Below are positions 1 through 64,000 of a DNA stretch of 64,000 nt, in pieces (the stretch's first letter is position 1; every line of letters begins with the position of its first letter). Source of the DNA: Prostheceraeus crozeri (taxonomy: Eukaryota > Platyhelminthes > Polycladida > Euryleptidae); NCBI GenBank assembly GCA_907163375.1, contig CAJQUW010005321.1:124001-188000 (forward strand), given 5' to 3'. The notes below the pieces were generated by a model. The model had not been told where the DNA came from. It saw only the letters and a program-made list of their open reading frames with translations, and made no database searches. The position numbers and the translations under genes are program-made.

Positions 1-7
1 TCGTCTT

Positions 8-634
8 ATGTTGAGGCCAGTAGAAGAGACAACAAAGGTACATAATCCTACCCCACTACAGCGTAAATTTAGACAAGCCATACGTTATTACGATCATAGT
101 ATAGTATTGCAAACGGGAATGATTCCTTCCACTGAAGTGAAGATATTGAACAATCAGTATGGGGACTACGTAGTCATTCCTGTGAATCCATACATTCGTC
201 GCCAACTCGATATTATTGAAGAGTTTGCAACATTAAATATGGACATCCCTACTCCCCTTAGCAAGGAATGGAAGGCGAGAGACGACAATGATACTCCATA
301 TAGAAAGATATGGGATGGTAAAAAGCTTTCTTTACCACTATCGCATTGGTGCTCATACTATAAAAAGGAAGGAGATGAAGTGACACCCATCAGATGTGAA
401 GACCTCGCAGAAGGCACTTGGAATATTGGTTTTGCTATCAGTGGAATATATTATGGCTATCACCAGAACAACAAATTAGCCTCTATATCGATGCATGCTC
501 AATCCATCCTATATATACCAAAGCAACCAGACGTTCATGACATTATTGATCAAATCCTCAACGAGAGCGGTACAAAGCGCAAGTCAGAGAAGAATGCTGC
601 CGCTAAACGCAAGCCAAAGAAGGAGAATCAGTAG
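8..634 (+). CDS. Polinton-associated protein of unknown function, possibly 5'-truncated
   Basis: This is a 208-residue open frame at the window edge. The two codons upstream of the first ATG are also open, so the true start may lie outside the window. I do not recognise the family. The body is mixed alpha/beta in composition, with an aromatic central stretch at about residues 110-165 containing LSHWCSYY and GIYYGYH. It ends in a strongly basic tail (about residues 190-208, KRKSEKNAAAKRKPKK) that looks like a nuclear localisation or nucleic-acid-binding extension. It is on the same strand as, and just upstream of, a RING-like protein and an exonuclease-like protein. A role in virus DNA metabolism or host interaction is possible but is inference only. 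Confidence 0.6.
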   Translation: MLRPVEETTKVHNPTPLQRKFRQAIRYYDHSIVLQTGMIPSTEVKILNNQYGDYVVIPVNPYIRRQLDIIEEFATLNMDIPTPLSKEWKARDDNDTPYRKIWDGKKLSLPLSHWCSYYKKEGDEVTPIRCEDLAEGTWNIGFAISGIYYGYHQNNKLASISMHAQSILYIPKQPDVHDIIDQILNESGTKRKSEKNAAAKRKPKKENQ

Positions 635-668
635 TCCTTACCTATCTCTACCTTATGACAATTCGCTC

Positions 669-794
669 ATGTGCTTTGAGTGTCGTAGACGTGGACTTAT
701 CAGATACATTTTACTTCTTCGCTGCCATCATGTTATTTGTGTATTTTGTCGTGAACAGCATCGATGTACTTCATCATTTTGTAATATGTTATAG
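669..794 (+). CDS. Small RING-like zinc-binding protein
   Basis: A 41-residue product starting at the ATG just before the first cysteine pair. The spacing is C-x2-C-x11-C-x-H-x2-C-x2-C, followed by two further cysteines, which resembles the compact RING of IAP-type proteins. The final C-x2-C pair is replaced by C-x5-C-x4-C, so the second zinc site may be imperfect. The frame is open further upstream, where it overlaps the preceding gene, but that part reads as a shadow. Compact RINGs commonly act as E3 ubiquitin ligase modules. Here that function is inferred only from the cysteine pattern. A second RING-like gene lies at 1864-2202. Confidence 0.5.
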   Translation: MCFECRRRGLIRYILLLRCHHVICVFCREQHRCTSSFCNML

Positions 795-855
795 GACTCT
801 TCATCAGATGAGTAAAAATTTGTAATTTCCTTTTTAGTCATCTATCATCATTTTT

Positions 856-1386
856 ATGGATTGTGAGGGTGAACCTGTACAGGAGCTCAGTGCTATTGCT
901 ATGGACAATTGGTCGTATCAAATTGTTAGTGTCTACCATCAACATGCCAAGTGTGATCCCAACGCTGATAGCTGGGCGAGAAAACACATCCATGGACTTA
1001 ATCAGCAATACTTGCAAGACTATGGCTTTTCTAATGAATGTGCTCTTCTTATTGACTTTAAAAGATGGTTAGCAGCTTTTAATGTTGTATGTATCTTTTG
1101 CAATGATCCTACTAAGGAGAAGAAACTATTTCCAAATCTAATCATCAATGATATTCTACTTCCACCTTGGGATAGTAGAGTTAATCAACACTATCATGAA
1201 GTCACTAAACGTTTTAAGGAATTGAGTGTTCCTATTTTAAATGTTCGTTGTAGTCGCTACATTCATAATCAATGCTTTTTTCCTCCATATCTCAACACTG
1301 CTAAAGTAATGTTTGGTCATCATTGCTCTTTATATGATAGCTACCAACTGTATCTATTTTATCTGTTTCAAACCCAAAATTTGTAA
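856..1386 (+). CDS. Predicted DEDDh-type 3'-5' exonuclease (RNase H-like fold)
   Basis: A 176-residue protein. Near the start it has D2-x-E4 in DCEGEP, the form of exonuclease motif I. A central N83-D84 in CNDPTKE would supply motif II. Near the end H156-x4-D161 in HHCSLYDSY fits motif III of the DEDDh class. An HGLN motif at residues 46-49 is typical of proofreading-type exonucleases. The length fits a single exonuclease domain with nothing fused. The product would trim DNA or RNA 3' ends in the nucleus. It lies between two RING-like genes and just before a polymerase-domain paralogue, in a cluster separate from the structural genes. The assignment rests on motif order and spacing; I could not run a profile search. 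Confidence 0.7.
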   Translation: MDCEGEPVQELSAIAMDNWSYQIVSVYHQHAKCDPNADSWARKHIHGLNQQYLQDYGFSNECALLIDFKRWLAAFNVVCIFCNDPTKEKKLFPNLIINDILLPPWDSRVNQHYHEVTKRFKELSVPILNVRCSRYIHNQCFFPPYLNTAKVMFGHHCSLYDSYQLYLFYLFQTQNL

Positions 1387-1543
1387 TGCATGCTTGTTAA
1401 AGTCGTTTAATAAATGCTTTATGAAGAGATTTGTTATTTTCATGCAACGGGTGGGATAGATGAAGGATGATAATGTCTTTCTCAAATGATTGTGGAACAT
1501 TAAGTTTTCATAGACAAAGCTTAAAGGAACTATTCAAGATTAT

Positions 1544-1882
1544 GTGATAACTTTTCATAAAGATGAGATCAACATCAAATCAGTTATTGGTGATACTAGC
1601 ACTCTATTTTTGAAGTTAATGGATACGTTTTCTAATAGAATTGTAATGGCGAGATTAGTTGCAAAAATTCATTTCAGCCATTTTGGGAAAGAAGAGGTAG
1701 AAGATCGTTTCTTCCACTTTGCTTCTTATTCGATGGAAGTTGTAGATAATCCCGAAGAATTTTTTGAAAGACATATGGGAAAAATTGCTCAACGTCTTGA
1801 TGCATTTAACCATCATGGTAGCAGTTTAGTGATTGAAGCGATTTCACATATTCACATTCAACTTTGTATAAAAGAAACTTAA
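1544..1882 (+). CDS. Stand-alone relative of the pre-exonuclease domain of the element's DNA polymerase
   Basis: The frame has no ATG at its upstream edge; the first internal ATG is at 1620. By eye, its 90-odd residues line up with residues about 140-230 of the N-terminal DNA polymerase frame at 13984-15723. Both have an LxxLxxF opening, a run of beta-like hydrophobics, FxxAS/PSS followed by EVVD, a helical stretch with F...H, DxFN then a short G/S turn, an I-E-x-x-x-x-I/K-I pattern, and an L-x-E end. A possible N-terminal part lies in another frame at about 1467-1544, so a small frameshift or an unrecognised splice is likely. The product could be a polymerase accessory or decoy domain; its function is unknown. 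Confidence 0.55.
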   Translation: MITFHKDEINIKSVIGDTSTLFLKLMDTFSNRIVMARLVAKIHFSHFGKEEVEDRFFHFASYSMEVVDNPEEFFERHMGKIAQRLDAFNHHGSSLVIEAISHIHIQLCIKET

Positions 1883-2202
1883 AGATGCAATGGTACTTGA
1901 TCGTAGCACAATTGGTTTTCGAGTTGTGTCTGCTTACTCTCGAAGTATATTCCTTCTGCACATGTGTCTATTATTTAGAAAAGGCTAGCAAGTTCATGTC
2001 TTCAAAAAGACTTGCTTTAGAAGTTGTTAGCAAGAGTGAAAATATGTGCGATGTATGTAAGCGAAAGGATGGAAGTGAAAAACGCATCTTTAAGAGATGT
2101 AAGCATACTTTCTGCCAGCGCTGTTTCATACGATACTGTATTCAACTTTGTCAATGCAGTCACTGTGATATAGCTCATTTTGAGTGTCACTTCTGTCATT
2201 AA
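1864..2202 (+). CDS. RING-like Cys/His-rich protein with a possible N-terminal membrane segment
   Basis: A 112-residue frame that overlaps the end of the previous gene by 19 bases. The C-terminal half has C-x2-C-x12-C-x-H-x2-C-x2-C and then a cluster of C and H residues, which fits a RING or RING-like zinc domain. The first 40 residues are strongly hydrophobic (about residues 9-38) and could span a membrane. An alternative start at the ATG at 1996 would give a 68-residue soluble RING protein. The bases under the hydrophobic part may instead be leftover coding sequence in another frame. A ubiquitin-ligase role is inferred from the cysteine spacing only. Confidence 0.5.
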   Translation: MYKRNLKMQWYLIVAQLVFELCLLTLEVYSFCTCVYYLEKASKFMSSKRLALEVVSKSENMCDVCKRKDGSEKRIFKRCKHTFCQRCFIRYCIQLCQCSHCDIAHFECHFCH

Positions 2203-2212
2203 AGTTAGCACC

Positions 2213-2220
2213 TATGCAAA
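2213..2220 (+). promoter_or_regulatory. TATGCAAA promoter-like motif, first copy
   Basis: TATGCAAAT, which contains the octamer ATGCAAAT, sits in the 41-base gap before the basic-protein start at 2244. It is one of four exact TATGCAAA copies found on the plus strand between 1 and 11,000, all just upstream of a start codon. Confidence 0.5.
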
Positions 2221-2243
2221 TGTGGAAAAATCAAGTTGTAACA

Positions 2244-2609
2244 ATGGTTAAGAGAAAAATGGCGAAACGCAAAAGTCGAAAGTCTTCAAAATTTTCTGAG
2301 GCCATTCGAGCTCTTCAACGAATGAAAGGAAATCAGCGATATAATGCTATACGACATGCTAATGATAAATTTATTCGAGAAATTGTTTCTCATGTGAGAA
2401 GTTTGAGGACAAAGAAATTATCACCACAACAACGAAAGTTACTTAAGCGACATACTACAAAATTGCGATTCATCTCCAATCCTAAAGTTACCCTTCAAAG
2501 AAAGAGGAAAACTCTAACACAAAAGGGCGGTTTCCTTTCAGTGTTACTTCCGCTGTTAGCTCCTGTAGTAGGTGACCTATTGGGTAGGATCTTTAATCCT
2601 AAGCGTTAA
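2244..2609 (+). CDS. Small basic Polinton protein with hydrophobic C-terminal tail
   Basis: A 121-residue, very Lys/Arg-rich protein, starting at the ATG that follows the TATGCAAA motif. It has a basic N-terminal 20 residues, a helical middle with regularly spaced K and R, and a closing QKGGF motif followed by a hydrophobic tail (LSVLLPLLAPVVGDLL). Short proteins with this plan, ending in KGGF..LL, recur in Polintons and adintoviruses and are likely virion or core proteins, comparable in kind to small adenovirus core proteins. It precedes the packaging ATPase by 31 bases. Binding to packaged DNA is inferred from charge. Confidence 0.65.
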   Translation: MVKRKMAKRKSRKSSKFSEAIRALQRMKGNQRYNAIRHANDKFIREIVSHVRSLRTKKLSPQQRKLLKRHTTKLRFISNPKVTLQRKRKTLTQKGGFLSVLLPLLAPVVGDLLGRIFNPKR

Positions 2610-2610
2610 T

Positions 2611-2618
2611 TATGCAAA
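2611..2618 (+). promoter_or_regulatory. TATGCAAA promoter-like motif, second copy
   Basis: TATGCAAAT begins two bases after the stop of the basic-protein gene and 30 bases before the ATPase ATG at 2641. It heads the block ATPase, conserved protein, Cys-rich protein, integrase. Confidence 0.5.
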
Positions 2619-2640
2619 TATTGAATCCCAAAGTATTAAA

Positions 2641-3258
2641 ATGGATTTCAGACTTCAATGTGATAAAGTTCTGACTGTATCAGGTCCATCCCATGCAGGT
2701 AAAACTGTTTTCACTCTGAATTTGCTAGATAAAAGAAAAGAGTTGTTTAGGGAACCTATCAATCGAGTGATTTGGTGTTATGGCATTTATCAACCGTCAC
2801 TCTTTCAGGAATTGCAACGTCGTAACTTTATTCGAAATGAAGGAATTATTCCAGTGGATAAGATTCAGTCCAATGATGTCGTTGTATTGGATGATCTATT
2901 AAAAGAAAGCAAGAATTCTAAAGATGTTACAGATATGTTCACTCGCGCAGCACATCACAAAAGATGCTTTATAATCTATATCACGCAAAATTTGTTTCCT
3001 GATGGGAAAGAAGCCCGCACACGAAACCTGAATACACACTATTACGCTATTTTTAAGAATCCACGAGATAGAAGTCAATTTGAAATTTTAGCGCGACAAG
3101 TTGCGCCAAGAGGTTCAAAAGCCTTAATTGAAATTTTTCAAGCAGCAACTGAAAAACCACACGGTTACTTATTTATTGATTTTACACAGGAGTGTCCGGA
3201 AGAATTTAGATTTCGAAGTGATATTTTGAAAGAGCCTATGATTATCTACAAACTATGA
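2641..3258 (+). CDS. A32/FtsK-like genome-packaging ATPase
   Basis: A 205-residue P-loop ATPase. Walker A is GPSHAGKT at residues 15-22. Walker B is VVVLDDL with acidic residues 84-85. A polar sensor, TQN, is at residues 115-117 after a beta strand. Size and motif spacing fit the packaging ATPases of Polintons, virophages and poxvirus A32, which drive DNA into the capsid. The frame is open upstream to 2572, but the ATG at 2641 gives the usual short leader before Walker A and follows the TATGCAAA motif. The stop overlaps the next start as ATGA. It is intact. Confidence 0.92.
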   Translation: MDFRLQCDKVLTVSGPSHAGKTVFTLNLLDKRKELFREPINRVIWCYGIYQPSLFQELQRRNFIRNEGIIPVDKIQSNDVVVLDDLLKESKNSKDVTDMFTRAAHHKRCFIIYITQNLFPDGKEARTRNLNTHYYAIFKNPRDRSQFEILARQVAPRGSKALIEIFQAATEKPHGYLFIDFTQECPEEFRFRSDILKEPMIIYKL

Positions 3259-3926
3259 GTTCTTATTCTCGCATGGTTGTTATTCCTCAGGATGAATATG
3301 TGCAATTGACTGCCATGCAACAAGTAAGACAACCTCTCGCAAATCAAATTTATAAGAATGAATTAAATTATCAGCAAAATGCGCATATCAAAGATCCACA
3401 TCGTGCTGTATTATTACAATCGGAAACTGTCGAAGAATTAAAAAGTTTGAAGAATAAGATGCGTGACTCTGTTTCGACTGCTACACCTTTAGCATCTCGC
3501 GCACATGCAATGTCCCTTTTCAACAGCATTGAACCATATCTCACTGTGAATGATAGAGGTGAAATCATTTCAGATGAAAATGAAATTATTAACGCTTCAC
3601 GTTATGAAGACTTGATTCAGTATGCAACACGCAGAAAGCGCCGTCAAGGCTATGTCCCACCTGGTTGGTCTTACTTTCTTAAACTATTGAAAAAGCACAA
3701 TGTTCCAAAATTTGCTTTGAATAATGAAACATTGAAAGAACTTGATTCTATTTCAGCAGTTGATGCTACTTCATCTACTTCACCGGTTAAGAGTAAAATG
3801 AAAATGCCAAGGAATTGGTTTAAGAGATCACCTTCTAAATCCCCTCCCACACCCATCAAGCAAACAAGGGGAAGAGAACGACGTAGAAGAACTCCTCCAA
3901 AGAAATACATGTTCTCAGACTATTAA
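3255..3926 (+). CDS. Conserved Polinton protein of unknown function with basic C-terminus
   Basis: A 223-residue protein starting in the stop codon of the ATPase gene (ATGA). It opens with a short hydrophobic strand and an acidic stretch (MVVIPQDEYVQL), followed by helical, Gln/Lys-rich segments. Next comes a middle part containing GEIISDENEII, then PPGWSYFLKLLKKHNVPKF at about residues 135-155, and finally a Ser/Pro/Arg-rich basic tail (residues 175-223). Proteins with the same opening and the GW..FL..L..HNVPK motif occur in other animal Polintons beside the ATPase. No enzymatic motif is visible. The position suggests a packaging or virion assembly factor. Confidence 0.65.
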   Translation: MSSYSRMVVIPQDEYVQLTAMQQVRQPLANQIYKNELNYQQNAHIKDPHRAVLLQSETVEELKSLKNKMRDSVSTATPLASRAHAMSLFNSIEPYLTVNDRGEIISDENEIINASRYEDLIQYATRRKRRQGYVPPGWSYFLKLLKKHNVPKFALNNETLKELDSISAVDATSSTSPVKSKMKMPRNWFKRSPSKSPPTPIKQTRGRERRRRTPPKKYMFSDY

Positions 3927-3927
3927 T

Positions 3928-4131
3928 ATGAAGCAGATGTGTTGCTTACCATGTAATGAGCCGCCGGAAGTAAATGTAACTGTAACTTGTACTTGCTGTG
4001 CCAGCTCTCACAATGAGACTCCTAAGCAATGTAAACGTAAATCCCATAAATCCTGTGGTTGCTGTAAATGCAAAAAGGTAAGAAAGCAAAAACATGAGAA
4101 GAAGGAGAAAGAGTCAGTCGTCATCGGATGA
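3928..4131 (+). CDS. Small cysteine-rich protein
   Basis: A 67-residue protein starting one base after the preceding stop. It has about a dozen cysteines arranged as CC, CxCC and CGCCKCKK pairs, followed by a Lys-rich end. The pattern suggests metal binding, but it matches no family I know. The 3' end overlaps the integrase start by 38 bases in another frame, so the last dozen residues are doubly coding. It sits inside the ATPase-integrase block and is probably translated from the same transcript. Confidence 0.5.
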   Translation: MKQMCCLPCNEPPEVNVTVTCTCCASSHNETPKQCKRKSHKSCGCCKCKKVRKQKHEKKEKESVVIG

Positions 4132-5182
4132 ACTTTTAAAGTCAATATATTATGATGTAAAACATCCTGCAGGATTTGCATCTATAAAGAAATTGTCAAA
4201 AGCGAGCGGTCTTCCACACTCACAAGTTAAACAATGGTTAAAGGGTCAAGCTACATATACACTCCACAAACAAGCGAAAAAGAAGTACCGGACCCGTCAT
4301 TATATTGCTCATGACATTGATGAACAGTGGCAAGCAGATTTGTGTGACGTTGCCGCTATTTCAAAACATAACTCGGGACACAATTTTATCTTAACCGTAA
4401 TTGATATTTTCTCGCGTTATGCGTGGGCTCAACCTTTAAAAACTAAAGAAGGTAAACGAGTAGCAAAGGCATTCCAGTCAATTTTCCGAGAGGGTCGTAT
4501 TCCAAAGAGAATTCAGAGTGATCAAGGAAAAGAGTTCGAAAATCAGCATGTGGGAAGATTATTTGAGAGATATGATATTGAGCTGTTTAGTGTAAAGAGT
4601 GCTTATAAGGCTGCACTAGTTGAACGTTTTAATCGCACATTAAAAAATCGCTTGTGGCGACATTTCACTGCCAACTTAACACAAAATTGGACAAAGGTTC
4701 TACAAGATACGCTTTATGCCTACAATCACTCTATTCATCGTTCTATTGGACTCAGACCAGCGGATGTGAATGCTGACAACGTAGATAGAGTGCGTGAAAC
4801 ATTCCAACGCAAGCGTAATAATGCAAAAAGTGATGTGAAAATAGGTGATAAAGTTCGCATATCAAAAGTTAAGAGTGTTTTTGCCAAAGGTTATCTCCCG
4901 AATTGGACAGAAGAAATTTTCACAGTTTCAAGTATCAATAAAAAAGACTCCCCAACAACTTACAAGTTGAAAGATTACGATAATGAAGAAATTGATGGTA
5001 GCTTTTATCGTGATGAGATTGAGTTGGTCACTCAAAGTGAAACATATTTAGTAGAGAAAATCATTCGAAGTAAGAAACGACAAGGTGAAGAATGGTGTCT
5101 TGTTAAATGGGTCGGTTATCCTTCAAGTATGAACTCTTGGATGCGTCGTGCAGACATCTTTCATCTACGCGATCGTCAGTGA
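4094..5182 (+). CDS. int: Retroviral-like integrase with C-terminal chromodomain
   Basis: A 362-residue DDE integrase. The N-terminal part (about residues 10-60) looks like a helix-turn-helix (SKASGLPHSQVKQWL), not a classical HHCC zinc domain. The catalytic core has D82 in QADLCDV, D143 in SDQGKEF and E177 in VERFNRTLK. An SH3-like barrel follows (GDKVRISK at about residue 245). The last 50 residues form a chromodomain (YLVEKIIRS, WCLVKWVGYP, W.R..DI), which can steer insertion to particular chromatin. The architecture is that of Polinton/adintovirus integrases, which insert the linear genome into host DNA. The frame is intact. An AATGCAAAA copy lies 27 bases upstream, within the previous gene. 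Confidence 0.95.
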   Translation: MRRRRKSQSSSDELLKSIYYDVKHPAGFASIKKLSKASGLPHSQVKQWLKGQATYTLHKQAKKKYRTRHYIAHDIDEQWQADLCDVAAISKHNSGHNFILTVIDIFSRYAWAQPLKTKEGKRVAKAFQSIFREGRIPKRIQSDQGKEFENQHVGRLFERYDIELFSVKSAYKAALVERFNRTLKNRLWRHFTANLTQNWTKVLQDTLYAYNHSIHRSIGLRPADVNADNVDRVRETFQRKRNNAKSDVKIGDKVRISKVKSVFAKGYLPNWTEEIFTVSSINKKDSPTTYKLKDYDNEEIDGSFYRDEIELVTQSETYLVEKIIRSKKRQGEEWCLVKWVGYPSSMNSWMRRADIFHLRDRQ

Positions 5183-5184
5183 TT

Positions 5185-5192
5185 TATGCAAA
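5185..5192 (+). promoter_or_regulatory. TATGCAAA promoter-like motif, third copy
   Basis: TATGCAAAG begins three bases after the integrase stop and 38 bases before the ATG at 5223. It heads the block core-like protein, major capsid protein, protease. Confidence 0.5.
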
Positions 5193-5222
5193 GATATAAC
5201 TTGTAATGTCAAGGTCTAAGTT

Positions 5223-5687
5223 ATGAATCCGACTGCATCGTTTTATTCACGCCCCTCCTATCTAAGTGGCGTGGGTGCAATTTACAGCGGCACCCGCCGT
5301 CAACGTGGAGGTAGCATATTTGGTGCGCTGAAATCTGTTGTAGCACCTCTCTTATCTACTGTCGGAAGATCTTTAAAACGAACTTTTTTCAATAATGCTG
5401 TTGGCTTTGCTGGTGATGTTGTTAATGATATTACCAGTGGTAAAAATGTAAAGAGTACTTTACTAAATCGTGGGAAGGAACGCGGTTTAAGAACATTACA
5501 GCAAACTTTTAATGCTACTCAACAAAAGAAAGCACCTAAACGAATGAATGTTAGAAGAAAAAGAAAACAGGGCGGAGGTGGTAAGAAGCGAGCTTCAAAC
5601 AAAACTAAGAAAAGGCATTCACGCAAACGTCGCGCGCGCTGTAATCTTTCATCAAGTGCTAAACGACGACGCTGTCATAACTTCTAA
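5223..5687 (+). CDS. Basic core/minor capsid-like protein
   Basis: A 154-residue protein. The first 45 residues contain tyrosine and glycine with an RRQRGG site, followed by a hydrophobic/amphipathic stretch (GGSIFGALKSVVAPLLSTVG). The last 50 residues are extremely basic (KRMNVRRKRKQGGGGKKR). This plan resembles adenovirus-type minor proteins (pVI, pVII or pX kind): an amphipathic helix plus a DNA-binding tail, often cut by the viral protease. The gene stands directly before the hexon-like and protease genes, the same order as in adenoviruses. A role in DNA condensation or capsid-to-core linkage is inferred. Confidence 0.65.
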   Translation: MNPTASFYSRPSYLSGVGAIYSGTRRQRGGSIFGALKSVVAPLLSTVGRSLKRTFFNNAVGFAGDVVNDITSGKNVKSTLLNRGKERGLRTLQQTFNATQQKKAPKRMNVRRKRKQGGGGKKRASNKTKKRHSRKRRARCNLSSSAKRRRCHNF

Positions 5688-5689
5688 TC

Positions 5690-6967
5690 ATGGAGTGCAA
5701 AACTTCAGGCTTTTGTTTGTTTGATCAACAAGCAATACAGACAGATATTCTTAGTTCAAGTATTGTAGATTATCATCCTCGTACAGCTGAGAATACTGGT
5801 CCTATTGAATTTGTTATTCCTGGCGCTAGCGATGATTACATTGATTTGAGTTATGCGATGGTTGATGTGAGGTTTAGAATTCAACAAGAAGATGGAACTA
5901 AAATTGAAGATGCACATAAAGTTGGTCTGAACAATTTACCGCTGGCTACATTATTTCGCGATGTTTCTCTAACTATTGGAGAGCAACAGGTGGAAGGTGG
6001 TCAAAGCGATTATCCCTATAAAGCATATTTGAATGCTCTATCACAGTTTCATCCAGCAGCTCAAAACAGTCATATGGAAGCAATGGGATGGTATAGAGAT
6101 CAAGCAGCACTATTTGATAGTGAGACAAACACTGGTTTTGTAAAGCGATCTGCTTTGATTAAAGATAGTAAAGTATGTCAGCTATATGGTCCACTTAATT
6201 TAGACTTCTTCAGACAATCAAAATTTTTACTCTGTAATACCAGTATGCGACTCAAACTTACATTGAATAAGCCTGAATTTTTGTTGAATGCATTTGCTTC
6301 AGTTGTGAAATTTAAAATTCATGTGGAAGATATTACAGTATACATTCGTCGAGTGGTGGCTAATCCAAGTGTAATTAGAGGACATGCTGAGGGTCTTAAC
6401 CGCAACAATGCCATTTATCCCATTCAACATACAAAGCTTCTCACATTTACTATTCCTAAAGATCAAAAGAGTTTTATGAAAGATGGTCTTTTTCCATCGG
6501 AAGCGCCAAAGCTCCTCATGGTAGCAATGGTTGAAAATGATGCATTCAATGGTAATGTCAAGAAGAATCCTTTCAACTTCAAACACAACAATTTAAGTGA
6601 AATTGCTTTGCGTGTAAATGGTGTTAGTCATCCTGGTCCACCCTATAAACCAGATTTTACTTCTTATCAATTTCTGCGTAGTTATGTTGATTACATGAAT
6701 GTCTTTGGCTTTTACAACACAGACGATACCAACGGACTCACAATGAAAGAGTTTAAAAATGGATATACTATTTATGCATTTGATTTGACTGCCGACAGCG
6801 ATATTAGTGCACCTTATCGTCAAGCTAACGTTCCTCATAATATTCGCTTGGATCTGGAGTTCAAAACAACGCTAACGGAGACGATCAATGTATTAATTTA
6901 TGCAGTCTTTGATTCAAGTATTGAAATAACTAAGTATCGTGACGTGATTCTTCACTATAATCGCTAA
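5690..6967 (+). CDS. Hexon-like major capsid protein (predicted double jelly-roll)
   Basis: A 425-residue intact protein, starting two bases after the previous stop. It is recognisable as the capsid protein family widespread in animal Polintons and often annotated in invertebrate genomes as F54H12.2-like. Landmarks are GPIEFVIPGASDDYIDL (residues 37-53), LATLFRDVSLTIG (about 86-98), DYPYKAYLNALS (about 107-118) and a beta-rich C-terminal half. About 425 residues suffices for a double jelly-roll. The synteny core-like protein, capsid, adenain-like protease mirrors adenovirus pVI-hexon-protease and favours hexon over penton. Its stop overlaps the protease start as TAATG. The structural assignment is from family knowledge, not from a fold search. 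Confidence 0.85.
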   Translation: MECKTSGFCLFDQQAIQTDILSSSIVDYHPRTAENTGPIEFVIPGASDDYIDLSYAMVDVRFRIQQEDGTKIEDAHKVGLNNLPLATLFRDVSLTIGEQQVEGGQSDYPYKAYLNALSQFHPAAQNSHMEAMGWYRDQAALFDSETNTGFVKRSALIKDSKVCQLYGPLNLDFFRQSKFLLCNTSMRLKLTLNKPEFLLNAFASVVKFKIHVEDITVYIRRVVANPSVIRGHAEGLNRNNAIYPIQHTKLLTFTIPKDQKSFMKDGLFPSEAPKLLMVAMVENDAFNGNVKKNPFNFKHNNLSEIALRVNGVSHPGPPYKPDFTSYQFLRSYVDYMNVFGFYNTDDTNGLTMKEFKNGYTIYAFDLTADSDISAPYRQANVPHNIRLDLEFKTTLTETINVLIYAVFDSSIEITKYRDVILHYNR

Positions 6968-7428
6968 TGAGTTGGTTGAATGCTGACGATATAAAGACTA
7001 AAGTGCAGCGTAATGCAGATGAAGCTACGTTGAAAGCTTTTGATAATGTCTATTCGCTAGATACCTTACCGACTACTGTAAAACAGTATCCCATCTTTAT
7101 CGTATTGAACACTCATTCACAGAATTTAGAAGGTGAGCATTGGAAAGCTATCTTTATTGGAAAAGACAGACGTGGTGAACTATTTGACTCTCTTGCTCAA
7201 CCTCCGAATATACCAACACAGCAGTGGTTGAGAAAGCATACTCGTCAATATCAACGAAATGAGCGCATACTGCAACATCCACTTTCATCAACTTGTGGTG
7301 CTTTCGTATTGTACTTCATTTTAAAACGTTTACATGTACACCAATTTAAATCTGTTATTCAAAAGTTTTCATGTAATCCATCTTCTAATGAAAAGATGAT
7401 TTGTATGTTCTATAATGATTTGAAATAA
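6967..7428 (+). CDS. Adenain-like cysteine protease (maturation protease)
   Basis: A 153-residue C5/Ulp1-like protease. H58 in GEHWKAIF, D74 in LFDSL, Q103 and C110 in STCGAFVLY fit the His-acidic-Gln-Cys order. The Q to C spacing of seven matches adenain. It would cleave capsid and core precursors during virion maturation. The start codon overlaps the capsid stop (TAATG), suggesting coupled translation. The stop codon TAA is embedded in an AATAAA polyadenylation signal at 7424-7429. The frame is intact and of typical length. Confidence 0.92.
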   Translation: MSWLNADDIKTKVQRNADEATLKAFDNVYSLDTLPTTVKQYPIFIVLNTHSQNLEGEHWKAIFIGKDRRGELFDSLAQPPNIPTQQWLRKHTRQYQRNERILQHPLSSTCGAFVLYFILKRLHVHQFKSVIQKFSCNPSSNEKMICMFYNDLK

Positions 7429-7462
7429 AAAGCATCATGTTGGAATAAAAATTGTTTTTATT
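7424..7462. terminator. Convergent polyadenylation signals
   Basis: Plus-strand AATAAA occurs at 7424-7429, overlapping the protease stop, and at 7444-7449. A minus-strand AATAAA is read from 7462 to 7457 and overlaps the stop of the TBP-like gene. The two opposite transcription units end within 40 bases of each other. Confidence 0.7.
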
Positions 7463-8003
7463 TTACAATCCGTTGGTTATGTACATACTCGATTAGATAG
7501 TCTAGGATCGTATCTGCTTGCATTTCAGATTTCAGTCCAGTAATGATAACTTTACTATTATGAAAGATTGCAACATGTACAGGTAACCAGCAACTAATGA
7601 GAGCCGCGGGAAAAAGTTCTGGTTCATAACACAAATTGAAACTGCTGGTATGAATCTTTAAAAACGATACATCTTCACTCAATTGAGTAGAGATCACCAT
7701 ATTGTCCACAGTCAGATTCGACATCACACACTTCTCCCTCTTCCATATCCGTCGTAGTAGTTTCTGCAGCTCTAAGCGCATTAACCGCGCTGATGAATGA
7801 GAAAGGGCGCCGAGAATCTGAACAGTTCCATTTGGGAAGAGTTGAAGATTCCGTAAATTGCTCATCTTCACCACTAACATTTGCGGTCGACCCGGATAAT
7901 ACTTGCTGTTTGGAATTTGTTGATGTAATGTTGCGAGATCGATTTTCGTGTAGAGTCTGATGCGTCGGAGAATGTTGACGATGGTGTAGCGATGACGTTT
8001 CAT
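7458..8003 (-). CDS. TATA-binding-protein-like protein (two-repeat TBP fold)
   Basis: A 181-residue protein, the size of a TBP core. Repeat 1 (about residues 7-85) has NI...L..KIDLATL, then a N/YxPxR element and LFPNGTVQILGA. Repeat 2 (about 98-173) has NMV.S, CYEPELFPA at residues 125-133, VAIFHNSKVIITGLKS, and a final helix. YEPELFP is identical to the signature of cellular TBPs. Of the four DNA-intercalating phenylalanines of TBP, three positions look kept (F56, F131, F147); the first in repeat 1 appears replaced. The protein should therefore bind and bend promoter DNA, perhaps with altered specificity. It is minus-strand, downstream of two paralogous genes, and overlaps one of them by 329 bases in another frame. 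The start ATG at 8003 is the only one that keeps repeat 1 whole. Confidence 0.88.
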   Translation of the reverse strand: MKRHRYTIVNILRRIRLYTKIDLATLHQQIPNSKYYPGRPQMLVVKMSNLRNLQLFPNGTVQILGALSHSSARLMRLELQKLLRRIWKREKCVMSNLTVDNMVISTQLSEDVSFLKIHTSSFNLCYEPELFPAALISCWLPVHVAIFHNSKVIITGLKSEMQADTILDYLIEYVHNQRIVK

Positions 8004-8343
8004 GATGAAGAAATGAGTAAATAGAGCGATGTATCTTCCTTTTATACTTTTCCCAACTGCCTTGATGAAATGTGAAGTAGGTAGAAAGTTGTGAATGATA
8101 GATTTGAATTCGCTGTTTGTTGAGTCGCAACCATATGCGATTTCCTATGCGTGAATGTTTTTTCATATAGAAGTATTTTAAGTCCTTCATAATATGATTT
8201 AGAGACTGAAAATGTCGATATGATAAAGCAAATACTCTTCTTACATTTCCAGTATAATCTTTGAAACATACGTTTCGTTCATGATCAATCTCAACATATT
8301 GTAGGAAATCCAATTTCCAAGTCTTCATGATGGAGTGTGACAT
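7675..8343 (-). CDS. Paralogue A of a tandem gene pair, C-terminus overlapping the TBP-like gene
   Basis: A 222-residue frame. The first 110 residues form a domain shared with the gene at 8365-8721: MKTW.LD.LQY, a VCFKDYTGN-type turn, F..LN.IM.DL, G..IWL, then WEKYKR..HRSI. I do not recognise the family. The early part faintly recalls PC4-type ssDNA-binding coactivators, but this is weak. The remaining Ser/Thr/His-rich 110 residues lie wholly over the TBP-like gene in another frame, so they may be fortuitous or genuinely dual-coding. The start may be the second ATG (MKTW at 8328), by comparison with the paralogue. Association with a TBP-like gene suggests a role in transcription, as inference. 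Confidence 0.6.
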   Translation of the reverse strand: MSHSIMKTWKLDFLQYVEIDHERNVCFKDYTGNVRRVFALSYRHFQSLNHIMKDLKYFYMKKHSRIGNRIWLRLNKQRIQIYHSQLSTYFTFHQGSWEKYKRKIHRSIYSFLHHETSSLHHRQHSPTHQTLHENRSRNITSTNSKQQVLSGSTANVSGEDEQFTESSTLPKWNCSDSRRPFSFISAVNALRAAETTTTDMEEGEVCDVESDCGQYGDLYSIE

Positions 8344-8364
8344 TGTGTTGAAGATGGTGTCTGA

Positions 8365-8721
8365 TTAAGATTTGCGTAGCAATGCGATGAACTCGCGTCG
8401 AATGAATGACATAATGGAGCGATGTACACATCTTTTATATTTTTCCCAATTACATTTGCGAAATGAGAAATAGATGGAGAGATGAGAATGATAGATTTGA
8501 ATTTCATTTCTGTGATGTTGAAGCCAAACTTGATTACCCAAGGAGATGAATTTCAACGTTTTGAAATATTCCAAATCCCTCATGATATCATTAAGATTGA
8601 AAAATTGTCGCCATGTTAATGTAATTCCTTTCGATGTATTTCCATAAGAATTCTTGAAATGAACGTTTCCATCGCGATCAACTTTAATATATTGTAGAGA
8701 GTCCAAAATCCAAGTCTTCAT
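8365..8721 (-). CDS. Paralogue B of the tandem gene pair
   Basis: A 118-residue protein starting at the ATG of MKTW. It is recognisably a duplicate of the domain in the next minus-strand gene: same LQY, FKNSYGN, F.LN.IMRDLEYF, LG.QVWL, IQIYHSHLSIYFSF and NWEKYKR..HRSI order. It stops soon after the shared domain, so it marks the natural domain end and suggests that the long tail of paralogue A is an add-on. Its start lies 43 bases from the oppositely oriented start at 8764, and the TATGCAAAT element at 8727-8735 lies between them. Function unknown. Confidence 0.6.
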   Translation of the reverse strand: MKTWILDSLQYIKVDRDGNVHFKNSYGNTSKGITLTWRQFFNLNDIMRDLEYFKTLKFISLGNQVWLQHHRNEIQIYHSHLSIYFSFRKCNWEKYKRCVHRSIMSFIRREFIALLRKS

Positions 8722-8726
8722 GATGT

Positions 8727-8734
8727 TATGCAAA
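8727..8734 (+). promoter_or_regulatory. TATGCAAA promoter-like motif, fourth copy
   Basis: TATGCAAAT lies between divergent starts, 37 bases before the plus-strand ATG at 8764 and just upstream of the minus-strand ATG at 8721. It is a candidate shared or directional promoter element. Confidence 0.5.
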
Positions 8735-8763
8735 TTGGTAATGTATAGATTACCGAAATGAAA

Positions 8764-10154
8764 ATGTCATTCTATCATGTTTTGCTTAGCAATGTGGCAA
8801 CAAATAGATTTGTTGGCAATCGAGCTGCTATCTTTTCTACTCCCATTGATAATACACAACAGCTGAATGGGACGTGGGCGTCACCCAAGTTGTTCACAGT
8901 AACTATGTCTATACTTTTGATCATGAAGTGATGACTATTAATATGAGACGTACAGATGCCTATCAGTGTGAAGAGGGATGTCGAGTTTACATTCCGAAAT
9001 GGCCGAAGAAAGATTTCTCAACATGTAAAAAATTCGTATTTGATTTCCTGAATAAAGCATGTAGACACATTGTCGAGTTTACTCCCCACAATGGTGAATA
9101 TGATCATATGTATCATGCAGTTGATAAAGATTGGATTGTTGCTTTGAGTCCGAGTTTAAGAAATGATTTAGGTTACTTTGCTAGCGCCTTGACAAGCTAT
9201 GATAATTATAAAGCTAATTACTATCCAAGAGGTTGCAAAAATTTAATTTATAAAGAGAAAGCCTATTATGTGGATCTTATTCCGAAAAATGAAAAGACGT
9301 TGGTGAAGAAGATTGTGATTAAGGCAAGAAAGACGAACATGACTCCTGAAGCATTATTGAAGAAATTTAATTATCTCCTTCGAGTAGATGGTGAACAAGT
9401 GGCAACATTAACTTACAACAAAGGGTCTAATAATATCGTAATCAATAAACTAAAGGATGATGATCTAGTATTGGTTTGTTCAGAAGATTTTCATCAGTTC
9501 TTGCGACATCGTTCTGCAGCTCTTCATGGAAAATTTAATATGCGCTATCTGGGACATAATAGTTCAAATCAATTTGATACAGAATGGTCCGTATCTTTAT
9601 ACAGAAAGTGTATAGATCCTTTAGGTGGTATCTTACATAAAACAAGAGTGTTGACACCTCGCATTATCACTTCAGTGAAATTGGCTATAAATTATTTGAA
9701 TGAAGTGATTAATGAACAGCATATTTCTTTTTCTGAAAAAGAAGGTGTTCTGTCTCTTAGTGTAAGTGGGAAAAATATTGAGCTGATTATGGACAATACC
9801 CTAATGGACATTTTGGGATTTGATCAAAATACTTTTAAAAGTGGTACTGTAACAAAAGCTAGCGCGAGCATATCGTTATCGCGTCGTATTAACTATTTTC
9901 AGATATATTCCAATATTGGTGAAGATGTACGTGTGGGAGATGTTGAAGCTCCACTTCTAGCAATGATACCCTACCAACCAAAAAGCAATAGTACTCTATC
10001 TGAGCATACTTTTCAGAAAGTGCATTATACAAACTTGAAATCAAACTATATACCACAAATTGATATTGCAATTTATGACGATGCTGGTGCGTTGATTCCT
10101 TTTCATAAAGATGCTGTGACAAGTATCACACTCCATTTTCGAATGAAGAATTAA
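8764..10154 (+). CDS. Large Polinton structural protein, first of a related pair, N-terminal frameshift
   Basis: The main frame runs from 8874 to 10154 (426 residues). The ATG at 8764 opens another frame whose product ends in QQLNGTW near 8869, after which the main frame resumes with VGVTQVVHSNY. Together these halves form the L-x-G-x-W-x-VG motif that marks the N-terminus of this family, so a few bases appear lost at the junction. The C-terminal 200 residues share with the next gene a LLGF/ILGF-like segment, a Y-I-x-S..I.x-VG stretch and a final S-I-T-L-H-F-R end. Families with this start and end are conserved in animal Polintons; I take them as structural or virion proteins. The allele is probably inactive unless the break is an assembly error. 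Confidence 0.65.
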
Positions 10155-10160
10155 TGCAAA
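10152..10160 (+). promoter_or_regulatory. Variant TATGCAAA-like motif (TAATGCAAA)
   Basis: TAATGCAAAA overlaps the stop codon of the previous gene and precedes the ATG at 10194 by about 42 bases. It resembles the exact copies but has an extra A, so it is less certain. Confidence 0.35.
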
Positions 10161-10193
10161 AGTGTGGAAATATATGTTTCCAATGTGAATGAT

Positions 10194-11714
10194 ATGGAAA
10201 GTGAAAATAAGGATTCGTTTCTAATTTACTTACCCAGTAATGCTTCTATGAATAAATTTCCCAATAATAAACCATCAGACTATCGAGTAGAATTAAATCG
10301 TCCATTACTTCTAGAAGGTGAATGGGAAGTAGGTGTTTCCAGCATTTGTTATGATAGTAATATTCAGAATGTGAATGAATTGGAAGAAATGGTATTGACT
10401 CCTCGCACCCATGATGGAATAACGATGAATAATGCATTCAAGTTTCCATACAATTTAACATCAGATGGAAAGTGGAATTATGAATGGAATCAGTTAGAAT
10501 CAGATTATTATGGATCATCAGATGAAGATAAAATCATTAAGGCATTCAATAGTGGCAATGCTTCTATTATGAAAAATAAGGGTCAGAAAGTTTATGAGTT
10601 TACTATCTATGAATGGCACGGGAGACACTTCTATCGTTTTCACTCTTTTACTAAAGGTCTTACATTGAGGTTGGATAATGAATTCTATCCACATCTCGGT
10701 TTTGGACACAGTCTGCATCTGACATCAATGGCTATTGCAAATGTTACAAAAATCTATTCAAACCGAATAAACAAATTTCATTATAAATTTAAAATATTTG
10801 ATGAAGATGTTGTAGAATGTGAAGAACGCATCATTTTGAAAAAGCGTGGTGTCAAGCCTTTGACACTTATTGAGTTAGTAAAACGATGGAATGAGACTGT
10901 GGGTAAGAAGTATGGAGAGAAAGTCATGGCTCGGAAGGATAAGTTGGTTATTCAGAAATATAATGACAAACTTACAGTTTATTTCTCTCCAACCTTGCGT
11001 CATTTTGTAAGACATGTATCGCCTATTATTGGAAGCGGTTTGGTTTATGCTTCTCATGAATATCACACTAAAGCTGATTCAGTTAATGATGAATGGTGGG
11101 TGGACATCTATGGTGATCGCATCAAGAAAATTTACCAATCTTATCAAGAAACTAAAGTTAGTATCAATACAATGCCGCGTCTATACAATACAGTTGAAAA
11201 CTTTATTCGTGTCATAAATCCATATATACAACATAAGTTGAAGCAAGTGTTGAAAAGTAGATATGATGCAAAGGCACATCACATTTCGTTTTCAATTAAA
11301 AATCAAAGTGCTGTTCTGAAGCTGGGTGATCACATTCAATGTCAATTGAGTAACAATTTGAAAAAACTCTTTGGCTTTTCATTGCTACAAGATAAGTTTG
11401 CTACTTCATACACGATTGGTGTAGGAATACCAATGACACTTGATAAACATGAACAACATCTCTACATTCAAAGTGATCTGATTTCACCTATTTCTGTTGG
11501 TGAGAAAAAAGAATACATTTTACGTAATTTCATTCATGATAAAGACGCTTCCTATGGAATCGTTGAAAAGATGTTTAAACCTATTTTCTACCATCCTGTT
11601 ATCAAACAAACTATCCCGTCTATTTCTCTCAAAATTACAAATGGTTTACATGAGTGCATCCATGTGAAAGATACTAAATCCCTCATAACTTTAGTGTTTC
11701 GGAAAACAAAGTAA
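10194..11714 (+). CDS. Large Polinton structural protein, second of a related pair (intact)
   Basis: About 506 residues from the first ATG (MESENKDSF); the frame is open slightly further upstream but without an ATG. The N-terminus has the family hallmark IYLPSNASMNKFPNN, then LLLEGEWEVGVSSI (residues 38-51). A long beta-rich middle follows, then a LFGFSLL element, a YIQSDLISPISVGE stretch and the end SLITLVFRKTK. The upstream gene shares the same C-terminal plan. Proteins with this layout are conserved in animal Polintons and adintoviruses, and are good candidates for penton, vertex or fibre-like functions, but I cannot decide which. A polyadenylation signal, AATAAA, follows at 11737-11742. 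Confidence 0.75.
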   Translation: MESENKDSFLIYLPSNASMNKFPNNKPSDYRVELNRPLLLEGEWEVGVSSICYDSNIQNVNELEEMVLTPRTHDGITMNNAFKFPYNLTSDGKWNYEWNQLESDYYGSSDEDKIIKAFNSGNASIMKNKGQKVYEFTIYEWHGRHFYRFHSFTKGLTLRLDNEFYPHLGFGHSLHLTSMAIANVTKIYSNRINKFHYKFKIFDEDVVECEERIILKKRGVKPLTLIELVKRWNETVGKKYGEKVMARKDKLVIQKYNDKLTVYFSPTLRHFVRHVSPIIGSGLVYASHEYHTKADSVNDEWWVDIYGDRIKKIYQSYQETKVSINTMPRLYNTVENFIRVINPYIQHKLKQVLKSRYDAKAHHISFSIKNQSAVLKLGDHIQCQLSNNLKKLFGFSLLQDKFATSYTIGVGIPMTLDKHEQHLYIQSDLISPISVGEKKEYILRNFIHDKDASYGIVEKMFKPIFYHPVIKQTIPSISLKITNGLHECIHVKDTKSLITLVFRKTK

Positions 11715-11929
11715 AGTCATTGTAAAATTTTATTGAAATAAAAAGATATGTATGAAAAAGTGTTTTGAAGAAGTGTTGACAAAGTGGGAAAGTCTTTTCA
11801 CAGATATAGTGGGAATGAACTGACTGTAGGCATATATTCACAAGAAAGTGCAATCTAAAGCGATACATAAAGCAACAATGAATATCAACAAAAAACATCA
11901 TCAAAATACTGATTTAAGAATGAATCTAT
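11715..11929. other. Convergent intergenic spacer
   Basis: AATAAA at 11737-11742 ends the plus-strand unit. The rest separates it from the minus-strand DNA polymerase stop at 11930; no other signal was seen. Confidence 0.5.
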
Positions 11930-14900
11930 TTACACATCTCCTGAATGTGGTAGTGTGAGTTTAATTCTTTTGGGTGGTGATATGTTTGTGCCAGGATGTC
12001 CATGTGGAAGAGATATGTTATGTCCTATCCAACACCTCTTATCCTCCCACGCTGAAAGTGCTCGCTTCCTAAATGTATGAGTTTTTACCTCATGTGTCTT
12101 TGATTTTAAGATGGTCATGTTGACAAACGTTATGTTCTTATTTATGTAGGCCATCTTATAGGCCCTATGTTTCATATTTACAACAATCGATTTAGATATG
12201 CCTTTTGCGCGCTTAATACTGTCACTGGAGTCTTTTGGTTTCATAGAATACATTTTAGGACGAAGAAGAATCATTTCCTTAATTTCCTTTCCTGCCATTT
12301 CATCTTTAAAGCATCCTAATTTTGCTTTATTTTTAGTAGAGTATAGTGGGTGATCTGTAGGATAATTTGATGTATCAAAATATTTTTCTAAAGATTTTCC
12401 TACTTCATTGAAATTTAACTCTTTCTGAGCAGCGATACTTAAAAAGAAACTGTCGGTATCACCGCCCAGCAAACGCACGTCTTTAATTAGAGGGCATGGT
12501 TTTAATATTCTGTAGAAGAGTTGATACATTTCAAGCTTGGAATAATCTAACACAGCTTGTCCAATGTAGATGGGCTTGCACAACTCTACTTCTGATTTTA
12601 TCATTTTAACACCAACCAACTCATCATCTATAATATCTCTATCAATAAAGAGAGGTGATGTCGCTAACTTTTGAAATTTATCATTATGATTCACAAGTTT
12701 ATAGTTAATACGCTTTCTAACGTCCTCCATCGTCTTACCAAAAAGACTATTATTCTTATATTTATAGAAATCCTTTTCAAAATTATTTTGGGCTAGTGCA
12801 CGTTTCTGGCTGTTACTATCAATATAAGGTTTCAGAAAGGCTTTCTGTCTAAATTTGATAATGCGGTGAACTGTTTTTAAAATCATCCCCATTTCTAAAT
12901 AAAATTTTAAGATAGAGAAGTGGACTAAATAATTTTCTTTATCAAATTGAGTAAGCAAAAGTTTACGGCAAGGCTTATACTTGGGCTGTCCGCTCCCTTC
13001 TAAATCTTTATGAAATTGTTTCATAAAGTCCGAAAACATATCTTCAGTCACTTCGCCTGATTCGGGTGCAAGTGGAAAATCCACAGTTTTATTTTTAATA
13101 CTATTTGGATAGATAAGATCTATCTCAAAATAATATCCCCAATCACCATCATCTGGAATAGCTAGTATGTTTGAAGGGTTGGAGAAATGCTGAATTTCAT
13201 TATCACCCAACCAGCTAAACTCAGAGTGAGGTAGAGGTTTGGACAGTGAACTACCATATAAATTATTCTGGTCATAGTACTTAAGATGAATCTGATCATC
13301 ATCTACTATTTTTGATTTTATTTGATGCCTATTTACAAATGTGAGACCACCGCGAATTCCTCGTTCAAATAAATTATACATCTCTGGATCTTGCAAAAGA
13401 TGGATGGTCTCTCCAGTCATTTTAAAAGCAGACTGGAATGACATGGCTGGAAGACTGACAAAGTGAACAGGATCTAATTTATCTTCTTCTAATGCCACTC
13501 GTCGAAACTCCTGAAATACATCAGCCAGCAAAAATACATCTAATTTTAGATAGGCGATCATATAATCGCTAAACGTTTGACAGTCAAATTTTGTCCATGC
13601 AACTTGAGCATGATTGTAATCTTCTACCTTGCATTCTACACCAGTCAAATCATTTTTAAATTTGTCTATTGATGGAAGAGAAGTCTCACTAAGTTTAGAA
13701 ATGTTATCAAAGTATGCATATGGAAACACTCCTTTGCGTGTGATGACTTCATCCGTCAAGTTAGGATATTGTTTCTTCAAATTTTGAGTTAGTGGAAGAG
13801 ACTTAAGATTTTGAACGAGAGATGCTAGTGATGAAGCCATGAATTGATAGGAATCTAAAAATTTTATATCAAAATAGACTGTCTTATTTTCTTTAGTTTT
13901 GTCAACTGCTACTTTTGCTGTCATGGCCATGAACTTTTCTCTCGTTTGAGCTATTACACTTAACTTCCACTCTTTCATTTTTCCTAACCCCCTTTTATTA
14001 TCATATGACTGTCATAACCTTTGAAGTTATGAAAAATAACGGGTAGAGTACGCCGTTTCAGTCTCAGTGAAAAATTACATCTTGTACATAGCGCGTTTCT
14101 AAATTTACCAGTGATGTGATCATGGTCGCGCACTTTCTTGATTTTATCTTCATCAAACGTTTTATTACATTTTGGGCAGACTTTACAACTTTCAAATTTT
14201 ACTTGATCATCTGCTGACATATTCAATGATCTGCGTTGGAGTTCACTATCATATTTTTGCTGAAATTTGACAGCGCTTTCGAGGAATTGTAAGAATTTAT
14301 GTATACAATCCTCACCTTGCCAGACGTGCATTTTATTATTTTTATTTTTGAAGTAATCATGCCATACCTCATAACATGATATGGCTGCCGCTTTATGGGT
14401 GTTATCATCAATATAGCATTCGATGTCAGCATAGATGACACGAAGAGGACTTAATTCATCACCTTTCTCTCTATATGAAAACTCTTTATCTTTGGGCATG
14501 CATTCTATTTGCAGTTTACCTCGCTTACACCATTCATAATGTGTTTCAAATTTATCTTTTGACCAGAAGGGGCGCATACAACGGTCACATATGAAATACT
14601 CTCCTCTTCTAGATGTTAAGTGGGAATATAGTCGAGTCATTTTAGGAATACCACAGTAATGCCAATTTTCACTATCATTTTGATATACTAGCAGGAGATT
14701 GACTACCCGATCATAAGTTGATGAACGGTTGTTGTAGCGCACACCCTTAAGCCCCTCTTGCCAGATGTGAACAACTATTTTAATTTCATTTAATTTTTCA
14801 AATTTCTCTATATCTTTAAACTTCATGTCTTCGCTATTGCAGTCATCAAACTTCAATTCATTCTCCCATTCATGATATTTGCTTCTACGGAAACGGTTGT

Positions 14901-15897
14901 TCTGTACATCATGATAGTGGAGAATAGACAATACCGCATACTTAAAACACTGTGATTCACAATCAACAGAAATGACTGCATTCTTAGCTCTTAACGTTTT
15001 TGGAAGATTGAAGGAGCCTCGACCACGGTAATTTTCTAATAGAGTAATTTTAAACTTGGCAGATTCTATGCCATCAAAAATTAGACCACTATCGCGCTCG
15101 TTAAATTTATCAATATTTGATTTTAGTCCTTGGATGTGAAAATTTAACCAAGCTTCTTTATCGACTACCTCTGTAGCAGGAGAGGAGGGTATGTAAAACA
15201 CCAACCTCTGTACTATTTCACCAGTATGATAATCAACTTTAACATATTTTATTTTAAGGTAGATGAGCGCTTTTATTCTAAACTGCTCTAAATTATGAAA
15301 GAGCGCATCTATCAATGTTGAATTTTGATGGAACCACTCCGGAAAATCAGCAATAGTTTCTGAGGATTCCATATGGTAATTTCTCACTACATTATTGAGC
15401 GATACTTCAGTTAGTCGAATAGAGGAGGTGCTGTTGCTATAACTATCATTTGTGTGTGTGTGGTGAAGTCTATGTGAAGATAATTCAAAACCTGTTTCAA
15501 AAGATTGGAAACAAAAGTCACAAGTAAAGGAGACATGTTGAATAGAATCATCCTCACCTCGGGAGATTGATGATGGTTTGGGTTGACACACACGTTGTCT
15601 GATGTGTCGGGTGAGATCACGCTTCCTCGTAAAGATATGCCCACAATCAGCACATTCCCGCTCATTAGATTGCCGCGACTGGCCGCTTGAGCTGGAACTA
15701 GCATCACCTGAAAGAGAAATCATTCTATCATCTCTATTAAAGTTATAGTTTATTGTTACAACTTACCTTCACTTATTAGGTCTAAAGTTTCCTCGAGAAG
15801 GGAGCGTTTTGGTGATGAAGTAGATGCCTGTAATTGAGAAAGATGCTATTAGCCAAACGTTTGAGGGAGATAAGTGAGGAAATCTTCAACTTACCAT
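11930..15897 (-). CDS. polB: Protein-primed family B DNA polymerase with two mini-introns and one frame break
   Basis: The coding frame lies in two parts. The 13984-15723 part has two C2H2 fingers (about residues 24-46 and 68-88), the domain shared with the gene at 1544-1882 (about 105-235), a Cys-containing domain (C259), a third finger (379-399), exonuclease motif I YADIEC (431-436), a CxxC/HDH zinc site (513-549) and exonuclease motif II NFKGYDSH. The 11930-13978 part has exonuclease III Y143-x3-D147, polymerase motif A D236-NNLYG, motif B KYKNNSLFGKT (406-416) and motif C DTDS (507-510). The parts differ by one base of frame at a run of five G near 13,995. The 5' end is predicted to be spliced: the ATG at 15897-15895 is the last codon of exon 1. 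The enzyme would copy the linear genome from a protein primer. Confidence 0.9.
15708..15766 (-). other. Predicted 59-base intron 2 of the DNA polymerase gene
   Basis: The donor is G|GTAAGT at 15766-15761 and the acceptor is TCTCTTTCAG ending at 15708. Removing it keeps a continuous reading frame into the first zinc finger. The ATG at 15723 would lie inside this intron and is therefore not the preferred start. Confidence 0.65.
15828..15894 (-). other. Predicted 67-base intron 1 of the DNA polymerase gene
   Basis: The donor GTAAGT directly follows the start codon ATG (15897-15895). The acceptor is a pyrimidine-rich TTCTCAATTACAG ending at 15828. The 61-base exon 2 (15767-15827) has no stop in the frame set by that ATG and joins in frame to exon 3. 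Confidence 0.65.
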
Positions 15898-16128
15898 TTC
15901 AACGAAATCAAGTTTAAGTATGATACTTCAATGTCAGAAAATGGTATAGTTTATATAAAGATAGAGACTTCAAATATTCTCAACACGTCTCAAATATAGA
16001 ATGAAAATAAGTCTGTTTCCTCCCCCTTTATACTCTCATACTCATCATTCATTGGCTGTTCATTTGATTGGCTGCTTACTTGTACTTAAGCACTAAGAAA
16101 TCAAGTTTATGGCATACAATTTGAAGTC
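15898..16128. promoter_or_regulatory. Divergent promoter region between DNA polymerase and accessory gene
   Basis: A palindromic TTATATAA at 15951-15958 gives a TATA box about 55 bases before the polymerase ATG. Two ATTGGCTG elements (inverted CCAAT boxes) lie at about 16,051-16,071, upstream of the plus-strand gene at 16129. No TATGCAAA copy is present. Confidence 0.55.
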
Positions 16129-16500
16129 ATGAATTCACCATCAACTCAATCACCAGTGTCTGCATCAAGCATGCCAACTTTCCCTCCCGCTCCGAAAAAG
16201 GTAAAGGTGGAGAAGCAGAGAAATGTAGATGACATTCCAAAGTTGGAATTACCATCTCTCACAGAACAAGAAGAACTGGAGATGATCTATGTGCGGTGGA
16301 AATACCTAGTGTATAATAAGGAGGATGACATCAGCCTTCTCCATGATATACGGAGATGGTACAGCCCATCGTCCCAACCCGGAAACGAAGTGGAATGGAA
16401 GTACGTCTTTAGTGTGCTGGCTGCAGCAAAGGAAAGACTGCGACAGCTGAAATGTGACTGTAGTAACTGTGAATCGCTGTGGCATAATATCAGTAGTTGA
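16129..16500 (+). CDS. Accessory protein of unknown function
   Basis: A 123-residue protein. The N-terminal 35 residues are Ser/Pro-rich with a basic patch (KKVKVEKQR) that could be a nuclear signal. Next come an acidic helix (LTEQEELEMIYVRWKYLVY), a W/Y-rich middle and a C-terminal CDCSNCESLW cluster. The spacing of C, C and C does not match LxCxE or a known finger. It is divergent from the DNA polymerase gene with inverted CCAAT elements upstream, and has a polyadenylation signal AATAAA at about 16,529. The position suggests an early regulatory or host-interaction gene; I do not recognise the family. Confidence 0.55.
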   Translation: MNSPSTQSPVSASSMPTFPPAPKKVKVEKQRNVDDIPKLELPSLTEQEELEMIYVRWKYLVYNKEDDISLLHDIRRWYSPSSQPGNEVEWKYVFSVLAAAKERLRQLKCDCSNCESLWHNISS

Positions 16501-16804
16501 AGAACTTTTAAACTACTTGTAATTTCCAATAAATGTTTTATTTGCTATATCTGTCTGTTTTCACTTATTTCTGGATAATGTAGTCATCAACATCATAGTG
16601 AAAATCTAATCATTTGACAGCTCAGTATAAATCATAGCAGCTAATGCTACACTATCATTTTTCCTAAATACTACCTCTATCACTGAGGATAAATGATAAA
16701 GGGATTGAATATCAAAAACAGAGACACGTAGTTCTTTAGATTTATTTACAAATGAAGCACATTTACTTTATAGCGAGGAAAAGTCAGGCGGAAGAACCTT
16801 TAAG
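16501..16804. other. Intergenic region with polyadenylation signal
   Basis: It contains AATAAA at about 16,529. Its right end (from about 16,765) is the 3' part of the inverted duplicate described at 16805-16996. Nothing else was recognised. Confidence 0.4.
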
Positions 16805-16996
16805 TCATGGTAGACTTTGTAGCACCTTGGACGTTTTGGGGTATTGAGCGCTCTTCTCACGCGGTGTCCACTCTTCATCTATCCAGACAATTCTTGCAGT
16901 CTTGCCTTTTTCGCAGGTCTTCTTCTGATCACACTTGTCCTCATCACACCACTCATTGACGATCATAGAATTACATGGTGTTTCTGAGTTAGTCAT
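16805..16996 (-). CDS. Accessory protein, frameshifted inverted duplicate of the gene at 17160
   Basis: A 63-residue frame. It shares CDQKKTCEKGK, an IVWIDEEWTP stretch and the surrounding DNA with the plus-strand gene at 17160-17411, in inverted orientation. About a dozen bases found after the ACACCG in the other copy are missing here. This shifts the frame, so the conserved end (K-R-P-R-C-Y-K-V-Y and D-F-S-S-L) is encoded in another frame down to about 16,765. The copy is either a recent pseudogene or a paralogue with a new tail. Function unknown. Confidence 0.45.
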   Translation of the reverse strand: MTNSETPCNSMIVNEWCDEDKCDQKKTCEKGKTARIVWIDEEWTPREKSAQYPKTSKVLQSLP

Positions 16997-17114
16997 CTTG
17001 GCGTGCTAGTTCGTATAATGTGAATAAGAATGCTACAATCTTCCGACTTATGTAGTCTTCATCTAAATTAGAATCATTCCGATTGGTTGTTGAGGAATTC
17101 ATTGTTGAAAAACA

Positions 17115-17122
17115 TATAAAAG
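17115..17122 (+). promoter_or_regulatory. TATA box (TATAAAAG)
   Basis: TATAAAAG lies 45 bases before the ATG at 17160, a normal distance for a short 5' untranslated region. Confidence 0.6.
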
Positions 17123-17159
17123 TCAGAAAATTGAAACACTTCTCATTCTCATCTATCTC

Positions 17160-17411
17160 ATGATGGAAGGTACATCTCCCGCCTTAGAGATCTTCAACAA
17201 AATCTTTGAAGTGGTCGACGAGTGGGATGAAGAGTGCGATCAGAAGGAGACTTGTGATAAAGGCAAGATTGTGCAAGTTGTGTGGAGTAATGGGGACTTT
17301 ACACCGAAAACAACGCGCGTGAGAAGAGCGCCCGATGCCCCTAAACGTCCAAGGTGCTACAAAGTCTACAATGACTTAAAAGTTCTTCCGCTTGACTTTT
17401 CCTCGCTATAA
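17160..17411 (+). CDS. Accessory protein with CDQKETCDKGK motif
   Basis: An 83-residue protein (ATG at 17160 or 17163). It has an acidic first third (EVVDEWDEECDQ), a cysteine pair in CDQKETCDK, a short beta-like stretch (KIVQVVWSNGDFTP), a basic segment (RVRRAPDAPKRPR) and the end CYKVYNDLKVLPLDFSSL. A divergent, damaged duplicate lies at 16805-16996. It has its own TATA box, and AATAAA follows at about 17,440. I do not recognise the family. Being small, acidic/basic and TATA-driven, it looks like an early accessory gene. Confidence 0.55.
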   Translation: MMEGTSPALEIFNKIFEVVDEWDEECDQKETCDKGKIVQVVWSNGDFTPKTTRVRRAPDAPKRPRCYKVYNDLKVLPLDFSSL

Positions 17412-17673
17412 AGTATATGTGCCTCAATTGTAAATAAACCTACATACTACATGTCCTTGTTTTGCAATGCTCTTATCTAGAAATGGAAATAAATGGAGGA
17501 ATTTAGATATGGGGTTAGTTGACACATTTATTATCGGTCTACTTTTCTATCAAAAGAGATCGCACCATTAGAGAAGATAGAAAGTGATTTTGTATACGTG
17601 TGGCGCAAGAGTGGCCTCCCACTTCATCCCTTCATCATATAACCTCCATGATAGAGGCAGTTCTTTAAAGAAC
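17412..17673. other. Intergenic spacer
   Basis: It contains an AATAAA signal shortly after the preceding gene. Nothing else was recognised. Confidence 0.4.
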
Positions 17674-17898
17674 TCATGGATCATTCTCAAATAACGTCCG
17701 ATTGTTAGAGGGCGGTATATGCTCCCACTCTACTGAATTGGCATCATCGTCAGTTGTTGATGCGCCGAGCAATGATGTTCGAGCAAGATTATTGAATATT
17801 CGCTCTTGCTCCTTCATCTGTACAAACACATGAAACAAATTTCTCGGTCTAAGCTGTGGCTTGTCAGGAGAGCTGACTGTCGTCTTAGGTGTTTTCAT
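17674..17898 (-). CDS. Small accessory protein of unknown function
   Basis: A 74-residue minus-strand protein with a TATA element (TTATATAA at 17938-17945) 40 bases before its ATG. It has a Thr/Pro/Lys N-terminus, a predicted helix (LFHVFVQMKEQERIFNNLA) and an acidic, polar end (DDDANSVEWEHIPP). No cysteine pairs and no recognised motif. The promoter supports it as a real short gene of the accessory region. Confidence 0.45.
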   Translation of the reverse strand: MKTPKTTVSSPDKPQLRPRNLFHVFVQMKEQERIFNNLARTSLLGASTTDDDANSVEWEHIPPSNNRTLFENDP

Positions 17899-17937
17899 GA
17901 TGGAGTATAAGAATGAAAATGAAAGAGAGGCAATGGT

Positions 17938-17945
17938 TTATATAA
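17938..17945 (-). promoter_or_regulatory. TATA box (TTATATAA)
   Basis: Located 40 bases upstream of the minus-strand ATG at 17898. Confidence 0.5.
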
Positions 17946-18056
17946 CCCTCTGATACAAAGACATGACTCAGTCTTTCTAATTATGTGATAGATTCAGTCA
18001 GACCGAAGTCTGTCCAGAGCAAACCACGAGGAGGTACTATCACTCTTGCTCCGTGT

Positions 18057-18072
18057 GGCTCTTAGAAGAGCC
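18057..18072 (-). terminator. Histone-type mRNA 3' stem-loop
   Basis: On the minus strand the sequence GGCTCTTCTAAGAGCC fits every position of the replication-dependent histone stem-loop consensus GGYYYUUHUHARRRCC. It is preceded by CCAAAC, the usual 5' flank, and followed by ACAC and a purine-rich GGAGCAAGAG that resembles a histone downstream element. The plus strand does not fit the consensus. It lies 30 bases after the stop of a short spliced frame. No histone coding sequence is nearby. Confidence 0.7.
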
Positions 18073-18101
18073 GTTTGGGGCGTTCTCGGGATCAAAAGAT
18101 C

Positions 18102-18250
18102 CTACGACTGATTTAAAAACTCTGAAAGTAAAAGAATAGGAGATTAGATGCGGTAAGGAAATGATCATGTTCAATTAACTTACTGTAAACTTTCTTCCGG
18201 ACTTTTCGGACGATGAAGTCCTCACGCTCGCCGGTGATGTCCATATTCAT
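18102..18250 (-). CDS. Short spliced frame before the histone-type stem-loop
   Basis: A start at 18250 and a predicted 62-base intron (18122-18183, donor GTAAGT, pyrimidine-rich acceptor ending TTTCAG) give a continuous 28-residue frame, rich in Arg/Lys and Val (VRKVRKKVY). The stop lies 30 bases before the stem-loop, a spacing typical of histone mRNAs. The frame is open a further 10 codons upstream of the ATG, so this may be the last part of a longer multi-exon gene, possibly continuing from the coiled-coil gene at 18363-19241. The splice signals are good; the coding status is uncertain. Confidence 0.35.
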
Positions 18251-18362
18251 ATGGAGACATCGGACTCCGTCGCCCTCGTAGCATTATTGTCGGGTCGCTC
18301 GTTATTGTCGGTACGTCACACACATTATTTTTGAAAAGGGGAAGATGGACTTCATACACTCT

Positions 18363-19241
18363 TCATTTTCTACACTTCTCACACTCATGCAATCGCTCCA
18401 CTTCAGCCACTAACCTCTTGTTCACACCCTTCACTTCCTCTGTTTCCTTCACCACGCTTCGCATCCGATCTATCTCATCATCCTTCCTCAACAAATTCTC
18501 CTGCAGACTACTCACCAAACTTGCTTTCTTCATCAGCTCACTCCTTTCCACCATCCACTCTTTCTCCTTCTGCCTCATACTTTCCAACTCTTCTCTCGTC
18601 ACCTTATACCCTTCAGTCTTCGCAGCCAACTTCTCATTCCGCATCACTAATACTTTATTCTTCTCCTCAACCGCCCTCAATCGATCCTTCATCCTTACAT
18701 ATTCATCTCTCGTGTTCCCTTCCTCCTTCCGAGGCGATGATTCTGCCACCGGTTTACCCACTTCCTTTCCCTCATCCTTCCCCTTCTCCTCAAGATCACC
18801 AATGTTCCCAAACAATTCTGTCAACACGTCATCCAAATCAACATCAACATCGGGCTTCTTGATGTCCCCTCTCAACTCCACTTCTTTCTCACTCAAACCC
18901 TCATCAGTCGCCTTGGTTGCACCTTTCTTCCCCACCGCACCTTCAATCGTCGCCACTGGCATTCTCACCTCTTCCATATCCATCAAAACTCCCTCATACC
19001 ACGACTTAAACCCCTGCATACTAATATTGCCACTAGGGCACTGGCTATGGTTCCTAATGAACTCTACATCACTCGCCTCCTCACATACTACCTTATGATG
19101 CACACACACCCTCAACAACACTTTCCTCACATGCTCGTCCACCGTCCCCTCTTTGGTGTGCTTTTTGAGCTCGCTGCCTCTGGCAATACGGCCACAGCTA
19201 CACCTGCCGATGAGCATCCTTGCGTTAATCATTTTAGTCAT
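18363..19241 (-). CDS. Accessory Cys-rich coiled-coil protein
   Basis: A 292-residue protein. The first 70 residues are rich in Cys and His (RCSCGR, CVHHKVVCEE) and may bind metal. An acidic, charged linker follows (residues about 95-165). The last 120 residues are a strongly heptad-like coiled coil rich in E, K, R, M and L, ending in CEKCRK. A predicted 53-base intron at 19252-19304 (GTAAGT donor, TTTACAG acceptor) lies in its 5' leader. Base composition here is more GC-rich than in the left half of the element. I do not recognise the family; oligomerisation through the coiled coil is likely. Confidence 0.55.
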   Translation of the reverse strand: MTKMINARMLIGRCSCGRIARGSELKKHTKEGTVDEHVRKVLLRVCVHHKVVCEEASDVEFIRNHSQCPSGNISMQGFKSWYEGVLMDMEEVRMPVATIEGAVGKKGATKATDEGLSEKEVELRGDIKKPDVDVDLDDVLTELFGNIGDLEEKGKDEGKEVGKPVAESSPRKEEGNTRDEYVRMKDRLRAVEEKNKVLVMRNEKLAAKTEGYKVTREELESMRQKEKEWMVERSELMKKASLVSSLQENLLRKDDEIDRMRSVVKETEEVKGVNKRLVAEVERLHECEKCRK

Positions 19242-19251
19242 AGTGACGATT

Positions 19252-19304
19252 CTGTAAAGATAGAGTAAAAATTTGATAGCCAGTATTTATAGGATACTAC
19301 TTAC
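19252..19304 (-). other. Predicted 53-base leader intron of the coiled-coil gene
   Basis: The donor GTAAGT lies at 19304-19299 and the acceptor TATCTTTACAG ends at 19252, 10 bases before the ATG at 19241. The spliced leader would carry a short upstream frame that overlaps this start. Confidence 0.45.
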
Positions 19305-20167
19305 TGATATGCATTGAAAGACTAAGTCTAGGTGTTAGGCTCTTGAATCCGTTACAAGCATTACTCAGAGGGGATGTTATCCCAGCTGCAAGGCCTCGAC
19401 CCACAAATCCAACCTGAGGAGGACAGAGCGTGCGTCATGTCACTGTGTTGGTGTCTGGACCCCGATTTTGACATGAAAACTGGTGGAGTTATTTACAGGA
19501 GGAAACGTACCAAATCGCAGAGACTCACAAACGACTGCTTTTTATTCAAAAACTTTAATCATCATCATTAATTAGTATTTTAGTACTACTCATAAAACGT
19601 TTATAAGTAGTCTGTCACCTACAGCACATCATGAGCTGTCAAACGTCTTTTGAATCAAGTCTAAAGGACTTGTAGAAGCAAATATAACTCTCTGTCTCTC
19701 TGTCGTGCGGTATGTCAGATATCGTCCCTGTCAGTGTTTATTGATTTTGCCTATTCTTTTGCTTGTAGGTCATGTATAAGTAAAATAATTATATCACTGG
19801 TCTCGTTATCATCTCAGCTTTGAGTACCCGTAAATATTTTTTCTTGTATTTGCGTCTGTTCTACGTGTAAGGAAGATTTAGTGTTTCCTTTATCGTCATT
19901 TGTGAATATTGCTCTCAATCTATTATCTGCAAGCTGTAGTGCTTCATCGGGTATTGTCTGTGGTCGCGTGTAGGTCTCGTATTGTCAGACTAGTTACCTT
20001 GTTACACTGGTCTTGTCAGCTGATCGCCGCATCATGCGTCAACTCTCCCTTTCGGCTGAAAATCGGATTATTGATTTTCTGTGACGTAATTGTTCGAGAC
20101 GTCATGCGTCTTACTATTTTTAGAAAATTGTCAATTCCCCTTTGTTGTTCTTTTGTTTGCAACTACA
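19305..20167. other. Boundary zone between Polinton-like element and LINE
   Basis: The right end of the viral element must lie in or before this stretch, but no terminal repeat could be matched because the left end is outside the window. A 65-codon plus-strand frame at 19374-19571 is possible but unsupported. The part after about 19,850 is probably the 5' untranslated region of the LINE. Confidence 0.35.
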
Positions 20168-20923
20168 ATGTCGAATTCACCGAATGTAAAGAGATCCACG
20201 CGATCTGGATCGAGTTCAGCCGCAGTCAATCTAAATGATATCAAACTACGGATTGACAACAAGATGACAGACTTGACAAGTCTGATCGAGAGGACAAGGA
20301 ATGAAATCATACAGACCTTCCGCCAAGATCTGGACGAACTTAGTCAAACAACAACAGCTGTCAAAGTAGACGTAATTGAACTACAAAAGAGCAGTGAGCT
20401 TCTTAAGAGGAATTATGAGAACATGAAGATCGAGTTAAAGGCATTGAAAGATCAGCAAATTAATGCATTTCACGAAATGACTTTTGAAATTGAGGAGAGG
20501 GAACGCAGAAAATTAAACCTTGTAATTTCCGGCTTACCAGAATCTTTGTCTGATTCTACCGACAATGGTAAGCAGCACGACTTGGTCGGCTGTCAGAAGT
20601 TGCTTTCAGCTTTGAGCCTCCCCAACACGCATAATATAGAACATGTCCATCGAATCGGTCAAGTAGGATCAGCGAAAAGACAAAGATTACTGAAACTGAA
20701 CTGTAAGAGCATCGAGGAAAAGATTACCATATTGAAAAAGTCTAAAGAGTTGAGATCACATCAAGAATTCCAGGGCATCTACATCAACCCGGATCGAACA
20801 CAACTTCAACGGGCAATCCACAAAGGGCTTCGAGAAGAATTGTTTCGCAGGAAAAATAACGGCGAGGATGTCATCATACTTAGAGATCGAGTTGTCGTTC
20901 GACGGAGTACACGACATTTTTAA
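20168..20923 (+). CDS. LINE ORF1 protein (nucleic-acid chaperone-like)
   Basis: A 252-residue protein starting MSNSPNVKRS. It has a basic/Ser-rich N-terminus, a long coiled coil (about residues 25-120), an RRM-like core opening with RKLNLVISGLPES (about residue 118) and a basic C-terminal domain with HRIGQV and a VVVRRS end. This is the standard plan of L1-type and many CR1-type ORF1 proteins, which bind LINE RNA. It is the best preserved part of this LINE; ORF2 follows after 41 bases. Confidence 0.7.
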   Translation: MSNSPNVKRSTRSGSSSAAVNLNDIKLRIDNKMTDLTSLIERTRNEIIQTFRQDLDELSQTTTAVKVDVIELQKSSELLKRNYENMKIELKALKDQQINAFHEMTFEIEERERRKLNLVISGLPESLSDSTDNGKQHDLVGCQKLLSALSLPNTHNIEHVHRIGQVGSAKRQRLLKLNCKSIEEKITILKKSKELRSHQEFQGIYINPDRTQLQRAIHKGLREELFRRKNNGEDVIILRDRVVVRRSTRHF

Positions 20924-20964
20924 ATCCGCTTTTAAGTCTCGTTCCTACACGTAAAGCAAATGAG

Positions 20965-23592
20965 ATGAGGTCTCCAGTGGCAAGAAGAAATTGGCTTATC
21001 TTTTGCAATGCGCAGTCATTGTTTTATAAACTAGACGAACTAAGACCCCAGCGTATCTCACTCAAGCCTGTTTTTATATGTGTAACAGAGACGTGGTTAA
21101 CACCTGACATCGTGGATAGTTTGATTTCTATTGATGATTTTAACATTTTTCGAAATGACCGACAGGATGATTTGACTGATAAACGTCGCGGTGGTGGCAC
21201 TCTTATTTATGCTGCCTCTTCTTCATCCTCTGTACATTTTCCGCACAATTTTGTAAAACCGTATGGTATTGAATATAATTTGATCAAATTTGAAGATGTC
21301 ACATATTCCTTGTCCTATCTTTTGTGCATATATACACCGCCAGGTTTAAGAGCGGACACTTTCAATCAAGTCAGAGAATTTGTTGTTGATGTGCTTGATT
21401 TTCTATTAGGATGTACTCCTAACGCAGAAATATTTGTATGCGGAGACCTAATTAGATATGATTTTTCATTCCTTCAACCACAGTTTGATATTGTTAATAT
21501 TGTTAATTTGCCCACTTTTGGAAATGCTACTCTCGACAAGTTTTATTGTAATGAACGGTTGACAAATAGTTTTGAAATTTTGACAGCTCCACCTCTGGGT
21601 TATGCAACACACCTGCACAATATTGTCATAGTTACTAGAAATGTTGACGAATTTTCTAGAGATGCTCAAGTACAGGAAGCGTTTGATTTTAGAAACCCAA
21701 ATCTTGTTGCTTTTTCCAAGCATCTCGAGGAGTCTGACTGGTCGAATGTTTTTCACTCTGGTAATGTGGAAAGCAGTGTAAGTCATTTTTACGACATTTT
21801 TCAACAAGCCATGTCAAAAATACCGGTCTCCTTCATCAAAATCACTCAAAAAAACAAACCGTGGATTACTCCCGTAGTAATTGATCTCATCAGCAAACGC
21901 TGGCTAGCCTATCGCAAAGGAAATTTCTCCTTTTTCGCCACTACAAAATCAAAGTTCGAGCCGAAATATACAAGTCAAAGAAGATCTGGAGCTCTAAAAT
22001 GTGAACGACATTCAAAGGAACATGGTCAGTCGTTGATGACATACAAGGCAAAAAGTCAAAGGATTCTCAAAGCCAAATGGTTTCATTGTTTTCAAATTCT
22101 GTACAAGCAGTTGAATCCCTTAACATGTTCTTTTCAAGTTTTTTTGAGACCAGTGATAATTTTCCTGCTTTGCGTACAGATGAACCTTAAGAGATTATGT
22201 TATGTAATTGTGATGATGTGTTTTCTCTTTTAAAGAAGCTGCGAACTGACAAAGCTCCAGGTAGTGATGGTATTCATCCTTTGTTATTGAAAGTCTCGGC
22301 TTCTCAGATCTGTGAGCCCTTGTCTTACATTTTTAATTTGTCCTTTCGCACTGGCTCTGTTCCAAGTGTCTGGAAAATTGCTAATGTGAACCCGGTCCCT
22401 AAGGCTTTCCCTGTTCGTAAGGAGAATTTGAGACCAGTATCGCTGCTGCTTGTCATCAATAGAGTTTGTGAAGGTATTGTTTTGAAATGTTATCGCAATC
22501 CTCTTGTCAATTCCTACGATCGTAATCAATTCGCGTACAGATCAAAATCATCTACAGTCTGTGCTCTTATTACCATCCATGATACTATACTCAAGATGTT
22601 AGAATTACCAAATGTCAAAGCAGTTCGAATTTTAACTTTTGATATGAGTCATGCGTTTGAACCAGTTCCACACGACCTTTTAATGTTTTGTCTGTCAAAT
22701 CTTTCCATTCCAAATCGCAACTTTTTTGTAAACTGGATTAACAGTATGTGATCGGCAGCAACGTGTGAAAATAGGCGAGACCATCAGTTCTCTTGTACAT
22801 GTCTCAAACGGCGTCCCTCAGGGGTCACTTTTAGGACCCCAACCTATTTTCATTATACTTATCGAGTTATGAATCTCTGGATACGAATGTCCAAGTGGTA
22901 AAGTACGCCGATGATGTAACGTTGCTTATTCCTGTCTTTAAAACTCATCTAGACGATAATTCCCTTTTCTCTTCTGAAGTTGACCATTTTAGAAATTGGT
23001 GTCATGAAAAGCGAATGTTGATTAACGAAAACAAAACGAAAGTTATGAATATCAATTTATCTTGTTCACCCCTACAAACTATGTCGAATTTTGAGTCCGT
23101 AACTTCCGTGAAGATTTTAGGTATTGTTTTTAATCACAATCTCACATGGTCGCATCATTTCCAACATGTATCTACTAGTGTCTCTATGTACTACGAATTT
23201 TGAAGCCGATTCTGACTCATGACCAACTTGTTGTTGTTTTTAAAAGCATCATACGCTCTGTAATTGACTATGCCTCGGCAGTATTTATAAATCCAGGCAG
23301 TGTCTTGAACTCTAAGCTTGAAATTTTATGCAAGAGAGCTTTCCGAATCATTCATGGTTTCAATGTGAGGACTTGTAGTGAATGTTCTATGCTCGATGTC
23401 GACAAACGAAGGAATGAACTTGCTCTTCCACTATTCCGACAAATTCTAGATGATCCGAACCATATTCTGAATCATCTCCTCCCAATTCGATCGAAACGGA
23501 GCTCAAGACTGATCTTACCTCAAGTGAAGACAATGAGAAGGCGAAATGGTTTTGTGCTATCGTGTTCAGTATTGTATAATAGCACTTGTTGA
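20965..23592 (+). pseudogene. LINE ORF2 (endonuclease and reverse transcriptase), broken
   Basis: The N-terminal part is an apurinic-like endonuclease (NAQSLFYKLDEL, VTETWL, FRNDR, GGGTLIY). The usual GDxN catalytic step reads CGDLIRYD here. The reverse transcriptase follows after frame changes: KAPGSDGIHPLLLK at about 22,245, PQGSLLGP near 22,818, KYADDVTLLIP near 22,898, then a C-terminal VIDYASAVF...FRIIHG. At least four frame breaks and stops separate these pieces. It is inactive. Confidence 0.8.
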
Positions 23593-23707
23593 ACAAATAC
23601 GCTCGTATCGCATGACATTTCTGTTCTTAAAATCTCCCCGATTCCCATTGGAGATTTCTTATGTTGATTTGTTTTTCAAATATACGCTTATTATTATTAT
23701 TATTAAA

Positions 23708-24002
23708 GTTCGGCCTACTATTTCGGTCTACTATCATCAAATGGTCAGTCATGCTATACTGACTAACCTATAAGTCTGACTCCTTAGCTGATATCAACAA
23801 TGAAAAGTCAGAAGTCCGATATCGGGCCTCAAGAGAAAGGACTTACCTGTAGTCAGTTTCTCGACTTAGTGAGATTCCTCTCTCCCGTACTCGTGCTTAT
23901 ATATCCTGTGAATATGCAATCGATAAGAGGTGGGGGGGGTCAGACATTGGTTACCCAAATTTTGACGCTGAATTCAAATCTGGTCTTAGTTTTCTCGTCC
24001 GA
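23708..24002. other. Unassigned stretch
   Basis: It holds a short G-run near 23,930-23,940. Nothing else was recognised. Confidence 0.3.
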
Positions 24003-24670
24003 TGCTTCGTTCGCCCGCTGGAGTCCAAAACACAAATTCAACCTCTGACGGCTCTCAAACATGACCAAAAGTCTCAATGTCACTCTCAAGCCTCAGCAAT
24101 GAAAGATGGGGCCAAACTGTGCTTTCCAATGAATTTGTGACAATCTTAGCTTTCAAACGAGCTATGCACGACTTTCTACGATCTCTAGAACCAAAGTTGG
24201 AAGAAACGCTGCCGAGGGGGGGTCGAAGTTCTTCGTTGTTTGGCCTACTACTTTGAAAACAATTCCACTAGACCCAAAATTGGCCACAAAGTCCAAATCT
24301 GCCGTCCATTTACACATACGAGGCTTCGTTTAGCCGCTACAGACCAAAATTGACCAATTCAACCTCTGACGGCGCTCTAAAATGGCCAAAAGTTTCAGTG
24401 TCACTCTCAAGCCTCAGCAGTGAAAGATGGGGCCAAACTGTGCTTTCCAATGAATTTGTGGCACTCTTAGCTTTCAAGGGAGCTATTGCACAACTCTCTA
24501 CCATTTCTAGAACCAAAGTTGGAAGTATGCTGCCGAGGGGGGTCGAAGTTCTTCATTTTTAGCCCTATGACGCTGGAAACAACTCTCCTAGACCCAAAAT
24601 TGGCCAAAAAGCCCAAATCCGCCGTCCATCTCACGTACAAGGCTTCGTTTCACCGCTACAGCCAGTTTCT
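24003..24670 (+). repeat. Tandem repeat, unit about 321 bases, two copies and a partial third
   Basis: The block from about 24,003 (TGCTTCGTTCGCCCGCTG, CAACCTCTGACGG, CAAGCCTCAGCAATGAAAG) recurs about 321 bases later with some substitutions, and its first 40 bases recur again at about 24,631. No coding signal is consistent across the copies. Confidence 0.75.
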
Positions 24671-24849
24671 CACTCAAAAACACACAAAAACACGCCTGAA
24701 CCACACCTACACCCAAGAAAGACAACATGTCGACCCAGAATTTCATCAGGAATCCAAATCTAAACGCAAAATAAACCTACAACCATCCCTACACACCAAA
24801 AAAAAAAGACCGTCGCCCAAGAACAACCACGACGGTCGACCAAGACCCG

Positions 24850-25440
24850 TGGCGGCTCGTCCATTTGGGCAGGTGGGGCACTGCCCCATCTATTGAAATG
24901 TTGTCTAACTTAAATAACCAGCAACATCAGTAGTAGACTCCATTTCTTGATCATAAATTTCAACTATACTTCATGTACATCTATTCCATTTGCGCGACAG
25001 TGACGCTAGCAGAATCCATCAATCGTTTTCAAGACTGATGGGCGCGCCCAAGCATCGAGATTGAGATGACGTGAGAGTGGTTCATTTCACGATCTGAGCG
25101 AATAGACAGAATTAACACGCGATGAATGCGTCACAGAATGGGCACTCGAGAGGGAGCCCTAACGCTTCTGATTGGTTAACCGTCAATGCAAAGACAATGC
25201 ATTGTGATTCCCTTTTTACTGAGTGAGGTGATGTGAGGTTAGCACCAGCGATCAATCCATGAATAGACAAAATGTTGCTTCAACCGTGTAACTAAATGCA
25301 GTGACTTAGACTTACACATGTATAGCATGTTGCTAACATATTCTTTGCTTTTCATTTACAAAATAAGATCCTTTAGACTAGATTTTTGATTATGTAAAAT
25401 CTCATGCTTATGCCCCACCTGCCCTATCAACCAGAGCGGT
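24850..25440. mobile_element. Small non-autonomous element with inverted ends (tentative)
   Basis: GGGCAGGTGGGGCA at 24867-24880 is matched by its exact reverse complement at 25411-25424, with weaker similarity outside (GGCGGCTCG versus GCGACCGCTC). There is no coding capacity between. Target duplication was not identified, so superfamily and exact ends are open. Confidence 0.45.
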
Positions 25441-25640
25441 CGCCGCGACCGCCATGGTCAGTCGCCTTCGGAGTCGCCTAAAGGTCGCCCTCAGCGTCGC
25501 CGGGGATTCCTATTTGTCCACCGCCCTGACTGCCTGGGGCGGTCGCCTTAAGAGCTGGGGCGCAGTCGCCCGGAGGTCTAACAGCGGTCGCCTAGCAGAT
25601 GAGGTGCGGTCGCCTGTAGGTAGCTGCGGTCGCCGATTCT
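25432..25640. repeat. GC-rich GGTCGCC minisatellite
   Basis: About ten irregularly spaced copies of GGTCGCC or AGTCGCC lie in a strongly GC-rich block that stands out from its AT-rich surroundings. Confidence 0.6.
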
Positions 25641-26600
25641 ACCGATTTGTCCCTACCCTTCAGTTGAAATTTCCCATTGCGCTATTAATTAGTAAAACCC
25701 TAGCTATCTCCCTAAGATGCAGGTGCTTCAGTATTGCTCCACTGAAAACCAACAAGCTTCCTAGCTATGAGGAGTAGTAGAAATAAAACGAAATTACACA
25801 GAATACGATATTTTGCAATACACCTGCACCGATTCAATGAAAATTTAATGTGCACACATGAAAATTGTATTTATAAGCACTGAAGATACAAAAGTACAAA
25901 TTAACGATCGAAAAATACAAATGTTCTATGGAAGTTACAAAATGTTCTAAGAAAGGCATCGAAAGACATATGTAGTACGATCTAAATAACAGGAACTTTC
26001 TTAATAACATTGAAATTTGATGACTCCAAATTGTCAGAAAAAAGCATCGATTTTCCAGTTAAAATTTCAACAGAAACATGCGGGTTTGATGTTGTTAATA
26101 AAGTTCCTGCTATTTAGATTATATGCACAATAACAGCTACACAGATAACCAGGAATAACACCAAATACAAGAGATGAAAAATTGAGTCACCTATTGAGAA
26201 AAGGGGCATCAGGCACAATTACTCAGCTGCAGGGGAGCGTTGGTGGCTCCTTCCATCAGATCTATCTTTTGCGTGCTTTAGTACGCTCTGCAAAGAGGCC
26301 TCTATTTCCTTCTCAGTCACATGAGATCTAGAAAGTTTGATACCGCACGATAAATTCGGGAATTCTTGAATGGAAATTTGTTGTTCCTGCCGTGAAATGA
26401 ATACTTCTTCGAAATATCCGCAGCCAAAATCCTTCAAAATATTCGACGGCATAAATTGTTTAGTCCGGGTCGACCGCGCGCTAACGCCTCATTACGGCAC
26501 CGGAACCCGCCACCCCGGGAGGGGAGGGGGGCGTGTGTTGGGAAGAGAGAGATGTAGTGGGTACAGTAAGAAGCTGGAAAACTGAATATTAAATTTGACA
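25641..26600. other. Unassigned stretch with one short inverted repeat
   Basis: An imperfect inverted repeat pairs 25,980-26,010 (ATCTAAATAACAGGAACTTT) with about 26,090-26,122. A G-rich stretch lies near 26,515-26,531. No coding sequence is supported. Confidence 0.35.
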
Positions 26601-26609
26601 ATTTACCAT

Positions 26610-27184
26610 TTATATATCGTCCTTCAATAATGTATAATAAACAACAATTGAATTTATTTCAGTTACTTTTGGAATCTTCTCACCTAAACGATAACCTTGA
26701 CTATAGGTTTGTTTATTAAATCCTAATAGCTTTGACAATGATCTATCATGATTAAAATCAACTTGATGATTTTCGTTTAAAGTAAGAGAAAATTTATTAA
26801 CTGCCGGTTCAACTGCAAAATGTAATTGTTTCTTATCTTTAAATGGTATACCTAAATGTCTCTTAATTTCATTTGATATTGATTCAACTTCATAAGAACC
26901 AGGAAAAAAGTTAGTATTTTCCACCTTTTGCCTTTATCAGTAGAATATCTAAATTGATCATTCACATCTTTGATAACGTTTTGAATAGTGTTAAATGTAG
27001 AGAAACTAGTCAATGCAATTTGATAATTTTTATTTTGTTCCAAATGTAGAATGGGTTCTAAATTACAAGTGTGTGATGAAGTAGTTGTTATAATTTTTAA
27101 CGTCGTACTAAATTTTGATGAACCCAAAATCTCTGTTAGATTTTTTAAATGATAATTAATTTTGTCTAAATCTGCTGAACACAT
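26610..27184 (-). pseudogene. Polinton structural-type protein, frameshifted
   Basis: Two overlapping frames (27184 to about 26,852, then 26924 to 26610) together carry the plan of a common invertebrate Polinton protein: N-terminal strands, then FFPGSYEVESI, a VDFNHDRSLSKLLGF motif, Y..GYRLGEKIPKV and a short end. The C-terminal domain after the VNSI/INSI-like step is missing. One frame change near 26,930 and the short end mark it as inactive. Confidence 0.65.
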
Positions 27185-27402
27185 TTGTTAGTTAAAATAT
27201 TGAATAAATATTTTTTTTGTGAAAAAATTAAAATCAACAACATATTTCAGCTATACTTTTATAATCGTCTTCATTTAGAATCTTCTTTTCTAACAGTCTT
27301 TTCAATATAGCATGAATTTCATTGAAACTAGAATTATGTCCTTCTTTTATTGCCGATATTAAAATATTTAATCTATTTAGTAATTCTTGTGGATCATCTG
27401 GA

Positions 27403-27705
27403 TCAACCTTTCCCTACTTTAACTCCCGTTGATAATAAATTTTCTAATTGTTTATAACGTCTAAGAGATTTTGCTGCACCAACTCTATCTAACATAGCTT
27501 TATATTTTATGAGATCTCCTACAGAATAATTTTTTAAATCTGCTCCTCTTAAAAGATCAACAAAATTTCTATCTAAACTAAAAGGAGATTTATCTGGTGA
27601 AAAAATTAAACCTCGAAAAGGTTGTGGAAATATTTCTTTTTGTCCGAGATAAAATCTAGGTATTGTTTTTCCATCTATAAATGAAATAGAATGTTCAAAT
27701 TGCAT
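27403..27705 (-). pseudogene. Polinton-associated protein fragment
   Basis: A 100-residue frame with FSLDRNFVDLLRGADLKNYS and VGDLIKYKAMLDRVGAAKSLRR. I believe this layout occurs in other invertebrate Polintons, but no function is known. Remnants upstream, to about 28,010 and in other frames, are Lys/Gln-rich and could be its N-terminus. Confidence 0.45.
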
Positions 27706-28135
27706 AGATTTTGGTAATTTCTTATTAATGTTTGATTCTAGTAATCCATAGTCATCTAATATAGTTTTGTGCTCTGGATCAATTATATTAATTTGTTTTT
27801 CATTAAATTCTTTTCAAGAGTTTTAAATGGTTCCATAGTTTTTTCAAAATCAGTTTTTACTTGCTCGGTTTGCTGCATTTTTTCAAACATATCAGATTGA
27901 ATACCAGCTTTTATCATTCTATGTTGAAGATGATTTTCTTTCATAGTATTTTTTTGTTTTATCAACTCGTCTAATTGTTTAATTCTTTTTTGATTATCAG
28001 CTTTAATTTATCCATTTTTAAAATATAAGATTTGAATTTTGTGGTAACATTGGAATACAACAAAAACATTTTACTGAACAAATTATTTTTAATTGCTTTA
28101 TTGTCTGACATCTTTTCGTTTAAAGTTTTCTCGTT

Positions 28136-28923
28136 TTAAATTTTGTTTAATAAAGTTTTGTTTAATAAAGTTTTGCTTAAATTTTCGCTTAAAGTTTTTA
28201 GCTCTTCTAAAAAAACTTTATCTTTTTCTTCATTAGAAATTTTACCATCACTAGAAATTTTGCCATCCTGTCTATTCTTATCATCAACTTTTTCTGACTG
28301 TAATTGAAATGATATTTGATTTACTTCATTAGCTATTTGATCAAATTTTTCAATCTCATCTAACGTAATAACATTATCATCACATACTCTTTGAAAGTAG
28401 TAATGCAATTTGTCATAGACTTCTTTAATATGTAAATGCTTACTTTTTAATGATTTTCGTTTCTTAGTTATTAAAGATTTATCTAACATTGTAATAAGTG
28501 AAGTTGCGAAAACACCCGTACCTGTTAAAGCTGTAGCAACTACTGGAATTACTAAAACACCTGAAGATATAACAATTGTTAAAGCACCTAAAGTTATTGT
28601 TAAGAATATGCCAATTCCTTGTGTTACATTCTTAACATTAGACCATCTCTTTCTTAATTTTTATAATGCTCTAATCTTAATAATAATTGAGATTCTTTAT
28701 CTTTCATATACCTAACTCTATCTTTATGTTTTTCTTTGTTCATTTCATATGATAACGAAGGATATATTCTTGCGGTTTCTTCCACTTTTATTCCTTCCAT
28801 TTTCGTCGTCGCCGTTGCCGTCGTCGCCGTCATCGCCGTCCCCGTCGAAGTTCCTTCCATTTCTGAGGCTTCTTCCATTTTCGTTGTCGCCGTTGCCGTC
28901 GCCGTCCCCGTTGAGGTTTCCAT
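28136..28923 (-). pseudogene. Polinton membrane-type protein, frameshifted
   Basis: The N-terminal part (minus strand, about 28,770-28,654) has PSLSYEMN, then a charged helix ending RLEHYK. After a frame change, two hydrophobic segments follow at about 28,640-28,500 (GIGIFLTITLGALTIVISSG and a second rich in V, A and T). Then comes a helical HIKEVYDKLHYYFQ, CDDN.ITLDEIEKF segment. This order (LEHY, membrane segments, then an EF-hand-like DxxIxxDEIE) recurs in proteins of invertebrate Polinton-like elements. The far N-terminus is a GNGDG/TATATT-type microsatellite at 28,795-28,920. Confidence 0.5.
28795..28920. repeat. Trinucleotide-type imperfect microsatellite (CGTCGC/GCCGTC)
   Basis: Imperfect GTCGCC/GTTGCC/GTCATC repetition over about 125 bases, open in several frames, which explains the low-complexity predicted products here. 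Confidence 0.6.
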
Positions 28924-28979
28924 TTTTAAAGAAATATTTTGAATACAATCTTCTGGTATATTAAGTCTACGTGATATTT

Positions 28980-29170
28980 TTTGGGCTACCTAAATTTTCA
29001 TCTGCCTAAACTTTCGACCTTCGACTACGTGATATTTTTCGACCACGTGATATTTTTTAGATTACGTGACATTTTAAGACCGCCTAAATTTCCGTCCACG
29101 TGATATTTTGAGACCGCCTAAATTTTTGAAATTTTGATTTTTTTGAAAATTTGTCACTACCTAAATTTTC
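28980..29170. repeat. Interspersed short repeats CACGTGATATTTT and CCTAAATTT
   Basis: At least four copies of (C/T)ACGTGATATTTT alternate with about five copies of GCCTAAATTTTC-like units over 190 bases. They are not in regular tandem array. No function is assigned. Confidence 0.55.
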
Positions 29171-29348
29171 GGCCTTCATAGTGAAAATAGTGGAATAAAG
29201 AAGAAATCAATTGTCTTAGACTGTTGTTACAATTGTATTATCAATTGTCTCTCTCCGGGAAACTTTGAGCCGTCCTTTTTCCTAATGTCATTAATGAAAA
29301 GGGGCAGCAGAAAAGCGACATTGCCTTTTGACATCTCTTCAATGGAGT

Positions 29349-29534
29349 TCAATACCATAAGGTCTCTGTTGAATTAATTTGCAAAATATGCTGATTTCTA
29401 CCATCGTTGTATTCTCTAAACTTTTTGTAAGCCCAATTTTCTTTATAAACAGTTGCATGAGGCATCATTTCCTTTATTTTTCTATCTATATCTTCTGGTG
29501 TCGAAAACTGTTGAAGTGGTGCTGAATCAGTCAT
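29349..29534 (-). pseudogene. Short fragment, possibly of a Crypton/KIAA1958-like protein
   Basis: A 61-residue frame containing TPEDIDRKIKEMMPHATV followed by W.YKKFREYNDGRN. The pattern of an N-terminal SAM-like segment with (W/A)..(V/K)F..W recalls tyrosine-recombinase-type transposon proteins, but it is too short to be sure. Confidence 0.25.
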
Positions 29535-30632
29535 TCTTGAACGAGATTGTTATGATTACTGATACTGTCCATGTATCATGGCTTAAAATTTGAAATCCAA
29601 ACACTGCAAGGGGTACAGATAGCAGCATAGCAAGCTGCAAAATGCAAAACATGCTGGGTTGCATAGATAAAACCATGGAATTCTAATATATCTAGAAGTC
29701 CATGGACAAAAATGAACTAGATCGCTTTACATGTGGATATCCATGTGTGTCTCAGGTCTATAGCCTTCACAGATTTCTCGCAATGTTTTCTTCAATATCC
29801 ACAATTCACAGACATTTAGAAGTCTATGCACAATTATGCATAGAACAGCATTTTCATAGATTCTACATAGATTTCTAGAAAGTATTTAACAAAGTTAATA
29901 CATGGCTTACTAGTGCATCCACTCTCTGGTAATTGCACTCATAATAGAGATATCTGTCTCAAAAACTCTCGCCTTCGGCTCGAGTTTTCAGCAGATATCT
30001 CTATTTCTCGTGCAATTATCCATCGTGAATGCACACTAAGTCATGTATTAACTATTAGAAAAATGACGGCAGGGTAATTTGCAATTGCTGCCTGCCGACA
30101 GCAGGAACATTTTGTTGAATAAGTTTGCTCTTTCTTAGTTATACTGCAATCTTAAATTTTTTAATAATTTCATATTTTATTCAAAGTTGTGAGAGTGCCA
30201 TAATCCTCAATTACAGTGTAAGTGTCACAATCTTGTAAATGTTCTTCTGTCATCCGTTTTTAATAGAATTCTCTATCTAATATTATAAATGCTCCTCCTT
30301 TATCTGCTTTTGTTGTGCATATTTCTGCATAACAAATTTCGGGGCTTTGATAATTTTTCAACATCGTTCTCCATTATAATGTATCAGTGAATCCAACTCT
30401 AGATTTTAACCTTTTGGAGGATCAAAGCTTCTTCTATTGTATTTAAGCTGAAGAGAATTGTCAGAAACGTTATTACTGAAATGTTTAGCAAAATTCATTA
30501 TTGACTATATGCATGATTTAAAAAAGTCCTTCAAGCGATCACAGCGGTTCCTATATTTCGGAACGTGTCTCTAATAATTCCTTTACCCATTGCCCATTGC
30601 CCATGTAGACCTATTATTTAGGAAATAGTGTT
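29535..30632. other. Unassigned stretch containing one long hairpin
   Basis: The only structure seen is the palindrome at 29,895-30,050, listed separately. The rest has no supported coding sequence. Confidence 0.35.
29895..30050. repeat. Foldback hairpin, about 155 bases
   Basis: Arms of about 70 bases pair around a short centre near 29,976 (CTCGCCTTCGGCTCGAG). The best paired part is ATAGAGATATCTG on either side, with outer matches GTAATTGCAC / GTGCAATTA and TTAATACATG / CATGTATTAA. It is probably a small foldback or MITE-type element. Confidence 0.6.
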
Positions 30633-30870
30633 GATGACATTAAGTTGACTGTATGATAACTGCAGCATTACAAGTCGGTAATATACACTGTCATTTCATT
30701 AATCTATGTAGCTCCTCAATTAATTGCAACGGAACTTATGAATAGACACGTTATACCTACCTAACCTAAAATTGCTGTTTAAGAATTTGCTTTTGTCATT
30801 TTATCACCAATTTTGAGAATATTTCCTTGTATTCAAAAGCTATAAATAAAATGTTTAGAATAATATGTGT
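30633..30870 (+). repeat. First copy of a 235-base dispersed repeat
   Basis: The sequence from GACATTAAGTTGACTGTATG to AAAATGTTTAGAATAAT recurs directly at about 31,722-31,953 and inverted at about 32,668-32,902. It lies just outside the large inverted repeat. Confidence 0.7.
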
Positions 30871-31125
30871 AATATAATGCGATAATATGACTAAATAACA
30901 TATGATTAGCATCGGTTGTCCACTTGAACCAACACAAGGTGGGGAACGTGGTTGAAAGCCTCTATATATTATTCGGCAAATTTACCGCGTATACGAGAAA
31001 TCGTTGGAAGCAATGAAAGTAATGGTAAAACCGTCAAAATGCCAAGGAAACTGTTACAGAGCCATCACTGTGCGACTCACTTGTACTTATAAAGTGAAAC
31101 TATGTGCAATTGATAGAATTGAAAG

Positions 31126-31300
31126 ATGGAATCCGCTTTCTACACTGTTGCTGAGGCTTATCGTGATTTGAGTGAACTCACATTTACATCAAAGCTACTT
31201 CGGGCACAGTCCCCTTCGGTATCCGTTGAAAGAAGCTTTAGCATGCTAAGAAAGCTTCTAGTTAGTGATCGCAGCTTTCTTCCAGAAAACATTTTTTAAA
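31126..31300 (+). pseudogene. hAT transposase C-terminal dimerisation fragment (left arm)
   Basis: Opens MESAFYTVAEAYRDLSELTF, then after a deletion continues with SVSVERSFSMLRKLLVSDRS and FLPENIF, the classic hAT dimerisation end. A deletion relative to the right-arm copy removes the segment in between. Confidence 0.75.
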
Positions 31301-33324
31301 TACACTGTACTTCACTACAATTCAGTAAAAAATGAGTAAATGTACAGATGTAGACCTACGAGGGATGTTACAGTGTGTACAATGAAAATGCAAGATATTG
31401 CAGTTTGTAATTGTGCCGTTTTTTTATAGTAAAGTCTATAAATTTACATATTAAGGATGTTGCTCTTTTTTGTTTAAAGAAATTATGAAAATTAGCGAAT
31501 TTCAAAAGAAAGATGCATGTTTAACTGAGAAAAAAGCTTATATTTTAAGGATGTGTATTGGGGCTCTTAATGAATCTTTGATGCGACAAATATAAAGCCG
31601 CAAAAATTCGAAGGTATATTGCCGAATCAGAATATCTTCCTGTTAGATCACATAAGGGTAAATTTTTGATTTTTGAGGTAGTATATTTGGATTTTAGGTA
31701 ACAATTTGGGTTGCCCTAATCATGACATTAAGTTGACTGTATGATAACTGCAGTATTACAAGTCGGTAATAATCACTGTCATTTCATTAATCTATGTAGC
31801 TCCTCAATTAATTGTAACGAAACTTATTAATAGACACGTTATATCTATCTAACCTAAAATTGCTGTTTAAGAATTTGCTTTTGTCACTTTATCACCAATT
31901 TTGAGAATATTTCCTTGTATTCAAAAGCTATAAATAAAATGTTTAGAATAATTCTCCTTTCAGAAAATTATTGTCAAAACGATTGATTGCCATCGCCACC
32001 TGCTAAAACTACACCGGTTAGGCGGTTCCACTATTTCTGGCACTAGAAAACTTCATGAATACGTTTGCATGGATACGTTTCAAAATTGCGATAATTTCCA
32101 TTTGATTCAGCTGACTTACGATTGATACATGGAAAATGGATATCAATATGTCCGATATCTTGAACATCACTTCTGGAAATATACAGGATTTGAACTTATA
32201 CCAATTTTTGTCTAAGAGTACTTAATATTCAAACTTCAAACTTTACAGACAAAAACTTATGGGTATTTTACATTTGTTTGCAAAAAGTCAGCTGAATCAA
32301 ATGGAAATTGGTGAAGTTATTAACGTCTTCACTTTTTTTGGGACACCCGGTATATATATTCCAGTACGTATTGCCGCATTGCCACTAAAATAAGTCGAAT
32401 TTGAATATCAGACTAGTGCATAGCCCTAGAAAATACGCGAAATGAAGCATACATGTACATGGACGCAAAAAAGATTATAAAAGTTTAAAGTTGAACATTT
32501 TTCTCAACTTACCAAAATGGAGAATTTCTCCGCGCAATTTTGAAACGTATCCATGCAAACGTATTCATGAAGTTTTCTAGTGCCAGAAATAGTGGAACCG
32601 CCTAACCGGTGTAGTTTTAGCAAGTGGCGATGGCAATCAATCGTTTTGACAATGATTTTCTGAAAGGAGAATTATTCTAAACATTTTATTTATAGTTTTT
32701 GAATACAAGGAAATATTCTCAAAATTGGTGATGAAGTGACAAAAGCAAATTCTTAAACAGCAATTTTAGGTTAGATAGATATAACGTGTCTATTAATAAG
32801 TTTCGTTACAATTAATTGAGGAGCTACATAGATTAATGAAATGACAGTGATTATTACCGACTTGTAATACTGCAGTTATCATACAGTCAACTTAATGTCA
32901 TGATTAGGGCAACCCAAATTGTTACCTAAAATCCAAATATACTACCTCAAAAAATCAAAAATTTACCCTTATGTGATCTAACAGGAAGATATTCCGATTC
33001 GGCAATATACCTTCCAATTTTCGCGGCTTTATATTTGTCGCATCAAAGATTCATTAAGAGCCCCAATACACATCCTTAAAATATAAGCTTTTTTCTCAGT
33101 TAAACATGCATCTTTCTTTTGAAATTCGCTAATTTTCATAATTTCTTTAAACAAAAAAGAGCAACATCTTTAATATGTAAATTTATAGACTTTACTATAA
33201 AAAAACGGCACAATTACAAACTGCAATATCTTGCATTTTCATTGTACACACTGTAACATCCCTCGTAGGTCTACATCTGTACATTTACTCATTTTTTACT
33301 GAATTGTAGTGAAGTACAGTGTAT

Positions 33325-33604
33325 TTAAAAAATGTTTTCTGGAAGAAAGCTGCGATCACTAACTAGAAGCTTTCTTAGCATGCTAAAGCTTCTTTCAACG
33401 GATACCGAAGGGGACTGTGCCCGAAGTAGCTTTGATGTAAATCAGGAGAAACAGAATCACGTGTGTAGTAAACTATATCTGAGATTTCACTCCTTTGTAG
33501 ACGTGTTTCAATGTATGACTTAATGCTACAAATGTCATTTTCAAATGTGAGTTCACTCAAATCACGATAAGCCTCAGCAACAGTGTAGAAAGCGGATTCC
33601 ATCT
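33325..33604 (-). pseudogene. hAT transposase C-terminal fragment (right arm)
   Basis: An inverted copy of the left-arm fragment, longer, with ENDICSIKSYIETRLQRSEI between the two shared parts. The frame breaks before the SVERSFSML-type end. Both copies are dead. Confidence 0.75.
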
Positions 33605-33631
33605 TTCAATTGCACATAGTTTCACTTTATA

Positions 33632-35154
33632 CAGCATGATTATTTAGTACTTTGTAGGAAATCCTTTTGCACGAATCACAGAATTCAAGCGGCGTGGCAT
33701 GCTCATGATCAGCTGCTGACACTTTTCTGGGGTTATAACATGGTACCATGCATGAATTATTGATGCGATGATTCCACTTCTCGTAGTTGGAGCTCTTTCG
33801 TTTATTACTCGAACAACTTCCATCCACAAATTTTCAATTGGGTTTATATCGGGACTTTGCCCTGGCCAGTCGTTGATATGATCAAATTTCGAACTTGAGA
33901 GTCACTCCTTGACCGTCTTTGCTCGGTGGCAGGGGGCATTGTCATCCTGAAACACAGCGTGACCATCGGGGAACTGCGTGGCAAGAGTTTGCTGCATTTC
34001 GTGATTCAGAATATCCAGATACACTTTTTGGTTCACTCTTTGTCCATTCTCCAACACTCGAAGTCGTCCCACACCATTGAATGAGAAGCACCCCCAAACC
34101 ATCACGCTTGTGCGGTGCTTCATCGTCGCCATCGTGCATCTCGGGTCAAAGCGATCACCAGTGCGTCGTCGGACTGTAGTCACTCCCCAATTGCCAAATA
34201 AATCAAAGGAAGACCCATCAGAGAATAAAGTCCGTTCCCAATAGTCCATTGACTTTTGCGAATACTTAGTTGCGAATATCACACGGCGTCGTCGTTGGAA
34301 AGCATTTACGAAGGGTTTTCTAGCAGGTCTTCTGGCATAGAATCGCAATCGTCGACTGAGGGTGCGGTCAGTGAAGGAAGCTCCCATAGGACCAAGAGAT
34401 GCTCGAATCATCTTTGCTGACAAGAAACGGTTAGTTTCACACACGCGAACAATTTGACGGTCAAGTCTTTCACTTGTTTTACGTGTACGGCCAGTCCTTT
34501 TCTTCGTAGGTGACCCGCAACCGGAAGGATTCTTTGCCAACGTCGCCGTATGTCTGAAACCGTCGATTTGGGAACACCGGTCTTCTGGGACACCTTCCGA
34601 ACACCGTATCCCTCCTTCACGATAGTCATGATCTCTGATCTCTTCTTCGGCGATACTTCTTTTCTCATCTTCCAGATTGAGATGTCAAGCAAATTGCGAC
34701 CGATGAGATGCGAGTGTGAGATAAAAATGATAGCATAGCGTCAGTCTTCAGGTGAATATCGGAAACAAGTGAGTCACAGCATTTGAATTTGAATTTCAAA
34801 TCTGCCGATTCAAGGCTGCCTGTTTAGCACCAGGCAAGTGAATGTGAAATGATTCAGAAAGCTTCCCATCATAGATATCTGACTTCACTGTTCGTCTCTG
34901 TGCTTATTAAGGCAATTTGCAAGTAGAAAACTATGAAGTATAAGGTGTCCGGTGACTTTTGTCCAATTCGAACATTTGCGCTATTATGCCCTCTAAATAG
35001 GGATAAAACGTCAGCTTCAGTAACTACATCATATGACTATGATTATCTGTGTATTGTGTTTCTGCAGTAAAAGATGACGAGTTTACATTATACATCAAAA
35101 TAACAGAGTAAAATGTAAAAAAATCAAGTGTCCGATGACTTTTGTCCATAGCTG
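33632..35154 (-). mobile_element. Tc1-like transposon inserted in the inverted-repeat arm
   Basis: Flanked by TA at 33630-33631 and 35155-35156. Removing it restores continuity with the other arm of the inverted repeat. The right end (read inward) starts CAGCTATGGACAAAAGTCAT, and a similar GACAAAAGTCA stretch recurs inside at about 34,951-34,971, giving an inner direct repeat. The left end keeps only CAGC; its remaining terminal repeat is lost. Confidence 0.85.
33644..34692 (-). pseudogene. Tc1-family transposase, frameshifted
   Basis: The N-terminal HTH part (MRKEVSPKKRSEIMTIVKEG, GVPKSTVSDIRRRW) is in one frame, the catalytic part in another. The catalytic part has VMVWGCFSF, FQDDNAPCHRA (second D), then WPGQSPDINPIENLW (third residue E), fitting DD34E. 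Frame changes near 34,540 and 33,900 break it. Its start is about 34,670. Confidence 0.85.
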
Positions 35155-35340
35155 TAATTACAAGTGAGTCGCACAGTGATGGCTCTGTAACAGTTTCCTT
35201 GGCATTTTTGACGGTTTTACCATTACTTTCATTGCTTCCAACGATTTCTCGTATACGGGGTAAATTTGCCGAATAATATATAGAGGCTTTCAACCACGTT
35301 CCCCACCTTGTGTTGGTTCAAGTGGACAACCGATGCTAAT

Positions 35341-36020
35341 AATCTGTTATTAAGTCATATTATTGCACTCGGATCTCAAACATTCTATTTCCGGAAACAT
35401 ATCCTTTATTTTATCGGACACTAAGATTGTAACTTTATATGACTTTATGTCACTTTATATTACTTGGGTTGATCTATTTATGATATAGACACCATTATGA
35501 GATTGTGAAGACAGTGCAGAGACGGCGGAAAAGACGACGAAGGCGGCCTTGACGATGCCATATCAAGTAGGCCTAATTCTACAGATATAAAAATAAATAT
35601 GTCTATCGAATACCTTATAGCTACACTTGTTTGACAACAAAAGTGTGAGCCATCAGTTTGTTTGGCTCTTGTATCATCTTGCAATATGCAAATAGTGTAC
35701 AGGGGATTACAAGAAGTTAGCGACGTGAGATCATCGACCTCAATAGGCCTAATCATGGTTTGAAGACAATGGACACACTGGCCACATTTGCACCATTATT
35801 TCTTTCTTCGAAGCTTCGTGGCTGCTATTGCTGTGGCCGTCTGTTTGTGTAAGTCAGCAAGTTAATTTTTTGAAGACAACTTTGCAAGTTTTCGTCTCTT
35901 GTTATAAATGGCAAGCATGATTTTGAAAGTTTCACGGTGCATGCAAAAGCTATTTTCAATAATCGTCTTCTATTTCAGGATGACAACGTATGGCTCCTAT
36001 TGAAGTCAACGATCATGATC
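35341..36020. other. Unassigned stretch
   Basis: No supported coding sequence or repeat was seen between the inverted repeat and the LINE 3' end. Confidence 0.3.
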
Positions 36021-36120
36021 TAGATGAAGAATTTGTATTTGTATTTGGATAAGGCTCCGGACGGAGTCAACAAATTACATAGAATCATGAATAAAGGTAA
36101 GAAAAGAAAGTCAAAAGTCA

Positions 36121-37082
36121 TTAAACAGAAGAAAGTATCCATCGAATTTTACGCTTGAATTCATTCACCGAAGCTGCGTTAACTGCTGAAGATGGCAGTG
36201 AGTTCCACTGCGAGATGATTCGTACTGTGAAAAAGTTGTGTCGTAGTAGGAGGCGAGCAGGTCCTTGCACCAGTTTCCGATTGTGCGAGCGAGTTCGTGT
36301 AAGTTCAGACATGGTGAAAAATAGATCAGGGTCAACATTACAATAACCACATAATAGTTTAAAAACAAATACCAAATCTGCACATAGGCGTCTTTCACAG
36401 AATGAGGGCAATCTTAGAGAGTCTAGACGATCACGATAACATAATTCTCGAAGACCACATAACCCTTTAGTAAATCGCCTTTGAACACCTTCGAGTAAAT
36501 TTATGTCTCTCCGGAAATACGGAGCCCAAATGGAACACGAATACTCCAAATGAGGTCGAACAAAAGCCTTGTACAGCAGTAACATCGTCTGATTATCCAG
36601 AGATTTAAAAGCCAATCTAAAAGTGCCTAACAATCTTCGAGCACGATTGGCAACACAGTGACATTGCTTAGTGGGACTAAGGGTATTACATATCAACACA
36701 CCCAGATCTAAAACTTCAACAACCGTTTTTAGCTTTAAACCATTAACCTGATACATGTAGCTGGGATTCTGGCGACCAAAAGGAATGGAACAACATTTTT
36801 CAAAATTAATTTTGATTAACCATTTGTTCGAGCAGTCTTGCAAATTGAACAAATCTTGCTGCATTTTCCTAACACAGTCACTATCATCACTGATATTTAT
36901 TGGAGCATATAACCGGATATCATCGGCAAACTTCAAAACTTTACACATTTTGAACATACTGTCAGTATCGTCAATGTACATTAAAAGCAGAATTGGCCCC
37001 AAAACACTACCCTGAGGTATATCACTTGTAACGCTGGATAAAGAAGACTTTGTCCAATTAACTTTGACATATTGGACTCGAT
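36121..37082 (-). pseudogene. LINE reverse transcriptase, C-terminal half
   Basis: It runs from DRVQYVKVNW through IPQGSVLGPILLLMYIDD and LKFADDIRLYAP (the YADD-equivalent FADD) to a thumb and C-terminal domain with LLYKAFVRPHLEYSCSIWAP and LLEGVQRRFTKGLCGL. It is nearly intact. The frame change near 37,000 only reflects where the reading frame was interrupted upstream. Confidence 0.85.
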
Positions 37083-38296
37083 CAGTTGCCGTATCTTGTA
37101 CTCCATCTAACAGGCAAGTATTACTTGCCTGTAAGTATTACTTGTAGGTATTTATGGTTAGTCTTATCGTGTATTACGGCCGAAGTGTAAGTATTACTAT
37201 CTCGTAAGTACTACTTCGCAAGGTGAGTCTCGACCTCCCTAACAAGACATTATGATACATAAAGTGGTGATAGACTTTTAAAGTTCATTCATTTCTTCTG
37301 ACGCTTTGAACAACAACAATGTCAAGACAAATTCTGTTGTATGATATGCGGCGGTCGATCTCAAGAGAACGAGTTTTCCGAGATCGTAACAATCCCTTTG
37401 ACCTCTACAACGATCATGAATTCTATCAACGATTTAGATTTGATAAACAGTCAGTGAAGTTTCTTTGTGAACGCTTCGGCAAATTTTGCGAATCCAAAAC
37501 ATACTGTCATCCGATCCCAACAGAAATCAAAATTCTCCTGACTCTGAGATTTATGGCTAGCAATTCGTTACAGCAAGTCATCGGTGATATTTTTGGATAT
37601 TCTCAATCAACAGTATGTGCTGTGATATGGAAAGTTTTGAAAGTTATCGCAAATGATTTGAATTCATTTATTGTCCTACCGTCCGGTATCGATTTACAAC
37701 GTACTCAAAGTGCCTTCAAGCATTTGACAAGAATTTCTGGAATAGCTGGGGCTTTGGACTGTACACATGTTCGCACATTCGTTTCAGACAGCCAGGAACA
37801 TTCATTCATGAACCGCAAAGGATTTACGTCTTTCAATATTCAAGCAGTGTGTGACCAAAATTACAAGTTTATTCATTTGTATTTATTTTGGCCTGGTAGC
37901 ACACATGATTCTTTTATACTGAAACAGAGTCAACTTTATTTTGATATGGAATCGGGACGAAATAATTTTCAGTGGTCGGACTTAAAATTTTCAAGATTTT
38001 CGTGCCCACCACTTGAAATTCGTGCCCATGCAGTGCCACCAGCTCAAAGAACTTACTGCTTCATATGCATGACTGCAAATCGCATTGTAATTTAATTGCA
38101 TAATCTTCATATTGTTTTTTTGAGCCCATAAATGCACATTTGTTGCATATACATGTACAATGTACATGAAATAGAAACTAGTCAACTGAAAAAATGCCGA
38201 AATGCCTAGAAATGCACTTTGTATTTAGCTACAAGTAAGAGTATTATTCGTAGTTACGTATATTGCGTGGAAAAGTTTATAAAAATCATTTCTTAT

Positions 38297-38495
38297 TAGG
38301 AACAGCATTATTATCGTCACTGTCAAGGTAAACATCTTCTATAATCACCTTCTTCAAGGTGATCCTTCTTTTCAAGAACTTTTGAAATACTCTGTCTGAT
38401 TCCAGAGTTTTCTCATCCATTAGTTTCGACACTTCATTCAGAAGAACCTTCAGATTTGCATCCGCATACTTCTGACTTTTCAGAGTATCGTCTTA
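38297..38495 (-). pseudogene. C-terminal remnant of a transposase-like protein
   Basis: A minus-strand frame reading LKSQKYADANLKVLLNEVSK, then helical charged residues and an acidic end VYLDSDDNNAV before a stop at about 38,297. It lies downstream of the fragment at 40032-40310 on the same strand and is probably the end of the same gene. Confidence 0.4.
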
Positions 38496-39559
38496 TCTTC
38501 CTGATATGAGTCTTTTCGCTTTATCATCTTTGATCCTTTGTTCATTTTGTAATGTTTGCTTGTAAGTTGGTTTGTGCTACTTCAAGCCTTTTATAAGCTT
38601 TGTGGGGCATACCTTTGGTCGTGGGTTCGCCTGCTGCTGATCACCCAAGATGTTAAAGGAACCGAAATGAAATGTCGGCAATTGATCAGCTTGCTGATGA
38701 GACCCGTGCATCTTTGTGGGGTAAACTCGGCTAATTCGGAGGCACCTCTAATTTGGAGGTACATGTATTTAATTTGATCAAATAGTTTTCTTACTTAAAG
38801 AAATCCGATATTCTACACTTCATGCATGGATAAATGGTCAAAAATTCTACGGCGGAAGTGATGTTGCACGATATTCTTTATATAGTTAACCATAAATATG
38901 TGATAAAAATTCGCTGTTCATGCATGCATATCGCGGGAAGTCAACATTTTGGATATAATGCCCGACAGACAATGATATATTGACTGAACATTAGTTGCAA
39001 GTTAGAAGCTCAATGCAAATCAAACTAGATCAAAATACACCTGCTAGATATTTAGCTAATTCATTGCAAAGCAAGTATTTTTTCATTACTTGGCTGACGA
39101 TGAATCGGTAAACACGCATTGCTGCTGTTTAAGGCAGTAACAGTCAGCAGAATATCAATCTTTTAAGCCTTCAGGCAATACGGCATTCTCGAAGCTAAAT
39201 TGAGAAGACATGTCAAAACTTCTATCAATCCGAATCCTAGTGACCCACGATCCCTAATCGATAGCCAAGAGCGGGAGTTGAAGTATTCAACGGATATGGT
39301 TCGCCTAGGGTTCGGATTGAAACCGATCAGTACGATTCGTTTTGCTATTGAATACTATGGCTGGAAATAACTGTTAAATTGGCTGGAACTGGCGGTCCTC
39401 TTTCAAAAGACGTGACAATATTTCAGTGAGAGCGTTCGAGCCAGTAGCCCACTATCGAGAAACGATTGCGAAACGCGTTATGATGGGCGACTTCTTCGAC
39501 AAGAACGGAACTTAGGGAGCCGAACTGAATCTGGAAGATAAGTCACGGTGTGCCTGAAT

Positions 39560-39858
39560 CCACTTTTGATCGAAGGAATTAGAACTCAAAATATTTTTGC
39601 TGCATGGATGAGAGTAGGCTTCTAGAAGTTGATCATAACAAAAATTAAAAAAATCGATCGACGTCTTTATGAATAATTTGATTTTTTCGTTTTTTACGTT
39701 TTTTCTATTAATGAATAATAATAATTGTTCTAATAATTGGTCGAAGGAATTAGAACTCAAAATATTTTTGCTGCAAGGATGAGAGTAGGCTTGTAGAAGT
39801 TGATTAAAGCAAAAATTAAAAAAATCGATCGACGTCTTTATGAATAATTTGATTTTAG
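39560..39858 (+). repeat. Direct repeat of about 120 bases inside the 3-kb element
   Basis: The segment from TCGAAGGAATTAGAACTC to TTATGAATAATTTGATTTT occurs at about 39,567-39,683 and again at about 39,741-39,857 with a few differences. Confidence 0.7.
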
Positions 39859-40031
39859 TACTTATTATATAGCTAATTGGATTAATTTTATACTACTTTT
39901 TAATAATGTAAGTAATAAAACAATCGATAATTCGACAAAAATGATCTATTTCAATTACAAAACTGCAAAAGCGGTCTGCCAAAAAATTAAAAACAGCGAC
40001 AAAAAACGCGTACGTGGGGAAGGGGCAAAAC

Positions 40032-40310
40032 TTACAGATGTCGTGAATTATACTCACACACTGCTCTTAAAAGCAGCTGACTGAAGGCTCTGTGATTGTC
40101 CGGAACTTTATATTTCATCCAAGTGCTTTTGAAGTCGCAATGCACGCTTTCAAAGGACTGTTCGGACCAACAGCCCAATCCTGGCTGCTGACGGCGGCAA
40201 AATTCTTCCACGTGAAAATATATCGCGTGAATTTTGGGCGTAACCGGAATGTGCAGATTGTCATGCGCCCTCTTGAAAATTTCAATTTTTTGAACGTATT
40301 TGTGGTCCAA
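40032..40310 (-). pseudogene. Transposase-like fragment (TPKIHAIYFHVEEF motif)
   Basis: A 92-residue frame with LHIPVTPKIHAIYFHVEEF, GLGCWSEQSFESVHCDF and LLRAVCEYNSRHL. Proteins with P.VTPKIH....HV..F....GLG..SEQ..ES.H..F are known to me from transposon-derived genes of cnidarians and other invertebrates, but I cannot name the superfamily with confidence. It is the best coding evidence for the 3-kb element. Confidence 0.5.
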
Positions 40311-41700
40311 GTCTCATCTCATAGGCCTATACAATCTGGATGGAACTGGACTTCCGGAGGATCTAGGCGCCCAGTGGCAATAAAAGTAAGTCATATTCAT
40401 GGATTATTGTGTTGACAATTTCTATTCCGAAGTTATGGGATATTCAGTTGAGCTTCAGAATGTCGACAAAGGCCTACTACTCATTGGCAGCATCAGTTAT
40501 CAAGAAAAATTTATGGTAAAACATTGACATGTCGAATGAACAAAGGAACAATAATAATACCAATCTCATGGTAATTCTTTTCATGCATACACTATATAAT
40601 CAAATACTACCACAAAATTGGAATAGTAGGCTATACCATCGAATTAGCTTTAATAAGAGTTTACCGTCAAATTACCCGAGTCATCTATCATTTTTTGAAT
40701 GGTCCGTTAAAGTTATTAGTGGTTTCCTTAGTGGTACGCTGAGGAGTAAATATAGCTCAATCGAATGACGTATGCCTGTATTATTTCGTTTTTTTGAAAA
40801 TTGAAAAAAATCAGCAACGAATGAAGTTGTTTCAATACATACGACGAAATAATGCATGAAGCATACAGCTATTAATAGATTGTGTTCGAAAATTCAGGCG
40901 ATTCTCAGGAAAAGATGGGCACGAATTTCAGGAGGTCCAATTTTCGTGCCCACACTCATTTTTCGTGTATTCGTGCCCACTTTCGACAAATTCGTGCCCG
41001 GGCACGAATTCGTGCCCAAATCCGACCACTGAATTTTATACTTCTTGGAGATAGTGGTTATGGTAATGGCAAAACGTGTTTATTGGTACCTTTCCTTCGT
41101 CCCGAGACGGCAGGTCAGAGAAGTTTTAACTATCACCAAAGGAGAGGAAGAGTTGCTATAGAGCAAGCCTTTGGCCAGTGTAAGCGGCGTTTCCAAGGTC
41201 TTTCAGAAGGGTATAGAACAACTCCTGAACGTGCCAAAATAGCAATAACTGCTGCATTTATTTTGAATAATATTGCAAAAGATCGACGCCAGCCCTACTC
41301 ATTTGATGATTCCCGACCTGAAGAGTTTTTACCCGAAAGTGATGCATCCTTTGTGAATCAGTCAGAAACGCCATCTCATTTTAGAGATGGAAAACATTCT
41401 AGAGATCGCGTGGTTCAGTTATTCTTTGAACAACGATAATTATTGTAATATAAGTCTTTAAAAGATAGAAAATGCTTATCAATGTCTATGTTGTTTAATA
41501 AAGACCATAGGCTTAATAAATCGAATGTGAATAAACAATCAATCAATAATGTTTCTGTTTTATCTTTTCATTGTGTGTTAAGAGATTTTGATGTGATCAC
41601 ATAATAATATTTAGTTCAAAACAAAACAAATATTAATGCTAACAAATATTAACATTAGTTTTATTAAAACGAACTACAAAACTAATAGAAAGTATGAAAA

Positions 41701-42425
41701 TCACATACTTCTGCGCTCATTGGTTGAATCATAGAACGCGACCGCATCAGTATCCATATTAATAAAACTTGTAACATCGGGGTTTACTTCCTGTTGAGTT
41801 GAGCGCAGACGTTTGGTTTCCAAGTAGCTTATTTCCAATCGCAACTTCTTGATCTCCAGCCTAAGCTTTTCCTTCTCTAGATTGAGAACATCCTTATGCA
41901 GGTTTTCTACAGTATTTTCATCTCTCTTTCGATTCAGGACTCGCTTTTGACGTTTATCCGAGATTTCAACAAAATTTTGTATCACACTTAGGGGATGAAG
42001 ATTTTGTCGGAAATTCATCGAGGTGAAATGATGAATCTGTTGGTTCGACTATTTGATCGTCTGTCACTGGTTCAGCTGCGCTCTCGATAGGAGCCCCAAC
42101 TCCTGTGAAAGCCTCCCAACATATCTGAGATGGCTTTGATGTACGATGGAGGATCAGGAATAGGTGGACCGCCGCCAGTTTGTTTACGGGATCTTCGAAC
42201 ATTTGATGACTATTTCTTTGCAATTGAGACCATATTTTCCCGTTTCTTCTTCACTCCTAGCCAGTCACGATGATTCAGAGGAAATTTGTTATTAAATTCC
42301 TCCGCTATTTCTGTCCATGCAGTCCTTTTCAACTTCGATGCATTAGCTCGATTGCTCTTATTGTAGAAAATATCCTTGCGACGTTCAAAGCTTTCAACTA
42401 TAAATAAACACTGTTGGTCATTCAT
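41701..42425 (-). pseudogene. Harbinger Myb/SANT-like DNA-binding protein, broken
   Basis: The N-terminal part (42425-42210) has LKRTAWTEIAEEFNNKF and RDWLGVKKKRENM, the tri-helical Myb/SANT-like domain of the Harbinger partner protein. A frame change follows, with acidic linker pieces. The last part (about 42018-41701) is a coiled coil with LNLEKEKLRLEIKKLRLEIS. The partner protein normally guides the transposase to the ends. Confidence 0.75.
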
Positions 42426-42797
42426 GGGCGGTTGTTTTCGCAGTTGAAGCAGACATTATGTAGAGAATCATAAGACTTCCAAACGTGACGAACAACTAAG
42501 TTTTACGCCGTACTCTACGTATTTAATCAATATCGCTACAAGATGCTCTTGCATGAGATGTATGTAGACATAAGTATCCGATTGGTCGAACACTGTTCAA
42601 GTCACACACAGTCACCAGTGACTACGTACGGTGCTTGCTATTTCCATTTAGGGAATTCCACTCTTAAAGTTCGACTCACGTTGGTGTTTGTTGTTCGATA
42701 CGACTTGACAAGTGAGTTTCAAGTGACACTTCCGTAAGTTGTACTTGCCATGTAAGTAATACTTGAATGTAACTTGCACAACACGATACGGCAACAG

Positions 42798-43330
42798 AGA
42801 TAAACGAGAAAATCCAATCCAGCAAAGAGCCACATATACCAAAAGAGCGCAATTTAACAATCAAACGTCTGAAGGGGACAGAATCAAATGCTATACAGAA
42901 ATCAATATATATTGCATCTACACAACGGCCATTATCTACATTAGATGTTACATAATCAGTAAAACTCAAAAGTGCCGTAGAACACGAACGACCAGGCAAA
43001 AAGCCATGCTGAGAACCATGTAAAAGAGAATGGGTCATTACATGATTTAACAAAGCAGTCTTGACAATTCTTTCAAGTAATTTGCAGATGGATGATGTAA
43101 GGCTGATTGGACGATAATTTGAACAGTCGGACTTGCAGCCTTTCTTGAAAATAGGTACAACACAAGAAACTTTCCAGTCTCTAGGCACTTTGCCCGAACA
43201 AAGGAGATGAGAAAAAAATTTACGTAAAACAGGCACTATACAATAGCCGCTATTGATTAACATCAAATTTGTAATCCCGTCAGGTCCTGGAGATGAATTG
43301 GGGGATAAGAAGTGTGATTATGAACTCTAA
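42798..43330 (-). pseudogene. LINE reverse transcriptase, N-terminal half
   Basis: It starts within SSPGPDGITNLML, then PRDWKVSCVVPIFKKG, SNYRPISLTSSICKLLERIV, HGFLPGRSC and VDAIYIDFCIAFDSVP, and ends at LLDWIFSFIS where the Harbinger begins. The endonuclease is absent (5' truncation). Confidence 0.85.
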
Positions 43331-46300
43331 AAAGGAAAACAATTGCATGGGAGAGGCCGGACGTCAGAATTTGACAGTGGCAATGCACAACGATAGTAGG
43401 CCTATATGTCATTCGATCGCACCCATACCTAAGTATTTGCTGCACCCTGGCTCAATGTCAAGGTATTTCACGAAGGAAATGCTAGGAGTGCATGCAGTGT
43501 GGGATTGTGCGCCAAGTGCTTCAAAGCGCACTACATTTGGTGACTCATTTCATGACGACATGAACCGCTGTGTATACACACAAAGGAAAGATAGTCGTTT
43601 TACAGAGAAAAATATGCCTGTTAAAGAGAAAATCACTGATAGAAGTGTATGTATACAATGCATATATATTTGCATGAGCATTTTAGAAATTAATGTGTAC
43701 TGCTGTCAGAGCTGCCTTTTAAGACATTTAACAATGCCACAAATTATTTTTTGAATAAAACTACAAATCAGAATTACAAATTATATTACTCTTATTTGAA
43801 TTTGATTTACATGTAACCTACATGCAACTGAATAATCCATCAAAGCAGTTGATCTGAATAATGGATGTGCAAAATCAGATGAGAAATGTACAAGCAAGAT
43901 GCTCGCACTAATCAAATTGTTCTCCTTGCAGTTGTATGAAGTTCAGTACTTCAATTTTGCCTTTTATTATCACAGTCAAAATTAACTACTTTTTAGGAGT
44001 GGTAGGACGCGTTGGTACATATCATACATCCATTCTGTATGAGAAAATGTTCATGCTTTGTGATGTTTCAAGCTATATTTGTTGATATAATTCGAAATCT
44101 GCAAGGAAATCACAGCCACGTTCACTGGGTTAATGAAAATGCATCTCAGGAAAGTCGACTCGATTTCAAAACAAAAACAAGAAATAAGTATATTACGCAT
44201 TACTGTTCAAAAGAAAGTAGTCGCAATAATAATCGTAAAATTTTCAGGCGGCTTGCAAGAATGATGAAAGTCTGAAATGCACCAAAATCAGTGTTACGAA
44301 AACTAGAAATGAATAAATGTTTGGCTATATACCTGTGCATTTTCATGTAATCATTATAGATTGTTTTGTTTTGGAAAATTCTGATGGCCAATGTGATGTA
44401 GGCTACATGTAGTTTATTAATGGGAATTCGTTGACAATTGATTTTAATCACCACCAGCGATATAGAGTCGTTGTCCTATCCTTTGAAGTTTCCAGTCTGC
44501 AGATGTTATCTTCTACATGTAGTCCATAGAATATGGTCTAGTCTATGCATGTATTTAAGTGAATTATCTGTAGCGATTAGAAAATCATTCGCACATACTA
44601 ATTGCATAATAGAAGGTGTCAATATTTCGACATCCATGTGCTGTTACTTGCATGCTGATATGTATGCATGTATGAAATGTCTATGAAGTGTGGTTGTATC
44701 TTTATTGAATTTTATGCTTTATCCGGTTGCTATCACTGTACTGTGAATTTCAAATTCCGGTCACAATTAAATGAATACTTGACCAGCAGGGTGTTTTTGT
44801 CTCTGGACAGAAGGATCTTATCGATGATGAGTGACGATGTAGACTTCGCATACTTACATAGATTCAATGCCATTGTCATTGGGTCATGGGTCAAGCTGGT
44901 CAACGCCCCCTTTCGAAACTGTATGAGCGAAACTGTATGAGGCGTGTGAAAGTCAATAGTGTTGCATATTTTGACTGTGTGCATCCATCAGCCCCTTTCA
45001 GTGACACAGATTCAATCATTTTTCTTGAATGATTAGAATACGAATAAATGAAGTTTACTGTGTTTGAGATTGTCAAATCTATCATGGATCAAACTGGTTG
45101 GAAGTGGGTCAACGAAGTCTGACCCACGACCCACTTCCAACTCTGACTTGACATGTCCTCCAAATTACGAGCAGCGATAGGTATCCGCTTACTGATATCA
45201 AGAGAGTCCACATGGAATTCTTCGGGCTTGTCATGAAAAAGCATGATAGAAAGCCTTGAAGCAACCAGAATGATAAACGGAGTAAAGAAAACTGCCATTT
45301 ATGAACACGATATCAGAAGCGTGCAATTTATCACCTATCAATGCTAGCATAACAACAATAGATGGAGAAATCAGGTCATGTCATGATATGATCCCCACGT
45401 AGCGATCGATGACGAATATGGGCCAGTAAGAAAGTACATAGGGATACAAGAACGTTTTCGGGTAGCTATTACTATTATGGTGCATTAGAACCTTGATTTT
45501 TAAAGTTCGGCCGAGCTAGAGCATTGCCGAATTTAACAAGAAGTTCAGCCGAACCGAACCGATTCCAACTGGCCGAACTTCTTGTTGTCATTAAAAGGAT
45601 TGCCGTCAACATTTTCTCTTGCATATTTCCAATTACTGCGTGTGCCATATAATAAATTGATCACATGTACATGTGTAGTGTGAATTGCATGACTAATTTT
45701 GATAATGATGATAATTTGATAAGTCGGGCTGCAACAATAGGAAAGGAAACGGGCCTACTGTAGATCAATGTGACGTTGCAAAATTGCCTAGGACATTGTT
45801 GCCAAAGGATAGAATTGGCATTGATGATATCGCATCTTAAATTAGCGACTCCTAACGATTTCCACGACACTTTTCATGTGTTATCACGCTTCCCAATAGG
45901 TACTACACCACAATCCCACCCACAGACAACACAACATAGTGAGGTCCAACACGCACTAGAGCTGCTTCGACTGCTCTTGCTTAACATATGACGTCTTCAA
46001 ACGCTTTTCAATGAGAATTCACCATCACATGCTTATTGCAATGTCACATCCATGTCGTGTCAAGCGAGATGAGACTATGCGTCAAAACAAGGAATTGCAA
46101 CAATATTTGATGGCCAGCAAATGCGAACCGAGTCGAAGTTTCCTCCAATCACAATTTGGAATCGAATCTCAAAACGCCGCAGGTCCCTTTATATAGAAAC
46201 AGATACATATAGCAAAGATACTGTGATCATGTCATAGCATGAATGGTGATAACACGCAAAATCTATACAGACCTTTGATAACATATGTACCTTTGATTAC

Positions 46301-46634
46301 CAAATGCAAAAGTTCAAATTTAGACTAGTATTTAACACGCGTCTATGAAAAATTTATAATTCATCATACTACCGATGGCTATTTATTTAAATGTTAAAAG
46401 TTGTGCTACTCTCAAGGTCCCTCCTAAATTGGATACTTGTTGAAGCCAATTTAGATCCGAGAATTTATCTTGTTTTTATATCGCATTTGTGACACTATTT
46501 ACATATACACTGTATATGCCGCAAAAATAATCAAATTTAATCATTAACACAGAAATCTGAATTTGGACTAAAACGTCCCACTGTGCGATCGGAATGGGAT
46601 GAATTGTGTGAATTGTGTTATAAAGTCTACATTT
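43331..46634. other. Unassigned stretch
   Basis: Short hairpins occur (for example GGAAGTGGGTC and its inverse at 45,100-45,141, and AAGAAGTTCGGC-type inverted pieces at 45,535-45,590). No gene, LINE or transposon motif was found on either strand. Confidence 0.35.
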
Positions 46635-46703
46635 GATTCAAAAGAACGGGGGTGTCTTCTTAGGTTTATTGGCTAAAAGAATTACTAAAAACAATATGTA
46701 CAG

Positions 46704-46739
46704 GCCCAACGTTTCGCGTGTTCACGCTTCCTCAGGGGC
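46704..46739 (-). ncRNA. Hammerhead ribozyme-like motif, left arm
   Basis: On the minus strand: stem I GCCC, core CTGAGGA, stem II hairpin GCGT-GAAC-ACGC, core GAA, a self-complementary ACGT for a minimal stem III, T at the predicted cleavage position, then GGGC closing stem I. This is the short-stem-III type I form reported for Penelope-like elements. Confidence 0.65.
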
Positions 46740-47376
46740 AAAACAGATAAGACTTAAGGCTAAAAATGTCAGTACATCACAGGAGAGCGCTCTATCTTAG
46801 AGCGTTGTCCTTTTATACGTTCTGGTGCGGGGTGTGAGAATCAGACATCAGAAATCGATCAATTCGCGTTTACGGTTTATCATAGGCTTCAGGCATTTAA
46901 TAAAACGAGCTTCGCTCAACCGAGTGTCCACCGGACTCTTGCATTTTTCCAAGATATCTAATGGAAGTCGTCAATAGAGGAAACCCGATAACAATTAATT
47001 CTGTGGTCAGCCAAAGCACTGCTGATATTAATATTGAAAGACCGTTTAAATTCCGTTTCAATGAACACAGTCGGTCTTTCAATAGTAATATCAGCAGTGC
47101 TTTGGCTGACCACAGAATTAATTGTTATCGGGTTTCCTCTATTGACGACTTCCATTAGATATCTTGGAAAAATGCAAGAGTCCGGTGGACACTCGGTTGA
47201 GCGAAGCTCGTTTTATTAAATGCCTGAAGCCTATGATAAACCGTAAACGCGAATTGATCGATTTCTGATGTCTGATTCTCACACCCCGCACCAGAACGTA
47301 TAAAAGGACAACGCTCTAAGATAGAGCGCTCTCCTGTGATGTACTGACATTTTTAGCCTTAAGTCTTATCTGTTTT

Positions 47377-47412
47377 GCCCCTGAGGAAGCGTGAACACGC
47401 GAAACGTTGGGC
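47377..47412 (+). ncRNA. Hammerhead ribozyme-like motif, right arm
   Basis: Identical to the left-arm motif in the opposite orientation: GCCC, CTGAGGA, GCGTGAACACGC, GAAACGTT, GGGC. Confidence 0.65.
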
Positions 47413-47481
47413 CTGTACATATTGTTTTTAGTAATTCTTTTAGCCAATAAACCTAAGAAGACACCCCCGTTCTTTTGAATC

Positions 47482-50400
47482 ACGTGCGACATGAAAAGTC
47501 TTCTGCATGCGGCCAATATACTCAGTCTGCAATTATAGTGTTATTATGACTGACATTGAAGAAAGCATCAATATGCCATTTTTCATACATTTTATAAGCC
47601 TACATATCATCTTATGGAGGTATAAGACGAAAAATATCAAACTGCAAATATAAAAGTACAAAATGGTGCAAGTATTGTCATACTCTCGTCCAACGGTCTA
47701 TTATTGATCGTGAAAGCTTATTTTACAAACCGTTAAGCCTGTCACATTAATGTTACTTATTCAATGTGTTCTTTCATTAGTTTTGGTACAGTTTTGGTAC
47801 AGTTTTGGTGCTGTACATCTTCACTATTCTTACCAATGCAATATCTACCATTCAAACCAAGTATGTGGACAATTTGAATATTATTCTTCTAGTGCACTCT
47901 GACGACAATATCTGTGAGCAACATCTGAATTTATGCACAGTTAATTTCGTGGGTGACTAATTTGTGCTTGATAATTGAACTCAATATAAGTCGTTCATAT
48001 TCGAAAACAAAATGCCTAATCAGTCTAAAAGGGCAAACAAACATAAGTAAACTTGTGTTTACAACTTCAAAGTGTGTAATCTTTTACATTACCTTGGCAG
48101 ACTATAATTCAAAATCGGTTGACATGAATCTTGCAAGTAGAGAAACTTAAGACGAGCAAGTCAAGATTCTGTGCTTTACACTTATCACGATCTCTCTCAT
48201 CTATCATGCTAATCAGGCTACGCGTGAAACACGGTCGAACCAATTATGTGTGTTGTGTCTGTCCTGAGTATGAAACCTGGTCCTTTTACATTGTTTAGCT
48301 TCTATTGCATGCAGATATAACCCGCAAAGTCTGGGCCTATCTAGAAGGGCCATAGGTATATCGCATACAATCACGCGAGGCGCTTGTGTCATTTAAATTA
48401 CGCGTGGCTGCGTTTGGTGGCTTCAGATAGCAATATAGAATAACTAGACCTACCTTGGTAAAGATCGAAAAATGGTGCGGAAAATTAAGTAGGACACCAT
48501 CAAATGATCTGACGTTAACTTGGAGTCTCCTCCAATAATTTCGTTTCTCCCATTACAGTATGTAGGCCTACATCACATGTCATTTTTAATGAAAAATCTA
48601 AAATTTTGTGTTAATTTACTAAGATGTCAGACTTAGATTTTCATTACTCTTCAATTTATACAGCAATGCTTGGAAATCCTCGGCAGGGTACACCGGTTGA
48701 TTTAACTTTGACCTAAATTCATAGGACGATTCTGCATGAAAGTCTATGCTGTAGAAAGTAATAGTATTGCATTCCACGCCAAATTAAAGATTGACAAAAA
48801 TATTCCAAAAACCCAACCGATAGAGTTGATGAAGTACCGGCACGCAGATAGGTGCGCCATTTCTTTCTACATGAGACATTGTCCAAATTAGAGATGCATC
48901 AAAGCCGAGCCGACGGCAGCTCGGCCTAAAATAATCTGTCCACGGCTCGGTTCGACTTCATTTCTTTAAGTCGATTGGAGCCGCGGCTCCTCGCCTTGGC
49001 TTGGCTTGAAATGTTGTCATAGGAAGTCGGTGGTCTGAATATGTCAGTACTGTCTAAGCCTCCAGTCAGGGAGAAGTCACGTTAAGTCAAGGTGACCAGA
49101 CGTCCTGGTAAAACCAAACGCAAACGTCTGGTTTCGGCAAATTTGTCCCGGCGTCCCGAAAATGTCTTTCGGGACAGATACATGTCCCGGCTTTGCCGCA
49201 TCTCAGCGCTAAAATTCAGCTTCAAACAGTATAGGCTAAGTTATAGTTAAAACTCATGAATTCAGAGGTACACTTAGTGGTTCCTGACATTCGTCACAGA
49301 TCCGTCCAAAAGATTTACCAAAGATCTACCAAAAGCGACTCGAATCCGTCCTCCAGAATGGAGGACACGTTGAAGTTCGATTACTACTAACACTATTTTT
49401 TTATGTTTTTCATTTAATAAATGTTTTCTATGACATTTACCTTAATTTGTTTTGGTCATTATTGATAAAGACGTGGGGGAAATAAAGGGAAAAGTTTATC
49501 ATTAAATTTCACATGTTAAGATACATTGTTGGCATGTTAATTTTACTACATGTCATTCGGTCAATAGAATCAGAATTTTCTGACAATTCTCAGTACAACA
49601 GGTATAATCATCATAATCATCATAAATCCTATACTCTAAACTTGTATGAGTCGAAATTTCATGACGATCGGATGAATATTTGAGGAGCAATAAAAGTTTA
49701 GAATCCGGCGGTTTACGTGCGCCACCCTGTATGATTGATTCATAACTGTTTTAAGGAGTATTTTACCAGTTGAAAGTTGCAAAGCATGATTCGCAACACC
49801 AACTGTCTAATGTTTCGCAGTTTTTGCCAATCTTTGGTTGTATTTTGCCAATGCGCTTTGCAACAAGAATAATTTATGTCCCAAAGTGGCTTTTTTGCGG
49901 CTATCTGCTCTTCAGTTTCCACTTCAATGCTTTTTTAAGTTGAAGAACAAGGTAATTAAAGTTCACTTTAAGAATGTCTTCATGACCTTGTTTTCTTCCC
50001 ATCAAATCAGTGTACAAATGTTCAAAAATGGACACTGTGAACCTTGGCGTGTGCAGGGTGTAGCGCTTTCTTTGAACTAAGGATCACTTTCTGTATAAAT
50101 TGGTGCTTGCAGGGTTTTGGAGGACGGTCAATCATTCACCTTCACTGGTGTAATTTCTCGACATTTCTTTCAATAAGTTAATAAAACACACTAAATCAGT
50201 CTGTAAAATGAATCAAAATGATGATCAACAAACAAATTCAACCCATAAACCCACAACCCATTCTACCCATAAATTTTCATGACTTAATCAGATCATTTGT
50301 AGGACTTTGAATACGGGGTGAAATGGACATATGTAGATTAAACGAGGCTTTGCATAATAGAAACTGAAAATATAACATCAGTAACAAAATGCGTTTGCAT

Positions 50401-51022
50401 AATATTTTTCTTATCACTTGAATCTATTCTTGAAATTATTTGGGAAAGTAAATTCCGTGAAGGCCAATTAAAAGCTCAATTTAACCAAAATTTTGCATGT
50501 GAATCGATTTCTTTTCAATTGCTACCTTATTTAGTTTAAAAGGCTTTCATTTCAAATCTTTCCACATTCACTGTCATCAAATCTGGTCCAAATTTGCATT
50601 AGCAAATTGCAATAGATAGCTGCATGATGAAAATAAGAAACATGTATAATGCATGTCAATATCACCCCGATTTCAAAAAATATTTTCAAACACTTGAAAA
50701 TCCATGAAGCTCGAATGTTGCTTACAATTGGCTGTGCAATATGAACAAGATGATTACGAAATAGTTTTGGAAAACATGAGTAATCATGCACAGTAACCAT
50801 TATTTTTCAAAACTTTGGTTTGGTTGCAATGAAAGTCATTTGCAAAATATTTTACTTCACAGAAGACTATAAAAAAATATGTCAAAAATCGTGTTATCTA
50901 ATAAAAGTACATGTCAATAATAATTTTCGGGCATTAAGGTATACTAAAGGTATTCAGATAATTTCAAATAGACACAACATACGGTCCTCAAAGTTGCCAA
51001 TACCACTGAACTTTTTGACAAG
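47482..51022. other. Unassigned stretch
   Basis: It contains short inverted GC pieces (GGCTCGG / CCGAGC near 48,905-48,960, and repeated GTCCCGG/CGTCCCG near 49,120-49,195 that look like transposon-end remnants). No supported coding sequence was found. Confidence 0.35.
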
Positions 51023-51024
51023 TA

Positions 51025-52446
51025 CCGGGTGATCATAAAGTCACGCAAATAAAGAAAATCCTTTGTTTTGAGTTTAATTGAGTTTAAATTGAATCGAATA
51101 TCATTTGTCGTGATTATATACAATAGATGTGAACATAGATATGAGCATTTGAAGGACGGGTTGTCTCGTGACTACTTGATTGTGTCATGTGATCAACTTT
51201 TTACATAGATATGAACATTTGAAATTTCAGGCTTAGCATATCTACATACGAATGCGTCAGACACATCATTCTTCGCTTCACTTCATTTCACCTCGTTACT
51301 CACTATGGCTTACAACGTTGCTGAACGACTGTGCTTGATTGAAAATTATTTTCGTTCTGGAAGCTATTCTATAGCAAAGAGTGATCTCTTTCAACTCAAT
51401 CCATCCGCTCCTGTTCCGCACGATTTAACAATTAAGAGATTGGTCGATAAATTTCGAGAAACGGGATCCGTGCATGACCGAAGACGCAGTGGAAGACCGT
51501 CCTTCGATGATGGAGATGTCGCAGCTGTTCAAGGTGCACTTATAAACAGTCCTCAAAAATCGCTCAGAAAAGTTTCCCAACAAATCGACATGTCCTACTC
51601 CAGTGTTCAGAAGATTTGTCGAAAAGTTTTGCATCTGTTTCCCTATAAGACCTGTGTGATACACACACTGATGCAGAATGACTACGAGCAGCGATCGATA
51701 TTTTGTGATTGGCTTATTGCCGTGACCAATGATGATCCTCAGTTTTTGAAAACATGCTTTTGGAGTGATGAAGCTTGGTTTCATCTCTCTGGATACATGA
51801 ACTCACAAAATACGTGATGTTGGTTGTCGGAGAATCCACATCAGTATGTCGAAACCTCACTTCATCCTCAGAAAATCGGTGTCTGGGCTGCAATGTCTGG
51901 AGAACGGATTCATTTCTCTTTCTTTGAAGGTCGAGTGGACAGTGACAAATATTGTTCATTCATCGATCAGCTCGCCGTGACCTTAACTGAAAACGAAAGA
52001 CATATTGCATGGTTCCAGCAAGACAATGCAACGGCCCATACTTCTCGAAGAACTACGCAACATCTTACTCAGATATTCGGAAAGCGACTGATCGACAAGC
52101 AACTCTTTCCAGCGCGATCACCGCATCTCACACCAATGGATTTTTTCTTGTGGGGCTACGTGAAGGATAAGGTGTTTGCCAACAACCCCAAAAGTTTGAA
52201 TGATTTGCAAAGTGCCATTACGTCCAGTATTAAGAGTGTTAACTCAGACATGCTAATGAATGTGTCATCCAATATCGTAAAGCGCGCCATTACTGTACAT
52301 CTCAGAAAGGAGGGCATTTTCAACATCTTCTTTAACTTGTAATGTGTTCTTCTAAAACCCTCTAACTGAAAATTGAATATAAATGGGACCTTGTTTATCT
52401 AGAAAATTGTAGTTTTATCCACTTGCGTCATTTTATGATCACCCTA
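51025..52446 (+). mobile_element. Tc1/mariner-superfamily transposon
   Basis: The terminal repeats are GGGTGATCATAAAGTCACGC on the left and, inverted, GGGTGATCATAAAATGACGC on the right, with TA next to both ends (exact boundary uncertain by two bases). Length is about 1.4 kb. Confidence 0.85.
51305..52342 (+). pseudogene. Mariner-superfamily transposase with one premature stop
   Basis: Starts MAYNVAERLCLIENYFRSGS. A paired helix-turn-helix follows (TIKRLVDKFRETGSV, GRPSFDD, LRKVSQQIDMSYSSV). The catalytic part has FWSDEAWFHLSGY (first D), WFQQDNATAHTSR (second D) and RSPHLTPMDFFLWGYVKDKV (third D), with 38 residues between the second and third. A TGA at 51815-51817 interrupts the frame after the first catalytic motif; reading resumes in the same frame. 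It is otherwise full length. Confidence 0.85.
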
Positions 52447-54716
52447 TAGTATTGACATGACACTTGAATTTCCAATATCATATTCGAGTGCATAATGATA
52501 GATAGTCATGACATGATTCAGAGACATTTATTTTTAAAAAAACTCACATTGAAAATTGTTGTTTTTGTGAGAAGTTGCACAAAATCCTTGCAAAAAGCGT
52601 CAAAATTCAGACGTTCAAAGAGTATACTTTTCAAAATGATTTATAAACTTGACCTACTAGTGGGCCCAATTCCAGTGATTCTTTGTGGAACCTTGAAATG
52701 CGCTGAAACCAAAAGTCACGAAAGGACATTTCGTCTGATTTAGTTTTGAGAGGACGTCATAACAATATGCCTGGGGAGAATACCCCCAGAATGGTTAGGG
52801 TTGCGAGAGCAAAATCACTTGCTATTGCAAATCACAGTAAATCAGGTGGGCTACGTATTATGTAGGAGCATACATAATTTAGGGAAGAGTACAAGACGTG
52901 GAAGTACTTAGTAAAATACAGCACATTGAACCTGAGATATGTTTTGGAGTGTGGTGCAAGTTATATGTGGTTTGGACTACTTTCCGCCCCTTTCATGAGT
53001 CTTTGTGTATAACATTATGATTGGAAATGAAATCCATATTGTTGAAGTTCAAAAAATCTTGCTTCATTTGTTTTTGATGATTAAGTGTGTGATGAAACAA
53101 TTATGAATTTGATTGTGGTCCACGCGTTATCACAGATGTATACTTGAGCGTGGTTCACACGTAACTACGGATGTTTAGGGTCATGTGTAATTACGCGTGG
53201 TTCACGCGTGAATTACGCATAATCAAGCGTGGCATGTCACCTAGCGGCCTATGTATAACTGTCTCATTCATTCCATCTAAGAATGTTCATGCCCAGATTA
53301 GATGAAAGTTATTCTCCGTCCTTTTGGAAATAGATAAGCATCCTAATAGAGTAGGCCTCAATTTATCTAAATGAATAACAAATATTACTTATTGACATTT
53401 CGAAAGTAGAAAATAGACAACAAACTGATCATATTTATAGAAAATAATATTTGCATGATATCGTAGCATTTCGTCACAGCCGGTCTGTTACGTAGTCAAA
53501 TGTCAAACACATACCGTAGACCTGTGAAACCCCGCAATATAATTTTTGGCATCCATTTCTCAATTATTAAATTATCAAATTTGGACATATTGATTGAAAA
53601 GTTAAGATGTCATGCAAATACTATTTTCTACAAATTTGATCAGTTTCTTATTGATCTTATGTCTTCGAAATGTTAATAAGTAATATTCGTTCTTCATTTT
53701 GATAAATGCTTTAGCATGCCTGTCTATTTTCACAAGTCGGAGAACAACTTTTATGGCAATTTGCAGCAATTGATTCTGCAGTTATTTAACAAAGGTTATA
53801 AATCTGTACTTTCATTGTCCTATCTGGTTTTGGGAATTATCGTATATGCGAGAAACTATACAATAACTTCCAAGAACTTAGATTCTCAATGCAATCGATG
53901 ATTTGCAATATGGCGAATGATAAAGGATTTTCTCTTGTTTTAGTCTTCGAGCAATTTTTGTCCTTGCCTTAAATGTTTTAGCCATTCCTTTATTGAAATG
54001 TTTATCAACTGTGATGCATTCCGTAAATAAATGTACATCCTATTTCTCTTTTCACCTTGATAGTTTCATCAAGGATACATTTGTCTTCTGAGTGACAGAT
54101 TATTTGAAATGGAATGACAATTCATCTTTTATCAATTTATAACTGCTGCCATTCTACTTGGGATGTATTTGAAAATCTGTTGAGATAAGCAATTTCAATT
54201 TTGGAATATTTATCCTAAAACAAATTTTGTTAACACTAGAATACTTTCATCGCAAGGAATCCAATCCAAGATACGAAAATTATTTGGTTGTTCTGAAAAT
54301 TGTCTGTCAATAAGACTCTTTGACGATGATTTTGCATTTGTATAGTGAAAGCATGGAGTTGAAATGTCCTCTATCAAACTTATGTTCTTTAGACAATTCT
54401 CAAAAACTCCTACTATTTCGAAATTTCTTTTCTTCTATGTTAGATCTCATCATGAATTCATTTTGAACAAGATCAAATGACGTTTTCAATTGACATAGCA
54501 GCTACATTCTTTAAATCGCATTGCCAGCTGTTAACTTCTGTTTTCAGTCTATGCGCGGTGTGTGACTTTATACTCAGGCGTGTTCACAAAGTCTAAAAAT
54601 TGAAGATACGAAGTGCGATCACGATTTATGGTAGAAATAATACCCTATCAGGGTCTTTTTCTGCAAAATCTTTTTCATGAACATAAAACTTGAAGATGAA
54701 TATTAAATATCTGAAA
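52447..54716. other. Unassigned stretch
   Basis: Short repeats of ACGCGTG and TGGTTCACGCGT occur at 53,115-53,235. No gene or element motif was found. Confidence 0.3.
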
Positions 54717-54796
54717 TACAAGGTGAGACTAAAAATTATTGAGACTGGCGTGATAAAAAGCGAACTAAGATTTATATCACAAATGAAAAGTCTATG

Positions 54797-54838
54797 TGTC
54801 ACGACCGGTTTCAGTCTATTTCAGACCATCTTCAGGTG
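54797..54838 (-). ncRNA. Hammerhead ribozyme-like motif in the inverted copy
   Basis: On the minus strand: CAC, core CTGAAGA, stem II GTCT-GAAAT-AGAC, core GAA, self-complementary ACCGGT with C at the cleavage position, then GTG. Same layout as the motif at 57201. Confidence 0.7.
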
Positions 54839-55015
54839 TATGTACAGACATGGAAAAATCGACTTATATACTAAAATGATTAAAACTAAAGGAGAAGTGA
54901 TCAGTAAAATTACATCGGTCACAGAAATTGCGAAGGTCACAGAAAGACCCTCAGCTTGTATGACGAATCGTGTTCATTCAATGTTCTGTCAGTGCTATGG
55001 CAAAGTGCAATACTT

Positions 55016-55275
55016 TCAGCTATTTTCGTGTACTTGGTTTTGTAGATTATCGTAAAAATCGTCAAAGTCCGCATTGTGCAGATGTTTAGAAATTTCAGTT
55101 TCATTAGGAATGCTGCGAATATGTTCTTTCATTCTAGTGTAGAGATGACGCTTAGTCTCACCAATATAGCTGCTTGAGCACAGCTTACAGGAAAATTTAT
55201 AAACTACATCAGAGGAGAGACTAAACTTCAACCTGTCTTTGTTTGGAAAAAGGTTAGCAGTCTTCAGAGTTTGGG
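55016..55275 (-). pseudogene. Inverted copy of the GIY-YIG domain end
   Basis: Contains DVVYKFSCKLCSSSYIGETK and RMKEHIRSIPNETEISKHLH, nearly identical to the forward copy at 56,820-57,000. One frame difference after DDF marks divergence. Confidence 0.85.
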
Positions 55276-55294
55276 CTTTTCCATGTGCTGGCCT

Positions 55295-57102
55295 CAAAAG
55301 GTCAATGCGCTTGATGTAAAAACAGAAACTGGAGTGGTTTTCAACAATGTTTCGAAACTAAGTTTGAGTAAGGAAGATAAGGAGGATCGTGTTCGTTCCA
55401 AATTCAAGTCTTTAGCTTACACTTACATTAATGACAAGTCTCGCCAAAAGCTCTTGACTGATAAAATCAAAACTCTCCGCACTTTAGCGAAAAATAAAAA
55501 CCTTCACGTTGCCAAATTTGACAAAGGTAACGGCGTGTGTATTATGGATAAACACAAGTATGATGATAAAATTCATGAAATTCTAAGTGATCGTAGAAAA
55601 TTCAAAAATTTGAAACCGTCTACCAAAGACAAAAGTCAATTCTTTATTGCGGAGGAGAGGTTCAACCGTAGCCTGTCTGATTTAAAGAAAAAAGGCAAAC
55701 TTCCAGAAGTGTTTATAGTGAAGTTAGAAGCACTGGTAGTCAGCCAGCCAGGCTCTATGGCCTGCCTAAAATACACAAATCGCGCACCGATCCTCCTTTA
55801 CGGCCTATTTTAAGTATGCCAAAAGCCTACAATACCAGCCTAAGTAGGTGGTTGAATCAAATTCTGCAACCATACATTCCTCGCTCTTTAGAGCTGAAAG
55901 ACTCCTTCGAATTCGTTGATTCGATCAAAGATATTTCTCATGACCATTTTTATATGGTTTCGTATGACGTAGTGAGCTTATTTCCGAGTATTCCTCTCGA
56001 TGACACTTTCAATCATATGGGTAATAGTCTAATTGATTTTACCAGCTTTCCGGTCGATAAAGGAACCCTGATTTCCCTCCAAAAATTATCGTGCAAAAAT
56101 ATGCTCTTCCAATTTAATGATAATCTATACCATCAAGTCGAAGGCGTTGCCATGGGATCGATCCTCGGCCCAACTCTGGCCTCCTTTGCGATGAATTTAA
56201 TTGAGTCCAAAATTATTGATTTCCCCATGTACTATCGTCAGTATGTTGATGATGTTTTTGCAATCGTTAGAGACGAAAAGGATGCTGAAAAGTTTTTGCA
56301 TTCTCTTAACAATATTCACAGTAGCATTCGTTTTACTTGTGAGAAACAGGTCATGAAATTCCTTGATGTCATGGTCACTAAAAATGCTAATTCTCTGAAT
56401 TATCATTGGCATTTAAAAGATACTAACACTGGTTTGTACATTCCAAACAGTGCTCATGCTCCTGTTCGTTATAAAACCTCGGCTATTCGCGCCTTGATTA
56501 TTCGAGCTAAGCGTTCAAGTAGTAGTCAAAATGCCTATGAAAGCAGTTTCTCCGTCATCAAAAATTTTTTCATTGCCAATGGCTACTCTAATGATCAAAT
56601 CGATAGAATTAAAAATAATGTTGACAATTTCCAACCTAGCGATCGTGATATTAAAAACATATACTGGCGCCTCCCTTTTGTCAAAAGTCTTGAGAGCCAA
56701 ACTAGAAAGACTGTTGATAGTTTGAACAAATTCCTTCCAGCGAATCATAAAATTATTGTTTCTTACAGAACTCTTAAGACTGCTAACCTTTTTCCAAACA
56801 AAGACAGGTTGAAGTTTATTCTCTCCTCTGATGTAGTTTATAAATTTTCCTGTAAGCTGTGCTCAAGCAGCTATATTGGTGAGACTAAGCGTCATCTCTA
56901 CACTAGAATGAAAGAACATATTCGCAGCATTCCTAATGAAACTGAAATTTCTAAACATCTGCACAATGCGGACTTTGACGATTTTACGATAATCTACAAA
57001 ACCAAGTACACGAAAATAGCTGAAAGTATTGCACTTTGCCATAGCACTGACAGAACATTGAATGAACACGATTCGTCATACAAGCTGAGGGTCTTTCTGT
57101 GA
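55295..57102 (+). pseudogene. Penelope-like RT with GIY-YIG endonuclease, one frame break
   Basis: The N-terminal part (to about 55,740) has LHVAKFDKGNGVCIMDKHKY. After a one-base frame change the RT proceeds: YGLPKIHKS (a Penelope hallmark), PLRPILSMP, FYMVSYDVVSLFPSIPLDD, GVAMGSILGPTLASF, YRQYVDDVFAIV (catalytic YVDD) and a thumb. The C-terminal GIY-YIG nuclease has YKFSCKLCSSSYIGETKRHL, R..EH and a SKHLH step. It lacks a clear start codon because the 5' end is truncated. It is close to intact, so the insertion is fairly young. Confidence 0.9.
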
Positions 57103-57200
57103 CCTTCGGAATTTCTGTGACCGATGTAATTTTACTGATCACTTCTCCTTTAGTTTTAATCATTTTAGTATATACGTCGATTTTTCCATGTCTGTACATA

Positions 57201-57239
57201 CACCTGAAGATGGTCTGAAATAGACTGAAACCGGTCGTG
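57201..57239 (+). ncRNA. Hammerhead ribozyme-like motif at the 3' end of the Penelope-like element
   Basis: CAC, core CTGAAGA, stem II GTCT-GAAAT-AGAC, core GAA, then ACCGGTC with a GUC-type cleavage triplet (predicted cut after 57236), and GTG closing a 3-bp start of stem I. The self-complementary ACCGGT suits the dimeric form described for short stem III hammerheads. Confidence 0.7.
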
Positions 57240-57465
57240 ACACATCGACTTTTCATTTGTGAAATGAATTTGGGCAGCCTCGCGTAAGATTTATATGATC
57301 TTAGTTTTATGCATCAGTGTCAAATACATCTTCAGTTAATGTCTGACAGAAATTTGAATATCTACGATCAAAAATCACGTGATAATCGTCTATTTACATA
57401 GATATATGACCTTCAGTGCAACGAGATCCAATGAATGATCACTTTTACTGATGGTGTCGAATGAG

Positions 57466-58506
57466 ATGTACCGTTTTTACGTTTAAACTCGCACTCTGTT
57501 TGGTGAAAGTGCCTCTCAGATATTCAAAGACGTACAGAGCTTGTATGGATCTGACTCTCCCTCACGTACCACGGCTTTTTGATATGCCAAGGTGCCTGAA
57601 GATTCCTCTGATATTCCGAGTGCTTCTGGAGATTCCGTCACCAACGCTTCGAGTCCTGTCGGCCGTCCATTGAGCGTTTCAACGGAGGAAAATGTTCAAA
57701 CGATCGAAGAGGTCATCAGTGAGAATAGATGTCTGTCACTTCGAGAAATTGAGGAACTGACCGGCGTCAACCACGAGGTCGCTCGTCGAATTTTGCGTGA
57801 CAGACTCTATCGCCGCTACTTGTGCTCGACGTGGGTTCCCTATTCTCTCAACGACCATCACAAATTGCTCCGGAAGAATAGCGCCATTTCAATAAGAAAG
57901 CATCTTCGAGACCTGAAGGAGAGAGACCGACTGCATGCCATCCAAGACGAGACTTGGGTCTTCTTCGATCCTGTTCTTCCAAAGGCCGCCAACAAGGTAT
58001 GGGTGGCGGTAGGTGACTCAGCGATGACTAAACGCAAAACCCTCCTGTCTGTAATCTTCACACCGAACAAGAAGTATCATGTTCAAGTAACTTGTGTGAA
58101 CGAAACTGTTGATGCAGATTACTTTATCAGCTTCTTGCCTACGACAGATGAGAAATGGCGCAGTCTCCGATCTGACCCCACCCGGTTGAACCAGCTACTG
58201 ATCCAGTTCGACAACGCTCGTCCCCATGCTGCCAAGAAGACAAAGGAGTTCCTTGAACGTCGAGGGATCCAGACTCTTTGGCAATCGCCTTACTCGCCGG
58301 ACTTGAACTTGTGTGATAGGTGGTTGTGTAATCGCTTAAAGAGAGAAATGAAGAAGATCATTTTCCAAGATGCCCACGAGGTTGTGGCCACTTCTTTGAG
58401 AGTGTGGCGCTCCAATCCTGAGGACGAGTTTCTGACCCAGGTGGAGATGTTTCTGGAGCACTGTGAGAGAGTGATTCAGCAGAGTGGTGGAGATAATGTC
58501 GTTTAG
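57466..58506 (+). pseudogene. Mariner transposase (DD34D), two early stops
   Basis: From the ATG at 57466 the frame has stops at codon 7 and near codon 39 (TGA at 57580-57582), then stays open for about 307 codons. The HTH region has TIEEVISENRCLSLREIEE. The catalytic residues are in DETWVFFDP (first D), FDNARPHAA (second D) and SPYSPDLNLCDRW (third D), 34 residues after the second. Length, at about 347 codons, is normal for mariner. The SPYSPDL signature is intact. Confidence 0.88.
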
Positions 58507-58806
58507 TGACTTTTTTGTTTATGAATGTTACAAAGAGTTCCCTCCTCAGAATTTTCTGTTTTAATGTGTCTTTAGTGAAGTAAAGATGCGTTCTTTTTTA
58601 AAAAACGGACGTTTTTTACGTTTTTTCACCTCGTTGCGCTTGCATAACTTGATTGAACTAAAAATGCTCCTAAAAGTTTGAATTGAAGTTTTGGCTGATA
58701 TTAGTTCATACACTTATTGATAAGTATCGCATAAAAAAACAGTGGAATTTCAACGACTTTCAGGTAAAAAATTTCCAGTCTCAATAATTTTTAGTCACAC
58801 CTTGTA

Positions 58807-61800
58807 TTTGTAGGACAATGCCAAACAATGCTGGAAAGTGTTTTCCACCAACCAAAGCTGAAACATGTTAGAGGAAATGCAATCAGTCAGATTAATTTTG
58901 ATTAATATTAAATATGTTGCTAATTTTACTGAAGTCACCAATTCGAGGATCAGCCAAAGAATATATGAATAATAATACATGTAGATTGGAGGTAGAATTT
59001 CATATGCTACAGTCTAAACACGTTTTGGTATAATATTATGACAGAGTATGATGAGTCAAGTATCAAATTCCATCACTTGTTCATGACTACAAACATATGC
59101 GTGTTTTGAAATTGATGAAGTAGGCCTATTCAATGCTGGCAACAGCTCTAACAACACCCTGTTTTTGAAAAGAGTTTCAATATAGGTACCAACGTTTTAT
59201 TGCAACCAGAGATAGAGAAAATAATCTGCACAGCGATAATGGATGCTGCGTGAAACTGATCGTAATATTTTGCATACTGCTACTGAAAGGTTGAACAAAA
59301 AACATGACTGAATTTAAAACAAATCAAAAAAGCAGTTTGTTGTTTCAAGCTGTATGTGACAGCCTACCAAATCGTCGGTCAATCAGCAAGATGTAGATTT
59401 CTACAAAAAATGAGTTTGCTTTCAATACAGAAGATGATCTAAATTGAATTCTACAGCATCTGTTAAATTGGATTTCAGAAATTCAAATTTTAGCATGTTC
59501 TACGGTTTGCGAGATCAACTTGTACGTACGTTTTGACATCCATCCTCTGTTCCGTCCATCGAGCTCCTGAAGGGTCTCCATTTATGTTTCAGCGAGGAAA
59601 TGCAGCCTCTAAATTGCAACATTTGCGGATTTGTTTCTCAGCTCATTATTTGTGCTAGCTGCACTTTTAGAATAATAATCAACAAATGAAATGTTTTCCA
59701 GAACCATAGAAAATACCTGTTATAAAAAAACAATCTGAAAAGACTCTTGTGAAGCAATTTTGCTGATCAAGGTGAGACACTTCCAACAAAGTATACAGAA
59801 ATGGCTATCTGGTTCCATCAAAAGCAATACTAATCAATAAGAAGACATCACTCCATGATATACACTGTATGACCATTGAAAAACAGATGAACATCAAAAC
59901 GACTGACGCAAATCCATTGAATTCAAAGTCAAGCAGACGATGATTAGGTGTCTGGATTAGATGCATGCAACACCATGTATTACACATGTACTTAACCACT
60001 GGACTTGATATAAGTTTCCGATGCTGGTCAGAACAGCTCTTCATAAACCTTATTGGGTACTTCTCCATTAAGTAACTGATAATTTACAGCAATTACAAGC
60101 ACATCATTTTCGTCATATCTTCTAAATAAATATATATTATTCAACAAATTTTGAATCATATGCTTTTTGCACAGTTGCCTGGTGCTAGAACTAACAGACT
60201 CCGTCCATCTTAAGCCAATGAACTTGAACTAGGATGCCTGTTATGCAAGGCATTCTGCAAATTTTCTTCCATCATCACATGTGGCTCTTGTTTTCTCTAT
60301 GTAAGCAAGTACTTTGATCGATTTCCGAGTTTCAATAAAAGCTCGAGTTTCGTCAACTGCTCAGTGAAAATCAATTGACTTTTATCATTTAGTATTCGTT
60401 TATTCAAATGTCGGAAAAACTGGATTTTTACTAGGCATGTGTATTTGACTGAAATCACACGCTCAATCATTCGTTCACTCACTTTGTGAACAATGAACTC
60501 GAATCTCATTGGAACTTGCGCCTATTATCATCAATGGCACAGCCGCATACGTATACCTGCGTGCAGCATTCTTGTGATATGAACATGTAATTGATATTCT
60601 TGTAGAATAAACAATGTGGGATTCGCATGAAGTTTTTAATCAACAATTTCTGCAATATTGACCACATCTAACAACATGCTAGATATATTTAATTAAATAT
60701 CTAGTCAATCTTGCATATTTATCGTAGATATTTGGCCATTTTTTTGTAAACATATATTTAAATATTTTTGTCGTTATTAGAAAATATTCTTCTTCTGAAA
60801 ATTTTTAAGATATATCTTTTAGATATACGAGCATCGTAATTTCACTTATGTTCAAACAATCTAACCAAATTGCTAGGAGATGCCTCTTTTCCCATCTAAA
60901 TATAGTATCTCTATATTGAAGAGGAATTATTTGCATACAGTAAGTTTATATGATGATTACAGCGCTAAAAGACTTTCCTAATTTTTGTTTCTTCACGTCC
61001 CTTTTTTAATTGCACTAAACCCGGATAATCATTATCTTCTTCAAACCTGAGTTTTATCAAAATTGTAATGGAGCTCAGCCATATGATCTATCGTTCAGCT
61101 AATAGTTGTATCATTATTATTCGTCACGCATATTCTCTTTCCATTTGCTGGCGTTTTCAGATTGAAAAATGAAAGTTTTCACAGGTCACAAGTCAAAAAG
61201 ATAAAGCATTGGTCACATCAACTTCCGGAAGGTTGTCAACTTTTATAGGATGGTCACGGCAATACGAAAATGATTTTTCTGCATAGCAGACGATAGCAGG
61301 TTAATGAGTTAAAAGTCGGCAAAGCTCCATCACATATTACTTTCTCTTAAGGAGTCATTCTAATAGTGACGGAAGGATGTCCGGTTCTCGTTAGCAAAAC
61401 TCATTTTGGTGAAAACCGTTTGGAATCATCCCAGCAATCATTTGATCGTCAGAACAGCAATTTATATACACGTGTTTTGGAAAATTCTGCCCCAAAGATC
61501 CGCCATTCAAATTAGGCGTTCATCAATTTGAATGAGTTCAGCTGAATTTGGGTCAATGTAATAATTTCCGGAATTTAGTATTAGTTTGGCATAGGCAGTC
61601 AGAGAAAATTAAATAAGCACTTGCTGATTAGGTAAAGCAATTTTTTTCTTTCTAATTAGAGCATCTTAGCTTTGACTTACTTAGAAAATTGAAATAGGCA
61701 TATAGGATATGTATGTAAAATGGATGTGACGGTGGATTTGACAGATTCTATGAGCTGGTGAACGCTTACGGTCCTCGCAAAGACTACTGGATCAAAAAGC

Positions 61801-62650
61801 GCGGAAATTAAGAATTGAAATGAATCAAAGAGGCACGTTGTGTTCAGGGGCAAATTAATTTCGCAACACAGAATTTCATTCCGCATTATTTCGCTTCAGA
61901 TGTAATATGCAAAATTGAATTGCAGCCTTTATAGAGACCTAAGAATAGAAATTCATTCGACATCATTCGACATGACTTCAGTTTCACTTTGCGCAAGCTT
62001 GAGATACTGGATTCTCACAAAAATCGGTTGAAAGCGTTCAAGGCATTTGGTGTATACAATCAAGTTTGTAGATGCTTGCAAGCCCGAGCTCAGCAAAATT
62101 TTAAACTCATGTTCAAAAGTGTGGTTTTATATGTGCAAGCACGTTTGTAAATCCATGTTTAAAAACTTGGTTTCAAAAGCAGTTTTAAGGCACTGTTCTG
62201 GAAGAGGCTTCGAGTTAGTGCTGCTAATTTTGTCCATCTGACATCACAGCTACTCAACATTAGACACCTCATATTATTCAATAAAATACAATCCGTGTTT
62301 AAATGCACTGCTGTGTATTTAACATAATGAGCATTGGTGTGTAATTCTACAAAATACGACTGTCAAATCCCTCTCAGCATCAAAAGGACACTTGTAGAAG
62401 CTGGGACATTGCTGCATGTTAAGAAGGCAAACATGGATTATTTTGCATAAATAAATTAGCCTTATTTCACTTTTGATGATGTCAACAGCAGCAGCTCAAA
62501 CACGCGCAAAACCGGCTTTTTGATAAAAACTGACTGTCATCGTCAGAAAATGGATTTTCAGGGCAACTCATCAATTTTACAGAGCACTTCTTTTTGTGAA
62601 TTTCAATCAAATGATGAGCGCGCAAAAGTCTTTTCATGTTCTCAAAGGCT
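58807..62650. other. Unassigned AT-rich stretch
   Basis: Low-complexity ATATTTAA-rich sequence lies near 60,680-60,830. No gene, RNA gene or mobile-element motif was found on either strand. Confidence 0.35.
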
Positions 62651-62658
62651 GTGGAAAA

Positions 62659-63882
62659 CAGGGTTGGGCCGGCGGTCGGTGTACTAAAAACCGGCCGGTG
62701 AGGGATGGGACGGTGGCTGACGTCTCTGTACCGGTTGGTTGAAGCTTTGATGGTCAAACATTATTTGATCAACTTATGACATTAGACATTATTCAATTTC
62801 AGAATGCGTGAAATGCATGAATGATAGGCCCACTGGTACTCCGCACAAGCGAGAGCTACCTATTACAAAACTGCATTATACAATGCAATTATTCGCACTT
62901 TGATAACATGTTTTGTGCGATGAGTAGCAATGCGTACAATAACATGTTTACCAATCTAATGAGTTGTAGGCCAACTTTATAATCTATGATAATGTTGACT
63001 ACATTTTCGAAGTCAATCAAACACAAACAAATTGAAAACAGGTAATCAACATCATGATCCAAACGGGCATTGATAGAATAATAACATTGATACAATAATA
63101 ATATATGTGTATATTTATATCCCGCCTCTACAGGAAAGCTTAAAGTGGCCAAACAATTCTAAGTTCCAATATAATAAAAGTTTTTCTGGCGAGAAAAGTT
63201 CTGAGATCAACAATTTGATCACTGACTGTGAGGATGTCACGAAAGGTTATTTCTGCGACGTGCAAGCTTGATTTAAAGTTGATTCACTCCTTGATTCAGT
63301 GAGATTTACTTCTTCACTTGTAAGGGAATTTCAGTGATTTGCGACGTCAAGTGCGAACTCTCTCCAGTACAGTTTAAATTCAGATCTTTTGAGTTTACAC
63401 TGATGACCACGAGCTGACGTATAGGAGTCAGGAATAATGAACTCGCCAAACTTATCAACAGTGTCTCATTTCAGTGACTGTCCCTCTACAACGTCAATCA
63501 AACTTTGTTGCGGGTCGTTAACTTTTATCAAACAATTATGCACTATCCAATGTCAAATGTTCTGGTAGTGGGCCCTCAGGTTGCATTGAAATCCATTCTT
63601 CATTGCATTGGATCTCTAAGAAATAATCTCTAAAATAATTTTTTAACTGTTAAAGAACAGTTCGCAATATTTACGTCACAAAACATACGAGCAGATGCTC
63701 TCAAATTATGTTACATTTACATGCTCTTAATGTTTTAATGAGTGACTAAACGATTGTTTCTGAACTGAATGCCGTCAGCAGTCGACATAAGTCTCGTTAA
63801 ATTAGCCGGCCGGTCGATCTCCAAAATTTGCGGCTAAGGCCGGGCCGGCGGCCGGCGTTACTTAAATCGGTAGAAAACCCTG
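62659..63882. mobile_element. Non-autonomous hAT-like element
   Basis: The ends are CAGGGTT and AACCCTG, flanked by an exact 8-bp duplication GTGGAAAA (62651-62658 and 63883-63890). GC-rich subterminal GGGCCGGCGG/CCGGCCGG blocks occur at both ends. There is no transposase in its 1,224 bases. Confidence 0.8.
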
Positions 63883-64000
63883 GTGGAAAACGTGCTCGTT
63901 TATATGGAATTATATCAGCATCATAACCATTACTGCAGCACAATCAATGGGCATTCATCTCTTCCAAACATTCACAAAATCTCCGCAAAAACGGCTCATC

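Follow-up and report, generated by a model that had tools for sequence, protein, structure and literature searches.

Polintons and adintoviruses are small elements without an RNA polymerase of their own. TATA-binding protein (TBP) folds are encoded by giant viruses, an asfa-like virus and iridoviruses, and TBPs have also been reported from mirusviruses (accessible text of PMC10132985) and from elements with mirusvirus-like capsid genes (accessible text of PMC10675990); bamfordviruses include both NCLDVs and Mavericks (accessible text of PMC10328495). KSHV ORF24, a viral TBP (vTBP) of the beta- and gammaherpesvirus type, drives late genes according to the available part of PMC12529657. According to a survey of viral TBPs, nearly every virus with a TBP, poxviruses excepted, also has a TFIIB-like protein; the survey describes the TFIIB-contact acids as variable among viral TBPs and concludes that binding of host TFIIB by these proteins is unlikely (PMC7221094). 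An earlier note on the DNA analysed here had pointed to TBP-like factors in herpesvirus late transcription and in some giant viruses. The note knew of no TBP in Polintons; we also found no report of one in the largely open-access literature searched, and the accessible portions of PMC11071296, PMC11071308 and PMC8097293 make no mention of TATA or TBP.

The TBP gene and its element

The window analysed here is a stretch of 64,000 nucleotides from the genome of Prostheceraeus crozeri. The 181-codon minus-strand ORF that the earlier note had placed at 7458-8003 has exactly these coordinates, and encodes a viral TBP homologue with the PF00352 fold that belongs to a Polinton family of its own (Table 1). 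Pfam PF00352 matched the ORF in two stretches at 70.6 bits, against a cut-off of 22.9, with both TBP repeats in the order proposed. Together with a phmmer match to TBPs in the PDB (5e-13), this gave the full-length TBP match that the note had named as support, and the product has the saddle-like two-repeat structure, a two-lobe saddle, on which that reading depended. YEPELFP was found at residues 126-132, and three of the four intercalating phenylalanines are present as claimed (F56, F131 and F147), the fourth (yeast F99) being Pro40. The ORF is intronless and its product is 19-28% identical to cellular or solved TBPs. It shares with cellular TBP (PF00352) the saddle, the match over the full length, both Asn (N69/N159), the lobe-2 Thr and the TFIIB-contact Glu pair; because only three of the four intercalating Phe are kept (F99 is Pro), we do not file it as a canonical cellular TBP.

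A first search of the protein database gave at least 60 relatives, and PF00352 was present in 60/60 homologues among the matches listed. A profile search (E<=0.001) returned 1149 relatives, which probably include cellular TBPs; 120 of these were inspected, and 4 of the 120 listed bore names of cellular TBP. Judging by their sequences, the database relatives would lie in Polintons, the element context being that of the copies in this genome. The top BFVD match, A0A5P9U4S6, may belong to a related element.

We call the surrounding element Polinton/adintovirus-like, as the note did, because the integrase with its chromodomain and the C48-type protease were identified by Pfam, the protease just above the cut-off; the ATPase match is weak, and the capsid and PolB genes are only probable. 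A chromodomain is listed as an adintovirus feature in the accessible text of PMC11071296. As the note had stated, the TBP gene lies in the virion gene region opposite the protease, convergent with it and in one block with the integrase, probable capsid and ATPase genes. The candidate capsid ORF, which we take to resemble Polinton capsid genes, had no Pfam match and no PDB sequence match. The ORFs at 8874-10154 and 10164-11714 had no Pfam match and, judging by weak cross-matches, are perhaps related to each other. Within the probable PolB region, the GGDTDS stretch is presumably a motif of a protein-primed PolB. Pfam gave no PolB match at E<=0.1: the C-terminal ORF had no match at this threshold, and the N-terminal ORF matched Endonuclease_7 and C2H2 fingers.

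The element's left end falls outside the window. Short cysteine-rich ORFs at 495-794 and 1864-2202 are RING-like by eye and had no Pfam match. ORF pieces on the minus strand at 26610-28660 could be what is left of a further Polinton-like element, and we take ORFs at 20965-23592, 51215-52339 and 57583-58503 to be those of transposons (reverse transcriptase, mariner-like).

Table 1. Features of the element and of the TBP gene region in the window.
Feature	Position	Strand	Basis or remark
Probable packaging ATPase (FtsK/A32-like)	2572..3258	+	Below-cut-off Pfam: AAA_14 0.006, Pox_A32 0.036
rve integrase with C-terminal chromodomain	4094..5182	+	Pfam rve 1.8e-10, Chromo 1.1e-6
Probable major capsid protein, 425 aa	5690..6967	+	Position and presumed similarity to Polinton capsid genes
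C48/Ulp1-type cysteine protease	6967..7428	+	Peptidase_C48 2.5e-4, 21.4 vs 20.7 bits; convergent with TBP
AATAAA	7457..7462	-	Sequence read; overlaps TBP stop codon
Polinton TBP, 181 aa	7458..8003	-	N-lobe residues ~5-90, C-lobe ~97-176
PUR-like protein 2, 222 aa ORF	7675..8343	-	Tail overlaps TBP first lobe in another frame
TATAAAAG box	8039..8046	-	43 nt before TBP ATG; inside PUR-like ORF (Y-K-R codons)
PUR-like protein 1, 122 aa	8365..8733	-	Two beta4-alpha units; PUR-alpha/Whirly/PC4-like predicted fold
Two ORFs (8874-10154, 10164-11714)	8874..11714	+	Beyond the PUR/TBP block
Probable PolB, split into two ORFs in this copy	11930..15723	-	GGDTDS stretch

Copies, neighbours and promoter signals

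A protein search of the 2.05 Gb host genome found at least 150 places with the Polinton TBP, the listed matches all being 90-100% identical; an in-frame stop was absent in 99/150 listed copies and present in 51 (hand count). A Pfam search also found at least 150 places, of which 4 were exons of host TBP/TLF and 146 were not. Since none of these 146 lay within 2 kb of the 150 protein-search places, there are 296 distinct non-host places, a lower bound. The host's own TBP is split by introns, with exons at L021 and L023. A second host gene, at L022, we take to be TLF (TBP-like factor). TLF is a metazoan marker and, together with the ordinary TBP, points to a probable metazoan host.

Of 20 stretches retrieved, none longer than 10 kb, 19 held elements and one (L037) held host TLF. 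Virion genes were found in 12/19 element loci (lineages A, A2, B and C), and the capsid proteins of lineages B and C are 55% and 51% identical to that of the window. In all 12 of these loci, all from this one genome, the TBP gene adjoins the protease gene on the opposite strand; the place of the gene, which the note had proposed to compare across Polinton/adintovirus genomes, is kept within this genome. The remaining seven loci (L030, L035, L040-L043 and L046), which we term D-type, have TBP ~0.9-2 kb from PolB, and in 7/7 of them the window's capsid, protease, integrase and ATPase sequences, used as queries, found nothing at E<=1e-3 within 10 kb; the same capsid query does find lineages B and C. 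The note had put TBP in the virion region and not in the accessory region; this placement in the virion region holds for 12/12 virion-type loci, and TBP also occurs in the D-type loci. TBP may therefore not be a factor for virion genes only. Judged by its gene content in the 10 kb, the D-type element may be a satellite or a form without a virion.

D-type elements keep PolB, TBP and accessory genes, and relatives of the 495-794 ORF recur in them. In the D-type copy L042, a 310-codon ORF spans the point corresponding to the window's PolB split, and repeat units ~84-90 bases apart lie between TBP and PolB (L042:5690-6121 and around). Self-comparison of the seven D-type loci, which stop short of the element ends, found no inverted repeats.

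Lineages A, B and D have a PUR-like ORF ahead of TBP; L036, the sole C-lineage locus, has TBP without a detected PUR-like gene or TATA box. In the window, PUR-like protein 2 is 50% identical over 117 aa to the 8365-8733 product, and ends in a C-terminal tail with FSFxxAxxxL and an acidic end. This tail was found in lineages A, B and D by selection with the pattern FSF..A...L plus SIE, so that the list shows its presence and not unbiased conservation; part of the tail may be forced by the TBP frame. The PUR-like assignment comes from one aligner and a six-sequence model, the fold being that predicted for the lineage A paralogue. The PUR-like product is 11% identical to PUR-alpha/Whirly/PC4 proteins and is not filed as a member; it had no Pfam match, and Foldseek gave nothing at <=0.001. 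It is probably single-strand-binding; PUR-alpha itself is a single-strand binder with DNA-unwinding activity (accessible text of PMC4764581).

The TBP and PUR-like ORFs share ~330 bases in different frames (7675-8003), possibly a case of overprinting under dual selection. dS was lower in the overlapped than in the other part of TBP for A-A2 (0.18 vs 0.40), for A-B (1.67 vs 2.66, the second part being undefined in 27/39 pairs) and for B-D (1.22 vs 2.30, 1/3 undefined), and was not lower for A-D (1.61 vs 1.43); the signal is only suggestive because the values are largely saturated and the independent contrasts few. An N-terminal extension, almost absent in the Polinton TBP in comparison with cellular TBP, is present in 28/139 family members, and in 11/139 it contains G-x-[SN]-I-K, a frame-shifted shadow of the WEKYK/TATA segment. 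The longest contig behind P0002 (TBP) and the longest behind P0062 (PUR-like) both measure 1771 bases and may be one and the same. The extensions, the G-x-[SN]-I-K motif and the shared length of 1771 are indirect signs that the place of TBP is kept outside this genome.

TATAAAA/T stands ahead of the TBP start in 19/20 loci read, L036 being the exception, at 43, 46 and 43 nt in lineages A, B and D (counted by eye). The box is thus kept upstream in three lineages. Because it lies in PUR-like coding sequence, its conservation may be codon-driven; a codon estimate of ~0.005 is rough, with the three lineages treated as independent. At the other end of the gene, the AATAAA is a possible poly(A) signal of TBP's own transcript. 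A TATA-like scan and the motifs TATTTAA and ATGCAAA gave no convincing promoter motif common to the virion genes, the presumed targets: TATTTAA occurs once in the window's first 17 kb, and ATGCAAA does not recur at corresponding places across lineages.

Selection, kinship and the two lobes

Among 21 intact ORFs, TBP dN/dS was 0.295 for A-A2, 0.27 for A-B, 0.28 for B-D and 0.41 for A-D, with dS close to saturation (1.5-2.0) in all comparisons but A-A2. The Polinton TBP is under purifying selection. Profile, structure and selection together rule out a chance ORF or a coincidental motif.

In a tree of 49 proteins, 32 element-type TBPs grouped together (100/100), apart from host TBP, host TLF and 15 archaeal TBPs; the archaeal set was every fifth of 80 loci (16), with one dropped because the profile did not match it. 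Eukaryotes are represented in the tree by a single TBP, which lacks the last exon, and by an incomplete TLF, and the program cautioned that long branches meet; the tree therefore does not name a donor. IMG/VR yielded no relatives with the TBP, TBP alignment, capsid, PolB, P0100 or P0095 as queries, and phage records yielded none either.

Residues were mapped on yeast TBP in 139 family members, namely the query (P0001) and 138 listed relatives. Part of the yeast positions were assigned by counting. The others come from Table 1 of PMC12529657, which prints the TFIIB-contact acids as E184 and E188; the sequence places the YEPEL pair at 186 and 188. In the C-lobe, the equivalents of N159, V161, P191 and F207 are conserved in 139/139 members, F190 in 138, T215 in 137 and L189 in 126, and the L205 position is Ala in 115. 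The acidic pair is kept, with Glu at the E188 position in 139/139 and Glu (135) or Asp (4) at that of E186. The N-lobe retains the equivalents of N69 (Asn in 115/116 ungapped rows) and F116 (139/139). Compared with cellular TBP, its DNA face is rebuilt: F99 is Pro in 133/136 ungapped members, query included, A101M (M42 in the query) and V122Q (Q62) occur in 139/139, L114Q in 135/139 and T124L in 122/139, the others having Met or Phe. The V71 position is Met in 103. By these counts, the half with the TFIIB-docking residues is near canonical, and the other carries a constant set of replacements. Since one intercalating Phe is lost, DNA bending may be weaker.

KSHV ORF24, as described in the accessible text of PMC12529657, is also a viral TBP fold with a lobe-1 DNA face changed at L114, V122 and T124, to Ser, Asn and Asn where the Polinton TBP has Gln, Gln and Leu. 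ORF24 keeps all four Phe and has lost the TFIIB-contact acids; the Polinton TBP is the reverse, with a canonical C-lobe including these acids and one N-lobe Phe lost. ORF24 also has a DNA-contacting CTD and partner proteins, whereas the Polinton protein is only 181 aa long. In contrast to the viral TBPs in the accessible portion of the survey (PMC7221094), its TFIIB acids are near-invariant, and Pfam scans at E<=1 and E<=0.1 found no TFIIB family in 20 ORFs of or beside the element. Host TFIIB would therefore be needed.

Proposed function and alternatives

We consider it fairly probable that this viral TBP docks host TFIIB through its canonical C-lobe, reads a new half-site with its rebuilt N-lobe and steers Pol II to the element's promoters. 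Host TBP would start the TBP gene early, from its standard host-type TATA promoter. The canonical C-lobe would then grip half of a TATA-like minor groove, the kept Glu-x-Glu-Leu stirrup would dock host TFIIB, and the rebuilt N-lobe (Pro, Met, Gln, Gln and Leu for Phe, Ala, Leu, Val and Thr) would read a different half-site. Host RNA polymerase II would be placed on element promoters, freed from the host TBP/TFIID system, and the adjacent PUR-like protein may help to open or stabilise promoter DNA.

The nearly invariant TFIIB-contact residues and changed N-lobe face would also suit a competitor of host TBP, which binds TFIIB (perhaps TATA boxes) without initiation and, by lowering host transcription, indirectly favours the element. 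Titration of TFIIB is possible, but the fixed N-lobe DNA-face changes (Q62 and M42, 139/139) suggest a specific DNA target, and we regard competition as unlikely. We know of no TBP that acts in replication, and we think it quite improbable that the protein is an accessory to replication or packaging which, instead of acting at promoters, bends DNA at origins or terminal repeats in concert with PolB and the PUR-like single-strand binder. Such a role would fit the retention of TBP with PolB in all seven D-type loci, with no virion-gene match in 10 kb, and the binding and unwinding activity of PUR-alpha (accessible text of PMC4764581). The kept TFIIB-contact residues point instead to transcription. 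That the gene is a recently captured host TBP or a functionless pseudogene is largely refuted, and we give this almost no credence: host TBP and a TBP-like factor exist in the same genome, but the Polinton gene is intronless and far from cellular TBPs in identity, the separate grouping of the element-type TBPs argues against recent capture, and dN/dS is ~0.3 with most listed copies (99/150) free of in-frame stops.

Returning to promoter recognition through host TFIIB, we see about an even chance that animal Polintons carry a compact initiation module, a half-reprogrammed TBP that docks host TFIIB, overprinted on a PUR/Whirly-like single-strand binder and expressed next to it. This module would be old, present in deep lineages and with its TBP kept in derivatives in which no virion genes were seen, leaving hundreds of virus-derived TBP genes in one animal genome. 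The Polinton TBP is a natural TBP with a rebuilt N-lobe face yet kept TFIIB docking residues, and it links Polintons to TBP-encoding giant viruses. One animal genome can hold hundreds of such element-derived genes, and annotation may take them for cellular TBP. For Polintons and adintoviruses, it offers a concrete, testable factor for how they direct transcription.
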